This document shows positions 1 to 64,000 of a stretch of 64,000 nucleotides of DNA, one piece after another. The notes under the pieces were generated by a model. The model searched no databases, was not told where the DNA came from, and saw nothing but the letters and a program-made list of their open reading frames with translations. The DNA lies in contig JAVGWX010000006.1 of the NCBI GenBank assembly GCA_036924085.1, positions 36,693,533-36,757,532 on the forward strand. The letters run 5' to 3'. The position numbers and the translations under genes were made by a program. This stretch comes from Ariolimax columbianus. Taxonomy: Eukaryota; Mollusca; Gastropoda; Stylommatophora; Arionidae. How positions within the stretch are numbered: the first letter of the stretch is position 1; the number at the start of each line of letters is the position of its first letter.

Positions 1-20
1 AGGCAGAAATGCAATGTGTT
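1..20 (-). CDS. Amine oxidase coding exon 8 (first 20 bases, cut by window edge)
   Basis: A good acceptor (catcttttccag, AG at 21-22) is followed by 20 bases that, with the trailing G of exon 7, read E-HIAFLP. This continues AMPPKAI as family members do (short loop, then F-x-P-x-L). Short, so less certain than the other exons. Confidence 0.7.
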
Positions 21-3000
21 CTGGAAAAGATGAAAACATTGAAATAAGTCCAAAAAGCAAAAATCTTCTGTAGTTTTTTTATACCCTTAAGATTTTCCAA
101 ATGTTATCTGCTCAGCAGGTCTTCTATTCTTTCTCGTTCCCAGGACTTTTCACTGAGTATATTGTTGGACATTCCATTTGATCTTATCACATGACTGCAA
201 CTAAGAGTTTGCATGATTGAACTGGTGATAAGTTTTTATATGGACCTTCTTTGTCTGTGTTTGTCCTAAGTCTCCTATTACCAAGCCCTGAACAGGGCTT
301 TGCAAGTAGCAGGATGTAGTCCATAGAACAAATTGCGTTGTGTCGCTAGTTTACAGTTTGACTGCGATATTTGCAACTTTTGGTCCGACGCATTCGTCTT
401 CAACAGCAGGCATTTTTTGGGTACCGGGTTAGTCTTCCCTCTTTGATCCCTTCTCCTTAGTCAGTCTGCCTTCCCTTCTCCTTAGTCAGTCTGCCCTCCC
501 TTCTCCTTAGTCAGTCTGCCCTCCCTTCTCCTTAGTCAGTCTGCCCTCCCTTCTCCTTAGTCAGTCTGCCCTCCCTTCTCCTTAGTCAGTCTGCCCTCCC
601 TTCTCCTTATCAGTCTGCTCTGTTGCAGTCTGTTATCCCAGGATAAGGGTCCTGACACTAGCAGTCAGCTATAGGTTGCTGACTGCTGCAACTCATATGC
701 TGCTCAGCGTCTTGATCCGAATTTTTACAGATCAATATTGAGTCAGATTGTATTTCATAAGTTGACATTTCTTCTTCATCTTCTTCATTCTCAATCTCCC
801 ACTACCAAACCCTGAACAGGGCTTTGCAAGTAGCAGGATGTAGTCCGGAGAACAAACTGCATTGTGTCGCTAATTTACAGTTTGACTGAGATATTTGCAC
901 CTTTCAGTCGAAAACATCTGACTTCAACAGGCATTTTACAGTGCCGGGTTAGCCTTCCCTCTTCAATCCCTTCTCCTGAGCCAGTCTGCTCTGTTGCAGC
1001 CTGTTATCCAGGATGTGGAGAAGGGTCTTGGCAGCTCTGGTTTGCTGGCCTTGATGCTAGCAGTCAGCTTTGGGTCACAGACCACTGCAGCTTATACACT
1101 GCTCAGCATATTGACATTTGACATATTTTAATAATTCAAGAGGCTGTCTGACTATATATATCAGACATAGTCTGATATAAATAGGTTTTTATATGGTCCA
1201 ATATTGAGTCAGATTGTATATCGTAATTGACAATTGATTCAAGAGCCTGTCTATCGTTGTTTAAATATTTTGTTTCAATTCTGCTTGAAATATTAAAATT
1301 TCACATGCATATGGACAAACAGAGATAGTCAATATTTGCATTTATATGGTCTTAGTTAGTGACACAGCTCCCAAAATATGTTCCGATTCAGCTAGGTACT
1401 GCCCCTACTACTGGATGACCCGTCCTTCAACAGCGGTTACACCGCTGCAGGCACCAACTTCTCTTCCAACAGTCTCTTTCTTGGGCCACAGTAGACCAGT
1501 GGATAATGAGTCACTTCTATTGCATCATGAATGTTGTTGTGGAATGCAAGGGAGTAAGTTGGTCGTCATTCCTATTGTCACTTCTTGTCTCTGAGGTACC
1601 ATATTGTTGTCACGGTTTGCTGTACTCCATTGATCGTCCGTTCTTCGCTGTAAGTGGGCAGTGTTTGATCTTTTCTTCATAAATAACCGCATCTTCCACC
1701 TGGAACAATTGACGTATGTTCGAGTTATGTAGATCTAATGTGCGCTGGCTATAAAACATGAGGCCGACAATGTGTCTCTCGAGAAAGACTTTAGTCCCCT
1801 AGTTTGGACTCTTTATCTCCTTCGTGACTGACCATAGCATATTACAGGTAGCAATGTGGAGTTGAAGAGAGTAGTGCCCTATGGGATGTAAAACTATTAC
1901 AAAATATGTGCTGAAATAAGAAAACAAACATTTTTGTACCTATTGCTTTTGGTGGCATAGCCAGAACAACAAAAGATGCCCTTCCTGTCCAGCCTGTTGC
2001 TGTTGAGACCACTACTTCAGACTCTGTCTGCAAGAGAATAACATTAAATGAAGACCTGCTTTTTTACCAGTAAAACTAATAAATGGTAATGAAGTTTATG
2101 TTAATAATAATAATAATTAGTCTACGTCCATTGATGAGGACCACCAACATCATCCCATGTCTTACTGCATCCTTGAGTATGTGGGTGCGCTCATGACTGA
2201 TCAAGCCAAGTTCTATGAAATGACTGGCAAACATAGTCCACAGCTGCCACTGGTATTCTCTCTGCTCTAGACTTCATGACTGCGGGTCTATCCTGAACTG
2301 CCTGAACACGATGACCTTCGTTGAATTCAACACCATTTGTGACTGCACTCTTCCAGGTTGAATGATTTTGAGCCAGGTTTCCCCAGTAGATCACTAATAA
2401 GATAACAATATACAATATACAATAAATAAGAGGATGAACATCCACTGGATGTGTAATGATGTCATATTCCGTCACACCAGGAATTTAATTTTTGACCTTA
2501 TATTTTCCAGCTATCTCATCTTAGATATGATTATTATTATGATGATGATTATGTTTAATGCCCACAATGAGTAAGATTACCCTTTTGTGTGTCCTGAAAA
2601 GCGTATTAAGTAACACGTTGCAATAGTTTTCCTCATCCCGAGCGTGCTGATGAAGGTTGAACAGTGTCCTCCAGGCGGTTGTGCTTTGCTTGGCTTAATC
2701 TACATGTAACTCACAACTACGGGGATCCCATCAATTCCCCACCTCGTTAGTCAGGCTGCCATGGAGACAGTTCATTTTCAGGGAGAACTACGAGGAAGTC
2801 AAAGTGGGAGTCTTGGCCAGTATATTTTTTCCTGACCCTGACTAACATGTCTGATCAGCATGTTTTGCCTGAACAGACATTACACTAGTCTCTTCTTCCT
2901 ATCTTGGAACTGTAAATTAATATTCAATTTAAGAGGACGGCGTGGGCTAGTAGTTAAGAGACACGGCTCACAAGCCGAAGGTGCTGGGTGCCCCATGACA

Positions 3001-6000
3001 GCACCGGCCATTACCCCGGGGAAGCAAACCCTTAAAAAATGCAGGGGGAAGCAGACCATGACATAAAATACATGCCAAAGTCGGATGCACTGGACCAACA
3101 AGTGCAAAATAAAAACAGTGCAACACACACCGCCTTGGCGGAAAAGAGAAATAAGACGAACTCAACCAAAACAACAACAAAAATCAATTTTTTTTTAGGT
3201 AGGGTGGGGATGAAACAATTAGTAGAGATGTGCAGGTTTTACCAAGCAGCTGTAATTCTAACTGGGCATTACAGACACATTTCTTTCAATATCTGCAAGT
3301 AACACGTCTCAAAACAACCACGACAAGCCCGGTCTGTCAAATCAAGTGTGATGAGATTTGAACCTGGCACATTGAGATCATAAACCAAGTTCCCAACCCC
3401 CTAGGCCACCTGATTCCCAATTAAAAAGCTAAATAACCAGAAATACAAAACAATGGATTAAAAAAATATGACACCCAGATCAGTTTACCTGCTGTATAGA
3501 CGCAACAGGATCCCCAAGAAGCACGTTATCTTCTCCAACATGCTCTACCAACTTCTGGGATATCTGCTGAGCTCCACCCTAAACAAAATAATGGCATAAA
3601 TTAGGCAGTTAGATCACAGTGAATGATCAAGAACATTAGCCAGCACAGTGACTATCAAGAATGTTAGCCAGCACAGTGAATGATCAAGAATCGTAGCCGG
3701 CACAGTGAATGATCAAGAATTGTAGCCGGCACAGTGAATGATCAAGAATCTTAGCCGGCACAGTGAATGATCAAGAATCTTAGCCGGTCAATGATGTAGT
3801 TAAGTCGATAAAAACGCACATAGATAATGGCATAGTAGACTGGAATTACAGCGTGCCAGGGTTTTAAATCTCAGACGGACAGACACAAAAACCAGGACTG
3901 TGGCTCGTGCGTGGTACAACCACTTCTCCAGTCAATCCAGCTGTAAATGAGTACCTGACATTTGAGTTAGGGAAGGTAAAAACGGCAAGAAAGGGAACTG
4001 GCCACCCCACCTCACATAGACTGCGGCTTTGTAGATGAAGAGTTATCTTCATTCCCGGTAATTGTTGACTTTACCTTTTAGTGACTGCATCAGGTCAAAA
4101 ACAAAATGGTACCTACACAACAAGGCCTTGGTCAAGAACAAAAAACAAACAAAAACAACTAACAAATCAAAACAAAAAAGACATGATGTAAAACGAGCTG
4201 TTAAAAGTTCACCCCCATTACAGAATGTGCCAAGATAGTGTGAGACACCAAATGCCAGTTATGAAAGTAAGTGGGACAAACAAGAAATGGTCAATTTAAC
4301 TGTGCATTCCAAGCAATCACCACTCTCTGGCTAACAAAATATTTCCTGGCATCTAACATTACTTTTATTAAGTTAGCTAAATACATAACACGTCACCTGT
4401 ATTTTCCATTCCTGTGCAGTAAAATCAGTAGCTTCTACAATATTCTTTATTCCACCAGCCATACTGACATACAAAATATAGTAGAGAAAAGAAATCTGGC
4501 TAGGTTCACATCCCAGGATACATCTGACTGCAGCTACAATGGCTGCTCGAGCACCTGAAATATATAGGTAGTACCAAAGATAATATTATCACAGATGATA
4601 AACTACTGCTACTGATTTCTTGGTCAACAACAGCCACAAATTTGGCTTGGCTTTGTTCGTTCTCAATCTCCAGCTACCAAACCCTGAAAAGGGCTTAAGT
4701 AGCAGAATGTAGTCCAGAGAACGGAATGTGTTGTCGTAGTTTACAGCTTGACTGCGATATTTGCACCTTTCAATCCAACACATCTGACTTCAGCAAGCAT
4801 TTTTTGAGTACCGGGTTAGTATTCCCTCTTCGATCCCTTCTCCTTAGCCAGTCTGCCCTGCTGCAGCCTGTTATCCAGGATCACCACATGGAGGTGTAGA
4901 AGGGTCTTGGCAGCTCTGGTTCGCTGGCCCTGATGCTAGCAGTCAGCTATGGGTCGCTGACCACTGCAGCTCATGCACTGCTCAGCATCTTGATCCCAGC
5001 AACAAATTTGACAAGGACATCTCACACAGGAAAGAGGTGGTTGGCTCAGCTTTAATTGCATTGAACCGATACGCCAGTAGATCACTAGCGTCAAGGTCAG
5101 GACTCATACCTTCAACAGCATGGTCATCCCAGCAATGGTATATGGACATGATGTTTGGAGTCTATGCAGATCAGACGCAGAGAGGCTCTGTGCTACCAAA
5201 AGAGCAATTGAGTGAAGTCATAAATATCTCCTTGAGAGAAAACTTCCAAAATGCCGACATCCACCACTAGAGTTCTGGGATGTCATCGACTCAGCATCAA
5301 TGTGAAAGTACTAATGGACCTGCCATGTGGTCCGCATAAATCACAATAGATGGATGAGGAGGGTGTTTTTCTGGTGGCCATACAACGACTTGCGCTGCCG
5401 CTTTTCAGCAAAATGGAGATATGTTCTGTACCACGTCCTTGGACCATCAAGGCACCCATGGGTGAAGGACAGACACGGATTCAAGTCGGATAAACCATTA
5501 AAAACTGCATTATACAAGGCATCAGCTTTTGTGAGTTGAGGTAGCCTGCTCCCTTTCTCTATAGCAGATGCTACAGAAGAGGATGAAGTGTTAGAGGGAT
5601 GAAGTGTTAGAGAGTGTTGAAGAGTTATTAGTATTTGTCAGATGCAGTCACCAGATTTAGCCCTTGCACTACCCACTTACGCATTGCATTAACAAACTCC
5701 AATAAAAGCAATGTACCCATTTACAGAAGGCTGAACTGGCTTTGACGATCTAGACTTTGCTAATGATTGATTCTTCTGTCTCACAACCACAACCAAATGT
5801 AAAACTAAACAAATTATTTTACTGCATGGTGACTGAAATTAGGTCTGAGGGTACACAAAGAAAAGAAACACAGATTCTGAGAAAAAAAAGGACCTACTGA
5901 CAAACAGATTGTACTGAGAGACATTGTATTACAAAAGGTAGATACATTCATATATTATGGTGGCAATATCTCTCTCTCTCATGTAGCATGTCCTTTGTAA

Positions 6001-9000
6001 AACGTCGCTCCCATCACAGTCTGTCTGAAAGAAACTCGTTCCCTTGCCAAAACTCCAGCTTCCGCCACTGTCATACTCAGGCACTCCTGGATATCTTGGT
6101 GCCATCGTCTTCTTGGTCTACCCCTTCCTCTTTTGTCTGGCACCATACCTTCCATCACCGTCCTCTCAAGACCGTTGTGTCTCTTGATGTGACCAAAGTA
6201 TTTGCATTTTCTAGCCAAAATGGAATTGATAAACCAGTTTTCCTCTATGCTCAACTCTTGCCGAATGTCTACATTTGTTCTTTTCTCTGTCCAGGGTATT
6301 CTGAGGATCTTTCTGTAACATTTTGACTCGAAGGATTCGATTCTTTGTCTAGAAGTTTTGGTAATCATCCATGCTTCACAGCCATAAGCTGCCACAGGAA
6401 AAACACAGGCTCTCAAGACTTTTACTTTTATCGTTTTGTTGGTGCCCTGCCATAATTTCTTCAGGCTGTTCAGTCTCTGCATTGCCATAGCTAGTCGTCT
6501 TCTGATTTCTTTCGAGCAGTCACCATTTTTGTCGATTCTGGAGCCCAGATATTCAAAATGTGTAACCTGATCTATTTCCTCACCACCCACTGTAAATTTA
6601 TGCTGACATTGTGTTTTATCGGTGGTCATTATCTTTGTTTTGTTTATGTTTATGAACAGATTTTGATCTTTACTATGTCCATTAACGGCTGAAAGTAGCT
6701 GCTCTAGCCCTTCCGCACTTCTTGATAGTATCACTGTGTCCTCTGCATATCGTAACTCTGGAATCTCGTACCCCCCAATCGTAAATGGGTCGAAACTTTC
6801 AATGTTCTCATCTTCTCGCACATTTCTCATTATACATTCCGCATATATGTTGTACAGATAAGGTGAGAGTATACATCCCTGTCGGACTCCCTTTTGTACT
6901 GCAAACCAATCTGATGTTTGCCCAGATACTCGGACAGCGGCTTGTTGATCTTGGTATAATGTTTCAATGAGATGGACTATATGCAAAGGAAACCCCAATT
7001 CCTTCATGATTCTCCACAGATTTTGATGTTTTACCGTGTCGAAGGCCTTAGTGTAATCAATGAAACATGTGTACAGGTCTACATTAAACTCTCTACATTT
7101 TTCATAGATATTCCTTAAATTGAATATGTGGTCCCGGGTCCCTCTGTCTTTCCTAAAACCTGCCTGGACTACGTGAATTTCAGATTCAAACCTTTTCTCT
7201 ATCCTTCTTAATAGGATTCGCAAGAGTATCTTGCTAGTATGGCTGATCAGTGCGATAGTTCGGTAGTTCGTGCACAGCTTCAGGTTGCCTTTTTTGGAGA
7301 GGGGAATATAAATTGATTTCTTCCATGCTTCTGGCCACTCTGCACTGTGCCATATCTGTTTACACAGCATGTGGTAGACTCGAGCACATGCCTCTCCTCC
7401 TGCTTGTATTAGCTCTGCTGGGATATCATCGCATCCTGGGGACTTTCCCTTTTTCAGGCTTTTAATTGCAGAGCGTACTTCTTCCAATGTTGGTTCAGGT
7501 TCTTTCTCATCCTTTGGTAGGATTGTAACTGAGCGCTTTGTGCTATCTCCATACATGGTTCTGCAGTACTCTCTCCATCTATTCAGTATGTCTTTGGTTT
7601 CTGTTAGTGTGTTATCCTCTTCGTCATTTATGACATGTGGAACCAGACGGAATTCCCTTGTCAGTGTTCTTATTGCCTTGAATGCATCTCTTTCTTTGCC
7701 TTGTTGTTGTAGGTTTTCTATATCCTTACATGTTTCTACTATGTATCTTCTTTTATCTTTTCTTATTTCTCTTCTAATTTTTCTTGCGCAGTTTTTATAT
7801 GCTGTGTTGGTCCCCTTACTTCCCATTTGTTTTAATTGTTGCCTTTCTGCAATGAGTTTCTGTGTTTCGTCTGTTATATAGCTCTGTGTCTTGTGCAATA
7901 TCTTTGGAATCATTTCTTTTGCTGTCGAGATCAAAATCTTCCTTGCGTACGATGTCAACTCCTCAGATGTCATCTTTTCCTGTATAGCAAGCAACGCCTC
8001 AAATTTGTTTTCTACTTTGATGTTGTATTCAGTAGGTATCGCTGATACATCGAAGCGTATTCGCTGGCAACCTTTGTAGATCCTGCGTAGTCTTGTTTGG
8101 TGGCAATATAGACAAGATCAAAGGTACTAATTGTGTGTTGTGTTCTTGTTTGCTCATACTAATTGTGTGTGTGTTCTTGTTTGCTCATACTAATTGTGTG
8201 TGTGTTCTTCTTTCCTCAAACTGATTGTGTGTGTGTTCATGTTTGCTCATTCTGTGTGTGTGTGTTCATGTTTGCTCATTCTGACTGTGTGTGTGTTCAT
8301 GTTTGCTCATTCTGACTGTGTGTGTGTGTTCATGTTTGCTCATTCTGTGTGTTTGTGTTCATGTTTGCTCATTATGTTTGTGTTCATGTTTGCTCATTCT
8401 GTGTGTGTTCATGTTTGCTCATTCTGTGTGTGTTCATGTTTGCTCATTCTGTGTGTGTTCATGTTGGCTCATTCTGTGTGTGTTCATGTTTGCTCATTCT
8501 GACTGTGTGTGTGTGTGTGTTCCTGTTTGCTCATTCTGACTGTGTGTGTGTGTGTTCATGTTTGCTCATTCTGACTGTGTGTGTGTTCATGTTTGCTCAT
8601 TCTGTGTGTGTTGCTGTTTTCTCATTCTGGCTGTGTGTGTGTTCATGTTTGCTCATTCTGGTTGTGTGTTCATGTTTGCTCATTCTGACTGTGTGTGTAT
8701 TCATTTTTGCTCATTCTGTGTGTGTTCATGTTTGCTCATTCTGTGTATGTTCATGTTTTCTCATTCTGTGTGTGTGTCTTCATGTTTGCTCATTCTGACT
8801 GTGTCTGTGTTTATGTTCGCTCATTCTGTGTGTGTTCATGTTTGCTCATTCTGTGCGTATTCATGTTTGCTCATTCTGACTGTGTGTGTGTTCATGTTTG
8901 CTCATTCTGTGTGTGTTCATGTTTGCTCATTCTGACTGTGTGTGTCTTCATGTTTGCTCATTCTGACTGTGTGTGTGTTCATGTTTGCTCATTCTGTGTG

Positions 9001-12000
9001 TTCATATTTGCTCATTCTGTGTGTGTTCATGGTCGCTCATTCTGTGTGTGTTCATGTTTGCTCATTCTGTGCGTATTCATGTTTGCTCATTCTGTGTGTG
9101 TTCATGTTTGCTCATTCTGTGTGTGTTCATATTTGCTCATTCTGTGCGTATTCATGTTTGCTCATTCTGACTGTGTGTGTGTTCATGTTTGTTCATTCTG
9201 TGTGTGTTCATGTTGCTCATTCTGACTGTGTGTATCTTCATGTTTGCTCATTCTGACTGTGTGTGTCTTCATGTTTGCTCATTCTGACTGTGTGTGTGTT
9301 CATGTTCGCTCATTCTGTGTGTGTTCATGTTTGCTCATTCTGTGCGTATTCATGTTTGCTCATTCTGTGTGTTCATGTTTGCTCATTCTGTGTGTGTTCA
9401 TGTTTGCTCATTCTGTGTGTGTTCATATTTGCTCCTTCTGTGCGTATTCATGTTTGCTCATTCTGACTGTGTGTGTGTTCATGTTTGTTCATTCTGTGTG
9501 TGTTGCTGTTTTCTCATTCTGACTGTGTGTGTTCATGTTGCTCATTCTGGTTGTGTGTTCATGTTGCTCATTCTGGTTGTGTGTTCATGTTTGCTCATTC
9601 TGTGTGTGTTCATGTTTGCTCATTCTGTGTGTTCATGTTTGCTCATTCTGTGCATATTCATGTTTGCTCATTCTGACTGTGTGTGTGTTCATGTTTGTTC
9701 ATTCTGTGTGTGTTGTTATTTTCTCATTCTGACTGTGTGTGTTCATGGTGCTCATTCTGGTTGTGTGTTCATGTTGCTCATTCTGGTTGTGTGTTCATGT
9801 TTGTTCATTCTGTGTGTGTTCATGTTTGCTCATTCTGTGTGTGTTCATGTTTGCTCATTCTGTGTGTGTTCATGTTTGCTAATTCTGTGTGTGTTCATGT
9901 TTGCTCATTCTGTGTGTGTTCATGTTTGCTCATTCTGACTGTGTGTGTGTTCATGTTTGCTTATTCTGACTGTGTGTGTGTTCATGTTTGCTTATTCTGA
10001 CTGTGTGTGTGTTCATGTTTGTTCATTCTGTGTGTGTTCATGTTTGTTCATTCTGTGTGTGTTCATGTTTGCTCATTCTGTGTGTGTTCATGTTTGTTTA
10101 TTCTATGTTTGTTCATTCTGTGTGTGTTCATGTTTGGTCATTCTGTGTGTTCACGTTTGTTCATTCTGTGTGTGTTCATATTTGGTCATTCTGTGTGTGT
10201 TCATGTTTGGTCATTCTGTGTGTGTTCATGTTTGCTCATTCTGACTGTGTGTGTGTGTGTATGTTTGCTCATTCTGACTGTGTGTGTGTGTGTGTTCATG
10301 TTTGCTCATTCTGACTGTGTGTGTGTTCATGTTTGCTCATTTTGACTGTGTGTGTGTGTTCATGTTTGCTCATTCTGACTGTGTGTGTGTTCATGTTTGC
10401 TCATTCTGTGTGTGTTCATGTTCGCTCATTCTGTGTGTGTTTATGTTTGCTCATTCTGACTGTGTGTGTGTTCATGTTTACTCATTCTGTGTGTGTTTAT
10501 GTTTGCTCATTCTGACTGTGTGTGTGTTCATGTTTGCTCATTTTGACTGTGTGTGTGTGTTCATGTTTGCTCATTCTGACTGTGTGTGTGTTCATGTTTG
10601 CTCATTCTGTGTGTGTTCATGTTTGCTCATTATGTGTGTGTTCATGTTTGCTCATTCTGTGTGTGTTCGTTTGCTCATTCTGTGTGTTCATGTTTGCTCA
10701 TTCTGTGTGTGTTCATGTTTGCTCATTCTGACTGTGTGTTCATGTTTGCTCATTCTGACTGTGTGTGTGTGTGTTCCTGTTTGCTCATTCTGACTGTGTG
10801 TGTGTGTTCATGTTTGCTCATTCTGACTGTGTGTGTGTTCATGTTTTCTCATTCTAGCTGTGTGTATGTTCATGTTTGTTCATTATGTGTGTGTTCATGT
10901 TTGCTCATTCTGGTTGTGTGTTCATGTTTGCTCATTCTGTGTGTGTTCATGTTTGCTCATTCTGTGTGTTCATGTTTGCTCATTCTGTGTGTGTTCATGT
11001 TTTCTCATTCTGACTGTGTCTGTGTTCATGTTTACTCATTCTGTGTGTTCATGTTTGCTCATTCTGTGTGTGTTCATGTTCGCTCATTCTGTGTGTGTTC
11101 ATGTTTGCTCATTGTGCGTATTCATGTTTGCTCATTCTGTGCGTATTCATGTTTGCTCATTCTGACTGTGTGTGTGTTCATGTTTGCTCATTCTGTGTGT
11201 GTCTTCATGTTTGCTCATTCTGACTGTGTGTGTGTGTTCATGTTTGCTCATTCTGTGTGTGTTCATGTTTGCTCATTCTGTGTGTGTTCATGTTTGCTCA
11301 TTCTGTGTGTGTTCATGTTTGCTCATTCTGTGTGTGTTCATGTTTGCTCATTCTGTGTGTGTTCATGTTTGCTCATTCTGACTGTGTGTGTGTGTGTGTG
11401 TTCCTGTTTGCTCATTCTGACTGTGTGTGTGTGTGTTCATGTTTGCTCATTCTGACTGTGTGTGTGTTCATGTTTGCTCATTCTGTGTGTGTTGCTGTTT
11501 TCTCATTCTGGCTGTGTGTGTGTTCATGTTTGCTCATTCTGGTTGTGTGTTCATGTTTGCTCATTCTGACTGTGTGTGTATTCATTTTTGCTCATTCTGT
11601 GTATGTTCATGTTTTCTCATTCTGTGTGTGTCTCTTCATGTTTGCTCATTCTGACTGTGTCTGTGTTCATGTTCGCTCATTCTGTGTGTGTTCATGTTTG
11701 CTCATTCTGTGCGTATTCATGTTTGCTCATTCTGACTGTGTGTGTGTTCATGTTTGCTCATTCTGTGTGTGTTCATGTTTGCTCATTCTGACTGTGTGTG
11801 TCTTCATGTTTGCTCATTCTGACTGTGTGTGTATTCATGTTTGCTCATTCTGTGTGTTCATGTTTGCTCATTCTGTGTGTGTTCATGGTCGCTCATTCTG
11901 TGTGTGTTCATGTTTGCTCATTCTGTGCGTATTCATGTTTGCTCATTCTGTGTGTGTTCATGTTTGCTCATTCTGTGTGTGTTCATATTTGCTCATTCTG

Positions 12001-15000
12001 TGCGTATTCATGTTTGCTCATTCTGACTGTGTGTGTGTTCATGTTTGTTCATTCTGTGTGTGTTCATGTTGCTCATTCTGGTTGTGTGTTCATGTTTGCT
12101 CATTCTGTGCGTGTTCATGTTTGCTCATTCTGACTGTGTGTATCTTCATGTTTGCTCATTCTGACTGTGTGTGTCTTCATGTTTGCTCATTCTGACTGTG
12201 TGTGTGTTCATGTTCGCTCATTCTGTGTGTGTTCATGTTTGCTCATTCTGTGCGTATTCATGTTTGCTCATTCTGTGTGTTCATGTTTGCTCATTCTGTG
12301 TGTGTTCATGTTTGCTCATTCTGTGTGTGTTCATATTTGCTCCTTCTGTGCGTATTCATGTTCGCTCATTCTGACTGTGTGTGTGTTCATGTTTGTTCAT
12401 TCTGTGTGTGTTGCTGTTTTCTCATTCTGACTGTGTGTGTTCATGTTGCTCATTCTGGTTGTGTGTTCATGTTTGCTCATTCTGTGTGTGTTCATGGTTG
12501 CTCATTCTGTGTGTGTTCATGGTTGCTCATTCTGTGTGTGTTCATGTTTGCTCATTCTGTGCATATTCATGTTTGCTCATTCTGACTGTGTGTGTGTTCA
12601 TGTTTGTTCATTCTGTGTGTGTTGCTGTTTTCTCATTCTGACTGTGTGTGTTCATGTTGCTCATTCTGGTTGTGTGTTCATGTTGCTCATTCTGGTTGTG
12701 TGTTCATGTTTGTTCATTCTGTGTGTGTTCATGTTTGCTCATTCTGTGTGTGTTCATGTTTGCTCATTCTGTGTGTGTTCATGTTTGCTCATTCTGTGTG
12801 TGTTCATGTTTGCTCATTCTGTGTGTGTTCATGTTTGCTCATTCTGTGTGTGTTCATGTTTGCTCATTCTGTGTGTGTTCATGTTTGCTCATTCTGTGTG
12901 TGTTCATGTTTGCTCATTCTGTGTGTGTTCATGTTTGCTCATTCTGACTGTGTGTGTGTTCATGTTTGCTTATTCTGACTGTGTGTGTGTTCATGTTTGC
13001 TTATTCTGACTGTGTGTGTGTTCATGTTTGCTTATTCTGACTGTGTGTGTGTTCATGTTTGTTCATTCTGTGTGTGTTCATGTTTGTTCATTCTGTGTGT
13101 GTTCATGTTTGCTCATTCTGTGTGTGTTCATGTTTGCTCATTCTGTGTGTGTTCATGTTTGTTTATTCTGTGTGTGTTCATGTTTGTTCATTCTGTGTGT
13201 GTTCATGTTTGGTCATTCTGTGTGTTCACGTTTGTTCATTCTGTGTGTGTTCATATTTGGTCATTCTGTGTGTGTTCATGTTTGCTCATTCTGACTGTGT
13301 GTGTGTGTATGTTTGCTCATTCTGACTGTGTGTGTTCATGTTTGCTCATTCTGACTGTGTGTGTGTTCATGTTTGCTCATTTTGACTGTGTGTGTGTGTT
13401 CATGTTTGCTCATTCTGTGTGTGTTCATGTTCGCTCATTCTGTGTGTGTTTATGTTTGCTCATTCTGACTGTGTGTGTGTTCATGTTTACTCATTCTGTG
13501 TGTGTTTATGTTTGTTCATTATATGTGTGTTCATGTTTGTTCATTCTGTGTGTGTTCATGTTTGCTCATTCTGTGTGTGTTCATGTTTGCTCATTATGTG
13601 TGTGTTCATGTTTGCTCATTCTGTGTGTGTTCGTTTGCTCATTCTGTGTGTTCATGTTTGCTCATTCTGTGTGTGTTCATGTTTGCTCATTCTGTGTGTG
13701 TTCATGTTTGCTCATTCTGACTGTGTGTGTGTGTTCCTGTTTGCTCATTCTGACTGTGTGTGTGTGTTCATGTTTGCTCATTCTGACTGTGTGTGTGTTC
13801 ATGTTTTCTCATTCTAGCTGTGTGTATGTTCATGTTTGTTCATTATGTGTGTGTTCATGTTTGCTCATTCTGGTTGTGTGTTCATGTTTGCTCATTCTGT
13901 GTGTGTTCATGTTTGCTCATTCTGTGTGTTCATTCTGTGTGTGTTCATGTTTTCTCATTCTGACTGTGTCTGTGTTCATGTTTGCTCATTCTGTGTGTTC
14001 ATGTTTGCTCATTCTGTGTGTGTTCATGTTCGCTCATTCTGTGTGTGTTCATGTTTGCTCATTGTGCGTATTCATGTTTGCTCATTCTGTGCGTATTCAT
14101 GTTTGCTTATTCTGACTGTGTGTGTGTTCATGTTTGCTCATTCTGTGTGTGTCTTCATGTTTGCTCATTCTGACTGTGTGTGTGTGTTCATGTTTGCTCA
14201 TTCTGTGTGTGTTCATGTTTGCTCATTCTGTGTGTGTTCATGTTTGCTCATTCTGACTGTGTGTGTGTGTGTTCATGTTTGCTCATTCTGACTGTGTGTG
14301 TGTTCATGTTTGCTTATTCTGACTGTGTGTGTGTTCATGTTTGTTCATTCTGTGTGTGTTCATGTTTGTTCATTCTGTGTGTGTTCATGTTTGCTCATTC
14401 TGTGTGTGTTCATGTTTGTTCATTCTGTGTGTGTTCATGTTTGTTTATTCTGTGTGTGTTCATTCTGTGTGTGTTCATGTTTGGTCATTCTGTGTGTTCA
14501 CGTTTGTTCATTCTGTGTGTGTTCATATTTGGTCATTCTGTGTGTGTTCATGTTGCTCATTCTGGTTGTGTGTTCATGTTTGCTCATTCTGTGTGTGTTC
14601 ATGTTCGCTCATTCTGTGTGTGTTCATGTTTGCTCATTCTGTGTGTTCATGTTTGCTCATTCTGTGCATATTCATGTTTGCTCATTCTGACTGTGTGTGT
14701 GTTCATGTTTGTTCATTCTGTGTGTGTTGCTATTTTCTCATTCTGACTGTGTGTGTTCATGGTGCTCATTCTGGTTGTGTGTTCATGTTGCTCATTCTGG
14801 TTGTGTGTTCATGTTTGTTCATTCTGTGTGTGTTCATGTTTGCTCATTCTGTGTGTGTTCATGTTTGCTCATTCTGTGTGTGTTCATGTTTGCTAATTCT
14901 GTGTGTGTTCATGTTTGCTCATTCTGTGTGTGTTCATGTTTGCTCATTCTGACTGTGTGTGTGTTCATGTTTGCTTATTCTGACTGTGTGTGTGTTCATG

Positions 15001-18000
15001 TTTGCTTATTCTGACTGTGTGTGTGTTCATGTTTGTTCATTCTGTGTGTGTTCATGTTTGTTCATTCTGTGTGTGTTCATGTTTGCTCATTCTGTGTGTG
15101 TTCATGTTTGTTTATTCTATGTTTGTTCATTCTGTGTGTGTTCATGTTTGGTCATTCTGTGTGTTCACGTTTGTTCATTCTGTGTGTGTTCATATTTGGT
15201 CATTCTGTGTGTGTTCATGTTTGGTCATTCTGTGTGTGTTCATGTTTGCTCATTCTGACTGTGTGTGTGTGTGTATGTTTGCTCATTCTGACTGTGTGTG
15301 TGTGTGTGTTCATGTTTGCTCATTCTGACTGTGTGTGTGTTCATGTTTGCTCATTTTGACTGTGTGTGTGTGTTCATGTTTGCTCATTCTGACTGTGTGT
15401 GTGTTCATGTTTGCTCATTCTGTGTGTGTTCATGTTCGCTCATTCTGTGTGTGTTTATGTTTGCTCATTCTGACTGTGTGTGTGTTCATGTTTACTCATT
15501 CTGTGTGTGTTTATGTTTGTTCATTATATGTGTGTTCATGTTTGTTCATTCTGTGTGTGTTCATGTTTGCTCATTCTGTGTGTGTTCATGTTTGCTCATT
15601 ATGTGTGTGTTCATGTTTGCTCATTCTGTGTGTGTTCGTTTGCTCATTCTGTGTGTTCATGTTTGCTCATTCTGTGTGTGTTCATGTTTGCTCATTCTGA
15701 CTGTGTGTTCATGTTTGCTCATTCTGACTGTGTGTGTGTGTGTGTTCCTGTTTGCTCATTCTGACTGTGTGTGTGTGTTCATGTTTGCTCATTCTGACTG
15801 TGTGTGTGTTCATGTTTTCTCATTCTAGCTGTGTGTATGTTCATGTTTGTTCATTATGTGTGTGTTCATGTTTGCTCATTCTGGTTGTGTGTTCATGTTT
15901 GCTCATTCTGTGTGTGTTCATGTTTGCTCATTCTGTGTGTTCATGTTTGCTCATTCTGTGTGTGTTCATGTTTTCTCATTCTGACTGTGTCTGTGTTCAT
16001 GTTTACTCATTCTGTGTGTTCATGTTTGCTCATTCTGTGTGTGTTCATGTTCGCTCATTCTGTGTGTGTTCATGTTTGCTCATTGTGCGTATTCATGTTT
16101 GCTCATTCTGTGCGTATTCATGTTTGCTCATTCTGACTGTGTGTGTGTTCATGTTTGCTCATTCTGACTGTGTGTGTGTGTTCATGTTTGCTCATTCTGT
16201 GTGTTTGTGTTCATGTTTGCTCATTATGTTTGTGTTCATGTTTGCTCATTCTGTGTGTGTTCATGTTTGCTCATTCTGTGTGTGTTCATGTTTGCTCATT
16301 CTGTGTGTGTTCATGTTTGCTCATTCTGTGTGTGTTCATGTTTGCTCATTCTGACTGTGTGTGTGTGTGTGTGTTCCTGTTTGCTCATTCTGACTGTGTG
16401 TGTGTGTGTTCATGTTTGCTCATTCTGACTGTGTGTGTGTTCATGTTTGCTCATTCTGTGTGTGTTGCTGTTTTCTCATTCTGGCTGTGTGTGTGTTCAT
16501 GTTTGCTCATTCTGGTTGTGTGTTCATGTTTGCTCATTCTGACTGTGTGTGTATTCATTTTTGCTCATTCTGTGTGTGTTCATGTTTGCTCATTCTGTGT
16601 ATGTTCATGTTTTCTCATTCTGTGTGTGTCTCTTCATGTTTGCTCATTCTGACTGTGTCTGTGTTCATGTTCGCTCATTCTGTGTGTGTTCATGTTTGCT
16701 CATTCTGTGCGTATTCATGTTTGCTCATTCTGACTGTGTGTGTGTTCATGTTTGCTCATTCTGTGTGTGTTCATGTTTGCTCATTCTGACTGTGTGTGTC
16801 TTCATGTTTGCTCATTCTGACTGTGTGTGTATTCATGTTTGCTCATTCTGTGTGTTCATGTTTGCTCATTCTGTGTGTGTTCATGGTCGCTCATTCTGTG
16901 TGTGTTCATGTTTGCTCATTCTGTGCGTATTCATGTTTGCTCATTCTGTGTGTGTTCATGTTTGCTCATTCTGTGTGTGTTCATATTTGCTCATTCTGTG
17001 CGTATTCATGTTTGCTCATTCTGACTGTGTGTGTGTTCATGTTTGTTCATTCTGTGTGTGTTCATGTTGCTCATTCTGGTTGTGTGTTCATGTTTGCTCA
17101 TTCTGTGCGTGTTCATGTTTGCTCATTCTGACTGTGTGTATCTTCATGTTTGCTCATTCTGACTGTGTGTGTCTTCATGTTTGCTCATTCTGACTGTGTG
17201 TGTGTTCATGTTCGCTCATTCTGTGTGTGTTCATGTTTGCTCATTCTGTGCGTATTCATGTTTGCTCATTCTGTGTGTTCATGTTTGCTCATTCTGTGTG
17301 TGTTCATATTTGCTCCTTCTGTGCGTATTCATGTTCGCTCATTCTGACTGTGTGTGTGTTCATGTTTGTTCATTCTGTGTGTGTTGCTGTTTTCTCATTC
17401 TGACTGTGTGTGTTCATGTTGCTCATTCTGGTTGTGTGTTCATGTTTGCTCATTCTGGTTGTGTGTTCATGTTTGCTCATTCTGTGTGTGTTCATGGTTG
17501 CTCATTCTGTGTGTGTTCATGTTTGCTCATTCTGACTGTGTGTGTGTTCATGTTTGTTCATTCTGTGTGTGTTGCTGTTTTCTCATTCTGACTGTGTGTG
17601 TTCATGTTGCTCATTCTGGTTGTGTGTTCATGTTGCTCATTCTGGTTGTGTGTTCATGTTTGTTCATTCTGTGTGTGTTCATGTTTGCTCATTCTGTGTG
17701 TGTTCATGTTTGCTCATTCTGTGTGTGTTCATGTTTGCTCATTCTGTGTGTGTTCATGTTTGCTCATTCTGTGTGTGTTCATGTTTGCTCATTCTGTGTG
17801 TGTTCATGTTTGCTCATTCTGTGTGTGTTCATGTTTGCTCATTCTGTGTGTGTTCATGTTTGCTCATTCTGTGTGTGTTCATGTTTGCTCATTCTGACTG
17901 TGTGTGTGTTCATGTTTGCTTATTCTGACTGTGTGTGTGTTCATGTTTGCTTATTCTGACTGTGTGTGTGTTCATGTTTGTTCATTCTGTGTGTGTTCAT

Positions 18001-21000
18001 GTTTGTTCATTCTGTGTGTGTTCATGTTTGCTCATTCTGTGTGTGTTCATGTTTGCTCATTCTGTGTGTGTTCATGTTTGTTTATTCTGTGTGTGTTCAT
18101 GTTTGTTCATTCTGTGTGTGTTCATGTTTGGTCATTCTGTGTGTTCACGTTTGTTCATTCTGTGTGTGTTCATATTTGGTCATTCTGTGTGTGTTCATGT
18201 TTGCTCATTCTGACTGTGTGTGTGTGTATGTTTGCTCATTCTGACTGTGTGTGTTCATGTTTGCTCATTCTGACTGTGTGTGTGTTCATGTTTGCTCATT
18301 TTGACTGTGTGTGTGTGTTCATGTTTGCTCATTCTGTGTGTGTTCATGTTCGCTCATTCTGTGTGTGTTTATGTTTGCTCATTCTGACTGTGTGTGTGTT
18401 CATGTTTACTCATTATGTGTGTGTTTATGTTTGTTCATTATATGTGTGTTCATGTTTGTTCATTCTGTGTGTGTTCATGTTTGCTCATTCTGTGTGTGTT
18501 CATGTTTGCTCATTATGTGTGTGTTCATGTTTGCTCATTCTGTGTGTGTTCGTTTGCTCATTCTGTGTGTTCATGTTTGCTCATTCTGTGTGTGTTCATG
18601 TTTGCTCATTCTGTGTGTGTTCATGTTTGCTCATTCTGACTGTGTGTGTGTGTTCCTGTTTGCTCATTCTGACTGTGTGTGTGTGTTCATGTTTGCTCAT
18701 TCTGACTGTGTGTGTGTTCATGTTTTCTCATTCTAGCTGTGTGTATGTTCATGTTTGTTCATTATGTGTGTGTTCATGTTTGCTCATTCTGGTTGTGTGT
18801 TCATGTTTGCTCATTCTGTGTGTGTTCATGTTTGCTCATTCTGTGTGTTCATTCTGTGTGTGTTCATGTTTTCTCATTCTGACTGTGTCTGTGTTCATGT
18901 TTGCTCATTCTGTGTGTTCATGTTTGCTCATTCTGTGTGTGTTCATGTTTGCTCATTCTGTGTGTGTTCATGTTTGCTCATTGTGCGTATTCATGTTTGC
19001 TCATTCTGTGCGTATTCATGTTTGCTCATTCTGACTGTGTGTGTGTTCATGTTTGCTCATTCTGTGTGTGTCTTCATGTTTGCTCATTCTGACTGTGTGT
19101 GTGTGTTCATGTTTGCTCATTCTGTGTGTGTTCATGTTTGCTCATTCTGTGTGTGTTCATGTTTGCTCATTCTGTGTGTGTTCATGTTTGCTCATTCTGT
19201 GTGTGTTCATGTTTGCTCATTCTGTGTGTGTTCATGTTTGTTCATTCTGTGTGTGTTCATGTTTGCTCATTCTGTGTGTGTTCATGTTTGTTCATTCTGT
19301 GTGTGTTCATGTTTGTTTATTCTGTGTGTGTTCATTCTGTGTGTGTTCATGTTTGGTCATTCTGTGTGTTCACGTTTGTTCATTCTGTGTGTGTTCATAT
19401 TTGGTCATTCTGTGTGTGTTCATGTTTGGTCATTCTGTGTGTGTTCATGTTTGCTCATTCTGACTGTGTGTGTGTGTGTATGTTTGCTCATTCTGACTGT
19501 GTGTGTTCATGTTTGCTCATTCTGACTGTGTGTGTGTTCATGTTTGCTCATTTTGACTGTGTGTGTGTGTTCATGTTTGCTCATTCTGACTGTGTGTGTG
19601 TTCATGTTTGCTCATTCTGTGTGTGTTCATGTTCGCTCATTCTGTGTGTGTTTATGTTTGCTCATTCTGACTGTGTGTGTGTTCATGTTTACTCATTCTG
19701 TGTGTGTTTATGTTTGTTCATTATATGTGTGTTCATGTTTGCTCATTCTGTGTGTGTTCATGTTTGCTCATTCTGTGTGTGTTCATGTTTGCTCATTATG
19801 TGTGTGTTCATGTTTGCTCATTCTGTGTGTGTTCGTTTGCTCATTCTGTGTGTTCATGTTTGCTCATTCTGTGTGTGTTCATGTTTGCTCATTCTGTGTG
19901 TGTTCATGTTTGCTCATTCTGTGTGTGTTCATGTTTGCTCATTCTGACTGTGTGTGTGTGTTCCTGTTTGCTCATTCTGACTGTGTGTGTGTGTTCATGT
20001 TTGCTCATTCTGACTGTGTGTGTGTTCATGTTTTCTCATTCTAGCTGTGTGTATGTTCATGTTTGTTCATTATGTGTGTGTTCATGTTTGCTCATTCTGG
20101 TTGTGTGTTCATGTTTGCTCATTCTGTGTGTGTTCATGTTTGCTCATTCTGTGTGTTCATTCTGTGTGTGTTCATGTTTTCTCATTCTGACTGTGTCTGT
20201 GTTCATGTTTGCTCATTCTGTGTGTTCATGTTTGCTCATTCTGTGTGTGTTCATGTTCGCTCATTCTGTGTGTGTTCATGTTTGCTCATTGTGCGTATTC
20301 ATGTTTGCTCATTCTGTGCGTATTCATGTTTGCTCATTCTGACTGTGTGTGTGTTCATGTTTGCTCATTCTGTGTGTGTCTTCATGTTTGCTCATTCTGA
20401 CTGTGTGTGTGTGTTCATGTTTGCTCATTCTGTGTGTGTTCATGTTTGCTCATTCTGTGTGTGTTCATGTTTGCTCATTCTGTGTGTGTTCATGTTTGCT
20501 CATTCTGTGTGTGTTCATGTTTGCTCATTCTGACTGTGTGTGTGTGTGTTCATGTTTGCTCATTCTGACTGTGTGTGTGTGTTCATGTTTGCTCATTCTG
20601 ACTGTGTGTGTGTTCATGTTTGCTCATTCTGTGTGTTGCTGTTTTCTCATTCTGGCTGTGTGTGTGTTCATGTTTGTTCATTATGTGTGTGTTCATGTTT
20701 GCTCATTCTGGTTGTGTGTTCATGTTTGCTCATTCTGTGTGTGTTCATGTTTGCTCATTCTGTGTGTGTTCATGTTTGCTCATTCTGTGTGTTCATGTTT
20801 GCTCATTCTGTGTGTGTTCATGTTCGCTCATTCTGTGTGTATTCATGTTTGCTCATTCTGTGCGTATTCATGTTTGCTCATTCTGACTGTGTGTGTGTTC
20901 ATGTTTGCTCATTCTGTGTGTGTTAGTGTTTGCTCATTCTGACTGTGTGTGTCTTCATGTTTGCTCATTCTGACTGTGTGTGTGTTCATGTTTGCTCATT

Positions 21001-24000
21001 CTGTGTGTGTTCATGTTCGCTCATTCTGTGTGTGTTCATGTTTGCTCATTCTGTGTGTGTTCATGTTTGCTCATTCTGACTGTGTGTATTCTTGTTCGTT
21101 CATTCTGTGTGTGTTCATGTTGCTCATTCTGGTTGTGTGTTCATGTTTGCTCATTCTGTATGTGTTCATGTTTGCTCATTCTGTGTGTGTTCATGTTTGC
21201 TCATTCTGTGTGTGTTCATGTTTGCTCATTCTGTGTGTGTTCATGTTTGCTCATTCTGTGTGTGTTCATGTTTGCTCATTCTGTGTGTGTTCATGTTCGC
21301 TCATTCTTTGTGTGTTCATGTTCGCTCATTCTGTGTGTGTTCATGTTTGCTCATTCTGTGTGTTCATGTTTGCTCATTCTGTGTGTTCATGTTTGCTCAT
21401 TCTGTGTGTGTTCATGTTTGCTCATTCTGTGTGTTCATGTTTGCTCATTCTGTGTGTTCATATTTGCTCATTCTGTGCATATTCATGTTTGCTCATTCTG
21501 ACTGTGTGTGTGTTCATGTTTGTTCATTCTGTGTGTGTTGCTGTTTTCTCATTCTGACTGTGTGTGTTCATGTTTGCTCATTCTGTGTGTGTTCATGTTG
21601 CTCATTCTGGTTGTGTGTTCATGTTTGCTCATTCTGTGTGTGTTTTCATGTTTGCTCATTCTGTGTGTGTTCATGTTTGCTCATTCTGTGTGTGTTCATG
21701 TTTGCTCATTCTGTGTGTGTTCATGTTTGCTCATTCTGTGTGTGTTCATGTTTGCTCATTCTGTGTGTGTTCATGTTTGTTCATTCTGTGTGTGTTCATG
21801 TTTGTTCATTCTGTGTGTGTTCATGTTTGTTCATTCTGTGTGTGTTCATGTTTGTTCATTCTGTGTGTGTTCATGTTTGTTCATTCTGTGTGTGTTCATG
21901 TTTGTTCATTCTGTGTGTGTTCATGTTCGTTCATTCTGTGTGTGTTCATGTTTGTTCTTTCTGTGTGTGTTCATGTTTGTTCATTCTGTGTGTGTTCATG
22001 TTTGTTCATTCTGTGTGTGTTCATGTTTGTTCATTCTGTGTTTGTTCATTCTGTGTGTGTTCATGTTTGTTCATTCTGTGTGTGTTCATTCTGTGTGTGT
22101 TCATGTTTGTTCATTCTGTGTGTGTTCATGTTTGTTCATTCTGTGTGTGTTCATGTTTGTTCATTCTGTGTGTGTTCATATTTGGTCATTCTGTGTGTGT
22201 TTATGTTTGGTCATTCTGTGTGTCTTCATGTTTGCTCATTCTGACTGTGTGTGTGTTCATGTTTGCTCATTCTGTGTGTGTTCATGTTTGCTCATTCTGT
22301 GTGTGTTCATGTTCGCTCATTCTGTGTGTGTTCATGTTTGCTCATTCTGTGCGTATTCATGTTTGCTCATTCTGTGTGTTCATGTTTGCTCATTCTGTGT
22401 GTGTTCATGTTTGCTCATTCTGTGTGTGTTCATGTTTGCTCATTCTGTGTGTGTTCATGTTTGCTCATTCTGACTGTGTGTGTTCATGTTTGCTCATTCT
22501 GACTGTGTATTCAATTAACCCTGAAATGGATTGCTAATTGTCCTGATAATGACCTCATGTAGCCCTGAGATGAACTTTTATTCAATTTAGTGTTTAACCA
22601 TGTTACCAGAGCTTTAAAGTCATTCTCAAAGTGTTGTCTTTGGACCCTTGGCAGCCTCTGAGACTCTATCAGTGGGTCTCCAAAGACATAACTTTGATAA
22701 TAAAACTAAGACATTACTTATAAAAAAATATAAGACAATGGCAGTCATTGCAATTAGTTTTATGTTTTTGAGAAAAAAAATATATTTCTCTTATTAAAAA
22801 AAGTTAGTTGCCCATCACAAACAAAGATGGTGACAGCATCAGACAGATTTTGTCTTGATGATGTAACTTGTGCTGTATTTGGATTATAGTGAAAAAGATT
22901 ATAGTGAAAAAGAAGCTACGCTGGTTATCAACCTCACTCTCTGGTCCCAAGCTACCTTGGGCCAGTGGCAAGACATAAGTCAAGACGACTGAAGGTAATT
23001 CCAAATGCAGGCACTCTGGTCCCACCTCCTTGAGACCAGGGGTCAATTGAAACCTGCGAGGCTCAAACCCACGTTGTTTCCATTCATTGCTTTGAGAGAT
23101 GAGTGCCTTGCCTCTCTTATAAACATGTTATGTAATACATTTATTATTATTTTTAAATAAAATAATTAATAAATAAAAACTATAAACAATTTCTCAGATT
23201 TAGTTTCTAATACCACCTGAGAGAGAGAGCCGAGTTAACAGTGGTTTCCCAGCAAAACGATCTGGGTTTGGTCAGTTGGTGCAGGATTTTTTTATGATCG
23301 CAAAAAATCAAAATCCTGAGATAGACCCAGCCTCAAAATCGGATATCAGAACAATCTTGGAAGTAAAGGTAGTCGGTGTGATGATGACCTCATCACCCCT
23401 AGCATGTCGTTAGTCAAGATAATGTTGACCTAACACCATATCCCCAATATGTCTCACAGGTGTGTAAACAGAATCTAAAAATACCACCTGTGGTAGGTAC
23501 CTGGTTGTGGAAAGAAGAGCACCACTGTAACCTTCTCAGCATATTGTAAAAGATAACTAAAAGACAACAGTTGTGCATACAGCTAGTAACATCATCATGT
23601 GAAACCACTACTACAAATGCATGGTAGCATGCTTTCTGTAAGTGAGCTGTTATGGTGAGCCCCTATGCTTGACATGCAGCAAAACAGGCAAACTAAAATG
23701 AATATTAATACGGTTGGTAGTAGTAGACTCTTTTCAGTCATTTCTGACTATAGAATTATGCAACCTTGGATAGCAACTCTGAGTATTTCTTTTCCTTGTG
23801 GCATTGTCTTTTCACTTCTGTGTTGCAAGAGCTTATTTTCGCCCAGTCTAAGTGGCCCTTCAGGTAGCATCCCCACTTTGATCGGTCTGACTGCAGCTAT
23901 GTCTTCCCCAGATTTCAGATACGTATCAAATGCCTTCATGTCCTGCTTATACGTACGTGTCTGTGAACTTCATCTGTTCTTTTATCACACACCAGTTGCC

Positions 24001-27000
24001 CATAGAGAATATCTTTGATGCAATGAACATGACCAAGCCATCGCAGTCTTCATTCCCTAAGGAGAGTATGTATACGTGGGAGGAGACTGGTGAGAGAATG
24101 TGCCTCTGCATTCATCACTCTGTCTTTCCCTGAGACCCTAAGAATGAATCTCATGTGCCATAAGTGAACGGTTAAAATAAGTAAATAAAATCTTCATAGA
24201 CAAGGCTCTTTGGGGTGGGGTTCTGATTAGTTTTTAGGTGTATAAAGAATTGCTAAAACCATATGAACTCTCACCTCACCTTTAGAATAGAGAGTTTTGT
24301 TCATATAAGCTCCCAAACTCATGGCATCCCATTCTGCAGCCTGAGGGTGGGAATATGGATCTCCCACAGACAACTGAGCCTGAAACCGATCTAACTGTGA
24401 ACACAGAATATCTACAAAAGTGACCAAACCTGGTTAGAACACACAGCAAACACGAGAGCAATTAGTGTACAAAAAAAACTATTCTTCAACAGGTAAGTTT
24501 TAGTATACATTAGAAACATAAAATCAATTGACACACAAAATGGATTGCTTTTAAAAAAATCAATCTTACCAACATCAGAAAAGCAAAGCACAACTGAGGT
24601 GCAGAATGTAATATGGAGATATTTCGTGTAAGATATTTTGTGTACAAGTTTAAGAACTACAAACAAAGGGCCAAAAACAGAGCAGTGAATGAGCTGAGAG
24701 TAGCCAGCAGCCCGACATGTTGTGTTGAACCTCACCGGTGAGTCCAGAGCTGACTGTATAGTACAATTCTGGCCCAGAAACCCCTTCAGCGTGTGCAGCA
24801 TATAAGGTCAAGATTGGACACGTGAGTGTCGGTTGTTTTATCTTTCTGCACAGTACATTTTCTCCTACCCTCGGAGATCAAACATTCTTCAGCAATGGAG
24901 GAGTCGCTGGTGGTTCTACGCCATGCCATGAGAGAGTTTTTGAAGCACTTTTTGTGCCCATCGACCAGAAGACGTAGGCCTACTTTCTGCTCGCCACACA
25001 TTAGTTCTTTGGGGATGCAATTGACTAGCATACGCATGACATGACCAGCTCACCTGATGTGGGTCTTCTGCAATAGTGTGTTGATGTTGTACATTTTAGC
25101 CTTCGAGAGAATCTCAGTGTTTATTACCCTATCCTGCCATTATACTCTCAACAAGTAGCCTGCGACTCATAGCTTGCTACTAGCATAAGGGTCAACAAAT
25201 CAAAGCAGACCAAGACCTTATTTCGTCTCTAAAATCAGGCTTGACCTGTGCTGCCTGGCTAAGAGAATATGGATTGAAGATGGAAGGTAAACCCGGTCCT
25301 AAAATTTCTGTACTGTGTCGGATGTGTTGGTTCAATAGGCACAGGTATCACAGTTTTGCTGTAAACTACGATACTACATAATAAAATGTCCTTTGCAGGA
25401 CGTATGCTGAAGAAGAAGAAGAAAGATAAGAACTATAAACTTACTTTGTTTGAAGTATTTGCTTTTAGATTATGTAAATGTTTTCACTGAAGGCATACAT
25501 TTGAATTTTATCTTATTTTCATATATGCTGGCAGTCATAATGGGTATTTCATTATGTAAAATGTGATTTCAGTAAGGAGACCCAAATTTATAAAATTATA
25601 GAAAATATGGGTTTGACCTGCAGCAGCTCAATTTTAGACCGTTGTTCAAGAACCAATGAGGTCCAGGGTACAGAAAACACAATGCACTGAAGGTGGGTTG
25701 TATCCTCAATTGATAGTTTGATAAAAAAATGTATGCAAAAAACATATTTTAAACCATAAAACTTATAAAAATAAATCACATCTGTGGCGGCAATTACAGA
25801 AACAAAATTGAACCTTTAAACAGGGGGCAAAGATGCCGCTGTGAATGAGCTGACAGCAGCCAGCAACTCATAGCTGGCTGCTTGCATCTGGGCCAGTGAC
25901 ACAAAAAAGACCCAGACCCTATTCCACCTCTCCAAGTGGTGGCCCTAGAAATAGACTGCAGTCATGCATTCATGTGTGCACTAACTGCAACCGATAACAC
26001 AATCAGAAGGTATGACTTCAATGCACATTAATTTTACTTCGACATTTGACAAAGAATTGCATTACTCTCTCTGGGACAGAAAAGTAAACCAACTTAGTAA
26101 TGTCATCAAGAATTTATATTCAAATACCTCGAGTGCTAATCATATCAATCGCAGAACAGGAGATTAGGAAATATTTTTTTAGTCAGAGAGTGGTGAATAC
26201 TTGGAATGCATTGCCACAGGAGGTAATGGAGGCAGGAACAATTAATGCATTTAAGAATAAATTGGATGCGCATAGCTTTTAGAGCAAGGTAATGTAAATG
26301 AAACTGGTTGTATACAGACTCTGTAGAGTCTTCTAAACCAGTATAAAGACATTAAGTTAAGAACAGGAGTTTGGTTTAACACTATGGATGACGTAAGACA
26401 GGGCTGCCTACTATCAGCCACCCTGTTCAACCTATTACTAGAAAAAAACTATGACAGCTGTTCTGAGTAGTCATCATGGAACAGTAACTATAGGTGAATG
26501 CATTTTTCCAAACCTATGCTTGGCTGATGACATAAATGTTCGTGCCAGAAATTTAAAAGATCTGCAAGCTCTTGAGACAGTTACACAATTCAAACACCTG
26601 GGCTCTATAATTGGAGTAGAGGGAAACAAGGCAGAACTAAATACAAGGATTGCACAGGCAGTAATAATTCTCACCTTGATGAAGCTACTACGGAAGGGCA
26701 AGAACTTACAAGTTAAGACTAATATCACATTAAGGCAAATGTTGATCTTCTCCATATACCTATATGAGTGTGAAGCATGGACAGATATAGAATGCAGATT
26801 TAGAGCATAAAGTTCAAGCAATGGTTTAAACTTCAATGGTAAGGTCATGTGATACAATCAAATTGACGGCCTAATACAATACTCAGGGGCATGGTTCTTG
26901 GCAAAAAAGAGGTCACCTTAAGATGTGCTGGACAGTTAATGTTCAAAGAATCAAGGCCTGCTAAAAATGTATCGGATCTTAATTTTTCCTGCGATAACAA

Positions 27001-30000
27001 ATGAAGCACGGGAGGTGTCCACCAACGGGTAGATGTATGGGACAATAATTAATGTGCGTTAATTTTTTTCCCGCCCACAGAGGGCGTCATTCGCTGGCAG
27101 TCATTCTGTGAGTGTTGCAAATGCCTGACGGATATTCATTTAGCGCGAAATGACTTGAGTGGTAATATTGCATAAAATTTGTTTTTTAAATTGGTGATAC
27201 CCGAGTGGAAACCATTCGGAAGATTCAACAGGCTTTTGGCAATGATGTCATGAGCATCACATGAATTAAGGAGTGGTGCAATCGCTTCAAAGATGACCGA
27301 CACATAGGTGGAGAGCAGATCCCATTCAGGTAAGCCCTCACAAGCAGAAATGACAAGGTCATTGAGAACAGTTGTGTCCCCATCTGAGAACTTGCAAATG
27401 ATGTGAGGATAAACATTGGTTTGATACACTCCATTTTGACCAAGGATTTGGCCATGTGGAGAGTGTCAGCAAAATTTATACTGAAGCTGCTAGCGATGGA
27501 GCAGATGCAACTTATCTGGGAGTCTCGCAGGATAAACTGGACTGCACAAAAGGTTACCCCGACTTCCTGAATACTGTGATCACTGGTGATGAGTTGTGGG
27601 TTTATGGGTATGCACAGCAACATCAAAGTCCTTTTGACCGTTTTCCATGGGGTGGTGCATCACATGTTCAAAACATTATCAAAGAGTACTGCCTGGAGGT
27701 CATCCATCGCCTTCGTAAAGCTGTGCAAATGACTGAACCTGTGGTCAATGGGAACATGACAGTCCCATTATGACAACTCACCCGCCCATTCTTCAAATCT
27801 GATTAAGATTTTCTTGGCCAAACACAACATTCCTCTGGTTCGTCAGACTCCCTAATCTTCTAGCATAGCTCTTTGCAATTTTGGACTGTTCCCCAAGCTG
27901 AAAATGTTGCTGAAAGGAACCCGATATGAGTCACCAGAGGACAATATGGGGAACGTGATAACCCGGCTGTATTCCACTCTCAAATAGGCTTTCTTGAAAT
28001 GATTTCAACAATGGTGGGACCGCTGGGAGAAGTGTGTAAAGGCCCAAAGAGAGTATTTGGAAGAGGATTAGGGTTTCCAGGTGAGGAATTGTATTTTTCC
28101 TGGCGATACATTTTGAACAGACCTAGTAGAAATGTCAAACCTCAATAGAGACTGAAACACTATAGGTGCAGACTGAGGTGGTGACAGATGGTTCATAACA
28201 TAGTGAGATGTGATGCTCCTAAAACTTTCTAGGCTACGCTAAAGACAAATGTAGATGTGATTCTTTTGACCCTCAGCAGTGTGTTATAACGAAGTTGAAC
28301 TGTAAAATAAGTTCTTAACTCATTCACCCCTGAATTTATCTTCAGTAATGTTTCATTAACATGTCACATATTATATACTTAATTTATTCACAATTAAATC
28401 AAATGGAATCGAATGGAATAAAAATATTGTAAATGTGGGAATACAGATTTGTGTAGAGATTACAGTGGCATCATTTATTTTTTAACCAATAAAAAATTAA
28501 AATTGTTTACTCACAACTCAATAACTCTGCCATTTACCAAAACAAGACAATTGTTTACAATTAAAGATAATCCATGTTAAAAGATGTTCATAAAGTTCCA
28601 CCTTATTAACTCTAATAATTTTCACAATATTTACATTTTTCTGAAAGCATAACAAGTTGAAAATGTCAATTATTTTCAACAAAATTACCAGTCATTTAGA
28701 CATGTTTGAACAAATAACTTGCTTCAAACACACCGAAAATGTCTTCCCTGAATATCAAAATGGCGGCACGTTTTTGATATACAACATTTTTGAGCTTTAA
28801 AAATTTGAAATTGAGAAATAGGTGACTTATTGTACACAAAACGTCAGCGCGAACAAGGATAATTTTCATAATTTTTCAGGAGTCAATATGTCGGTTCATC
28901 ATAGTGAATCAGTTACTGGCTGAAAGGCTCATCACAGTGAATTAGTTAATGACTGAAAAACTAACAAGGTTCAAATCCAATATTACATAATAACAGCAAC
29001 AGAAACTTACATGCTATTTTTCTTATGCCAAATTGCATTTGAACCCTCTTTTGCAGTTCAGTCATAATTGGTATTTAGTTTTACTTCAGTTCCAAACACA
29101 TTATGCTGTTACCTTGGTCATAAACCAGTGAAGGTCCAACAAAGCCAATAGAGACAAATTGGGTATATCTGAGGTGTAGGATCTGACCTTGTCCTCACCG
29201 AGCTGTTGCAGCTTAGTGCCCTGTATGAACTGGGGATATGTATTCAGGCCAAGTTCCTCCAGAAGTTTGATTATATGAACTTGTGACCTGGTAAGAAAAA
29301 TAATTATGCATTAAAAAAAAGATTTGTAAATTCTTCTTTCCGTCTTTGGTGTTCGTCCTGAAAAAGAGTTTGGGACATTGTGTCAAAGTTTGCATCGCGG
29401 ATGCAATATCTGTGGCTTTCAGTCGGTTTCAGAACAGCATTTTTTAGACTGGGTTTACTTTCCCTATTTGATACCTATTCTCTAAGCCAGCCTGCATGGT
29501 TGCCGTCTGTTTCCAAGGACAGGATGCCACTTGAAGATGGAATAGGGTCTTTGTCAGTTTTGGGTCACTGACACTGATGCAAGCACTCAGCTATCAGTCG
29601 CTGGCTGCTGTCAGCTCATTCACTGCTGCATCTTCAGCCGGAATTTAGAAATTCAATTACACATACCCCAGTCATTACTGGGAATACAACTTTGATATTT
29701 AAAACATCAATTGAGAAGTACCTTGGTTGAATAAATAGAACTACTGCAACTTCCCAAGCACACTGTACAAAGTGACTAAAGAAGGCTGTGCATGGAGACT
29801 AGCAACATCCTCACATAAATACCACTACTAGAGAAAGGCTTAGATAGAGGCTTCCTGTAAAACGGCCTACTGTAGTAGTGACCTTATGCGTCACTCAACT
29901 CAATCTCTTGAAACATATGAGATATCTCATTTCCCTTGGCTGCTTCAACCAGCCACTGAATACCAAGCAATGCAATTTTAAACTGTTTTACAAATGTTTA

Positions 30001-33000
30001 TTCTTATTCCTCTTAATTCATTCTCAAACTCCTGCTACCATGCCCTTAAAAGGGCTTTGCAAGTAGCAGGATGTAGTCCAGAGAATGGAATGCGCTGTGT
30101 GGTAGTTTACAGCTTGACTGTGATATTTGCCCCTTTTGGTCCGACACATCTGACTTCAGCAGGCATTTCTTTTTATATGGGTTAGCCTTCCCTCTTCAAT
30201 TCCTTCTCCTTAGCCAGTTTGCTCTATTGCAGCTTGTTATCCAGGATCACCACGTAGAGGTGGAGAAGGGTCTTGACCGCTCTGGGTCGCTGGCCCTGAC
30301 GCTTGCACGCACTGCTCAGCATCTTGATGCTAAATGTTTCTACTTTATTAACTTAATTTTTATTTAGCATCTACTTATGGAATGACTGAAGAGTACGGTA
30401 CACAGAACAGATATGTAACAGTAGTCCCATAGCAGACACTGCTGTCAGGGATGAAGTGTTCAAGACATTGTATGTGGTCACAGCTTCGTTATGAGGTGGG
30501 GTGGCCGGTTCCCTTCCTTGCTGCATTTTCTTCCCTAACAGAAAGCCAGGTACCAATTTACAGATTGATGAACTAGAGCATACCAGTAACAAGAGAAACT
30601 TTGAAAAGTGAGTGATCTACCACTATGTGCAGATCTCTATTTCCTTTTCTTTTTTTTAAATAATGACTATCCTGAATTATTTCCTACAATAGAATTTGGG
30701 GACATCACTGTAATGGATCTGAGTGAAAGTATAAGTGCTGCTCAGAAAGTAATGCCATACATTTTTTTTTTCCTCATCCTAGAATAAAGATAGCAAAGTG
30801 AAAATATTCAGTTGCAACACTGATGTTTCGTGCCTGCTTGTGCATAATTCCACGGTCTTCTGACAGATAGGTCTGCTGTAGTACCCCATTAAAATGGTCT
30901 CTTGTCTGTGACATGCATTACAAACAATGAGCTGTAATTGAATTCTTGGTGATGGAGAAATAAAGTGTGGGGAACATTTCCAAACGTTTGTGTACTGCGT
31001 ATGGAAGTTGTGCAGCTGATTGGAGCACCGTTGCATGACGATTTTTAAAAGTTAAAGCTTAAGGAAGTGGAGAGATGGAGCTGCATGATCGGCCATGGAC
31101 TGGGCATCATTCCACAGCCACCAGCCCAGACATGTTGCAGCATGCCTATGCCATCATAAGTCAACAATTAGCCTTACGGTTTTCAGTCAGCAATAGATGT
31201 GTCATGGCAATTGTCTATGATCTTGGATATTCAAATCTATGCACAAGATGGATTCCTCAAAGTCTCACAACCACCAGACGTCAAAGGAACATAGCTACAT
31301 ATACAGGCAAAGAGTAGGTACAGGGAAGGCATGCACGTCCCATACCCTTGTTCCACGCTAACATAAGGCCGTAGAAATGAATGAAGATTATGTGTAAAAT
31401 AACGTGTGTAATAAAAACATTCAGTTATTCTGTGCGTGAATTTAATAAATTGTGAATAAATAATTTCAGGAAAAACAATTGTGTAGCATTACCTTTTCAG
31501 CAATCTTTGTATTTATGTTATCAGCAGTCATTTGAATATGTTCAGTGTGTTGTAGTGGTACTATTCTTTTCTCAGTAGAAAGACTTTGGTAATATTCAAG
31601 CAATATAGGCAAATAAAAAGGATCATAAATATAGAAATAATCGAACAAGTAAAGAAGTCGACATATTTGGGGCAAACCATAACTGAAGATGCCCGCAATG
31701 AGAGAGAAATTAAGACAAGGATTGCAATGACAAAAAAGGGCTTCAAAGAAAAATAGAAATTGCTAACCTCAAAGGATATCAGGATAGAACTTAGGAAAAG
31801 AATAATCGCAACTCATATATAGTCAAATGCACTGTATGATTATAAAACATAGACTCTAACAAAGAAGTCCATGAAAAAAACTTGGATATATTTGAAATAT
31901 GGTGCTACTGTAGAATTGAAAGAGTGAGTTTAATACGAGACAAGAAAGTTCTCTACAGAAGATACTAGAGGGCAAGATTCAAGGGAAGAGAGGACTGAGG
32001 CAACCAAAACTCACCTTTACATCTCAGGCATGCAGAGACATTAAAGTATGAACATGCTGAAATGAAGAGAAATGCAGAGGATAGGATCAAATTGAGAGAC
32101 ATACACAGACAACATTACAACCAGTCCCAGGACTGATCAACCAGACGATAGGGTCAAATTGAGAGACATACTCAGACAACTTTACAACCAGTCCCAGGAC
32201 TGATCAAACAGAGGATAAAGTCAAATGGAGAGATATACTCAGACAACCTGACTAGTCTCAGGACTGATCAACCAGATGATGATGAGGGCTTGTATTTGAG
32301 TAAGTGTGATTTGATTGTTCTCACCTGCCCACCCACTGTCCTCCAAGGTCCCAGTGGTCTGTTCCTTTTGATGACACCAGAGGGACTGTGAGTGTTCTGC
32401 CTCCAACTCGGTCTTAAAGACATGAGGAGATTGTGCAAATAATTAGTACTGATAGATTACTGGGTGGCCTAGAGGTTTGATCTTTTACAGCATTGGTTTT
32501 TCTATATCGTGTGAAATAAAAACCCATCCTGCACACTGTCTGGTGACTGCAAGGGATTTATTGCTCAACCCTATTAATTCTCCATCAGGCTCATCAGTTA
32601 CAATGAATATCCTAATGATGCATGACACACTTCTTGACTCATATTGGGGATGAAGATATGGTGAATGAGATGACAGCAGCCAGCGACTCATAGATAGTGC
32701 CAGGATTAGCGAATCAGAGTTGTCCAAGACCCTACTCTATCTCTAAGTGATGGCCCTGGAAACAGGATGTGCCTTTGCAGCGAGGCTGAGAGAATATGGA
32801 TCAAAGAATGAAGATAAACAAGGTTCCAAAAATATGCCATGCTGAAACTAAATTTGGTGGGTCAAACGGCACAGATATCGCGGCCTGACTGTAAACTGCA
32901 ACACAATGTAAGAAAGTGTTCTTTTAAGGAAGAATGATGAAGAAGAATTGTAGACAATTTTAAAGTATTGTTTTTAATGTTTCTTTTGTATGACTGAGTA

Positions 33001-35719
33001 GAAAAGTAGATGCAGCACTTGCCTCTTACAGTAGAATTAGCCACATACGAGGGGTGCTCCGAAATTAATGCCTCCTATTTTATTCCATGAAAACCACAAC
33101 AGAAAAAAAGAGCATAATAACACTATTTGATAGAGCAATTTCTTGTCTTCGAAAAATCTATTTTTCAACATCGTCACTACCCTTAGCTATACATTTTCTC
33201 CAATGATGAACAAGAGCATGCATGTCACACTCGTAAAAATCTGCACCAGCGGAGGTGACCTACTGTTTCACCGTTGTTATGACTGCGTCGTTGCTAGGAA
33301 AATGTTGCACTCGCAGTCCATATTTCTTTGGACCAAACAGATGGAAGTCAGAAGGTGCGGTAGGACAGTCCAGCAAGACTGATAATGTGTTCAAAGTTGT
33401 ATTCAAACTGGTATGGGGCCTGGCTTTATCGTGTTGCAAAAGACAGGTTGTCTTCTTCACTAGCCTGACTATGTCAATTCAAGCCTTCAGCTTAGTTAGC
33501 GTCGCAATGTAATGGTCAGAGTTGATAGTTTGTCCAGGTTCTAGGAAATCAAGAAGGATTACTCCTTTCCCATTTCAAAAGACAGTGCACATCCCTTTAC
33601 TTGCTGAGAGCTGCGTCTGAACTTTTTCCTCGATGATGAATTCACATGTCATCACTCCATGGACTGCCGTTTTGACTCACCAGTGATGATGCTGTCCAAG
33701 AAACTGTCCCCTTCATCCTCATGATGGTTCAAGAGGTCATGACAAACTTGCATGCGATATTCTTTCTGTTCATGTGTGAAAATACGTGAGACCCACCTGG
33801 ACGCTGGTGTCAGGATCCGGCACAATATACTAACCAAGACCACTATCTCTCTTCCATGTAGCTTCCCAAGGACATAGGTTGTTTCCAAGACATTCTTGAT
33901 GACGAGATGTGGATTGACATGATTCCCATAGTAATGAGTGCCATGCAGATGAAACTAAGGAAGGCACAACTGCCTAGAGGATCAAGGTCCACCTTCATCA
34001 GCACGCTTGGGATGTGAGGAAAGCTACTACAACCTGCCACTTAATGTCCTTTTCAGGACACACACAAGATTAAACATACTCATTGTAGGCATTAAACAAC
34101 ATTACAGTGTCAATCCCCACCTCGTTGGCCAGACTGCGGTGACACAGCCTGTTATACAGTCCTAGATATTAGAAAATATTTTTTTAGTTAGAGAGTGGTG
34201 AATGCTTTGAATGCATTGCCACAGGAAGTAGTGGATGCAGGGACAATCAATGCATCCAAGAATAGATTGGATTCGCATAGTCTTTAGAGCAAGGAAATGT
34301 ATATGAAACCGGCTATATACCAACTACAGAGTCTTCTAAAAGAGTGTAAAGATGTATAGTTCAGTTGATGTTACTCTTCACTTCCCAGAGTTAAGAAAGA
34401 CAGAGCAGCAGAGAAAATAATGAAGAGAACTCCCCTGAAACTAGGCTGATAATCTAGTATAACAGAGCCACACTGAAGCTCTCTACAACAGAATCTGCCA
34501 TTTATGTGCTGACATAGTAGGAAAAGGTGCCCTATCTCTCGTCCATGTAGCTTTCCAAGGAAATAGGTTGTTTCCAAGACATTCTGGATGACAAAATGTG
34601 GATTGACATGATTCCCACAGTAATGAGTGTCGTGCAGATGAAACCAAGCAAGGCACAACTGCCTGGAGGACCTTGGTCCACCTTCATCAGCTCGCTCAGG
34701 AAGGGAGGCAAGCTACTGCAACCCACCACTTAACGTCCTTTTCAGGGCGCACAGAAGAGTAAACCTACTCAAACAAACAAAACAACAACATCTGAGTCAG
34801 CTAGGATAAGTGGTCATTACATGAAAAAACCCATGGCAGGCCCGATGTGTCAAAATAAGCATGGCATGACCTGAGCCTGGTATGTTGGCTTTGTAAATCA
34901 AGCTCAAAACACAGAGGCCATGTTCTGCCCCTGAAAGTCAAGGCCGAGAAAAGACTGCACCCCTCATAGAATCATAAACGGGGCCACCCGCAGATCACCC
35001 CATATTGTCTCCACTCCATCTATCTGCATGCTGCCTAGGATTCTGCCATCAACCATTGTCATAGATTGTCAGTGTGACAGAAGCTGGTTGCCTAGGCCGA
35101 TTACTTGACTTAGCTTATTGAAACAGCATCATAACTTGAAATTAAAAGGAAATATTTTCTTTTCATTCTTCTTTAGACATGTTCAGACACCAACTTAAGG
35201 GGCCAAATATGCAGCACAGTGAACAAGCTGACAGCAGCCAACAAATCATAGCTGACTGCTTGCATTAGGGTCAGCGAACCAGAGATGATCAAGACCCTAT
35301 TCCATCTTCAAGAGATAGCACTGGAAGCAGGCTGCTATAGTGTAGTCTGGCTAAGAGAATAGGAATCGCAGAGGGAAGGCAAACCTAGTCCCAAAAATTC
35401 CATGCTGAAACCGGATGTGTCCGGCCAAAAGGCACAGATATCGCAGCCTCACCACAAACTACAACACGTCTCAACATTCATTTCAAGACAATTGTAAGAA
35501 AGAAAGAAAGAAAATAAAGAAAAAAAGAAAGAAAAAAAGAATACCAAACATTTAAGTGGAAGATGCTTAACATAGATCATTTTGTTCATAAATGGTGATA
35601 CCTTTGCCTTCAAGGACAACAACCCTTGTCCCTGGGTCTTTCTTCTTTATGTTGAATGCTGCAGTTAGGCCTGATATGCCAGCCCCAACCACAATGACAT
35701 CAAAAACATTCTCTGCCAT
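1..35719 (-). CDS. Flavin-containing amine oxidase (MAO family), exons 1-8, 3' end outside window
   Basis: FAD-dependent oxidation of an amine substrate is the expected reaction from family knowledge; the exact substrate cannot be told. Coding exons on the minus strand are 35602-35719, 32325-32412, 29113-29287, 24280-24394, 4397-4554, 3489-3578, 1940-2027 and 1-20 (partial). All junctions are GT-AG and phases match throughout (1,0,0,1,0,0,1 with exon 2 ending on two bases), giving 284 residues of a family usually near 500. Exon 1 has the dinucleotide-binding VGAGISG followed by VVVLEGK; exon 2 continues with DRVGGRT and WDLGGQWVGR, both hallmarks of the family. Later exons carry ELGLNTYPQF, the SDIP segment, AAEWDAMSL, the QISFLYYILY region and GGAQQISQKLVEHVG, then VVLAMPP. 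The C-terminal FAD-contact and substrate-cage region would lie left of position 1. Intron 4 is about 19.7 kb and holds the giant minisatellite. No stop or frameshift was seen in the exons, so it looks functional. Confidence 0.93.
265..718 (-). mobile_element. Family A repeat, copy 1, with internal minisatellite
   Basis: Family A is a ~340-bp interspersed repeat. In its presumed sense it starts GCGCATGAGCTGCAGTGG and ends GGTTTGGTAGCGGGAGATTG plus a GAA-rich or AAGCCAAGCC tail. This copy reads in reverse (CCAAGCCCTGAACAGGGCTT ... CTCAGCGTCTTGATCC). It is longer than others because a 25-bp stretch has been amplified about seven times at 449-620. Confidence 0.85.
449..620. repeat. 25-bp tandem repeat within family A copy 1
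   Basis: Seven copies of TTCTCCTTAGTCAGTCTG followed by CCCTCCC; the last is shortened. Other family A copies have this segment once, so the array arose inside this insertion. Confidence 0.92.
769..1112 (-). mobile_element. Family A repeat, copy 2
   Basis: Complete reverse-oriented copy beginning with a CTTCTTCATCTTCTTC tail and ending ACTGCTCAGCATATTGAC. The string TATTGAGTCAGATTGTAT flanks it on both sides (about 736 and 1203) and copy 1 precedes it, so copies 1 and 2 may descend from a local tandem duplication. Confidence 0.85.
1113..1835. other. Amine oxidase intron 7 remainder, nothing recognised
   Basis: AT-rich near 1113-1340, then mixed sequence with short meaningless open frames on both strands. 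No exon, repeat family or tandem array was recognised. Confidence 0.5.
1940..2027 (-). CDS. Amine oxidase coding exon 7
   Basis: Twenty-nine codons plus one base: TESEVVVSTATGWTGRASF then VVLAMPPKAI. The run VVLAMPP matches the conserved (V/I)-(I/V)-x-A-(V/I/M)-P-P strand that follows the FAD domain. The acceptor is ctcttgcag, the donor ATAG|GTACAA. Confidence 0.9.
2110..2430 (-). mobile_element. LINE 3'-end fragment
   Basis: On the minus strand the frame 2191-2475 reads WGNLAQNHSTWKSAVTNGVE and further on VDYVCQSFHRTWLDQS. This matches the C-terminal tail of the LINE copy at 61615-62480 (WGNLAKNCSTSKGAV ... CVYQSCHRTFDARIGL). Truncated and decayed. It lies in amine oxidase intron 6. Confidence 0.7.
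2535..2885 (+). mobile_element. Family C repeat, copy 1
   Basis: Family C is a ~330-bp repeat starting near TTTAATGCCCACAATGAGTA and ending CAGTATGTTTTGCCTGACC. This copy contains ATGCTGATGAAGGTTGA, the CACTACGGGGATC segment and the terminal GATCAGCATGTTTTGCC. Five copies occur in the window in both orientations. I cannot identify a polymerase III head, so its class is uncertain. Confidence 0.75.
2935..3172 (+). mobile_element. Family B tRNA-derived SINE, copy 1
   Basis: The tRNA-like head reads GACGGCGTGGGCTAGTAGTT (A box) and a decayed B box (GGGTGCCCCATG where other copies have GGTTCGATCCC). The body has CACCGGCCATTACCCCGGGG, and an A-rich tail ends it. Older than the two right-hand copies. 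Confidence 0.85.
3300..3425 (-). mobile_element. Family E tRNA-headed SINE fragment
   Basis: On the minus strand it reads GGTGGCCTAGGGGGTTGG (A box) and CCAGGTTCAAATCTC (B box), spaced as in a tRNA. Truncated after the head. Confidence 0.6.
3489..3578 (-). CDS. Amine oxidase coding exon 6
   Basis: Exactly 30 codons, GGAQQISQKLVEHVGEDNVL then LGDPVASIQQ. This is the G-G-x-Q-x-(I/V)-(S/A) FAD-domain return strand with the following V-x-L-x-x-P-V element, highly typical of the family. The acceptor is ttgtttag, the donor CAG|GTAAAC. Confidence 0.93.
3617..3790. repeat. 29-bp tandem repeat, about 6 copies
   Basis: The unit is AGTGAATGATCAAGAATC followed by TTAGCCGGCAC, with point variants. It lies in amine oxidase intron 5, within 40 bp of exon 6. 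Confidence 0.9.
3845..4150 (+). mobile_element. Family E-related SINE body
   Basis: It shares CAGCTGTAAAT-x-AGTACCTGACA and the terminal AAGGCCTTGGTCAAGAAC plus (CAAA)n-rich tail with the copy at 41672-42150. The tRNA-like head is hard to see, although GCCAGGGTTTTAAATCTCAG may be the B box. Confidence 0.55.
4397..4554 (-). CDS. Amine oxidase coding exon 5
   Basis: Two bases complete Gly, then 52 codons from ARAAIVAAVRCILGCEPSQ to FTAQEWKIQ. The hydrophobic ISFLYYILYVSMAGGI block matches the substrate-domain helix of amine oxidases. The acceptor tatatttcag and donor CAG|GTGACG flank it. Phase 1-to-0 continuity with exon 4 supports joining them over the 19.7-kb intron. Confidence 0.9.
4645..4996 (-). 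mobile_element. Family A repeat, copy 3, with 14-bp target duplication
   Basis: Full-length reverse copy flanked by CAGCCACAAATTTG (4631-4644) and CAGCAACAAATTTG (4997-5010), one mismatch. These define the family ends: an AAGCCAAGCC-type 3' tail on the left and GGATCAAGATGCTGAGC on the right when read in reverse. Confidence 0.88.
5011..5480 (+). mobile_element. Decayed LINE C-terminal fragment
   Basis: Scattered frames read FDKDISHRKEVVGSALIALN, VYADQTQRGSVLPKEQLSEV, ISLRENFQNADIHH and HVVRINHNRWMRRV. Together these resemble the post-polymerase region of LINEs (thumb, I-S-L-R-D-K-x-x-N-x-D-I, G-H-V-x-R-x-x-x-x-R-W). Stops and frameshifts are numerous. Confidence 0.65.
5970..8097 (-). mobile_element. 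5'-truncated LINE with 12-bp target duplication
   Basis: The 12-bp sequence TGGTGGCAATAT occurs at 5958-5969 and 8098-8109 and brackets the element. The 3' end (at 5970) is a short (GA)n tail, as in LINEs that end in microsatellites. The 5' end is cut inside the region just after the endonuclease; the frame is open from about 8090 (RLRRIYKG...) into the reverse transcriptase ORF. Orientation is the same as the amine oxidase gene. Its upstream edge is only about 15 bp from the minisatellite. Confidence 0.92.
5979..7994 (-). CDS. LINE reverse transcriptase (ORF2 type, N-terminal endonuclease missing)
   Basis: A 671-residue open frame. The N-terminal 150 residues are charged and helical. The reverse transcriptase follows, with ARVYHMLCKQIW, fingers motif NYRTIALISHTSKIL (243-257), QAGFRKDRGTRDH, motif A FIDYTKAFDTV (311-321), motif B GVRQGCILSP (369-378), and motif C reading YAED (416-419) where active enzymes have YADD. 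The C-terminus carries FEYLGSRIDKNGD, AAYGCEAWM, KYFGHIKRHN and the basic RGRGRPRRRW typical of endonuclease-type LINEs. The frame has no stop, yet the catalytic Asp-to-Glu change and the missing endonuclease argue that this copy cannot move by itself. The listed start is a TTG; the true ORF began upstream of the truncation. Confidence 0.92.
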   Translation of the reverse strand: MLAIQEKMTSEELTSYARKILISTAKEMIPKILHKTQSYITDETQKLIAERQQLKQMGSKGTNTAYKNCARKIRREIRKDKRRYIVETCKDIENLQQQGKERDAFKAIRTLTREFRLVPHVINDEEDNTLTETKDILNRWREYCRTMYGDSTKRSVTILPKDEKEPEPTLEEVRSAIKSLKKGKSPGCDDIPAELIQAGGEACARVYHMLCKQIWHSAEWPEAWKKSIYIPLSKKGNLKLCTNYRTIALISHTSKILLRILLRRIEKRFESEIHVVQAGFRKDRGTRDHIFNLRNIYEKCREFNVDLYTCFIDYTKAFDTVKHQNLWRIMKELGFPLHIVHLIETLYQDQQAAVRVSGQTSDWFAVQKGVRQGCILSPYLYNIYAECIMRNVREDENIESFDPFTIGGYEIPELRYAEDTVILSRSAEGLEQLLSAVNGHSKDQNLFININKTKIMTTDKTQCQHKFTVGGEEIDQVTHFEYLGSRIDKNGDCSKEIRRRLAMAMQRLNSLKKLWQGTNKTIKVKVLRACVFPVAAYGCEAWMITKTSRQRIESFESKCYRKILRIPWTEKRTNVDIRQELSIEENWFINSILARKCKYFGHIKRHNGLERTVMEGMVPDKRGRGRPRRRWHQDIQECLSMTVAEAGVLARERVSFRQTVMGATFYKGHAT
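8546..12430. repeat. ~2.9-kb higher-order duplication inside the minisatellite
   Basis: The variant strings at 8546-8800 and 9244-9522 recur at 11427-11654 and 12152-12430 (shifts about 2881 and 2908). The first is found a third time at 16400-16789 (shift 7854, the sum of 2.9 and 5.0 kb), which shows nested rounds of duplication. Confidence 0.8.
9600..19100. repeat. Tandem ~5-kb higher-order duplication inside the minisatellite
   Basis: The order of variant units in about 9.6-14.2 kb recurs in about 14.6-19.1 kb. Landmarks: 9683-10000 matches 14697-15014 (shift 5014), 10833-11165 matches 15804-16136 (shift 4971), 11798-12133 matches 16796-17131 (shift 4998), and 12985-14115 matches 17904-19034 (shift 4919). 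The changing shift shows gains and losses of a few units after duplication. Identity of translated variant order is nearly complete over more than 1 kb. Confidence 0.85.
18755..20400. repeat. ~1.3-kb higher-order duplication inside the minisatellite
   Basis: The variant order at 18755-19092 recurs at 20063-20400 (shift 1308) and is also seen at 13836-14173 (shift 4919). The duplicated block includes the diagnostic units with a missing segment (TGTGTGTTCATTCTG) and the GCGTATTC units. Confidence 0.8.
21770..22185. repeat. Homogenised TTTGTTCATTC unit block near right end of array
   Basis: About 16 consecutive 25-bp units carry GTTTGTTCATTC instead of GTTTGCTCATTC, with hardly any of the 31-bp units that break up the rest of the array. 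This looks like a recent local amplification of one variant. Confidence 0.75.
22512..22800. other. Right flank of minisatellite, no feature recognised
   Basis: AT-rich intronic sequence. The array ends within a 31-bp-type unit (CTGACTGTGTATTCAATTAA) and unique sequence begins abruptly. Confidence 0.5.
22805..23050 (-). mobile_element. RNase H-type LINE C-terminal fragment
   Basis: The minus-strand frame reads SLGPESEVDNQRSFFF and, after a duplicated segment, IQIQHKLHHQDKICLM. It is the same protein tail as plus-strand 42930-43020 (GPESEVDDRRSFFLTIIQIQ). A 13-15 bp direct duplication (GATTATAGTGAAAAAG) sits at 22883-22910. Confidence 0.7.
23215..23480 (+). mobile_element. Family F SINE, diverged copy
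   Basis: It shares GTGCAGGATTTTTTTATGATC, GACCCAGCC, TGGAAGTAAAGGTAGTCGG and ACCTAACACCATAT with the copies at 41336 and 48420. The tRNA-like head is badly decayed. Confidence 0.7.
24280..24394 (-). CDS. Amine oxidase coding exon 4
   Basis: Thirty-eight codons plus one base, from LDRFQAQLSV to AYMNKTLYSK. I chose the acceptor ttcacag over an upstream tttgtag because only the former keeps phase 0 with exon 3 and yields FMTKLDRF, as expected of the family. The motif AAEWDAMSL corresponds to the conserved A-x-x-W-D/D-x-M-T/S segment. The donor is AAAG|GTGAGG. The next exon lies almost 20 kb away, across the minisatellite. Confidence 0.88.
24800..25140 (-). mobile_element. LINE C-terminal fragment (GHVMRM type)
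   Basis: The minus-strand frame reads AGHVMRMLVNCIPKELMCGE then QKVGLRLLVDGHKKCFKNSL and AWRRTTSDSSIAEECL. This is the G-H-V-x-R-M ... G-x-x-K-x-F-K-D-x-L-K tail common to several LINE clades. The RG-rich hinge has mutated. Confidence 0.7.
25140..25425 (+). mobile_element. Family A repeat, copy 4
   Basis: Sense copy from TAGCCTGCGACTCATAGCTT to a GCTGAAGAAGAAGAAGAAAG tail. Somewhat diverged. Confidence 0.75.
25815..25965 (+). mobile_element. Family A repeat, copy 5, 3'-truncated
   Basis: Only the 5' half is present: GAATGAGCTGACAGCAGCC to GGTGGCCCTAGAAATAGACT. Confidence 0.75.
26080..26345 (+). mobile_element. CR1-like LINE 3' fragment
   Basis: The frame ending at 26282 reads IRKYFFSQRVVNTWNALPQE and INAFKNKLDAHSF, the C-terminus typical of CR1/L2-group reverse transcriptases. 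It is followed by a 3' UTR (TTTTAGAGCAAGGTAATGTA) shared with copies at 34165 and 44393. Confidence 0.82.
26385..28240 (+). mobile_element. Decayed LINE split by a mariner insertion
   Basis: The left part (26385-26953) reads VRQGCLLSATLFNLLLEK (motif B), LADDIN (motif C region), FKHLGSIIGVEGNKAELNTR and FSIYLYECEAWT. The right part (28125-28240) carries the 3' end ACAGATGGTTCATAACATAG-TGAGATGTGATG, matching 58430-58470. The mariner at 26954-28124 separates them. Same family as 55930-58510. Confidence 0.8.
26954..28124 (+). mobile_element. Decayed mariner transposon with matching terminal inverted repeats
   Basis: The left end AGGCCTGCTAAAAATGTATC and the reverse complement of the right end AGGTCTGTTCAAAATGTATC agree at most positions. 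In between, fragments of a mariner transposase occur in order: IRKIQQAFGNDVM, SRNDKVIENS, INIGLIHSILTKDLAM, ITGDELWVYGYAQ, KEYCLEVIHRLRKAVQ and the final FQQWWDRWEKCVKA-like region. Several stops and frame changes show it is dead. Its length of 1.17 kb is a little short for a mariner. Confidence 0.88.
28241..29110. other. AT-rich part of amine oxidase intron 3, nothing recognised
   Basis: Low-complexity AT-rich sequence without open frames of note or known repeats. Confidence 0.5.
29113..29287 (-). CDS. Amine oxidase coding exon 3
   Basis: One base completes Arg, then 58 codons follow: SQVHIIKLLEELGLNTYPQF through SDIPNLSLLALLDLHWFMTK. Helix LLEELGL followed by TYPQF and the SDIP element fits the region after GGQWVG in MAO-like proteins. 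The acceptor is ttcttaccag, the donor AAG|GTAACA. Confidence 0.9.
29397..29645 (-). mobile_element. Family A repeat, copy 6, diverged
   Basis: Reverse copy recognised by TTTCCCTATTTGATACC, AAGCCAGCCTGCATGG and the final CAGCTATCAGTCGCTGGCTG. It lacks the GGTTTGGTAG end. Confidence 0.65.
30001..30330 (-). mobile_element. Family A repeat, copy 7
   Basis: Reverse copy from TTCATTCTCAAACTCCTGC to CACTGCTCAGCATCTTGATG, nearly full length. Confidence 0.85.
30422..30592 (-). mobile_element. Family D SINE body fragment
   Basis: Matches the copy at 47938-48175: CCCATAGCAGACACTGCTG, GGATGAAGTGTT, CCGGTTCCCTTCCTTGCTG and CTAGAGCATACC. The tRNA-like head present in the other copy is missing. Confidence 0.6.
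30731..31511 (+). mobile_element. Internally deleted mariner (GTAATGCC-type ends)
   Basis: The left end AAGTGCTGCTCAGAAAGTAA and the right end, whose reverse complement is AAAGATTGCTGAAAAGGTAA, form inverted repeats next to TA dinucleotides. The plus frame 31075-31317 reads ELHDRPWTGHHSTATSPDML and VMAIVYDLGYSNLCTRWIPQ, the DNA-binding half of a mariner transposase. The catalytic half is deleted, leaving about 780 bp. Confidence 0.82.
31560..32285 (+). mobile_element. Decayed RTE-like LINE 3' part with triplicated end
   Basis: Broken plus frames read STYLGQTITEDARNEREIKT, RIAMTKKGFKEK and LTSKDIRIELRKRIIATHI. The end, AGGACTGATCAACCAGA followed by GATGATGA, is repeated about three times at 32080-32285 with a ~64-bp period. 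The element at 63375-64000 is related (TYLGQTITEN-like, same AGTCCTAGGACTGGTCAAC end). Confidence 0.75.
32080..32285. repeat. ~64-bp repeat, three copies, from a LINE 3' end
   Basis: Each copy has GAGGATAGGATCAAATTGAG, AGACATACTCAGACAAC and CCAGTCCCAGGACTGATCAA. The last copy shows the most changes. It ends 40 bp from amine oxidase exon 2. Confidence 0.85.
32325..32412 (-). CDS. Amine oxidase coding exon 2 (RVGGRT / GGQWVG)
   Basis: With one base from exon 1 this reads DRVGGRTLTVPLVSSKG and then TDHWDLGGQWVG, ending on two bases of an Arg codon. RVGGRT and GGQW are the two most conserved N-terminal motifs of flavin amine oxidases. The acceptor is tctttaag, the donor CAG|GTGAGA. Confidence 0.92.
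32651..32949 (+). mobile_element. Family A repeat, copy 8
   Basis: Sense copy from GAATGAGATGACAGCAGCCA to GGAAGAATGATGAAGAAG. Confidence 0.8.
33046..33837 (-). mobile_element. Decayed mariner, 3' half
   Basis: The right-hand inverted repeat ACGAGGGGTGCTCCGAAATT lies at 33046. Minus-strand frames then read DSIITGESKRQSME, KGVILLDFLEPGQTINSDHY, KKTTCLLQHDKARPHTS, APSDFHLFGPKKYGLRVQHF and VTSAGADFYEC. These include the second and third catalytic regions of mariner transposase. The 5' half ends where a family C copy starts at 33838. Stops interrupt it. Confidence 0.88.
33838..34160 (-). mobile_element. Family C repeat, copy 2 (plus a short inverted piece)
   Basis: Reverse copy from CACTATCTCTCTTCCATG to GTAGGCATTAAACAACATT. 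At 34110-34160 a short plus-oriented family C piece (CCCCACCTCGTTGGCCAGA) follows, forming an inverted arrangement. Confidence 0.7.
34165..34365 (+). mobile_element. CR1-like LINE 3' fragment, copy 2
   Basis: Starts GATATTAGAAAATATTTTTT and continues through the SQRVVN-coding segment, here with stops, to the shared 3' UTR GAGCAAGGAAATGTATATGA. Confidence 0.8.
34500..34785 (-). mobile_element. Family C repeat, copy 3
   Basis: Reverse copy with TTGACATGATTCCCACAGTA, CACCTTCATCAGCTCGCTC and GCGCACAGAAGAGTAAACC. Highly similar to copy 2, 650 bp to its left. Confidence 0.75.
34830..34925 (-). mobile_element. Family E SINE head fragment
   Basis: It contains GCATGACCTGAGCCTGGTAT and a following TTGTAAATCAAGCTC, the reverse of the tRNA-like head at 41690-41740. 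Weakly preserved. Confidence 0.5.
35197..35540 (+). mobile_element. Family A repeat, copy 9
   Basis: Sense copy from GGCCAAATATGCAGCACAGT to CATTTCAAGACAATTG, followed by an (AAAG)n tail. It inserts 60 bp downstream of amine oxidase exon 1, inside intron 1. Confidence 0.82.
35602..35719 (-). CDS. Amine oxidase coding exon 1 (FAD-binding loop)
   Basis: Thirty-nine codons plus one base, beginning MAENVFDVIVVGAG and ending VVVLEGK. The Rossmann glycine pattern GAGISG and the acidic residue of VVVLEG match the first beta-alpha-beta unit of amine oxidases. The donor reads AAAG|GTATCA. The ATG was chosen because it directly precedes the FAD motif at normal family distance. An in-frame upstream stretch is preceded by a pyrimidine-rich acceptor (AG at 35733-35734), so an untranslated 5' exon probably lies further right; I could not locate it. 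Confidence 0.9.
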
Positions 35720-35732
35720 TTCACAGGTGATT

Positions 35733-36980
35733 CTAAAACAAACAGATGACTTTTTATACAAAAGAACTTGAGTTTAAAAAATAATAACATGGTAAAAATT
35801 AGTGAATTAAACCAATAAGAAACAAACCAGAAAATAATAAGATTAATAATGATTTAGTTATCTATTTCCTTAAAGCTGAAATATGTTGAATTTATTTATA
35901 GGTTTATCTAACATTTACTGTCATAAAGATTATTAGGTGAAGGAAATGAAAATCATGAAAACCTTTAAAGCTCTTTGTGAGCACAGGTCTACATCGAGTT
36001 CTCTTGTCCAATGGCATCTATTACAATTCTCTTCAAGTCATTCTCTTCCATATGGGTGCATGTTTTATTTTGGTTGTCTTACTATATTTAAAAATGTTCC
36101 ATATACCAAATAAAATACAGAGATTTTGCTAGGTAAATAAAGGCAAGTCAGCAGTGCAGTTCCTTTTCAGTTTTTTCTGCCTATAGTGAGGGTAGAGTAG
36201 GGAGAAGGATCCCAAATTTGTTATGAAGTGTGACAAGAGGGAAAGGGAAGTGTGACAAGAGGGAAAGGGAAGTGTGACAAGAGGGAAAGGGAAGTTGGAG
36301 AAATATGATGAACTATGATTTTTAAAATGTTGTTTTGCAGATATAGCGCCCTAGTTGGCATTAAATTAACTTTTCATAACTTCAAAATATGTTTTAAAGA
36401 GGAGGGGATTAAGAGACTTGAACCATTTGTACTTTAGGATGAGGGGAGGAGGATTTTGCAGTTGATTGTTTGTGATGAAACAGAGTGGAATTACTAAAAT
36501 TTGGCAATGTCATATTTGAACCAACTCCTTTATTAGCCCTCTGAACATTCTTCTATCTGGAATTATTGAGTTATATTTTCTATTAATGCAATTAGCCCAT
36601 ATTTGTTTATGTTTATGTAGCTTCAAATTTCAAAGTTATGACAAGAGACAACAAATTTGTTTAGCATCTAAGAGCCATGTAAAAAATTGTAGGAGCCAGG
36701 TAGAGTGCTGAAGGAGAAGGATGTACCGCGACAAATGGTGAGAGTAAATATGACACTGCTCCGGAAATGGTAGGCACCATAGCAACATTTCTAGGTGACA
36801 TGGCCACCAGGATTTGTCATGTCCTGAGGTATGAGGCAGTTAGCCCCATAAATTAACCCTCTTTAGTCTCTTCTTATGACATGTATGGCAGGTTACTAGT
36901 CTTTGCTTCCAGTTCAAGACCCTGTAACACATGGGAAAAGTTTGAGAAAGGAAGAAAGCATATACACAAGAGTGGGGGTG
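35733..36980. other. AT-rich region upstream of amine oxidase exon 1
   Basis: No gene or repeat family was recognised apart from a 22-bp triplet repeat at 36227-36295. A 5' untranslated exon and the promoter of the amine oxidase should lie here or further right but cannot be pinned down. Confidence 0.5.
36227..36295. repeat. 22-bp tandem repeat, three copies
   Basis: AAGTGTGACAAGAGGGAAAG plus GG, repeated three times without change. Confidence 0.9.
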
Positions 36981-36984
36981 CATA

Positions 36985-37150
36985 CCGAAGTGTTTAGTGG
37001 CATGGCTCACAAACCAAACGTGCATATGTTTAGATTGACGAACCGCAAGGTCGTACCCCTATGGGAAATGAACCCATTTTTAAAATGTGTACTGAAATCT
37101 GATACATTGAGCCATAAGGTGCAAAATACAGTACAACACATGTCATCTTA
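36985..37150 (+). mobile_element. Family B SINE, diverged copy
   Basis: TAGTGGCATGGCTCACAAACC and the end ACATTGAGCCATAAGGTGC-AAAATACAG correspond to the head and tail of the family B copy at 2935. The middle is altered. Confidence 0.5.
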
Positions 37151-37289
37151 GGATCACTCTGCCAAAGACTAAATGTAAAATTTGTACAGAGACTTTTAAT
37201 GACAGAAACAATGTAGATAGAGAATATCATAAGCCCTTAACATTATGGAAAAGCTGTCACTGTGTAAGCTGTCAAGGCCATTTCAAAAC

Positions 37290-37650
37290 TTTTCAAATCA
37301 AACAAAATGTATGCATAGTTGTTTTTGCTATTCTGAGCATTGTTCTCTTTGTTTCTGAGGGAGATGATATTATTTTACTTGGTACTGAGAGATGAATCAA
37401 TCTTTTCCAGTTGCAGTCTATGACCTTCTTTGGTAATTTGATCATTGTTCCTTCTTTTCTTGATTCCTGTGGCACTCTCTCTGTGTCAATAGTGGTTTAT
37501 ATATTTGGATTCCTATTCAGGTGCTGTTTTAAAGAGTTCTGAGTTAATCTTGTCATGACTTGGGGTATTTCTTTCCTTCAGTACTTTGATAGCTATGATG
37601 ACCAAAATTGTGTGATTTTATGTGTGAACAATCTCTCTTAGTAGTATCTG
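37290..37650 (-). mobile_element. LINE reverse transcriptase fragment (fingers region)
   Basis: On the minus strand the frames read IIAIKVLKERNTPSHDKINS, ELFKTAPE and EGTMIKLPKKVIDCNWKRLI then HLSVPSKII. This is the K-x-x-K-A-P-G-x-D ... I-I-K-L-P-K-K-G-D-x-x-x-C-x-N-(W/Y)-R-x-x-x-L-L-S-V-P-x-K segment of LINE polymerases. Confidence 0.75.
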
Positions 37651-38029
37651 CATCTTCTCCGTGTCAGAACCGTTAAGTATTCTTCACATGAATTATAAAT
37701 GTCACTCTGGAAAACGTCTTTATAAGTAAGTATAATGGGCAATGACAGAATCGATTACAAAACACCTTGAAAAAGTTATTGTATTTCTTCATGTTAAATA
37801 TTGTAAAATACGATACAAAGTGTACGTTTGTCTCTGTGGAGAATATAAACTTTAGTGACTAAAGTTTAGTCTATTACAAATTGTAGTGTGCAATCTAAGT
37901 AGTATGTCTAAGCATATGTAATGTACATCTTAGTTTATTTAATGCGTGAATGAGTTCATGACAGTGATTTACTAAGGCTCCATGATTCTATGAATTGAGA
38001 AAGCTTAGTTCCAGATCAGCTGTCAGATA
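37651..38029. other. No recognised feature
   Basis: AT-rich sequence between two LINE fragments, without coding or repeat signal that I can see. Confidence 0.45.
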
Positions 38030-38445
38030 AGACAAATATCCGTTCAGTTCAAATGCCATCTCCCAATCAAAGATTAGTTGCGATGGATCTCTAATGTCCT
38101 GTATCTTTTCTTGATAATACAATCTGCCAGGCTCTTCCCTATCCATCTATTTATGTTATACTCTGATTACCTCAGGCACATCTTTCCTCCGCTGTTCCTT
38201 TCAATTTTGTTTTCAGCAAGGTGTTAAGTCCTTTGATGTGACCAAAATATCTCAACTGCCCAGAAGATTTGTTCATCAATTCACTTTGCACACCTATTTT
38301 CTCAAGACTTGCTTATTTGTTTTCTTTCCATGAGATATCCCCTTTATTCTATATCCACATTGCAGAGGCACCAATTCTCTTCTCCAAGTGTTTACTGATT
38401 GTCCAAATTGCTATGCCATACAGTGATGATGAATATATAAAAACA
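38030..38445 (-). mobile_element. LINE C-terminal fragment
   Basis: Minus frames read YGMAIWTISKHLEKRIGASA, LEKIGVQSELMNKSSGQLRY and FGHIKGLNTLLKTKLKG. These parallel the post-polymerase region of the LINE at 5979-7994 (CEAWMITK..., KYFGHIKRHN). Confidence 0.72.
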
Positions 38446-38474
38446 CCTAATCACTCTCATTTGTAAATGTATGG

Positions 38475-38745
38475 GATGAAAGATCCAGCATAGTGACTCA
38501 TAGCTGGCTGCTGGTGCTAAAATCAGCTACCAGAGTTGACCAAGGCCCTAAACGGCAGTCTGAAAACAGAATGCACTAGTATAGACTGGCTAGGAGAATA
38601 GAGATCGCAGTGGGAATGCAAACATTGTACCCAAGACAGCCAGCTGAAATCAGATGTGTCTGGCAGGAAGGCACAAATATCACAGACTCACTGTAAACTA
38701 TGAAACAACATAACAATCCTCTTGTCAGGATCACCGCTGAAGAAT
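38475..38745 (+). mobile_element. Family A repeat, copy 10
   Basis: Sense copy beginning GAAAGATCCAGCATAGTGAC and ending CCTCTTGTCAGGATCACCGC, somewhat shortened at the 5' end. Confidence 0.75.
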
Positions 38746-38854
38746 TTGTAATGTGAGATAAATGTTTGAAGGTCAATAATAACTCATATTGGTAAAAACA
38801 TATTTGGTCATCCCTATTCATAGTGTGGGAGTACTGAACACATTGAGGAAGGGG

Positions 38855-39005
38855 GAAAGATATTTTGGCCGTATATCAAGACATACCACGTTGGTGAAGT
38901 AGATAGAGGGTAAGGTGGAATGTACTAATGTAGTTGCCAAAACAGCAGACAACATTATAAGTGGTCAGATAACATCAGAAGATGGACTGGAAAGTTTAGT
39001 CTGTG
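38855..39005 (+). mobile_element. LINE C-terminal scrap
   Basis: The plus frame reads GERYFGRISRHTTLVK then a stop, IEGKVE, and continues. This is the (Y/F)-F-G-H-I-x-R-H-x-x-L motif of LINE C-termini. Confidence 0.55.
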
Positions 39006-39009
39006 ACTA

Positions 39010-40610
39010 AGATTGCACCTCCGAGCTAGAGGTGAGTCAAGTTCAGCACGCTTTCTTTACAGTTTACACTAACACAGCTGACCTTCAATCCTTCATTGTC
39101 ATTTGGCAACTAAACTGGACATTCTTGATTTCCATCTTTCGTCCCCCTTTATTATATTATATAGACTGTTCAAGCTCTTGACCTGTTTATGTATTTGATC
39201 GTATAGTCTACTTTTTATTTATAATACTAAAAACTAATGACTAAAGACAAACTCACAAAGTGTTACTGAGTGTCAATTAGTGATTGTGATTAGTAATTAC
39301 TAATTACTAATTAGTGCTTAGTAAATTACTTAGTTAGTGCTAATGTCCAATCAGAAACATATTCATGGTTAATGTTGATCTTGTCAGCATATGATCATCA
39401 ATTCAAAATTAATGTAAACAATATAATGACAATGTTAAACACAAAACCTGAGGAAGCCCTGTATGGAATTTGAACCCACTCCTTATTTCAAGACAGATCA
39501 CAAACTATATATCTTTTGTCATGTTTATATCGGCGGGTAACTCTTGGTTCAAATTCAAAAGTTTTGGCAGTGCTCGTCCCTTTCTTTTGATTTTCGTTTC
39601 CGTAAACAATGAAGTTATGGAGGAGTCGTGCATTGAAGAATATAATCTAAGAATGGTACATGACTTCTCTATTTGAGGGGGGGAAAAAAGAATCAGATGC
39701 ATCAGTTTTGGTAAAGGATATTATTGTAAATAATGGTATTATTCTAAAGTATCTTTTAAGAGAACTTGTATCAAACACCTTATGCCTTATCGACAAATGG
39801 CTGCCTCAGTCTGAGTGTCTGAAATAAATAGTCGAAGTGAGTTAGTGACCACATATTATAATACTTATTCCCTTCCTATGCGTCCTTACCTACCACATTC
39901 CTTTTAAACTATCACTGTTCATTGTATGTCTATCTACGACATAAGCTAATTGGAAAAATCAGGGTACACACATATCAACAGTCATGCTTCAGTACAGTCT
40001 ACCATATCGTAATGGTGTCGCTCCTACAAGTTACAACTGAGGAGGAGCTGTGCCGGGCCCCTAGCCTCGAGGGGAACCACCAAAGCAACCGGTGCCTCAT
40101 AAATAAGATACTAGACCTGGCCAGAGGGTGTGGAGATGACACAAAATTTGCGAGGAAGGTCCGACCTGGTGAAGACTACAAACTTCATCATGGTGACTGG
40201 CCTGCAAATATAGCATGTTCAAAGATCATGAACACAAAGAAGAAGAAGGCCTATATGGTCTAGAAATATGTCTGAATCAAAGTCTATATTCCACAGTTGC
40301 AAGTACGCCTCGTGGAGTAAGAAAAGCCACTGTAACCTGCTACTAAAGAAGTGGCATTAGTTAACTCAGTTAAGCATAAGTACAACGGCTGATTATAAAG
40401 TATCCGACTTTATGCTAGGAAAAAACTGGAAGAGGTACATGGGCACGAGCAGATGGATCACGAACAATGTTCCAGCCCATGCATTGCCTCTCATCAAGGT
40501 ATTTTTTATAGAAACACGACATTGGACAAGTTTGACATTCCTATGGGGAATCCACACAGAGGCGGTTTTTCTATGGGACTACCTTTTTACTTCTCTACTA
40601 ATGTAATGAG
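39010..40610. other. Region between the two divergent genes, little recognised
   Basis: It contains an AT-rich TAATTACTAATTAG-type stretch (39285-39340) and a plus open frame at 39922-40263 (EELCRAPSLEGNHQSNRCLI...) that I do not recognise. It lacks codon or splice evidence. Regulatory sequences of both genes could be here, but no specific site can be supported. Confidence 0.45.
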
Positions 40611-40611
40611 C

Positions 40612-40735
40612 ATCTGAACAGCAGAGTGGTAAAGAGCATTTGCTTCTCACGGCAAAGGTGCCAAGTCTGATACTTGTTTTAAACAGTTAACCCAGTTTTA
40701 AATGATAACCTGGCTTACTGTTTTGCAAAGAAAGG
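40612..40735 (+). mobile_element. Family D tRNA-headed SINE fragment
   Basis: It reads CAGCAGAGTGGTAAAGAGCA (A box), TTGCTTCTCACGGCAAAGG (anticodon region) and CCAAGTCTGATACTTG (B box, decayed). It lies about 200 bp before UPF0489 exon 1. Confidence 0.6.
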
Positions 40736-40940
40736 CCACATTTCTAAAAGAAAAAACTGAGGCCCAATACAACGAGTCTCTAACATTTCAAATGTAATTG
40801 CAATGGGACTACGTCCATCTTTACTAATTTAAAACACAATTCTAAATAAATTAACAAATACTAATATTCTAAGTGAAGAGATTTATAAAAGCAAATGTGT
40901 TTTAATTTCCAGCTGCAAGCCAGTAGATGAGACTTAACAA

Positions 40941-41196
40941 ATGTTGAGGATGATTCTGGGAAGGAGATGGCGGCGCTGGCTTCGTCTGTCCATCCTGTTG
41001 TTGTGCTTATTTGTGATGTGGAATCTTGTACGTGACTTGTTGCCATCAGGAGATAGGATAAATTACTCTGAGGTGAACTATCCAAACGTATTTGACCACT
41101 GGGGAAAAGATGATACAGATCTTAACTGGATGCCTAATCTTCTGTCAAAGCGGACTCAGGAGATTCCGTTTGTTGTAGTTGAGGAACATTACGAAG
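40941..41196 (+). CDS. UPF0489-like gene, coding exon 1
   Basis: Eighty-five codons plus one base, from MLRMILGRRWRRW through the signal anchor to PFVVVEEHYE, with donor GAAG|GTAAGC. This is the first ATG after a probable acceptor at 40910. The positive N-terminus followed by about 20 hydrophobic residues gives a type II membrane topology prediction. Confidence 0.9.
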
Positions 41197-44100
41197 GTAA
41201 GCTATTGTTTAAGTGTAATAATATAAACTGATGGACAAGCGCACGATATCAACACAGTTCCAACTGCTAGATCAATCAATATCAACTCCATCTTTGTATT
41301 TTAATTTGAAATTTACTTTTGCTGAATAACTATTGGGTGAGCCTGTTGTAGCACAGTGGTTAGTGCACTGGCCTCCCAGTCAAGCGATCAGGGCTCAATC
41401 TTGATGCAGGATTTTTTCTGATCACAAACCAGCTCCTGTAGTCAACCCAGCCACAGAAATTGGGTTCTATAAAATTCTGGAAAGTAAAGGTGGCTAGCAT
41501 GATCTGACAACATCATCCACTATGTGTCTTGGGTTATCAAATAATATGGGTCTAGCACCATATTTCCCAATGTCGCATGGCGTGGCAGGATCTTTACTTT
41601 TTTGTACTTAATAAGTAATACTGCTCTAAGACTTCTCTCCTGTACATATTCCCTTCATGCATGATTCTGTGGTATAGGGGTTGTGAGCTTGGTATACAAT
41701 CCCAACATACCAGGTTTGAATCACATGGTGCTCATTTTGAAAGATCAAGCATGTCTTAGGTACTTTCATCGTACGAACACTTCAACCAATTGACACAGCT
41801 GTAAATAGCTACTTGACAAAGTCAAGGGAAAATTTTGAAGCCGCCACATGAGCTACAGAGTTTGTGCTCAGTCGTTGGCACTTTTGGTAATGAAAGGGAC
41901 TGAGCAAATATATGGGGCTGCCCAGGTGCAATGAAGTTGGTTCTAAGAACCATTTTCCATTTCTTTCAAATGTTGTCAATAATTTTTTTTTATGTTTCAT
42001 CTTTAAATGAATTTTTTTACATTACCATTTTTTACCCCTAATAAAAAATAAATAGGTATTGCTCAGTTACAGAAACAAAATGAAACTCTCTTTACGACCA
42101 CAAGGCGTTGGTCAGGGACAATGAACAAACAAAAACACCCAACAAATCACAACAACAATGAGAATGGACTTGACGTTGTATACAATATGACTTGTGGTGG
42201 AAAAACTGCCTGGAAGACCCAAAGAACTCTCCACTATGGCAACCTTTATCCGGAGAACAGAACTTTGTGAGTAGACATAACAGGAAAAGGAAGACGAACG
42301 AGAAGAAGAAGACTTACGGGGGCAGCCATTAGCCAGGGTAGAACCAGGAATATGTGACTCATGATACCTCGATTAAAATAGAGAAATTATCAATATTATT
42401 ATAAAATATGATCATACTGATAATTTTGTGTGCCTACTCTGTCATAACAGGCATGCCGTGGTTAACACATTCCTGACCCCTCTCTGACTAATGACTGCCA
42501 ACTTTTGTCTTATATTCATGCTCATCATCACTGCCCACGAGATAAATGTCACCTTGCAATGGATCCCTTTGCATAGTGGGCTACTAGGGAATGTGATGGC
42601 CGACAGATTGGCAAAAACAGGAGCCTCGAAACAACAATTGGATAGACCCTGCAGTAACCACACAGTAAAATGAATTATTAAGAATAATACTCAAGAAATC
42701 TGGATGACAGGTGGGCGATGGGAACAACAGGTCACAGTGTATTTAATAAAATGTAACAGTCAAAAAGTAACGATGACATAAATAAACTACATAGAAGAGA
42801 TCAAAGTCTCATCTTTGAGTTCCAAACAGGACATACCAGAGTCAATAGCCACTTAAACCGCATCAATCCCCAGCACCTGCCACTGTGCAGGCATTGCTCT
42901 CATCATGATGAAACTGTTCGACATCTACTCTCGGGACCAGAGAGTGAGGTTGATGACAGGCGCAGTTTCTTCCTCACTATAATCCAAATACAGCGCAAGT
43001 TACATCATCCAGACAAAACCATCTGTTGGCTTGGCTTGGGTTCATTTGTTCTCAATCTCCCGGTACCAAACCCTGAAAGGGCTTAAGTAGCATAATGTAG
43101 TCCAGAGAATGGAATGCATTGTGTCGTAGTTTACAGCATGACTGCGATATTTGCACCTTTCGGTCCAACACATCCAACTTCAGCAAGCATTTTTATGAGT
43201 ACCGGGTTAGCATTTCCTCTTTGATCCCTTTTCCTTAGCCAGCCTGCCTTGCTGCAGCCTGTTATTCAGGATCCCCGCTTGGAGGTGAAGAAGGGTCTTG
43301 GCAGCTCTGGTTTGCTGGCACTAGCAGTCAGCTATGGGTCGCTGACCACTGAGCTCATGCGCTCAAACCGTCTGTTGATGTGGCCATCATCGCTTGCGAT
43401 GGGCAACTAATAATAATCCATTGTCAAGTCCACTTTCAATTTTGTTGTGATACCTTAGGTGTTTTCCTTTGTTCTTTGTTCCTCATGAAAGCCTTGTGGC
43501 CAATATGTGGGTTTCGCTTTGTTTCTGTCCCCATGTGGTAACTGAGCCATATCTATTTATACTTTTATTGACTTTTGTCCTTCAGAACTGTTACAGCTTT
43601 GTTATATTGTTACTTAGTCAATTTTGGTCCCTTTTTTTTCTATATAATTCTAACAAAAACACTTCTTTCACATTATTGGCCAGTCAATCGCAGCTCCGTG
43701 TTTGTCTATTAATCTGCATTTTACTTCTACCAAACAAATGCTACTTTTGTAAGACTTCTGTTCTGTATGTATTCCCATCTTTTTCTTATATTTCTTCTTC
43801 TGATACTTGGGAAAATTAGTTATTCACTCTTCTATTCCTTCTTATTTTGAAAACCCAGTAGGCTACACACAGCAGCCATTTGATGCCTGTTAATCAGATT
43901 CTGGTCAGACAAAAGACAACTACAAGAAAAACAGTCATTCTAACAGACTCGAGGAGCATATTGCAAGCCATCTCAGGCACCAAACAAGATAGACTCTTAA
44001 ATGAAATAAAATATAACATCAGGTTGTTGGTTGTTGTACCAGCACATTGTTGAATCATTGAAAACGAGAAGGTAGATGAGCTCCCAGAGTTGAAACGGGT

Positions 44101-47100
44101 GGCACACAGATTCTCACCCACAGAGCTATAAAGAAGCAAAGACACTCATAAAACGATCCATGAGGATGAAATGGAGAGACCAGTACAAAGAATACAAACG
44201 ATAAAATCACAGCAAAGACAAACTTGGCGGAGATGGGGAGACAAAGATCTTAAGACTCAGAATGGGATAATGCAGACTCAAGGCCCACCTTCACAGAATA
44301 TGTCTTAGAGACACCGGCACATGTGATTGTAGATCCCCCAAGCAGACACCAGAACATATCCTCCAGGACTGCCCCACTTAACTTGACTTAACGTATTGTC
44401 TTTATACTGGTTTAGAAGACAGTGCAAAGTCTGTATACAACCAGTTTCATTTACATTTCCTTGCTCTAAAAGCTATGTGCATCCAATCTATTCTTAAATG
44501 CATTAATTGTCCCTGCCTCCTCTACTTCCTATGGCAATGCATTCCAAGCATTCACCACTCTCTGACTGAAAAAATATTTCCTAATATCCAATTTGAACCT
44601 TTCTTTAGTTAATTTATAGCTATGCCCTCTTGTTCTTGTAGGTGGTTGTATTTTGAAAAACTTGTTATAGTCTAATTTATCTGTTCCTTTGACTATCTTA
44701 TGAACCTGTATTAAGTAACCTCAAATTCTTATCTTTTCTCGACACTGTAGGCCAGTTTTTCTCTTTCCTCATAACTGTAATAACTAGTTGGTCTCTAATT
44801 TCAAACAGCAATTTTGGATGAATACCATATTGACCTGAACATTTCTCCACTTTCAACCCCTTCAATTTAAAAAAAATAATTTCCTCTGTAATACAGATTG
44901 ATCTTAAAGCCGCTGTATCTATGTCTTTTTTTAAAATACTTTTAGGCTCTGGGATCTTGGAGCAGTTTTCTTTTGTGCAAACTGTGCTGAAGTACTGATT
45001 GAGCATATTAGCTGCCTCCCTATTCTCTCTTATTATTGTTCCTGTGCTATCTATGATAGAGCCTACTTTGCCTTTCGTTCTTTGTTTATTTATAACATAA
45101 GAAAAGAAGCTTTTACCATCTGTCTTGATCCTATGAGCAAGTTTATTTTTGAAGTCTATTTTTTGCTGCTTCATTCACTTTCTGAGCTATGTTTTGTTTG
45201 TCCAAATATTTTAAATGTTTCTTTTGATTTACCTGCCTCAATATTTTTTTCCATGCTTTATTTTTAGCTCTTCTACATTTAACTATAAATCAAGTTATCC
45301 ATTTTTTACGCTTGGTGTTTACCTCCCTATATGGAACACATTCCTCTTTTAGCTTATGCAGACCAAAGAGAGCCTCCTTCATGAACCTCATCGGGTTAAA
45401 AGAATAGTATCAGTTGATGAAGAAGAAGAAGATGCCTGTAAATGATGTTGAGGGCAAAACTATGAATTGCTGAGTCCTCTATTTTAAATTGGTTCATATT
45501 TCTTTTTAAAATGTTTAATAATTTTTTTTTAAATGATGTATCTAAATGTATTTTAGACATTGAAATTGTTGTTTCAATTTCCTTGTTTACATGGTGCTAA
45601 CACAAACACTACCTGCCCACATTTTCACATATATGCCTGTTAATTTACAATTTAATTCTAAATAATGTATATATTTTAATGAATTTTTCATTTCATTCTT
45701 AATTTTACATATAGTGCTAACACAAACATTTTTATACACATGGTCTGATCAGTCAATCTCTGCTGCACATTTGACTTTTAATCTATAATTTACTTATGCA
45801 TAAATGCAGATATGTTTCTTATTATTACAGTATCCGAGTAGATCTATTGGACTGACAAATTAAAGCCCTTTGCAGGGCATTCAAAGTACATACTAGATTT
45901 TTATTTCCCCCTAGTTAAAAACCAAGACCTTTTTGTCATACGATACATGTGTCGCCAGATGACACTGACGCAAGCCCTGTATAACAACAATGTTATCAAC
46001 CAATGTATATCTGTTATTCTGTGATTTACTGTTAAATTAATTCTTAAATTTAAACAAAATTGAGATATTTTTCTTTTTCCATATAGTTCTCAAATACTGG
46101 TTTCAAGCTGCAGATCTGGGCATCATTCCAGCATCCAAAAATATTTTGGTAATTGTATGATATATTAAATATCATGTCAAGTATCATGTAGAGTGATAAG
46201 TTTTATGTTTCTAAATCACTACACAGTGGTCCATCTGCTTTATTTCACTTGTGATTTATTTTATTTTGAATATCAGCTGAGTAATTTATGCAAACAGGTA
46301 AGCTCAATGAAAAATTTAAATATATCTAATCCCACATTACTAGCAGGACGGAATTAACATACTGAATTTGATATCTGTTCTGTTATTCTTTGGATTTTCT
46401 AGAATTAGTGAGTTTATATAAGCTTATAATACTAGCTTGAAAAGGGTGTACAATTTTGTGAAAATTGTTGACATAGGTAAAACTTTCTAATAACAAATTA
46501 CATGAAAATATCTAATTTTTCATGCACTATATCTAATAAAAAATAAAGAGATGATGATAAAGATTTATTTTTAATTTAAATCACAGCATTGGCACTATGT
46601 ATAATGGAGTAATTAATGTTTTAAATATTTTAGACCATCTTCATTTTTCTTGTGAACAGATTAAACATGTTATTGCATATGCCTATGTACACCAATCCAG
46701 ACTTGCAAACTTTAATTCAGCAATTTTTTAAAGTGAAAAAACTATTTTAAACTGTAGGAAACTGAGACTCTAGTCCAGTCAGGCACAACATACTGACCAG
46801 GACATTGCATCAGGGTCAATACACTGACCAAGACCACAAACCGGCTGTTTTAAAGGCAGCCTGGATGGCGAGATGTGGTTGGATGTGATCCCCGTAGTAG
46901 TGAGTGCCACACAGATGAAGTCAAGCATAGCACAACTGCCTGGAGGATTGCTGCCCACCTTCATCAGCATGCTTGGAATGTGAGGAAAGCTACTACAACC
47001 CGCCACTTAGTGTTTTTTTCAGGGTGCACAAAAGAGTAAACTTACTCATTGTGGGCATTAAACAACAACAATTTTAAACTGTGTCCATTACTATCATTAT

Positions 47101-50100
47101 AGACTTCTTTTTTTCAAAAATGAAACATACTTTAGACCACCACATGACCACCACTGCTCTGTGTAGAGTGTGTGGCAAACTATCCATAACTTTGAAAGAG
47201 AAATGGAAAAGTCTCAAACCATTGCATAGTCTTTCTCAAATGGAAGTTTTGCTGCTTATGTGTGGCATAAATGTACACAAAGATATACAAACATAACACT
47301 CCATGACTCTTTGCCACATATACTTTTTTATAGATTCACAGATATTAAGAGAAGACAGAGTGAAAAACTAATTATACAGTCTAAACAAGAGGCAGATATG
47401 AGTCAACATATTTGGACAGACTGATTCTAACTAATTTGGATAATTGTATTGCGTGTATTCATTATTCTTGTGCAAGTTTGGGAGTTGTAAGTAAATACCT
47501 CGCCAACACTAGCTCCAGTGAAGTCCTGTCTTGCTCCTCCATGCCTAGCCAGCATGTCAATGAGGATATAAGTATGCAAGATGAACTCGATGTGCCTCCT
47601 CAGGGAGAAAGAAGAAGACTAGTCATCCTATTTTCTGTGAACAATATTGATTAATTATTTGCTAGCAACCTTGTGAAGTCCAGCCTTATGCACTGGACTG
47701 TGGAAATATGACACAGGGTAACTGAAATACTATTGCAAATAGCCAAAGACCATGCCAGGATAATTGAAAGAAAAATACAAGAAAATAAACAAACTAACTA
47801 ATCCAAAACCACAACTTGTTGTAGTAACTTAGTGTCTGTATTTTATTAGTCTTTACACTGTTGGTTGTTGGTTTTACACATATGCATTGTGTGCTTGTGT
47901 ATTTTTTTGTATTATTTGCTTGTCACGACTATCTCACTGTAGTCCCATAGCAGACATTGCTGCAGCGGATGAAGTATTGGAGACTCCATTATACTAGGTA
48001 TCAGCTTTTTTTATTAGATGAAGTAACCAGTTCCCTTCCTTGCTGTTTTTCGTTCCCAACAGTAATCTAGGCACCCATTTATATCCATGTTGACTAGAGC
48101 ATGCCGAAACCTAGGATTGAACCCTGTGTCTTTACTATGAGAAGCAATTACTCAATCACTCTGCTACTCAGACAGACACTCTTTAACAGATTGTTACTTG
48201 TTAAAAAAAACATTTACATAGTAAAGTAACAAATACAGCAAAAGTAAATCATAAATATTAGAAGGAATAGTATATTCCATAAACAAAAACAGAAAAGACG
48301 TTACATGTGTATGAGTTGGTCATTTTAAAAAGAATACAAAACAATCCAACATGTACACAGGTACAACTACATATTCTATTTGCTTCAAGTTGCTCAAATA
48401 GCTTGTATTTTATTACACCAAGGGGCCGTGGTAGCACAATAGTTAGTTCACTGGCTTCCAAGTCAGGCAATCAGGGTTCAATCCCCAGTTAGTGCGGGAT
48501 TTTATTTTTATCGCAAATTGGCTCCTATGGTCGACCCAGCCACAGAAATTGGGTACCAGAAAAATCTGGGAAGTAAAGGCGGCCGACGTGATGCTGACCA
48601 CATCATCCACTATGTGTTGTGAGTCACAAAATAATATGGGCCTAACACCATATTTCCTATACTCCACATGGCGTGACAGGATCTTTACTTTACTTTTATA
48701 TTTCACCAATTTTCCACTTTGCTTGTTTGCAAGTCAATTGATTTAGCCATCATGTATTAATTCTTTGTTTTAATGACAGATTCACATAGATGCTCATTCT
48801 GATGGTGCTGTGCCATTTAATATTGAAGCTCTTCCTGTGTTTCGCTCCCCACGTAGTAGACAGGAGATCCACAATATGATGCAGAGAAACGATATGTTCA
48901 TTGTGGTAAGAATGTTTTTGTTTGACTGCCTTCAAAGCATGATCTTGGTTATATTTTCTCAGTAATTGAAAAGTAGTTATTGACTTTATTGTTTGTGTAT
49001 TATATATGGCGTATTGTGTGTAGAACTTTCTTTTACACCAAGAATGGTACTTGGGACTGAAGATACAGCAGTGATTGAGCTAACAGCAGTCAGCGACTCA
49101 TAGCTGGCTACTTGCATCAGGGTAAGCGGCCAACTGTTGACCAAGAACCTATCCCACCTCCAAGCTGCAGCCAGAAACAGACTACATTAGTGTAGTCTAG
49201 CTAAGAAAATAAGGGTCGCAGTGAGCAGGCACACCCGGTACTCGAATTAGCCAGCTCAAATCAGATGTGTCAGGCTGAAAGGCGCAGATATCACATCCTT
49301 GAATCCTTGATGTGAACTACAACACAATGCCACAACATCTTTTTCAGAACACCAAAGAAGAAGATGAATGGTAGCCCACACTGCACATAGATTTGATCTG
49401 TATGAATGGAGTAGGAAATGACATGTTAGAGAATCTTCTAGAAGGTTGGACTTCACAATGAAGAGCCTTAGGGAAAGAAAAAAATTGGATAGCCAGGACA
49501 AAATCTGAATCCACATTTTCAAGTGGCAGAAAAAAAATGTCATGTCCAATGACCTAGAATCATCCAGTATATATTTGGTTTTGATAGAAAATAAATTCAT
49601 GGAGGTAATTATGCCTTCTTATCTTAAGCAGAGCCAACATTGCTGTGCTCCAGATAGACCTGGAATACCCTTGGGGAGATATTTGACTGCAGTCGGTGAA
49701 ACATGTATTAATTTTCATGAGGTTTCACTAGATCTTAATATTTTGATAAATATTTATTTTAGAGACAGAAAGCTCAGTTTTCTAGCTATTGCTTCAAGCT
49801 CAATGAAGATTAGTTTATTCTTCTTTCTATTTTGCTCAAATAGCTGCAAGTTTCTGTGAATGTAATTGCCCTTTTGGAACAAAGTTTGCATTAAGGCATT
49901 TACCTATTGTAGTCGGTAACCTTTCAATTCAAATGTGAAGCCAGTTTTGCTGTATGGAGGGGAAACCTGGAGGATGACCAAAGCAATGACAGGAGACTGC
50001 AGGGTTTTGTCAACAGATGCCTGAGAAAAATTCTTGGTATAAAATGGTTTGACAAAGTTACAAATGAAAATCTTAGGAAGAAAGTGTCATACATTAAGAA

Positions 50101-52432
50101 AGCCCCAGGCCAGTATTACCAAGCAATCCCTGTCATGGAGCCCCCAGGGAAGGAGAGGCATAGGCAGACCAAGGAATACATGGAGGCGAGATCTGGAGGC
50201 GGAAGTAAAGAAAACAGGAAGGAAGTGGAAAAGATTGCACAGGACAGAGCTGCTTGGTTAGGGTTGGTTGATGACCTATGCACCCCTGGGTGATAGAAGG
50301 CGAAAGAGAAATGGTAACCATGTGAACTTCACTGATGATTTCACTTACCTCTGGGAACGAAACTCTGCTGCACGAAACTACCTGAACATCATTCAAAGAA
50401 CTGGTCTGAATGCATTCTTTGTGAACACCATACATTGAGTCTGAAACCAGCAGATGCTTTCATTTCTTCTTCTTCATCGTTCATTCTCAAACTCCATCTA
50501 CCAAGCCCTGAAAAGAACTTTGCAAGCAGCAGGATGTAGTCTGGAGAACGGAGTGCATTGTGGCGAAGTTTATAGCTTGATTGTGATATTTGCATCTTTT
50601 GGTCTGACACATTCGACTTCAGCATTGGATTTTTGGGTTTCAGGTTAGCCTTCCCTCTTTGATCCCTTCTCCTTAGCCAGTCTACTCTGTTGCAGTCTAT
50701 CCAGGTCCAGGATCACCTCTTGGCAGCTCTGGGTCAGTTGCCCTGATACTAGCAGTCAGCTTTGAGTCGCTCAAGCTCATTCATCTTGATGCTGAGGCTT
50801 TCATTGAAAATATAATATAATTTGTGCTCTCTTGTTTTTGTAGGCGGTTGTATCTTGAAGAACTATTTCTCCTGTGACAGAAAAAAACCACTAAATCTTG
50901 ACGAGGGTTTTGTCCTGTGCCCACTCGGTCTCCCACTCCTAATGTTGCTAGCAAATAAATTAAGTTTGTTCACAGAAAATAGGATAACTAGTCTTCTGCT
51001 TCTTCTTCCTCGTTCATCTTCAGACCTCAACTTCAATGATTCTAACGAAGGCAGCAGTCGGCTCTGTACGCTTCCGGATAACTAATCTAACAAATGGTAA
51101 AAATAAGCACAGAACAAATAAATAAAACATGTTAGTTGATGCAATATGGATTTAGATATCGTTGTCTCTCTGTTTCAGATTGCAGCTCTGACTGGACTTA
51201 TTGATCATGTAATTTGGGTGTGGCCAGATTGGGACTCTGCCAATCATGACGAAATAGAAAAGAATCATGTGACCATTGAGGTGGAGATGGGTTACATGGA
51301 GATTAAGATCTTAGAGGAAATAAGCAGACACAGGATGGATCTGTGTGCGTGCTGGAGAGTTCAAGATACGGATAAAAATGTGGAGAAAGGTCAGGAAGGA
51401 TTAGCTTCATGGGAGTGTCACAGAAGGAACTTCAGTGAAATTGAAGCTGAAGATGGTCCAGAAATACATAGATTACAATGCGAGATTCATGCTAGAGGTG
51501 TGCTTGAAGTAATTAGTGAGGCAGCTGCAGCTACTGAGCTCAGAAAACTGAAATCATCAGGGCAGGATTTAGGAATCATCCTAGACATTGACGAAGATTT
51601 TTACGGATGTTGGAGTGACATGGTTAAAATGCAGGAAACAGGAATTAAAAGAGAAGATATAACTCTTATATCAGATCTTGTTGCAGATTTACTTTTTGGT
51701 CTTACAGCACGTGAAGAACAACTTGCAGATGAGTTTTATTCTTCTCTGCTGCATTTAGTTATAAATCTTAAATATCAGAGTTGTGAGATCAAAGGGCAAC
51801 AAATGTCAGAGAAGAAATCATGTTTAACAAATGTTGCAGTAAGTAATTATATTATTGAACATATTCCAAGCATCCTTACATTTCTTCAGGAAGATGGCAG
51901 GAAATATATAATTCGTCCAAATGATCTAAAGCAAAGTGGATTTCTTCTGCAAAATTTGTTATTATTTTTTCAAAATTTTTCAATAAAACAGCTTAAAGCT
52001 TTGGCAGATTTAGGAATATGCTTTACTGTGTCCCCTTCATCTGTTTATTTCCAAGATGATGGAATGTTTCATATTTGCCATGGCGATAACATGCCTAACA
52101 GCACAATGGTAACATTCCATTTACCTACAGAGCAAGAGATTACCACAAGAACAGTCAGGCTTAGTCACATATTGAACTCTTTATTCCAAAGACCGAGTTT
52201 AGTGACTGTGTCTAGATCGGTGAGGGATGGCTACACACCAAAAGAGTTTTTCAGTGCTATTGAAACAAATGTGTTGAAGAGTGTAGCTTCCACATTTAGA
52301 GGTGTTCAGTTTGAGAATATTCATTTTGACTCAAATTTGTTGGGTGGAAGATTTGGATGGCCACATCGTTCCAACAACTGGAGCCACAAATTGTTACAGT
52401 ATCTTTCTCTCAAAGGGATATCAGATTTGTAA
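40941..52432 (+). CDS. UPF0489 (C5orf22-like) membrane-anchored protein, 565 residues, four coding exons
   Basis: The molecular function of UPF0489 proteins is not established. Exons are 40941-41196, 46087-46148, 48780-48905 and 51179-52432, all GT-AG with matching phases (1,0,0) and a TAA stop at 52430. The family motifs appear in order: FVVVEEHYE (77-85), IPASKNILIHIDAHSD (99-114), HVIWVWPDWD (158-167), ILDIDEDFYG (282-291) and PSLVTVSRS-x-RDGYTP (487-502). IDAHSD and LDIDEDF resemble the Asp/His metal-binding motifs of arginase-type hydrolases, so a metal-bound enzyme is a reasonable inference. A basic stretch followed by LRLSILLLCLFVMWNLVRDL (14-33) looks like an uncleaved signal anchor, which would place the domain in the lumen or outside the cell. 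The acidic, charged insert between motifs is longer than I would expect. An acceptor-like tttccag ends at 40910, so the first untranslated exon may be further upstream. Confidence 0.92.
41336..41612 (+). mobile_element. Family F tRNA-derived SINE
   Basis: The head has TAGCACAGTGGTTAGTGCAC (A box) and CAGGGCTCAATCTTG (B box). The body has CAGCCACAGAAATTGGG, CATCATCCACTATGTG and TATGGGTCTAGCACCATA. It shares the entire length with 48420-48690. Confidence 0.88.
41672..42150 (+). mobile_element. Family E tRNA-derived SINE
   Basis: The head has TGTGGTATAGGGGTTGTGAG (A box) and ACCAGGTTTGAATCACATG (B box). The body contains ACACAGCTGTAAATAGC, and a 3' part reads CAAGGCGTTGGTCAGGGAC followed by an AACAAACAAAAACACC tail. 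The tail is shared with 4095-4150. Confidence 0.7.
42480..43410 (+). mobile_element. RNase H-type LINE 3' part, split by family A insertion
   Basis: The frame at 42491-42673 reads VTLQWIPLHSGLLGNVMADR then LAKTGAS, an RNase H motif (W-I-P-x-H-x-G-x-x-G-N-x-x-A-D). It continues LIFEFQTGHTRVNSHLNRIN, LPLCRHCSHHDETVRHLLSG and IQIQRKLHHPD. A family A copy (43029-43364) interrupts, and CTGTTGATGTGGCCATCATC resumes afterwards. Confidence 0.82.
43029..43364 (-). mobile_element. Family A repeat, copy 11, with 13-bp target duplication
   Basis: Flanked by AAACCATCTGTTG (43016-43028) and AAACCGTCTGTTG (43365-43377). This fixes a full length of 336 bp and shows that the family transposed into a LINE. 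Confidence 0.9.
43411..43875. other. Intronic sequence without recognised feature
   Basis: A T-rich stretch in UPF0489-like intron 1; the open frame at 43469-43819 is hydrophobic only because of base composition. Confidence 0.45.
43880..44392 (+). mobile_element. RNase H-type LINE 3' fragment
   Basis: Frames read TTTRKTVILTDSRSILQAIS (RNase H D-S motif) and LLVVVPAHC. Then CRLKAHLHRICLRDTGTC and KQTPEHILQDCPT form the C-terminal C-x-C ... T-P-E-H-x-L-x-x-C-P knuckle. Stops interrupt throughout. Confidence 0.75.
44393..45375 (-). mobile_element. CR1-like LINE with internal deletion
   Basis: The minus frame 44698-45174 reads FKNKLAHRIKTDGKSFFSYV, NMLNQYFSTVCTKENCSKIP and HPKLLFEIRDQL, the N-terminal part of a CR1-type polymerase. 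It then jumps directly to the C-terminal IQVHKIVKGTDKLDYNKFFK and RKYFFSQRVVNAWNALP and the shared 3' UTR. The catalytic palm is deleted. Confidence 0.82.
45376..46086. other. AT-rich end of UPF0489-like intron 1
   Basis: Very AT-rich, with a GAAGAAGAAGAAGATG tract at about 45418. It includes the acceptor for exon 2; nothing else was recognised. Confidence 0.5.
46087..46148 (+). CDS. UPF0489-like gene, coding exon 2
   Basis: A 62-bp micro-exon. With one base from exon 1 it reads VLKYWFQAADLGIIPASKNI-L. The acceptor is tttccatatag, the donor TTG|GTAATT. The P-A-S-x-x run just before the HIDAHSD strand is shared with C5orf22 proteins, which confirms this exon despite its size. Confidence 0.88.
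46745..47070 (-). mobile_element. Family C repeat, copy 4
   Basis: Reverse copy from AGTCAGGCACAACATACTGA to TCATTGTGGGCATTAAACAA, nearly full length, within UPF0489-like intron 2. Confidence 0.8.
47130..47660 (+). pseudogene. Decayed coding remnant with cysteine pairs, unidentified
   Basis: Three broken plus-strand frames carry TTALCRVCGKLSITLKEKW, then TLCHIYFFIDSQILRED, then NLDNCIACIHYSCASLG and a charged region. C-x2-C / C-H / C-x2-C-x2-H spacing suggests a former zinc-binding protein, perhaps of transposon origin. I do not recognise the family with any confidence, and it might be chance. Confidence 0.3.
47938..48175 (-). mobile_element. Family D tRNA-derived SINE
   Basis: On the minus strand it starts TGAGTAGCAGAGTGATTGAG (A box), TTGCTTCTCATAGTAAAGAC, then CAGGGTTCAATCCTAGG (B box) at tRNA spacing. 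The body GATGAAGTAACCAG follows in reverse. Confidence 0.82.
48420..48692 (+). mobile_element. Family F tRNA-derived SINE, best-preserved copy
   Basis: GGGCCGTGGTAGCACAATAG (A box), AAGTCAGGCAATCAGG and GGTTCAATCCCCAG (B box) form a tRNA-like head of about 70 bp. The body runs to TGACAGGATCTTTACTTTAC. It lies only 90 bp before UPF0489 exon 3. Confidence 0.9.
48780..48905 (+). CDS. UPF0489-like gene, coding exon 3 (IDAHSD motif)
   Basis: Forty-two codons, IHIDAHSDGAVPFNIEALPV through MMQRNDMFIV, flanked by acceptor taatgacag and donor GTG|GTAAGA. Asp and His of IDAHSD are candidate metal ligands by analogy with arginase-like folds. Confidence 0.92.
49048..49365 (+). mobile_element. Family A repeat, copy 12
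   Basis: Sense copy from GCAGTGATTGAGCTAACAGC to CACCAAAGAAGAAGATGAAT. Confidence 0.82.
49930..50300 (+). mobile_element. LINE C-terminal fragment (RGRPRNTWRRDLE type)
   Basis: The plus frame reads VKPVLLYGGETWRMTKAM, and 50049-50261 reads HTLRKPQASITKQSLSWSPQ then GRRGIGRPRNTWRRDLEAEV. This is a very typical LINE C-terminus. One stop separates the two parts. Confidence 0.85.
50458..50795 (-). mobile_element. Family A repeat, copy 13
   Basis: Reverse copy starting with a TTCTTCTTCTTCATCGTTCA tail and ending CATTCATCTTGATGCTGAG. Confidence 0.83.
50819..50872 (-). mobile_element. Short CR1-like LINE scrap
   Basis: TGCTCTCTTGTTTTTGTAGG and GGTTGTATCTTGAAGAAC match 44625-44665 of the CR1-like copy. 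Confidence 0.6.
51179..52432 (+). CDS. UPF0489-like gene, coding exon 4 (terminal)
   Basis: Begins after ctgtttcag and reads IAALTGLIDHVIWVWPDWD, then a long region with LDIDEDFYG, a poorly conserved helical insert, and the PSLVTVSRS C-terminal block; TAA ends at 52432. An open frame extends upstream to 51146 but those 11 codons are intronic. No canonical AATAAA lies close to the stop; one at about 52866 is inside an inserted repeat. Confidence 0.92.
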   Translation: MAALTGLIDHVIWVWPDWDSANHDEIEKNHVTIEVEMGYMEIKILEEISRHRMDLCACWRVQDTDKNVEKGQEGLASWECHRRNFSEIEAEDGPEIHRLQCEIHARGVLEVISEAAAATELRKLKSSGQDLGIILDIDEDFYGCWSDMVKMQETGIKREDITLISDLVADLLFGLTAREEQLADEFYSSLLHLVINLKYQSCEIKGQQMSEKKSCLTNVAVSNYIIEHIPSILTFLQEDGRKYIIRPNDLKQSGFLLQNLLLFFQNFSIKQLKALADLGICFTVSPSSVYFQDDGMFHICHGDNMPNSTMVTFHLPTEQEITTRTVRLSHILNSLFQRPSLVTVSRSVRDGYTPKEFFSAIETNVLKSVASTFRGVQFENIHFDSNLLGGRFGWPHRSNNWSHKLLQYLSLKGISDL

Positions 52433-52534
52433 AGGTTGTTCTTTAAGTTGACATCATGAGGTTGGTGAGGATGAAACTATAAATAAGTTAAACTGAGAGC
52501 TAGACAATAGTCATTACGAGTCCTGATCAGTCAG

Positions 52535-53200
52535 CTGTTTCATAGGTAGGTCTCCACCAATCAACTACCAATAGAGGCTTCAACCAATAACCTACCTCTA
52601 TGAGCTACCATCAGTCACTTACTTTATTATTATTAGTTACTAGTGGACCTGTACTTCTACAGGGGCGGATGCCCGTGTGCAGGTCCCAGCTCTGGAATGA
52701 GCTGGATGTAGCCGGGAGGAAGATGCCCTGCCTAGCGGGCTAGGCTTGAGCAGCTTATTACTCTGCTGCGTTGGGACAAGTGCCGTGGAGGGTAGTTAAC
52801 CGATGTGCAAGTCTATCTTAATAGACTCAAACACTAGACCTGTAAGGCACGATCTATGCTGCTCTAAATAAACCACCTAACCATGGCCAGTGTTATGCCA
52901 TGTGGCGCAGCAGTGATATTCTTGTCCTTGTCATATATGAAGACCCCCGGTGGACCACTCGGCCCACCTACTTACTTGGACCTATTAGACAACTGTTTTT
53001 ATAGAGGCCTCAGCTAATCATCTACCATCATATATTTCAACCAATCATCTATCATCATAAGCTTCAACCAATCACTTACGTTCAAAATTTTCAACCAATC
53101 ACCTATCACCACAGACCTCAATCAATTACCTACCTCCATGGACCTTCATCAGTCATCTGTCTTTATGTGTCCTAATCGATTAACCGCCATTATGGACTTT
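52535..53200. repeat. Degenerate ~30-bp repeat tract split by an unknown insert
   Basis: Variants of CTTCAACCAATCACCTACC recur about ten times at 52540-52620 and 52990-53200. Between them, 52630-52985 is a different, GC-richer segment (GGGGCGGATGCCCGTGTGC ... GGTGGACCACTCGGCCCACC) that looks like an inserted element of unknown family. Confidence 0.6.
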
Positions 53201-53870
53201 CAGCACACAATCAATGGTGCGCTTAGGCGACCAGGGCCTGCCGTGGCGAATGACCACGTCTGATGACCGCGTCCTGCAGTGCGAGGGCGACCTTGAGGAC
53301 GTCTCCAGGATGAGCACTGCCTCCTCCCATCCCTGACCCTCACAGCCTGCAAGAGCATCTCGTGGGCTGGGACTGCCCGAGGGAGGCGGACAACGTGAAC
53401 GAAAAGAGAGAGGAATCTGTGATCAATCTTTGAGGCAATACCTGCAAGTTGAGTACGTCAAACTACTTCACTGTTTGAAATCACGTTGTGCCAGTGGATC
53501 CAGAGGATGTGCCTTTGGTTGTGCAGGTGGAAGGCCTCAAGACACTGCCTGTCCCACTGTAGTAATGTCCAGGTCTCGGGGGCCGAACAGGGGGACAAGG
53601 ACAATGCACGAGGAGTTGATATGAAGTCTTGTCTTCAGTGAGAGCCTCCACTGTGACCAGACTCTGCGGAGCAAGTGGATGGATAAAGCTGCCAGGCCCA
53701 TCTTATGGGTGATGTTGTGACTGATGCATGATGTCAGAGGACTACTTGCTGCCCAGGTAGACAAAATCCTTGTTGGCTGCAACAAGGTTATCATTCGGCA
53801 CCATATACAACAAAAAAGGGAGGTACATGGATGGTATTCATTAATTCCTGAGTCCAACAGGAACTGATGT
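53160..53870 (-). mobile_element. LINE C-terminal fragment, GC-rich
   Basis: Minus frames read VWSQWRLSLKTRLHINSSCI (thumb), LVPLFGPRDLD, RQCLEAFHLHNQRHILWIHW, NSEVV and HVVRLPRAVPAHEML, then RRQ...GRPRTAG. The order matches a LINE tail. Base composition is clearly higher in G+C than neighbouring DNA. Confidence 0.75.
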
Positions 53871-53879
53871 CAGCCAAGG

Positions 53880-54095
53880 CCATATACTTTATACTGAAGC
53901 TACATCTACTTCTGGTTCTGGATGGCACAGATAGAAAAGGAACAAGATACACTAGCCAGTTACTCCAAAACTATCATTACTGCATTTATTCTAATTACTG
54001 AGGTTCACCAAATAAATATGTAGGGATAAGAACTAAAGGCCGCCTATCCTTGCAGTCACCAGGCACTGTATAGGTTTATTTTATCTCTGTTAAAA
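53880..54095. other. Unrecognised spacer
   Basis: No repeat or coding signal was seen. Confidence 0.4.
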
Positions 54096-54099
54096 AAAA

Positions 54100-54350
54100 A
54101 TATGTCATTACAAACTTTTGACTCATGTCATCGGTATGGCCACATATCGAGATTAAACGGTCTTGCAAATACGGAAAGGTGCAAGGTGGGCGATGAAGAG
54201 GTCGTCCCAAAAAGAGTTAGGGGACAACATAAAAGAATGGACCAATCTCTAACCAGAGGATGTACAGGCAGCAGCCACTGGCAGAGAGGGGTGGCGTGGG
54301 TGTGTCTTCATGTGTGCTCCAACGACCTCACCGCTTACAGGATGACTTGA
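54100..54350 (+). mobile_element. LINE C-terminal fragment
   Basis: Plus frames give YGHISRLNGLANTERCKV, RGRRGRPKK-like residues after a frameshift, and NIKEWTNL, the C-terminal tail of an RTE-like LINE. It ends TGACTTGACTTGACC. Confidence 0.68.
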
Positions 54351-54892
54351 CTTGACCTTGGTTGACCTGTCACTCCTTGTTAGTTGCAATGATCACTCTT
54401 TAACAATTGCCTGAACTGGTTGTGATGACATTAACTTAATTGTGTTACTTTTGTTGATCTTGGTTAATGTTATATTCATTTTATGTTCCAACCTTTATGT
54501 GCGGAGGAAGAGGATGTCAGAAAATGTATCCAGTACTCAATATTAGAATGTACTACTTCCTACTAAACATGCTGTAAAACTCAACAAATGTTGGTTGTGC
54601 ATGGGATTGGCTTTTTTTTGTCACGGACAAACATGTAATGTTAGCAGCTATCATTGTAGGAGAACATAAAGGGATGGTTTTCTGAACAAGACCAACCACA
54701 AGGAAGTATATGCAGTGGTTTATATACATGCATATTTTGTAGGTTGTGCTGGATATAGAGAAACACATGTACATATTGTTGTTGTGTTGTAGTTTCTATT
54801 TCATCTTATGTATTTTTGTGTATTTTAGCATTCCGCACAATTGTTCTGTTCGGGTGTTGAGTCATTATTTCAACATGCCAACTTGTACAAGA

Positions 54893-55228
54893 TTGTTGTT
54901 GTTGTTGAATGCCCACAATGAGTAGGTTTTTGTGCACCCTAAGAAGAATTTTAATTTAAGTGGCGGGTTGTCATAGCTTTACTCACATTCCAAGCATGCT
55001 GATGAAGGTGGACCGGTGTCTGGGTGTACTATGCTTGGCTTCATCTGCGTGTCGCTCACTACTACGGGATCACGTTGATCCCTCACCTCATTAGACAGGA
55101 TGCCATTAACACAGCCCATTTCCAGGGAGGGCTACTAGGAAGCCGAGGTGCGGGTCTTGACCAGTATGTTTTGCCTGACCCTAACATGCCTGATCAGTAT
55201 GTTGTGCCTGACCAGACGTTAGTCTTCC
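54893..55228 (+). mobile_element. Family C repeat, copy 5
   Basis: Full-length plus copy from TTGTTGTTGTTGAATGCCCA to TATGTTGTGCCTGACCAG. Confidence 0.82.
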
Positions 55229-55404
55229 TCTCCACTTGTACAAGATAAAAACCTGTACACCAGACCAGCATAAACTGTAATAAAAGCAAAATAACTGTGC
55301 ACAAACATTCCCACCAATAGTTTTCTTATGTATGGCATTGGGATTTAGCTGATGAAGGTCATGTCAAATAATGGACAGAAATTTATAGACTGTTGTAAGT
55401 AGCT

Positions 55405-55672
55405 TATAAGTTTTACTATTCAGTATACAAACTGCCAACAATTTATGTGATTACCAGTTGATTGTAAATTAATTATATGTTTTACTAAACAGCAAACAAA
55501 CTGACAACCATTTCTGTGATTAGCATTTTATTGTAACTTAATTATATGTTTTACTAAACAGCAAACAAACTGTCAAGATTTTCTGTGATTAGCAGTTGAT
55601 TGTAACTTAATTATATGTTTTACTAAACAGCAAACAAACTGTTAACTTTTCTGTGATTAGCAGTTGTCTTCT
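55405..55672. repeat. 69-bp tandem repeat, about 4 copies
   Basis: The unit contains TTATATGTTTTACTAAACAG, CAAACAAACTG and TTTCTGTGATTAGCAGTTG. The first copy is the most diverged, the last three nearly identical. Confidence 0.9.
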
Positions 55673-56134
55673 TGAAATGTTGAACACATGTGAGTTATAT
55701 AATTCAAGCTACCTATTTTAGACATTGTAACAGTTACAGCCACTGGGGATTAATGTTAGAAATACAATAGTAATATCTTTTTTATTTCTATGTTTTTTAC
55801 AGGCTCAAAATGGCATTAATATTGAATGAAATTTGTTTTTTTAACCAGAAAAATTTGAACACACTAGATTATCAGGACGCGCATTTTTTATTGTATGATT
55901 TATTGTTTTAAGAGCCCTAATTGTTGGAAATTATTGCTCTGCAAGACGTTCAACGAGTGTCAACAATATATCCATCATATTTTTGTAGATTTCTCTGAAA
56001 TATTAGACAAAGTATAGCACAAGGCTCTATGGGACATTTTGCCCCAATACAGAAAATAGAATCAACTTACCAAATGTATTCAAGAATTTATTTGCAAATA
56101 ATAGTGAGGTTCTCATCAATGGCAAAACTGAAGA

Positions 56135-57025
56135 TTCATTTAACACTATAGTTGGTATAAGACAAGACTAGGAAGATTCGTTTAACACTATAATTGGTAT
56201 AAGACAAGACTACGGAAGATTAGTTTAACACTATAGTTGGTATAAGACAAGACTACAGAAGATTCGTTTAACACTATAGTTGGTATAAGACAAGACTAGG
56301 AAGATTCGTTTAATACTATAGTTGGTATAAGACAAGACTAGGAAGATTTGTTTAACACTATAGTTGGTATAAGACAAGACTACGGAAGATCCGTTTAACA
56401 CTATAGTTGGTATAAGACAAGACTAGGAAGATTCGTTTAACACTATAATTGGTATAAGACAAGACTAGGAAGATTCGTTTAACACTATAGTTGGTATAAG
56501 ACAAGACTAGGAAGATTAGTTTAACACTAAAGTTGGTATAAGACAAGACTAGGAAGATTCGTTTAACACTATAGTTGGTATAAGACAAGACTACGGAAGA
56601 TTCGTTTAACACTATAGTTGGTATAAGACAAGACTACGGAAGATTCGTTTAACACTAAAGTTGGTATAAGACAAGACTACGAAAGATTCGTTTAACACTA
56701 TAGTTGGTATAAGACAAGACTACGAAAGATTCGTTTAACACTATAGCTGGTATAAGACAAGACTACGGAAGATTAGTTTAACACTATAATTGGTATAAGA
56801 CAAGACTAGGAAGATTAGTTTAACACTATAGTTAGTATAAGACAAGACTACGGAAGATTAGTTTAACACTATAATTGGTATAAGACAAGACTAGGAAGAT
56901 TAGTTTAACACTATAGTTAGTATAAGACAAGACTATGGAAGATTCATTTAACACTATAGTTGGTATAAGACAAGACTAGGAAGATTCGTTTAACACTATA
57001 TTTGGTGTAAGACAAGACTGCCTAC
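56135..57025. repeat. 42/43-bp tandem repeat, about 21 copies, derived from reverse transcriptase motif B
   Basis: The unit is GGAAGATTCGTTTAACACTA followed by TAGTTGGTATAAGACAAGAC and TA (or TAC). In the first and last copies the same bases encode (E)DSFNTI-VGIRQDC, the segment preceding LLSPTMFN of a LINE polymerase. Copies with CTAG are 42 bp and keep frame; CTACGG copies are 43 bp and shift it. Confidence 0.93.
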
Positions 57026-57109
57026 TATCACCCACCATGTTCAATCTATTTCTGTAAAAAATGATCACAAATGCTCTAAATAGCCTTCATGGAACATTAA
57101 CTGTAGATG

Positions 57110-57440
57110 ACCTCTTCTTTTTATTCGTTTAGGCGTATTGGTCATGCTAGATTTGTAGTCCCATCTCTAGGATGAAGTCGACAGTCTTCTCCGGGTGACA
57201 GCCCCACATCTTCTACGTCACCTCAACTCCCCCTAACCAGGTTGGCATCGTATGTCTCTGTATACTGGGCAGTCCTGTAGGATGTGTTCAGGCGTATGGA
57301 CTCCTGTTCCACGTGGGGATTCACTTGTGTGTGATATTTTGAGCCGATGTCGGTGACCCAATAGTCTGCAGTGGTCTGTTCTCAGATGAAAGATGGTGGT
57401 TTGATCGTGTCTGTGGAACTGATGGATTAGGAGGTCAGGT
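57110..57440 (-). mobile_element. RNase H-type LINE C-terminal fragment
   Basis: The minus strand reads FHLRTDHCRLLGHRHRLKIS, HTSESPRGTGVHTPEHILQD and CPVYRDIRCQPG, a C-terminal knuckle as at 44300. Inserted in reverse within the LINE 55930-58510. Confidence 0.78.
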
Positions 57441-57954
57441 CTATTTGCTTACTTCCACGTCTTTCTTTCATTTTTATTCGTACTGATTGTGTATGATAGG
57501 TTTTGCCTCTCTGTAAGAAGTAGATGAGCTCACTATCAATACTGTATGCTTCACTAATGACAATGATGCTCTGGTTAGTAATGAAAAGAACTGCAAATAC
57601 TAATAACTAGACTTGATACCACATAAAGGACTTATGGCATAGAGATCAACACAGGAAAACCACAGCTTATGATGAATAACTAGAAATAAATTAAAGACAA
57701 TATCACAGTAAATGGACAAAAGCTTTGGTTAGTTACAGTTCAAATATCTGAGATCTATAATTGGAGAAGAGGGAACCAAAGCAGAACTAAGAACAACGGT
57801 TGCACAAGCAATAACAAATCTCATCTCACTGAAGTCACTGTAGATAGATAAAAACACATATCTTAACACTAATATCATATTAATACAAACATTGATCCTC
57901 TCTCTCTCTGTGTACCTCAATTCAATTTAAGTGCCGTCTCCAGAACCTCCAATA

Positions 57955-58172
57955 TCTTCTGGCTGGCTTGGGTTTCTTCATTCTCATTCTCCAACTACCA
58001 AGCAGTTTACAGCTTGACTGCGATAATTGCACCTTTTGGTCCTTCACATCTGACTTTAGCAGGCACTTTTTTAGTATCACGTTAATCTTTTCTCTTGGAT
58101 CCCTTCTCCTTAGCCAGTCTGCCCTGCTGCAGCCTGTTATCCAGAATCACTGCGTGGAGGTGTGAAGGGTCT
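57955..58172 (-). mobile_element. Family A repeat, copy 14, truncated
   Basis: Reverse copy from GGCTTGGGTTTCTTCATTC to CACTGCGTGGAGGTGTGAAG. It lacks the first ~100 bp of the sense sequence and has an internal deletion after CCAACTACCAAGC. Confidence 0.78.
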
Positions 58173-58694
58173 CAATGTACTCAGTACAAATCAATAGAAT
58201 ATCAGACCATACCAAGACCTTCTGTCAATTGTAAAATTACATGACTACAATGTTACGGCCATGTGATATGATTGAATGAGCTACTTAACATGATACTCTG
58301 AGACAGTTTCTCACAAAAAAAAAGGAGTAATTGCCCTAAGATGTACTGGACAAATGATGTTTGGAAATGGATGGGCAAAATCATGGAAAAGACTGGGTCA
58401 CAGGCGCTGGACAGACTGAAGTGACGAGAGGTAGGTCATAAAGTAGTGAGATGTGATGGTCCACAACATCTTAGGGCACAGGGAAGACGAGATAACAATT
58501 ATTAGAAAAGTCTTCTAGACACCAAGCATTTGGACGAAAAAAGTATATTTACACAATTTGTAAGATTTGCAATGTTAAAAAAACAGTCATAAATTGAAGG
58601 AAATGCAAATAACCCAAAGCATTGTGGGTAACCCGTTATAGTTGTTATTTATGTTGTGCCATGTTTTTTAGCATTTCAGAAAATAAAAGGCATT

Positions 58695-59012
58695 CTTCTT
58701 CTTCTTCGTCGTACGCTGTCAGACGTCAACCTTTATTTTTTCGAAAAAAGCAGCGGTCATCCTGAGGCCGTCGACACTGCCATAGAGCTTGTCTAGTGTT
58801 GCCACTGGTGATGGCCACATCTGCTTTCTCTGGTCCTCGTATGTCGGGCAGTTTTGCAGTAGATGTTCAGCGGTCATTTTCCCAGTACCGCACATGCATT
58901 CGTCAGTGCCACCTATCTTCAATTTATTGAATAGGTGGTACCTCAGTCTATTGTCTGAAGACCACGACCTGCTCTCTTCTGTTCAACTGGTAATAGGCAT
59001 CGTTTTTTGTGT
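58695..59012 (-). mobile_element. RNase H-type LINE C-terminal fragment
   Basis: The minus frame 58719-58922 reads IGGTDECMCGTGKMTAEHLL, QNCPTYEDQRKQMWPSPVAT and VDGLRMTAAFFEKIKVDV. It is intact over 67 codons, so younger than the other such fragments. A GAAGAAGAAGAATG tail sits at its right-to-left end (about 58694). Confidence 0.83.
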
Positions 59013-59304
59013 AGAAAGGCATTCTATACTTCTTTGTCAATAAAAGTATGAAAAAGTGTTCTGTTGTACTATATATAACCATCCCTGTCACACAGCAAAA
59101 CGTAGAACAATGTCCGTGGTAACAGCCTGACTCAGAAAATGCAAGGATTATTTACTGGACTGCAGGCAGCCTTTCTCATGGCTACAGGCCATCCTTCTCA
59201 GACCTACAAACTTATGAACCGTATAATGGCTACTAACAGTCCTTTTGATGGCTATAAGCAGCTGCTATCATGGCTGAAGAAAAACCTACATGTAGTCCTT
59301 TTCA

Positions 59305-59462
59305 AACCTAAAGACATATCTTCTATCAAACCTAAAGACATATCTTCTATCAAACCTAAAGACATATCTTCTATCAAACCTAAAGACCTATCAAACCTAA
59401 AGACATATCTTCTATCAAACCTAAAGACATATCTTCTATCAAACCTAAAGACATACCTTCTC
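59305..59462. repeat. 24-bp tandem repeat, about 7 copies
   Basis: The unit CCTAAAGACATATCTTCTAT plus CAAA encodes KPKDISSI in one frame. One shortened unit shifts the frame, after which it reads LKTYLLSN. The frame 59139-59525 is open but there is no sign it is a gene. Confidence 0.92.
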
Positions 59463-59789
59463 AGACCGATTGTCAGTCCTACTTCTGGCTATATAGAGTC
59501 ATTCACAGGTCTAGAGGTACAGTAGGGCTACAGACAGTTCCTCTCGTGGCTACAGATAGTCCTTCTCATGGCTACAGACAGTCCTCACATCTGCATACAA
59601 TCCTTCTCATGGCTATATGTAATGGCAGGTAAAATCTTGTATTTTGTTTTAATACTGATGGAAATCTTGAACAACCCATATCAAAGAAGATCACTAAAAG
59701 CCACAGAGATGATGAAATACAGAAGAATGTTAAGAACCCCTTGCACAGCTTGAAATGTAACTCTAGTCATCTTGTTTCGGTACTGGTTT

Positions 59790-60039
59790 GTTTTTGTTTT
59801 TTTGCGTTCGCCTTATTCCTATAATCCCTAAGGCGGTGTGCGTTGCACTGTGGTTTTTATTTCGCGCCTGTAGGCCCAGTGCATCCGACTTCAGCATGCA
59901 TTTTATGTAAGGGTCTGCTTCCTCCTGCATTTTCTAAAGGTTTGCTTCCCCGGGGTAACGGCCGGTGCTGTGATGGGGATCGAACCCAGCACCTTCTGTT
60001 TGTGAGCCGTGTCACTTAACCACTAGGCCACGCCGTCCC
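59790..60039 (-). mobile_element. Family B tRNA-derived SINE with perfect 11-bp target duplication
   Basis: On the minus strand: GACGGCGTGGCCTAGTGGTT (A box), GGTGCTGGGTTCGATCCCC (B box), CACCGGCCGTTACCCCGGGG, then an A-rich tail. GGTACTGGTTT flanks it at 59779-59789 and 60040-60050. Confidence 0.95.
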
Positions 60040-60050
60040 CTGGTACTGGT

Positions 60051-60880
60051 TTAAATACAAGTAACAATGGAATAAATGCATGTAGCATTTAGGGATGAAC
60101 ATTTGAGTGAGAAGGAGTATAGTTACATAAGTTTCACATAATTAGCCCCAGTAGTTTTCACATTTTACTGAAGGCGTGTGAAGTTGAGATAGTACCCACA
60201 AATATGATCCGTATATGAAAATTCAACACATTACCTTAAAAGAACCCACGACGTCCGTAAAAACTCTTCATGAAATGAATGGCAAAACGGTGAACTTCTG
60301 CCACGAAACACATTTATAAATTTAGGAAAACTTAGAATTAGAAAAGTTGTGACTTTTTTTAACACAGTCGTCAAAGCCGATATGTTGGTTCCCCGTTTAT
60401 CTGGGGAAAAAATCCCCAAGCCGATGTATCTGCTCCTCGAAGTGAATGAAATATTTATACATTTTCCTTTTTACCAAAAGCTGCTAGAACTGTAAGGGAG
60501 ATAATCATTTGACGTCCTGTTTTGAAACACTTGAAATGTTATATTTAGTTACTCTTATACAGAAGTTCCTTTCAGCCTCAAATTCTGGCTCTGTTTTTAG
60601 ACCACTTGTCTGCTCATGTGGTTCCATGCAGAACATTTGTGGGACAGAGACGAGAATAGGTCCATTAGCAGATTGCGAGCATTTCGTAAGAGGCGATTAA
60701 CAGTGCAATCTAAACCTCATATGTAGAAAGCTATCTAAGTCAAGGCTTTGCTATTGCCAGAGTGTGGAGTAGCCTGTTGGCTTTGAAAAATAGTTTTAGA
60801 AACAACACTTCATGTACGAGACGCGAATAAACGAAGAAATAACTTTTTTTGCAGATCTGAAGAAGAAAACCAATTTATGT
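60051..60880. other. No gene recognised
   Basis: Mixed sequence with short open frames on both strands. A donor-like AAG|GTAATG on the minus strand at about 60235 could end an untranslated exon, but nothing supports it. Confidence 0.4.
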
Positions 60881-60884
60881 ATTA

Positions 60885-61205
60885 CTGTCGTACAACTTTA
60901 TTCCAATTTGCAATACCGCACTGAAAAATGGCGTCAAAGATGTAGTGAGGAATGGAGATCAAAGAAGAACATATGCGACAGGGTATAATATGCCATACGT
61001 GTGAGAGCCCTAAACAGATCAAAGAACGGAAGTGTCCAGGTACCGATCGAACTTTATAAAGTAAGGATATGCGGAGCCACTCAAGACCCCAAACATCCGT
61101 ATAACTGTCCAAGAATGCAAGAACCATGTACTTTAGCTGATCTCGTGGCAGCGAATGAAAAAGCTTTCAGGGCAGCTGTTTTCTGGTCCAATACTTTGTG
61201 AGGTT
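60885..61205 (+). other. Open frame of unknown origin
   Basis: The frame 61001-61201 reads IELYKVRICGATQDPKHPYN then CPRMQEPCTLADLVAANEKA and FRAAVFWSNTL. The C-x(5)-C spacing and end position recall LINE C-termini, but I cannot assign it. Confidence 0.3.
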
Positions 61206-61349
61206 GCCGGACACGGAAAGTAAGTAAGTATTCCAATTTCTGGGGTAGTCGATGAATTTTAAAGATTGAGGTCTACAACCGCTTCATCACGTTGTGTGCT
61301 GGTTATGTTTGTTTATTTCACCCCCAACAGAAAAACAATAAATGTCTTA

Positions 61350-61462
61350 ACGGGGATTCGACCTGCTGGCCTCCTTGCCTTGTCAGCGGGCAGACATCGA
61401 AACCATTCGGCCTGCAGTCCTCCTTTCCTTGTCAGCTGGCAGACATCGGAATCATTCGACCA
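61350..61462. repeat. ~56-bp tandem duplication
   Basis: Two copies of CCTTGTCAGCGGGCAGACAT-CG followed by ATTCG; the second has CAGCTGGCAGACATCGGAAT. Confidence 0.85.
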
Positions 61463-61614
61463 CGCGCTCCTTTATTTTTATTTTTTTTTAATGTATATAA
61501 CGTTTGCGTTTATGTCGGTGGAGTGAGTCTCAAAATAAGTAATGAATTCATCTAAAATGTTCACCAACTCCCACATTACGTTGTTTATTCAATGACTTTT
61601 CGATATAAAGTCAT

Positions 61615-62480
61615 AAATAATGTCCAGAGCCTGCATGCCTTTCATTCGTGCATTTTTGAGGAGAACCCAACTGAGATGGGCTAGCCCCCGTGTTCGAATG
61701 TGAAGCGAAGGGATCCAGATGAGATTTGTCTATAAAGAACTTAGTGAAGAAACACGATCATAGGGATCTCCAAAAGAGAGTTTAAAGGATAGTCTGGATG
61801 AGTCTCATAAGTGATGTCAAATAGACATTATCACATGGGGAAACCTGGCTAAAAATTGTTCAACCTCGAAGGGTGCGGTCATAAAGAACGTCGCAAGCAG
61901 CAAGGGCCTCAGTGTTCATGGAGCCCATAATAGACGCGCATTCATAAAGTCTAAAGCAGGCAGCGCATGAGCTGCAGTGGTCAGCGACCCATAGCTGACA
62001 GCTAGCGGCAGGGCCAGCGAAACATTGCTGCCAAGACCCTTCTACACCTCCACGCGGTGATCCTGGATAACAGGCTGCAGCAGGGCAGACTGGCTAAGGA
62101 GAAGGGATCGAAGAGGGAATGCTAACCAGGTACTCAAAAAATGCTTGCTGAAGTCGGATGTGTTTGACCGAAAGGTGCACATATCGCAGTCAAGCTGTAA
62201 ACTACGACACAACGCATTCCGTTCTCTGGACTACATTCTGCTACTTAAGCCCTTTTAGGGTTTGGTAGCGGGAGATTGAGAACGAACAAAGCCAAGCCAA
62301 GTCTAGCGCAGAGGGAATACTAGTGACAGATGCGGATTGTGTTTACCAGTCGTGTCATAGAACTTTCGACGCCCGCATTGGCTTGATCAGTCAAAAGGGC
62401 ACCCATAGACTCAAAGATGCAGTGTGGCATGGGATAATGTTGGGGGTCCTCATCAACATCAACAATGATGGACACATTTG
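61615..62480 (+). mobile_element. LINE 3' end split by family A insertion
   Basis: Frames read FLRRTQLRWASPRVRM, YKELSEETRS, SPKESLKDSLDESHK and WGNLAKNCSTSKGAVIKNVA. After the insertion come TDADCVYQSCHRTFDARIGL and RLKDAVWHGIM. The last part is a C-terminal zinc-knuckle-like tail shared with 2110-2430. Confidence 0.82.
61960..62298 (+). mobile_element. Family A repeat, copy 15, with 13-bp target duplication
   Basis: Sense copy, 339 bp, flanked by AAGTCTAAAGCAG (61947-61959) and AAGTCTAGCGCAG (62299-62311), two mismatches. It begins GCGCATGAGCTGCAGTGG and ends AACAAAGCCAAGCC. Confidence 0.88.
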
Positions 62481-62996
62481 TATTATTATTATTAATAACT
62501 AATTGAGAAGGAAAATAAGATTCAATATAAATCAACAATTATTTTGTTATTCGGTACGAAGGCGCTCGCATCTGATTGTGACAATAATCCGCTGTGAATG
62601 AGATCAGCTTAGACAGTGGATACATTTGTTACAGGGACATGTACAAACAGAGCACAATTAATGCTAGTCAGCAAACACTGAACACGAGTTGTAAGTATAA
62701 TTGAACAACAATATTAATTTTTTTAAATTAAGGCCCAGCAACACCACAACACCCAAGTCTGAGGGAATACCAGACCATGGCGGACATTTCTCTCTACACA
62801 TTTGAGTGATTTGAAATGGAGTCGTTTACTCAAATTCGCCTGCAACGGTGTTGGGGACCAAGCTTCTGTACACTTCAGTAATCCCGATAAGGGCACAGAT
62901 TCTCTTCTACCATTCAGTGATGGCGCGGGGGATGAAGAAGCCACAGTAACCTACCAACCACCACCACTACATTCGCTACTGCATCCACTTTCAATG
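62481..62996. other. No feature recognised
   Basis: AT-rich up to 62720, then higher G+C with short open frames on both strands (62723-62944 minus, 62802-63011 plus). I do not recognise either. Confidence 0.4.
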
Positions 62997-63009
62997 AAAT
63001 ATTTTATTT

Positions 63010-63238
63010 AGTTCTCTAATCCCCAAGGCGGTATGCGTTGCACTGTGGTTTTTATTTTGACCCTGTGGGCCAAGTGCATCCGACTTCAGCATGCATTTTA
63101 TGTAAGGGTCTACTTTCTCCTGCATTTTCTAACGGTTTGCTTCCCCGGGATAACGGCCGGTGCTGTGATGGGGATCGAACCCAGCATCTTCTGGCTGTGA
63201 GCCGTGTCACTTGACCACTAGCCCACGCCGTCCCTTAA
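63010..63238 (-). mobile_element. Family B tRNA-derived SINE with perfect 13-bp target duplication
   Basis: Minus-strand A box (GGCGTGGGCTAGTGGTCAAG) and B box (GGGTTCGATCCCCATC). AAATATTTTATTT occurs at 62997-63009 and 63239-63251. Confidence 0.95.
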
Positions 63239-63374
63239 AAATATTTTATTTTAATTTGTTTATCTTAATTGTTTGTGCAGTACACATTTATTTATATTTA
63301 CAATACAGGATAGAAGTGTTGTTTTTTTTAGTCTTTATTCGATAACTGTGTGAGATTATTTTCTCAAGCAATGG

Positions 63375-64000
63375 GCCGAAGGAACATCATCATCAGGTCA
63401 TTCAGTCCTAGGACTGGTCAACAAGCTCATGGATTTTGTCCTTCCATTTCTGCCTATCCTCTGCAGCCGTCTTCAGCTCAGCATACGTTTTCACTGCCAT
63501 ATCTTCGCCAGCTTGAGACAAAAAGGTATTTCCCTCTCCTTCCCTGCATAATGTCCCCGTTTTGACTGGGCCATCTCTCCGCAGATTATGTCCCAACAAG
63601 CCAAGTCGATTTCTTTTTATTTTCCGGATCAACTTTCTCTCTTCTCCCATCTCCGCCAATACCTTTGCATTTGATTTCTTTTCCGTCTAGCTCACTCTTT
63701 CCATATTTCGGTAACACCACATCTCAAGAGTCTCCAAGTATGTTTCCTCTCTTTTATTTATAGTCCATGTTTCACAGCCATACATTGCAACAGTCCAAAC
63801 ATATGTGTATAAGATTATTTTCCTTAGAGACCAACGAATATTATTGGATAAGGATTTTTTGTTTATCTCTAAACACTTTCTTTACCATTGCAATTCTAGA
63901 TCATATTTCTCTATAGCATCGAGCATTTTCTGTTATAGTTTGACCAAGATATGGAAATTGGAATACCTGCTTGACTTCTTTCCCTTTCCTTCCTATAATT
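63375..64000 (-). mobile_element. RTE-like LINE 3' part, continues beyond window
   Basis: Minus frames read KVFQFPYLGQTITEN-like residues, RLGLLGHNLRRDGPVKTGTL and AEDRQKWKDKIHELVDQS. The 3' end carries GACCTGATGATGATG next to AGTCCTAGGACTGGTC, as in 31560-32285. Several stops. Confidence 0.78.

What the first reader, a model, noticed from the sequence alone, without database searches (positions are those of the whole stretch)
8125..22511. A 14.4-kb minisatellite fills most of one intron of an apparently intact gene
The array lies between amine oxidase exons 4 (24280-24394) and 5 (4397-4554), which are in phase with each other. About 500 tandem units of 25/31 bp in a single intron is extreme, and it must be transcribed and spliced out each time the gene is expressed. 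Sequence directly shows the array and both flanking exons; intactness of the gene beyond the left edge is unknown.
Basis: partly seen in the sequence, partly recalled or inferred. Interest (0 to 1): 0.8.

Follow-up and report, generated by a model that had tools for sequence, protein, structure and literature searches.

The report
Long minisatellite inside a snail intron
A land snail or slug carries about 540 tandem copies of a short repeat in one intron of an otherwise complete amine oxidase gene; this is real, but long arrays of this kind turn up readily in this genome and similar ones are known inside human genes.

Summary
Confirmed: 8125-22511 (14,387 bp) is one uninterrupted minisatellite of about 540 units, mostly 25 or 31 bp. 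It fills 73% of intron 4 (4555-24279) of a minus-strand, MAO-like flavin amine oxidase. The array grew by unit gain and loss and by multi-kb block duplication: 9717-14620 and 14731-19500 match at 99.5%. A 5'-truncated LINE with a 12-bp target-site duplication sits 15 bp from its left edge. "Extreme" does not hold in this genome: in 20 random 10-kb windows tandem arrays cover 18.9% of bases, and one window is wholly a 24-bp array. Human intronic VNTRs of 25-30 bp reach 10 to 30+ kb; an abalone intron holds a 27-bp one. Best reading: a passively tolerated intronic minisatellite without strong splice-site matches on the gene's sense strand, as is usual for units sampled here. Splicing, length variation and function are untested; partial assembly inflation is possible.

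The parts
8125..22511 (-). minisatellite array, about 540 units of mainly 25 and 31 bp, T/G-rich on +, A/C-rich on the gene's sense strand
9717..14620 (.). copy 1 of a ~4.9-kb block duplicated inside the array
   Evidence: 4702 matches, 25 mismatches, 15 gaps against 14731-19500
14731..19500 (.). copy 2 of the ~4.9-kb block
   Evidence: longest exact shared stretch 789 bp at offset 5014
4555..24279 (-). intron 4 of the amine oxidase gene, 19,725 bp
35602..35719 (-). amine oxidase exon 1 (start codon and GxGxxG motif)
32325..32412 (-). exon 2
29113..29287 (-). exon 3
24280..24394 (-). exon 4 (upstream of the array in the gene)
4397..4554 (-). exon 5 (downstream of the array in the gene)
3489..3578 (-). 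exon 6
1940..2027 (-). exon 7
1..20 (-). first 20 bases of exon 8, which runs to coordinate -80 (the base left of 1 is counted as 0); exons 9-11 lie at -1866..-1678, -3866..-3679 and -16364..-16064
5970..8097 (-). LINE insertion, 5'-truncated, endonuclease part missing; its reverse transcriptase frame is open (stop-to-stop frame 5982-8117, which runs 20 bases past the LINE); lies between the array and exon 5
5958..5969 (-). target-site duplication ATATTGCCACCA at the LINE's 3' side
   Evidence: 0 of 2000 shuffles of a 60-base flank gave a 12-bp match
8098..8109 (-). target-site duplication ATATTGCCACCA at the LINE's 5' side, 15 bp from the array
3615..3787 (.). smaller minisatellite (29 bp x 6) in intron 5 of the same gene

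Best explanation
This is an ordinary but large minisatellite that grew inside intron 4 of an intact MAO-like flavin amine oxidase gene, without a close second copy, in what is most likely a stylommatophoran land snail or slug. Shown: the array, the complete 11-exon open frame around it, its unit-level and block-level repeat structure, and a sampled genome background rich in such arrays. Inferred: growth by slippage and unequal exchange, of single units and of blocks up to ~5 kb; and tolerance because the array adds little but length. On the gene's sense strand the 25-bp consensus unit contains no GT dinucleotide, and the whole array holds no GTRAG donor and no pyrimidine-tract acceptor by my patterns, so the exon 4 donor and exon 5 acceptor should still pair. 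This silence looks like chance, not selection, because 85 of 92 minisatellite unit orientations sampled here are also free of GTRAG.
For: Gene: exons 1-7 in phase with GT-AG sites; the 277-residue product aligns to MAO-A (2bxr, E 3.7e-37) without a break at the exon 4/5 junction; mollusc proteins P0148 (Lottia) and P0158 (Mya) run through that junction; exons 8-11 in the left flank complete a 536-residue frame with one terminal stop, aligning over residues 2-478 to MAO-A (1o5w, E 1.2e-78). Own-genome search with the 277-residue query: 9 matches, 7 of them these exons and 2 weak ones (34% and 61% identity) elsewhere. Array history: 12,854 of 14,387 bases lie in exact matches of 100 bp or more to another part of the array; a 4.9-kb block repeated at 99.47%; longest run of identical units 9 (two places) against at most 7 in 200 shuffles. 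Background: 37,876 of 200,000 sampled bases in arrays of period 7 or more. Sense-strand motifs: GTRAG 0 per kb in the array against 1.73 per kb in 14,991 bases made of introns 1-3, 5, 6 and the part of intron 4 right of the array; 85 of 92 unit orientations from 46 arrays in the random windows are GTRAG-free. Without array, LINE and one target-site copy, intron 4 would be about 3.2 kb, like introns 1-3 (3.0-4.7 kb).
Against: No RNA evidence that exons 4 and 5 are joined in this species. The nearest relative protein (P0146, 166 aa, 78% identical) stops two residues past the exon 4/5 junction, so it hardly tests it. No data on length variation among individuals. The motif counts are crude and do not exclude regulation by CA-binding proteins. 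Array density is lower close to this gene than in the random windows: 2,628 of 49,613 window bases outside the main array and 4,237 of 40,000 flank bases, so locally this array stands out.
Confidence: 0.8

Rival explanations
1. The array is real but its length is inflated by the assembly: two haplotypes' versions of one block were laid one after the other, giving the two ~4.9-kb copies. The true array would then be nearer 9-10 kb.
For: Copies 9717-14620 and 14731-19500 differ at only 25 of 4727 aligned bases, a distance that could be that of two alleles.
Against: They also differ by 15 gaps adding up to 220 bp, and other blocks repeat at other offsets (about 1.3, 2.0, 2.9, 7.9 and 9.2 kb) and, where aligned, at 98.2-99.1% identity, as serial duplication would give. 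No N in the window.
Confidence: 0.12
2. The array has a job in the gene: the pre-mRNA carries about 490 short CA runs, which could gather hnRNP-L-like proteins and tune exon 5 splicing or slow the polymerase.
For: 489 runs of three or more CA, 74 ACACACA per kb against 0.07 per kb in the other intronic sequence compared; 3 of 3 sense-strand pieces of 150 bases fold worse than their shuffles on average (z 2.58, 1.20, 2.04); length of the ABCA7 intronic VNTR correlates with exon 19 skipping and with lower expression (PMC5954066, abstract) and long CACNA1C alleles with lower expression in fibroblasts (PMC13131567, abstract and section 14 read). Binding of hnRNP L to CA repeats is recalled; papers on it were seen only in a listing.
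Against: The CA richness belongs to one unit sequence, so it is in effect a single draw; conservation across species could not be tested; long arrays also occur elsewhere in this genome.
Confidence: 0.06
3. The gene is decaying and the array marks a gene that is no longer spliced.
For: Only that no RNA was seen.
Against: Eleven in-phase exons, GT-AG at all ten introns, no stop before the end and no second close copy; a dead gene would not be expected to keep a 536-codon frame open (inference; no test of selection was made).
Confidence: 0.02

Closest known systems
CACNA1C intronic 30-bp VNTR (TRACT), human; PMC13131567 (abstract and sections 12 and 14 read)
   Same: 30-bp unit, 3-30+ kb, inside an intron of a working gene, unit variants differing by one base, growth inferred from runs of perfect repeats
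   Different: other unit sequence, other host; here no allele series, and block duplication of ~5 kb is prominent
ABCA7 intronic VNTR, human; PMC5954066 (abstract), PMC6857246 (passages)
   Same: 25-bp unit, more than 10,000 bp and about 400 units in expanded alleles, intronic
   Different: GC-rich unit; length there is linked to exon skipping and lower expression, untested here
27-bp minisatellite in intron 3 of abalone TSSK1-like; PMC6905558 (three passages)
   Same: gastropod, intronic, unit of similar length; legend as held reads 62 repeats
   Different: several times shorter; reported to differ among individuals
Satellite-filled introns of Drosophila kl-3 and kl-5; PMC6508621 (abstract)
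   Same: tandem repeats within introns that are transcribed with the gene
   Different: megabases of simple satellites, over 99% of the loci, with two RNA-binding proteins needed for expression; here 19.7 kb

Membership tests
intronic minisatellite / VNTR | head-to-tail units of roughly 6-100 bp | tested here: met
intronic minisatellite / VNTR | lies wholly within one intron of a protein-coding gene | tested here: met
   (gene model from sequence; no RNA)
intronic minisatellite / VNTR | unit number varies among individuals | not testable with these tools
   one assembly only; internal block duplications are suggestive
gigantic satellite introns (Drosophila kl-3/kl-5 type) | intron of megabase size, nearly all satellite | tested here: not met
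   intron 4 is 19,725 bp, 73% array
gigantic satellite introns (Drosophila kl-3/kl-5 type) | needs special RNA-binding proteins for expression | not testable with these tools
   no RNA or genetics
flavin amine oxidase (PF01593), MAO-like | Amino_oxidase domain and near full-length similarity to MAO | tested here: met
   PF01593 3.6e-26 for exons 1-7; MAO-A 1.2e-78 over residues 2-478 of 536
MAO A/B proper | cysteine in the SGGCYTAYFPPG stretch that binds FAD covalently (role recalled) | tested here: not met
   the aligned stretch of this protein reads SWGGPVSYITSG, without cysteine

The most novel reading that the evidence does not exclude
This is a genome in which roughly a sixth of the DNA is tandem array, mostly minisatellite, and arrays of 10 kb or more sit routinely inside introns of working genes, so that gene length is set largely by minisatellite turnover; some arrays, such as this CA-rich one, have become length-dependent regulators of splicing or expression.
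Probability: 0.1. Interest if true: 0.55.

Novelty: new member of a known kind. Interest (0 to 1): 0.3.

Why it matters
As a single locus it adds a long, cleanly delimited intronic minisatellite in a complete gene without a close second copy, with a readable duplication history; it is a good test case for whether intron length made of tandem repeats costs anything. The wider point is the background: tandem arrays cover 18.9% of a small random sample of this genome (14.7% without one all-array window). That is near the 21% reported as remarkable for the killifish Nothobranchius furzeri (PMC2688266, abstract section read) and above the roughly 3% given for human VNTRs (PMC10373352, start of abstract in the listing). 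A survey of 14 aquatic libraries, one of them a gastropod, gave 0.35-10.34% for near-perfect minisatellites (PMC3504011, passages). Methods and thresholds behind these figures differ. If the share holds genome-wide, this animal would be a useful system for minisatellite growth in genes.

Tried and rejected
Selection for splice silence: the array has no GTRAG donor on the gene's sense strand, but 85 of 92 minisatellite unit orientations (46 arrays, units of 15-60 bases) from the random windows are also GTRAG-free and 18 of 92 lack GT altogether, so I do not claim selection.

Protein-coding array: stop-to-stop frames of up to 485 codons are open on the + strand, but unit lengths of 25 and 31 shift the frame at each unit; rejected as a by-product of composition.

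LINE as source of the array: rejected. The LINE has its own target-site duplication and lies 15 bp outside the array, and no array core occurs in the window outside the array.

More diverged array ends: the first three units differ visibly from the rest, but means over stretches of 45 units (1.24-1.98 edits) do not rise at the ends; the highest is at 14229.

Structured RNA or known RNA gene: no Rfam family at gathering score and no tRNA in the window. Sense RNA of three 150-base pieces does not fold better than shuffles (z 2.58, 1.20, 2.04). One of three antisense pieces did (z -3.09), two did not (0.19, -0.69); not pursued.

Unit elsewhere: an exact 37-base pattern had no match in viral or prokaryote contigs, as expected. 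In the own genome a 401-base piece gave 91 matches at 64-75% identity, but the window's own array was not among them, so that search passes over such repeats and uniqueness cannot be stated. The exact-pattern search of the own genome did not complete.

Genome sampling: 60 random windows were drawn, 20 were obtained. The contig ranges I drew from were lower bounds taken from earlier hits and not all contigs were included, so the sample is not uniform. One of the 20 (L032) has 515 N.
Full report
What was checked. The finding describes 8125-22511 as a 14.4-kb minisatellite filling most of one intron of an amine oxidase gene. TRF finds one array at 8321-22508 with 541 copies, and my segmentation of 8125-22511 gives 540 units of 95 kinds, 288 of 25 bp and 103 of 31 bp. 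The window has no N. The 18-bp core occurs 503 times in the array with up to three substitutions and nowhere else in the window. AT skew is near -0.70 through the array: the + strand is T/G-rich, the gene's sense strand A/C-rich. Only 2 of 46 minisatellite units from the random windows are as skewed.

The gene. On the minus strand, exons 1-7 lie at 35602-35719, 32325-32412, 29113-29287, 24280-24394, 4397-4554, 3489-3578 and 1940-2027. Their introns are GT-AG and all junctions are in phase. The 277-residue product matches PF01593 and MAO-A (2bxr, which I recall as human) at E 3.7e-37 over residues 2-275. I fetched 40 kb to the left, compared it with five relatives and read exons 8-11 at -80..20, -1866..-1678, -3866..-3679 and -16364..-16064, the base left of 1 being 0. 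The frame is open for 536 codons and ends in one stop; the gene spans 52,084 bp from start to stop codon, and the product aligns to MAO-A (1o5w, recalled as rat) at 1.2e-78 over residues 2-478. The own genome gave 9 matches to the 277-residue query: the seven exons and two weak ones at C6:19.48-19.50 Mb, so no recent second copy was seen. Intron lengths are 3189, 3037, 4718, 19725, 818, 1461, 1919, 1597, 1812 and 12197 bp.

The host. The 430-residue frame at 51140-52429 has 25 relatives at E up to 0.001. The 14 rows that carry an organism name are all molluscs, best Arion vulgaris (69%), Bradybaena similaris (65%) and Candidula unifasciata (63%), which I recall as stylommatophorans. The assembly is 2.29 Gb in 401 contigs, with the window at C6:36,693,533-36,757,532. 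The species was not identified.

How the array grew. Of its 14,387 bases, 12,854 lie in exact matches of at least 100 bp to another part of the array; the longest is 789 bp at offset 5014. Blocks 9717-14620 and 14731-19500 align with 4702 matches, 25 mismatches and 15 gaps (220 bp); 8265-9720 matches 11250-12760 at 99.1% and 16117-17700 at 98.5%; two further pairs match at 98.2% and 98.4%. At the unit level, lag 187 gives 82 of 353 identical pairs (0.23) against 0.075 expected; 200 shuffles did not exceed 0.123 over the lags tested in them (every third lag from 1 to 259, while the data were scanned at lags 1-399). The longest runs of identical units are 9, in two places, against at most 7 in 200 shuffles. 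This fits serial duplication of single units and of multi-kb blocks. The ~5-kb repeat could also be two haplotypes laid end to end by the assembler; this cannot be excluded here.

The LINE beside it. Between the array and exon 5 lies a LINE in the gene's orientation. Its reverse transcriptase frame (712 residues stop to stop, 5982-8117) is open and matches PF00078. It aligns to residues 256-962 of a 963-residue relative, P0027, whose listed domains include an endonuclease-type one, so the front part is missing. It is bounded by a 12-bp duplication, ATATTGCCACCA, at 5958-5969 and 8098-8109; none of 2000 shuffles of a 60-base flank gave a 12-bp match. So it entered sequence 15 bp outside the array, and is neither its source nor inside it. 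Its clade was not tested; its short 3' end reminds me of RTE elements (recall).

Does the array disturb the gene? On the sense strand the array holds no GTRAG and no pyrimidine-tract acceptor by my patterns, and 0.42 AATAAA per kb. The 14,991 bases compared (introns 1-3, 5, 6 and the part of intron 4 right of the array) have 1.73, 0.13 and 0.73 per kb. So it adds length but no strong competing splice sites. As 85 of 92 unit orientations from random windows are GTRAG-free, this is the usual state and no sign of selection. The sense RNA has 489 CA runs and is weakly folded in the 3 pieces tested. A role through CA-binding proteins such as hnRNP L is possible but untested; hnRNP L papers were seen only in a search listing.

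Is it extreme? In 20 random 10-kb windows (20 of 60 drawn), arrays of period 7 or more cover 37,876 of 200,000 bases; without the all-array window L023 it is 27,876 of 190,000. Of 101 arrays, 48 are at least 200 bp, 16 at least 500 bp and 6 at least 1 kb; apart from L023 the longest is 1,951 bp. So one array of at least 10 kb was met in the sample, and arrays of 1-2 kb are the next size. Around this gene density is lower: 2,628 of 49,613 window bases outside the main array, and 4,237 of 40,000 flank bases. Other introns of the gene hold smaller arrays: 29 bp x 6 in intron 5, 22 bp x 18 in intron 8, 33 bp x 31 in intron 10. In print, CACNA1C has a 30-bp intronic VNTR of 3-30+ kb (PMC13131567: abstract and sections 12 and 14 read). 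ABCA7 has a 25-bp intronic VNTR of more than 10,000 bp or about 400 units (PMC6857246 passages; PMC5954066 abstract). Abalone TSSK1-like has a 27-bp intronic minisatellite, 62 repeats as the legend reads (PMC6905558 passages). A search for 'minisatellite', 'intron' and 'mollusc' gave 11 papers, of which I opened only the abalone one; I saw no mollusc intron array of this size there, but did not search further. In three land-snail or slug genome papers (passages only) I saw one relevant figure, 0.48% satellite and 0.02% simple repeat by RepeatMasker-type annotation in Meghimatium bilineatum (PMC10770140), which does not count minisatellites by TRF and, taken as it stands, does not suggest a snail-wide excess.

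Verdict. Splicing across it, length variation and any effect on the gene remain untested.

Noticed in passing
G000 random windows L022-L041: Tandem arrays of period 7 or more cover 18.9% of 200 kb of random sequence from this genome; the 10-kb window L023 (C3:38,272,254-38,282,253) is one 24-bp array from end to end. The genome-wide share deserves a proper survey.
   Followed up: partly
56130-57019: Second sizeable minisatellite in the window: 43-bp unit, about 21 copies, 94% matches.
   Followed up: no
51140-52429 (+): 430-residue open frame related to mollusc UPF0489/C5orf22-like proteins; neighbour gene on the opposite strand to the amine oxidase.
   Followed up: partly
window -3866..-3679 (exon 10, left flank): The amine oxidase lacks a cysteine where MAO-A has the one that I recall as its covalent FAD link, so its flavin may be bound non-covalently.
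   Followed up: no
27402-27770 (+) and 33655-33954 (-): Frames that look to me like decayed mariner-type transposase pieces, in introns 3 and 1 of the gene; Pfam gave no match at E 0.01.
   Followed up: partly
5970-8097 (-): 5'-truncated LINE with open reverse transcriptase frame and 12-bp target-site duplication, so probably a young insertion.
   Followed up: yes
G000:C6:19,481,723-19,496,383: Weak matches (61% and 34%) to the amine oxidase: a more distant relative on the same contig, about 17 Mb away.
   Followed up: no
G000:C11:83,471,428-83,478,195: Four pairs of matches to the array piece with equal scores lie exactly 4,100 bp apart, so another T/G-rich array seems to carry a recent ~4.1-kb internal duplication too.
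   Followed up: no
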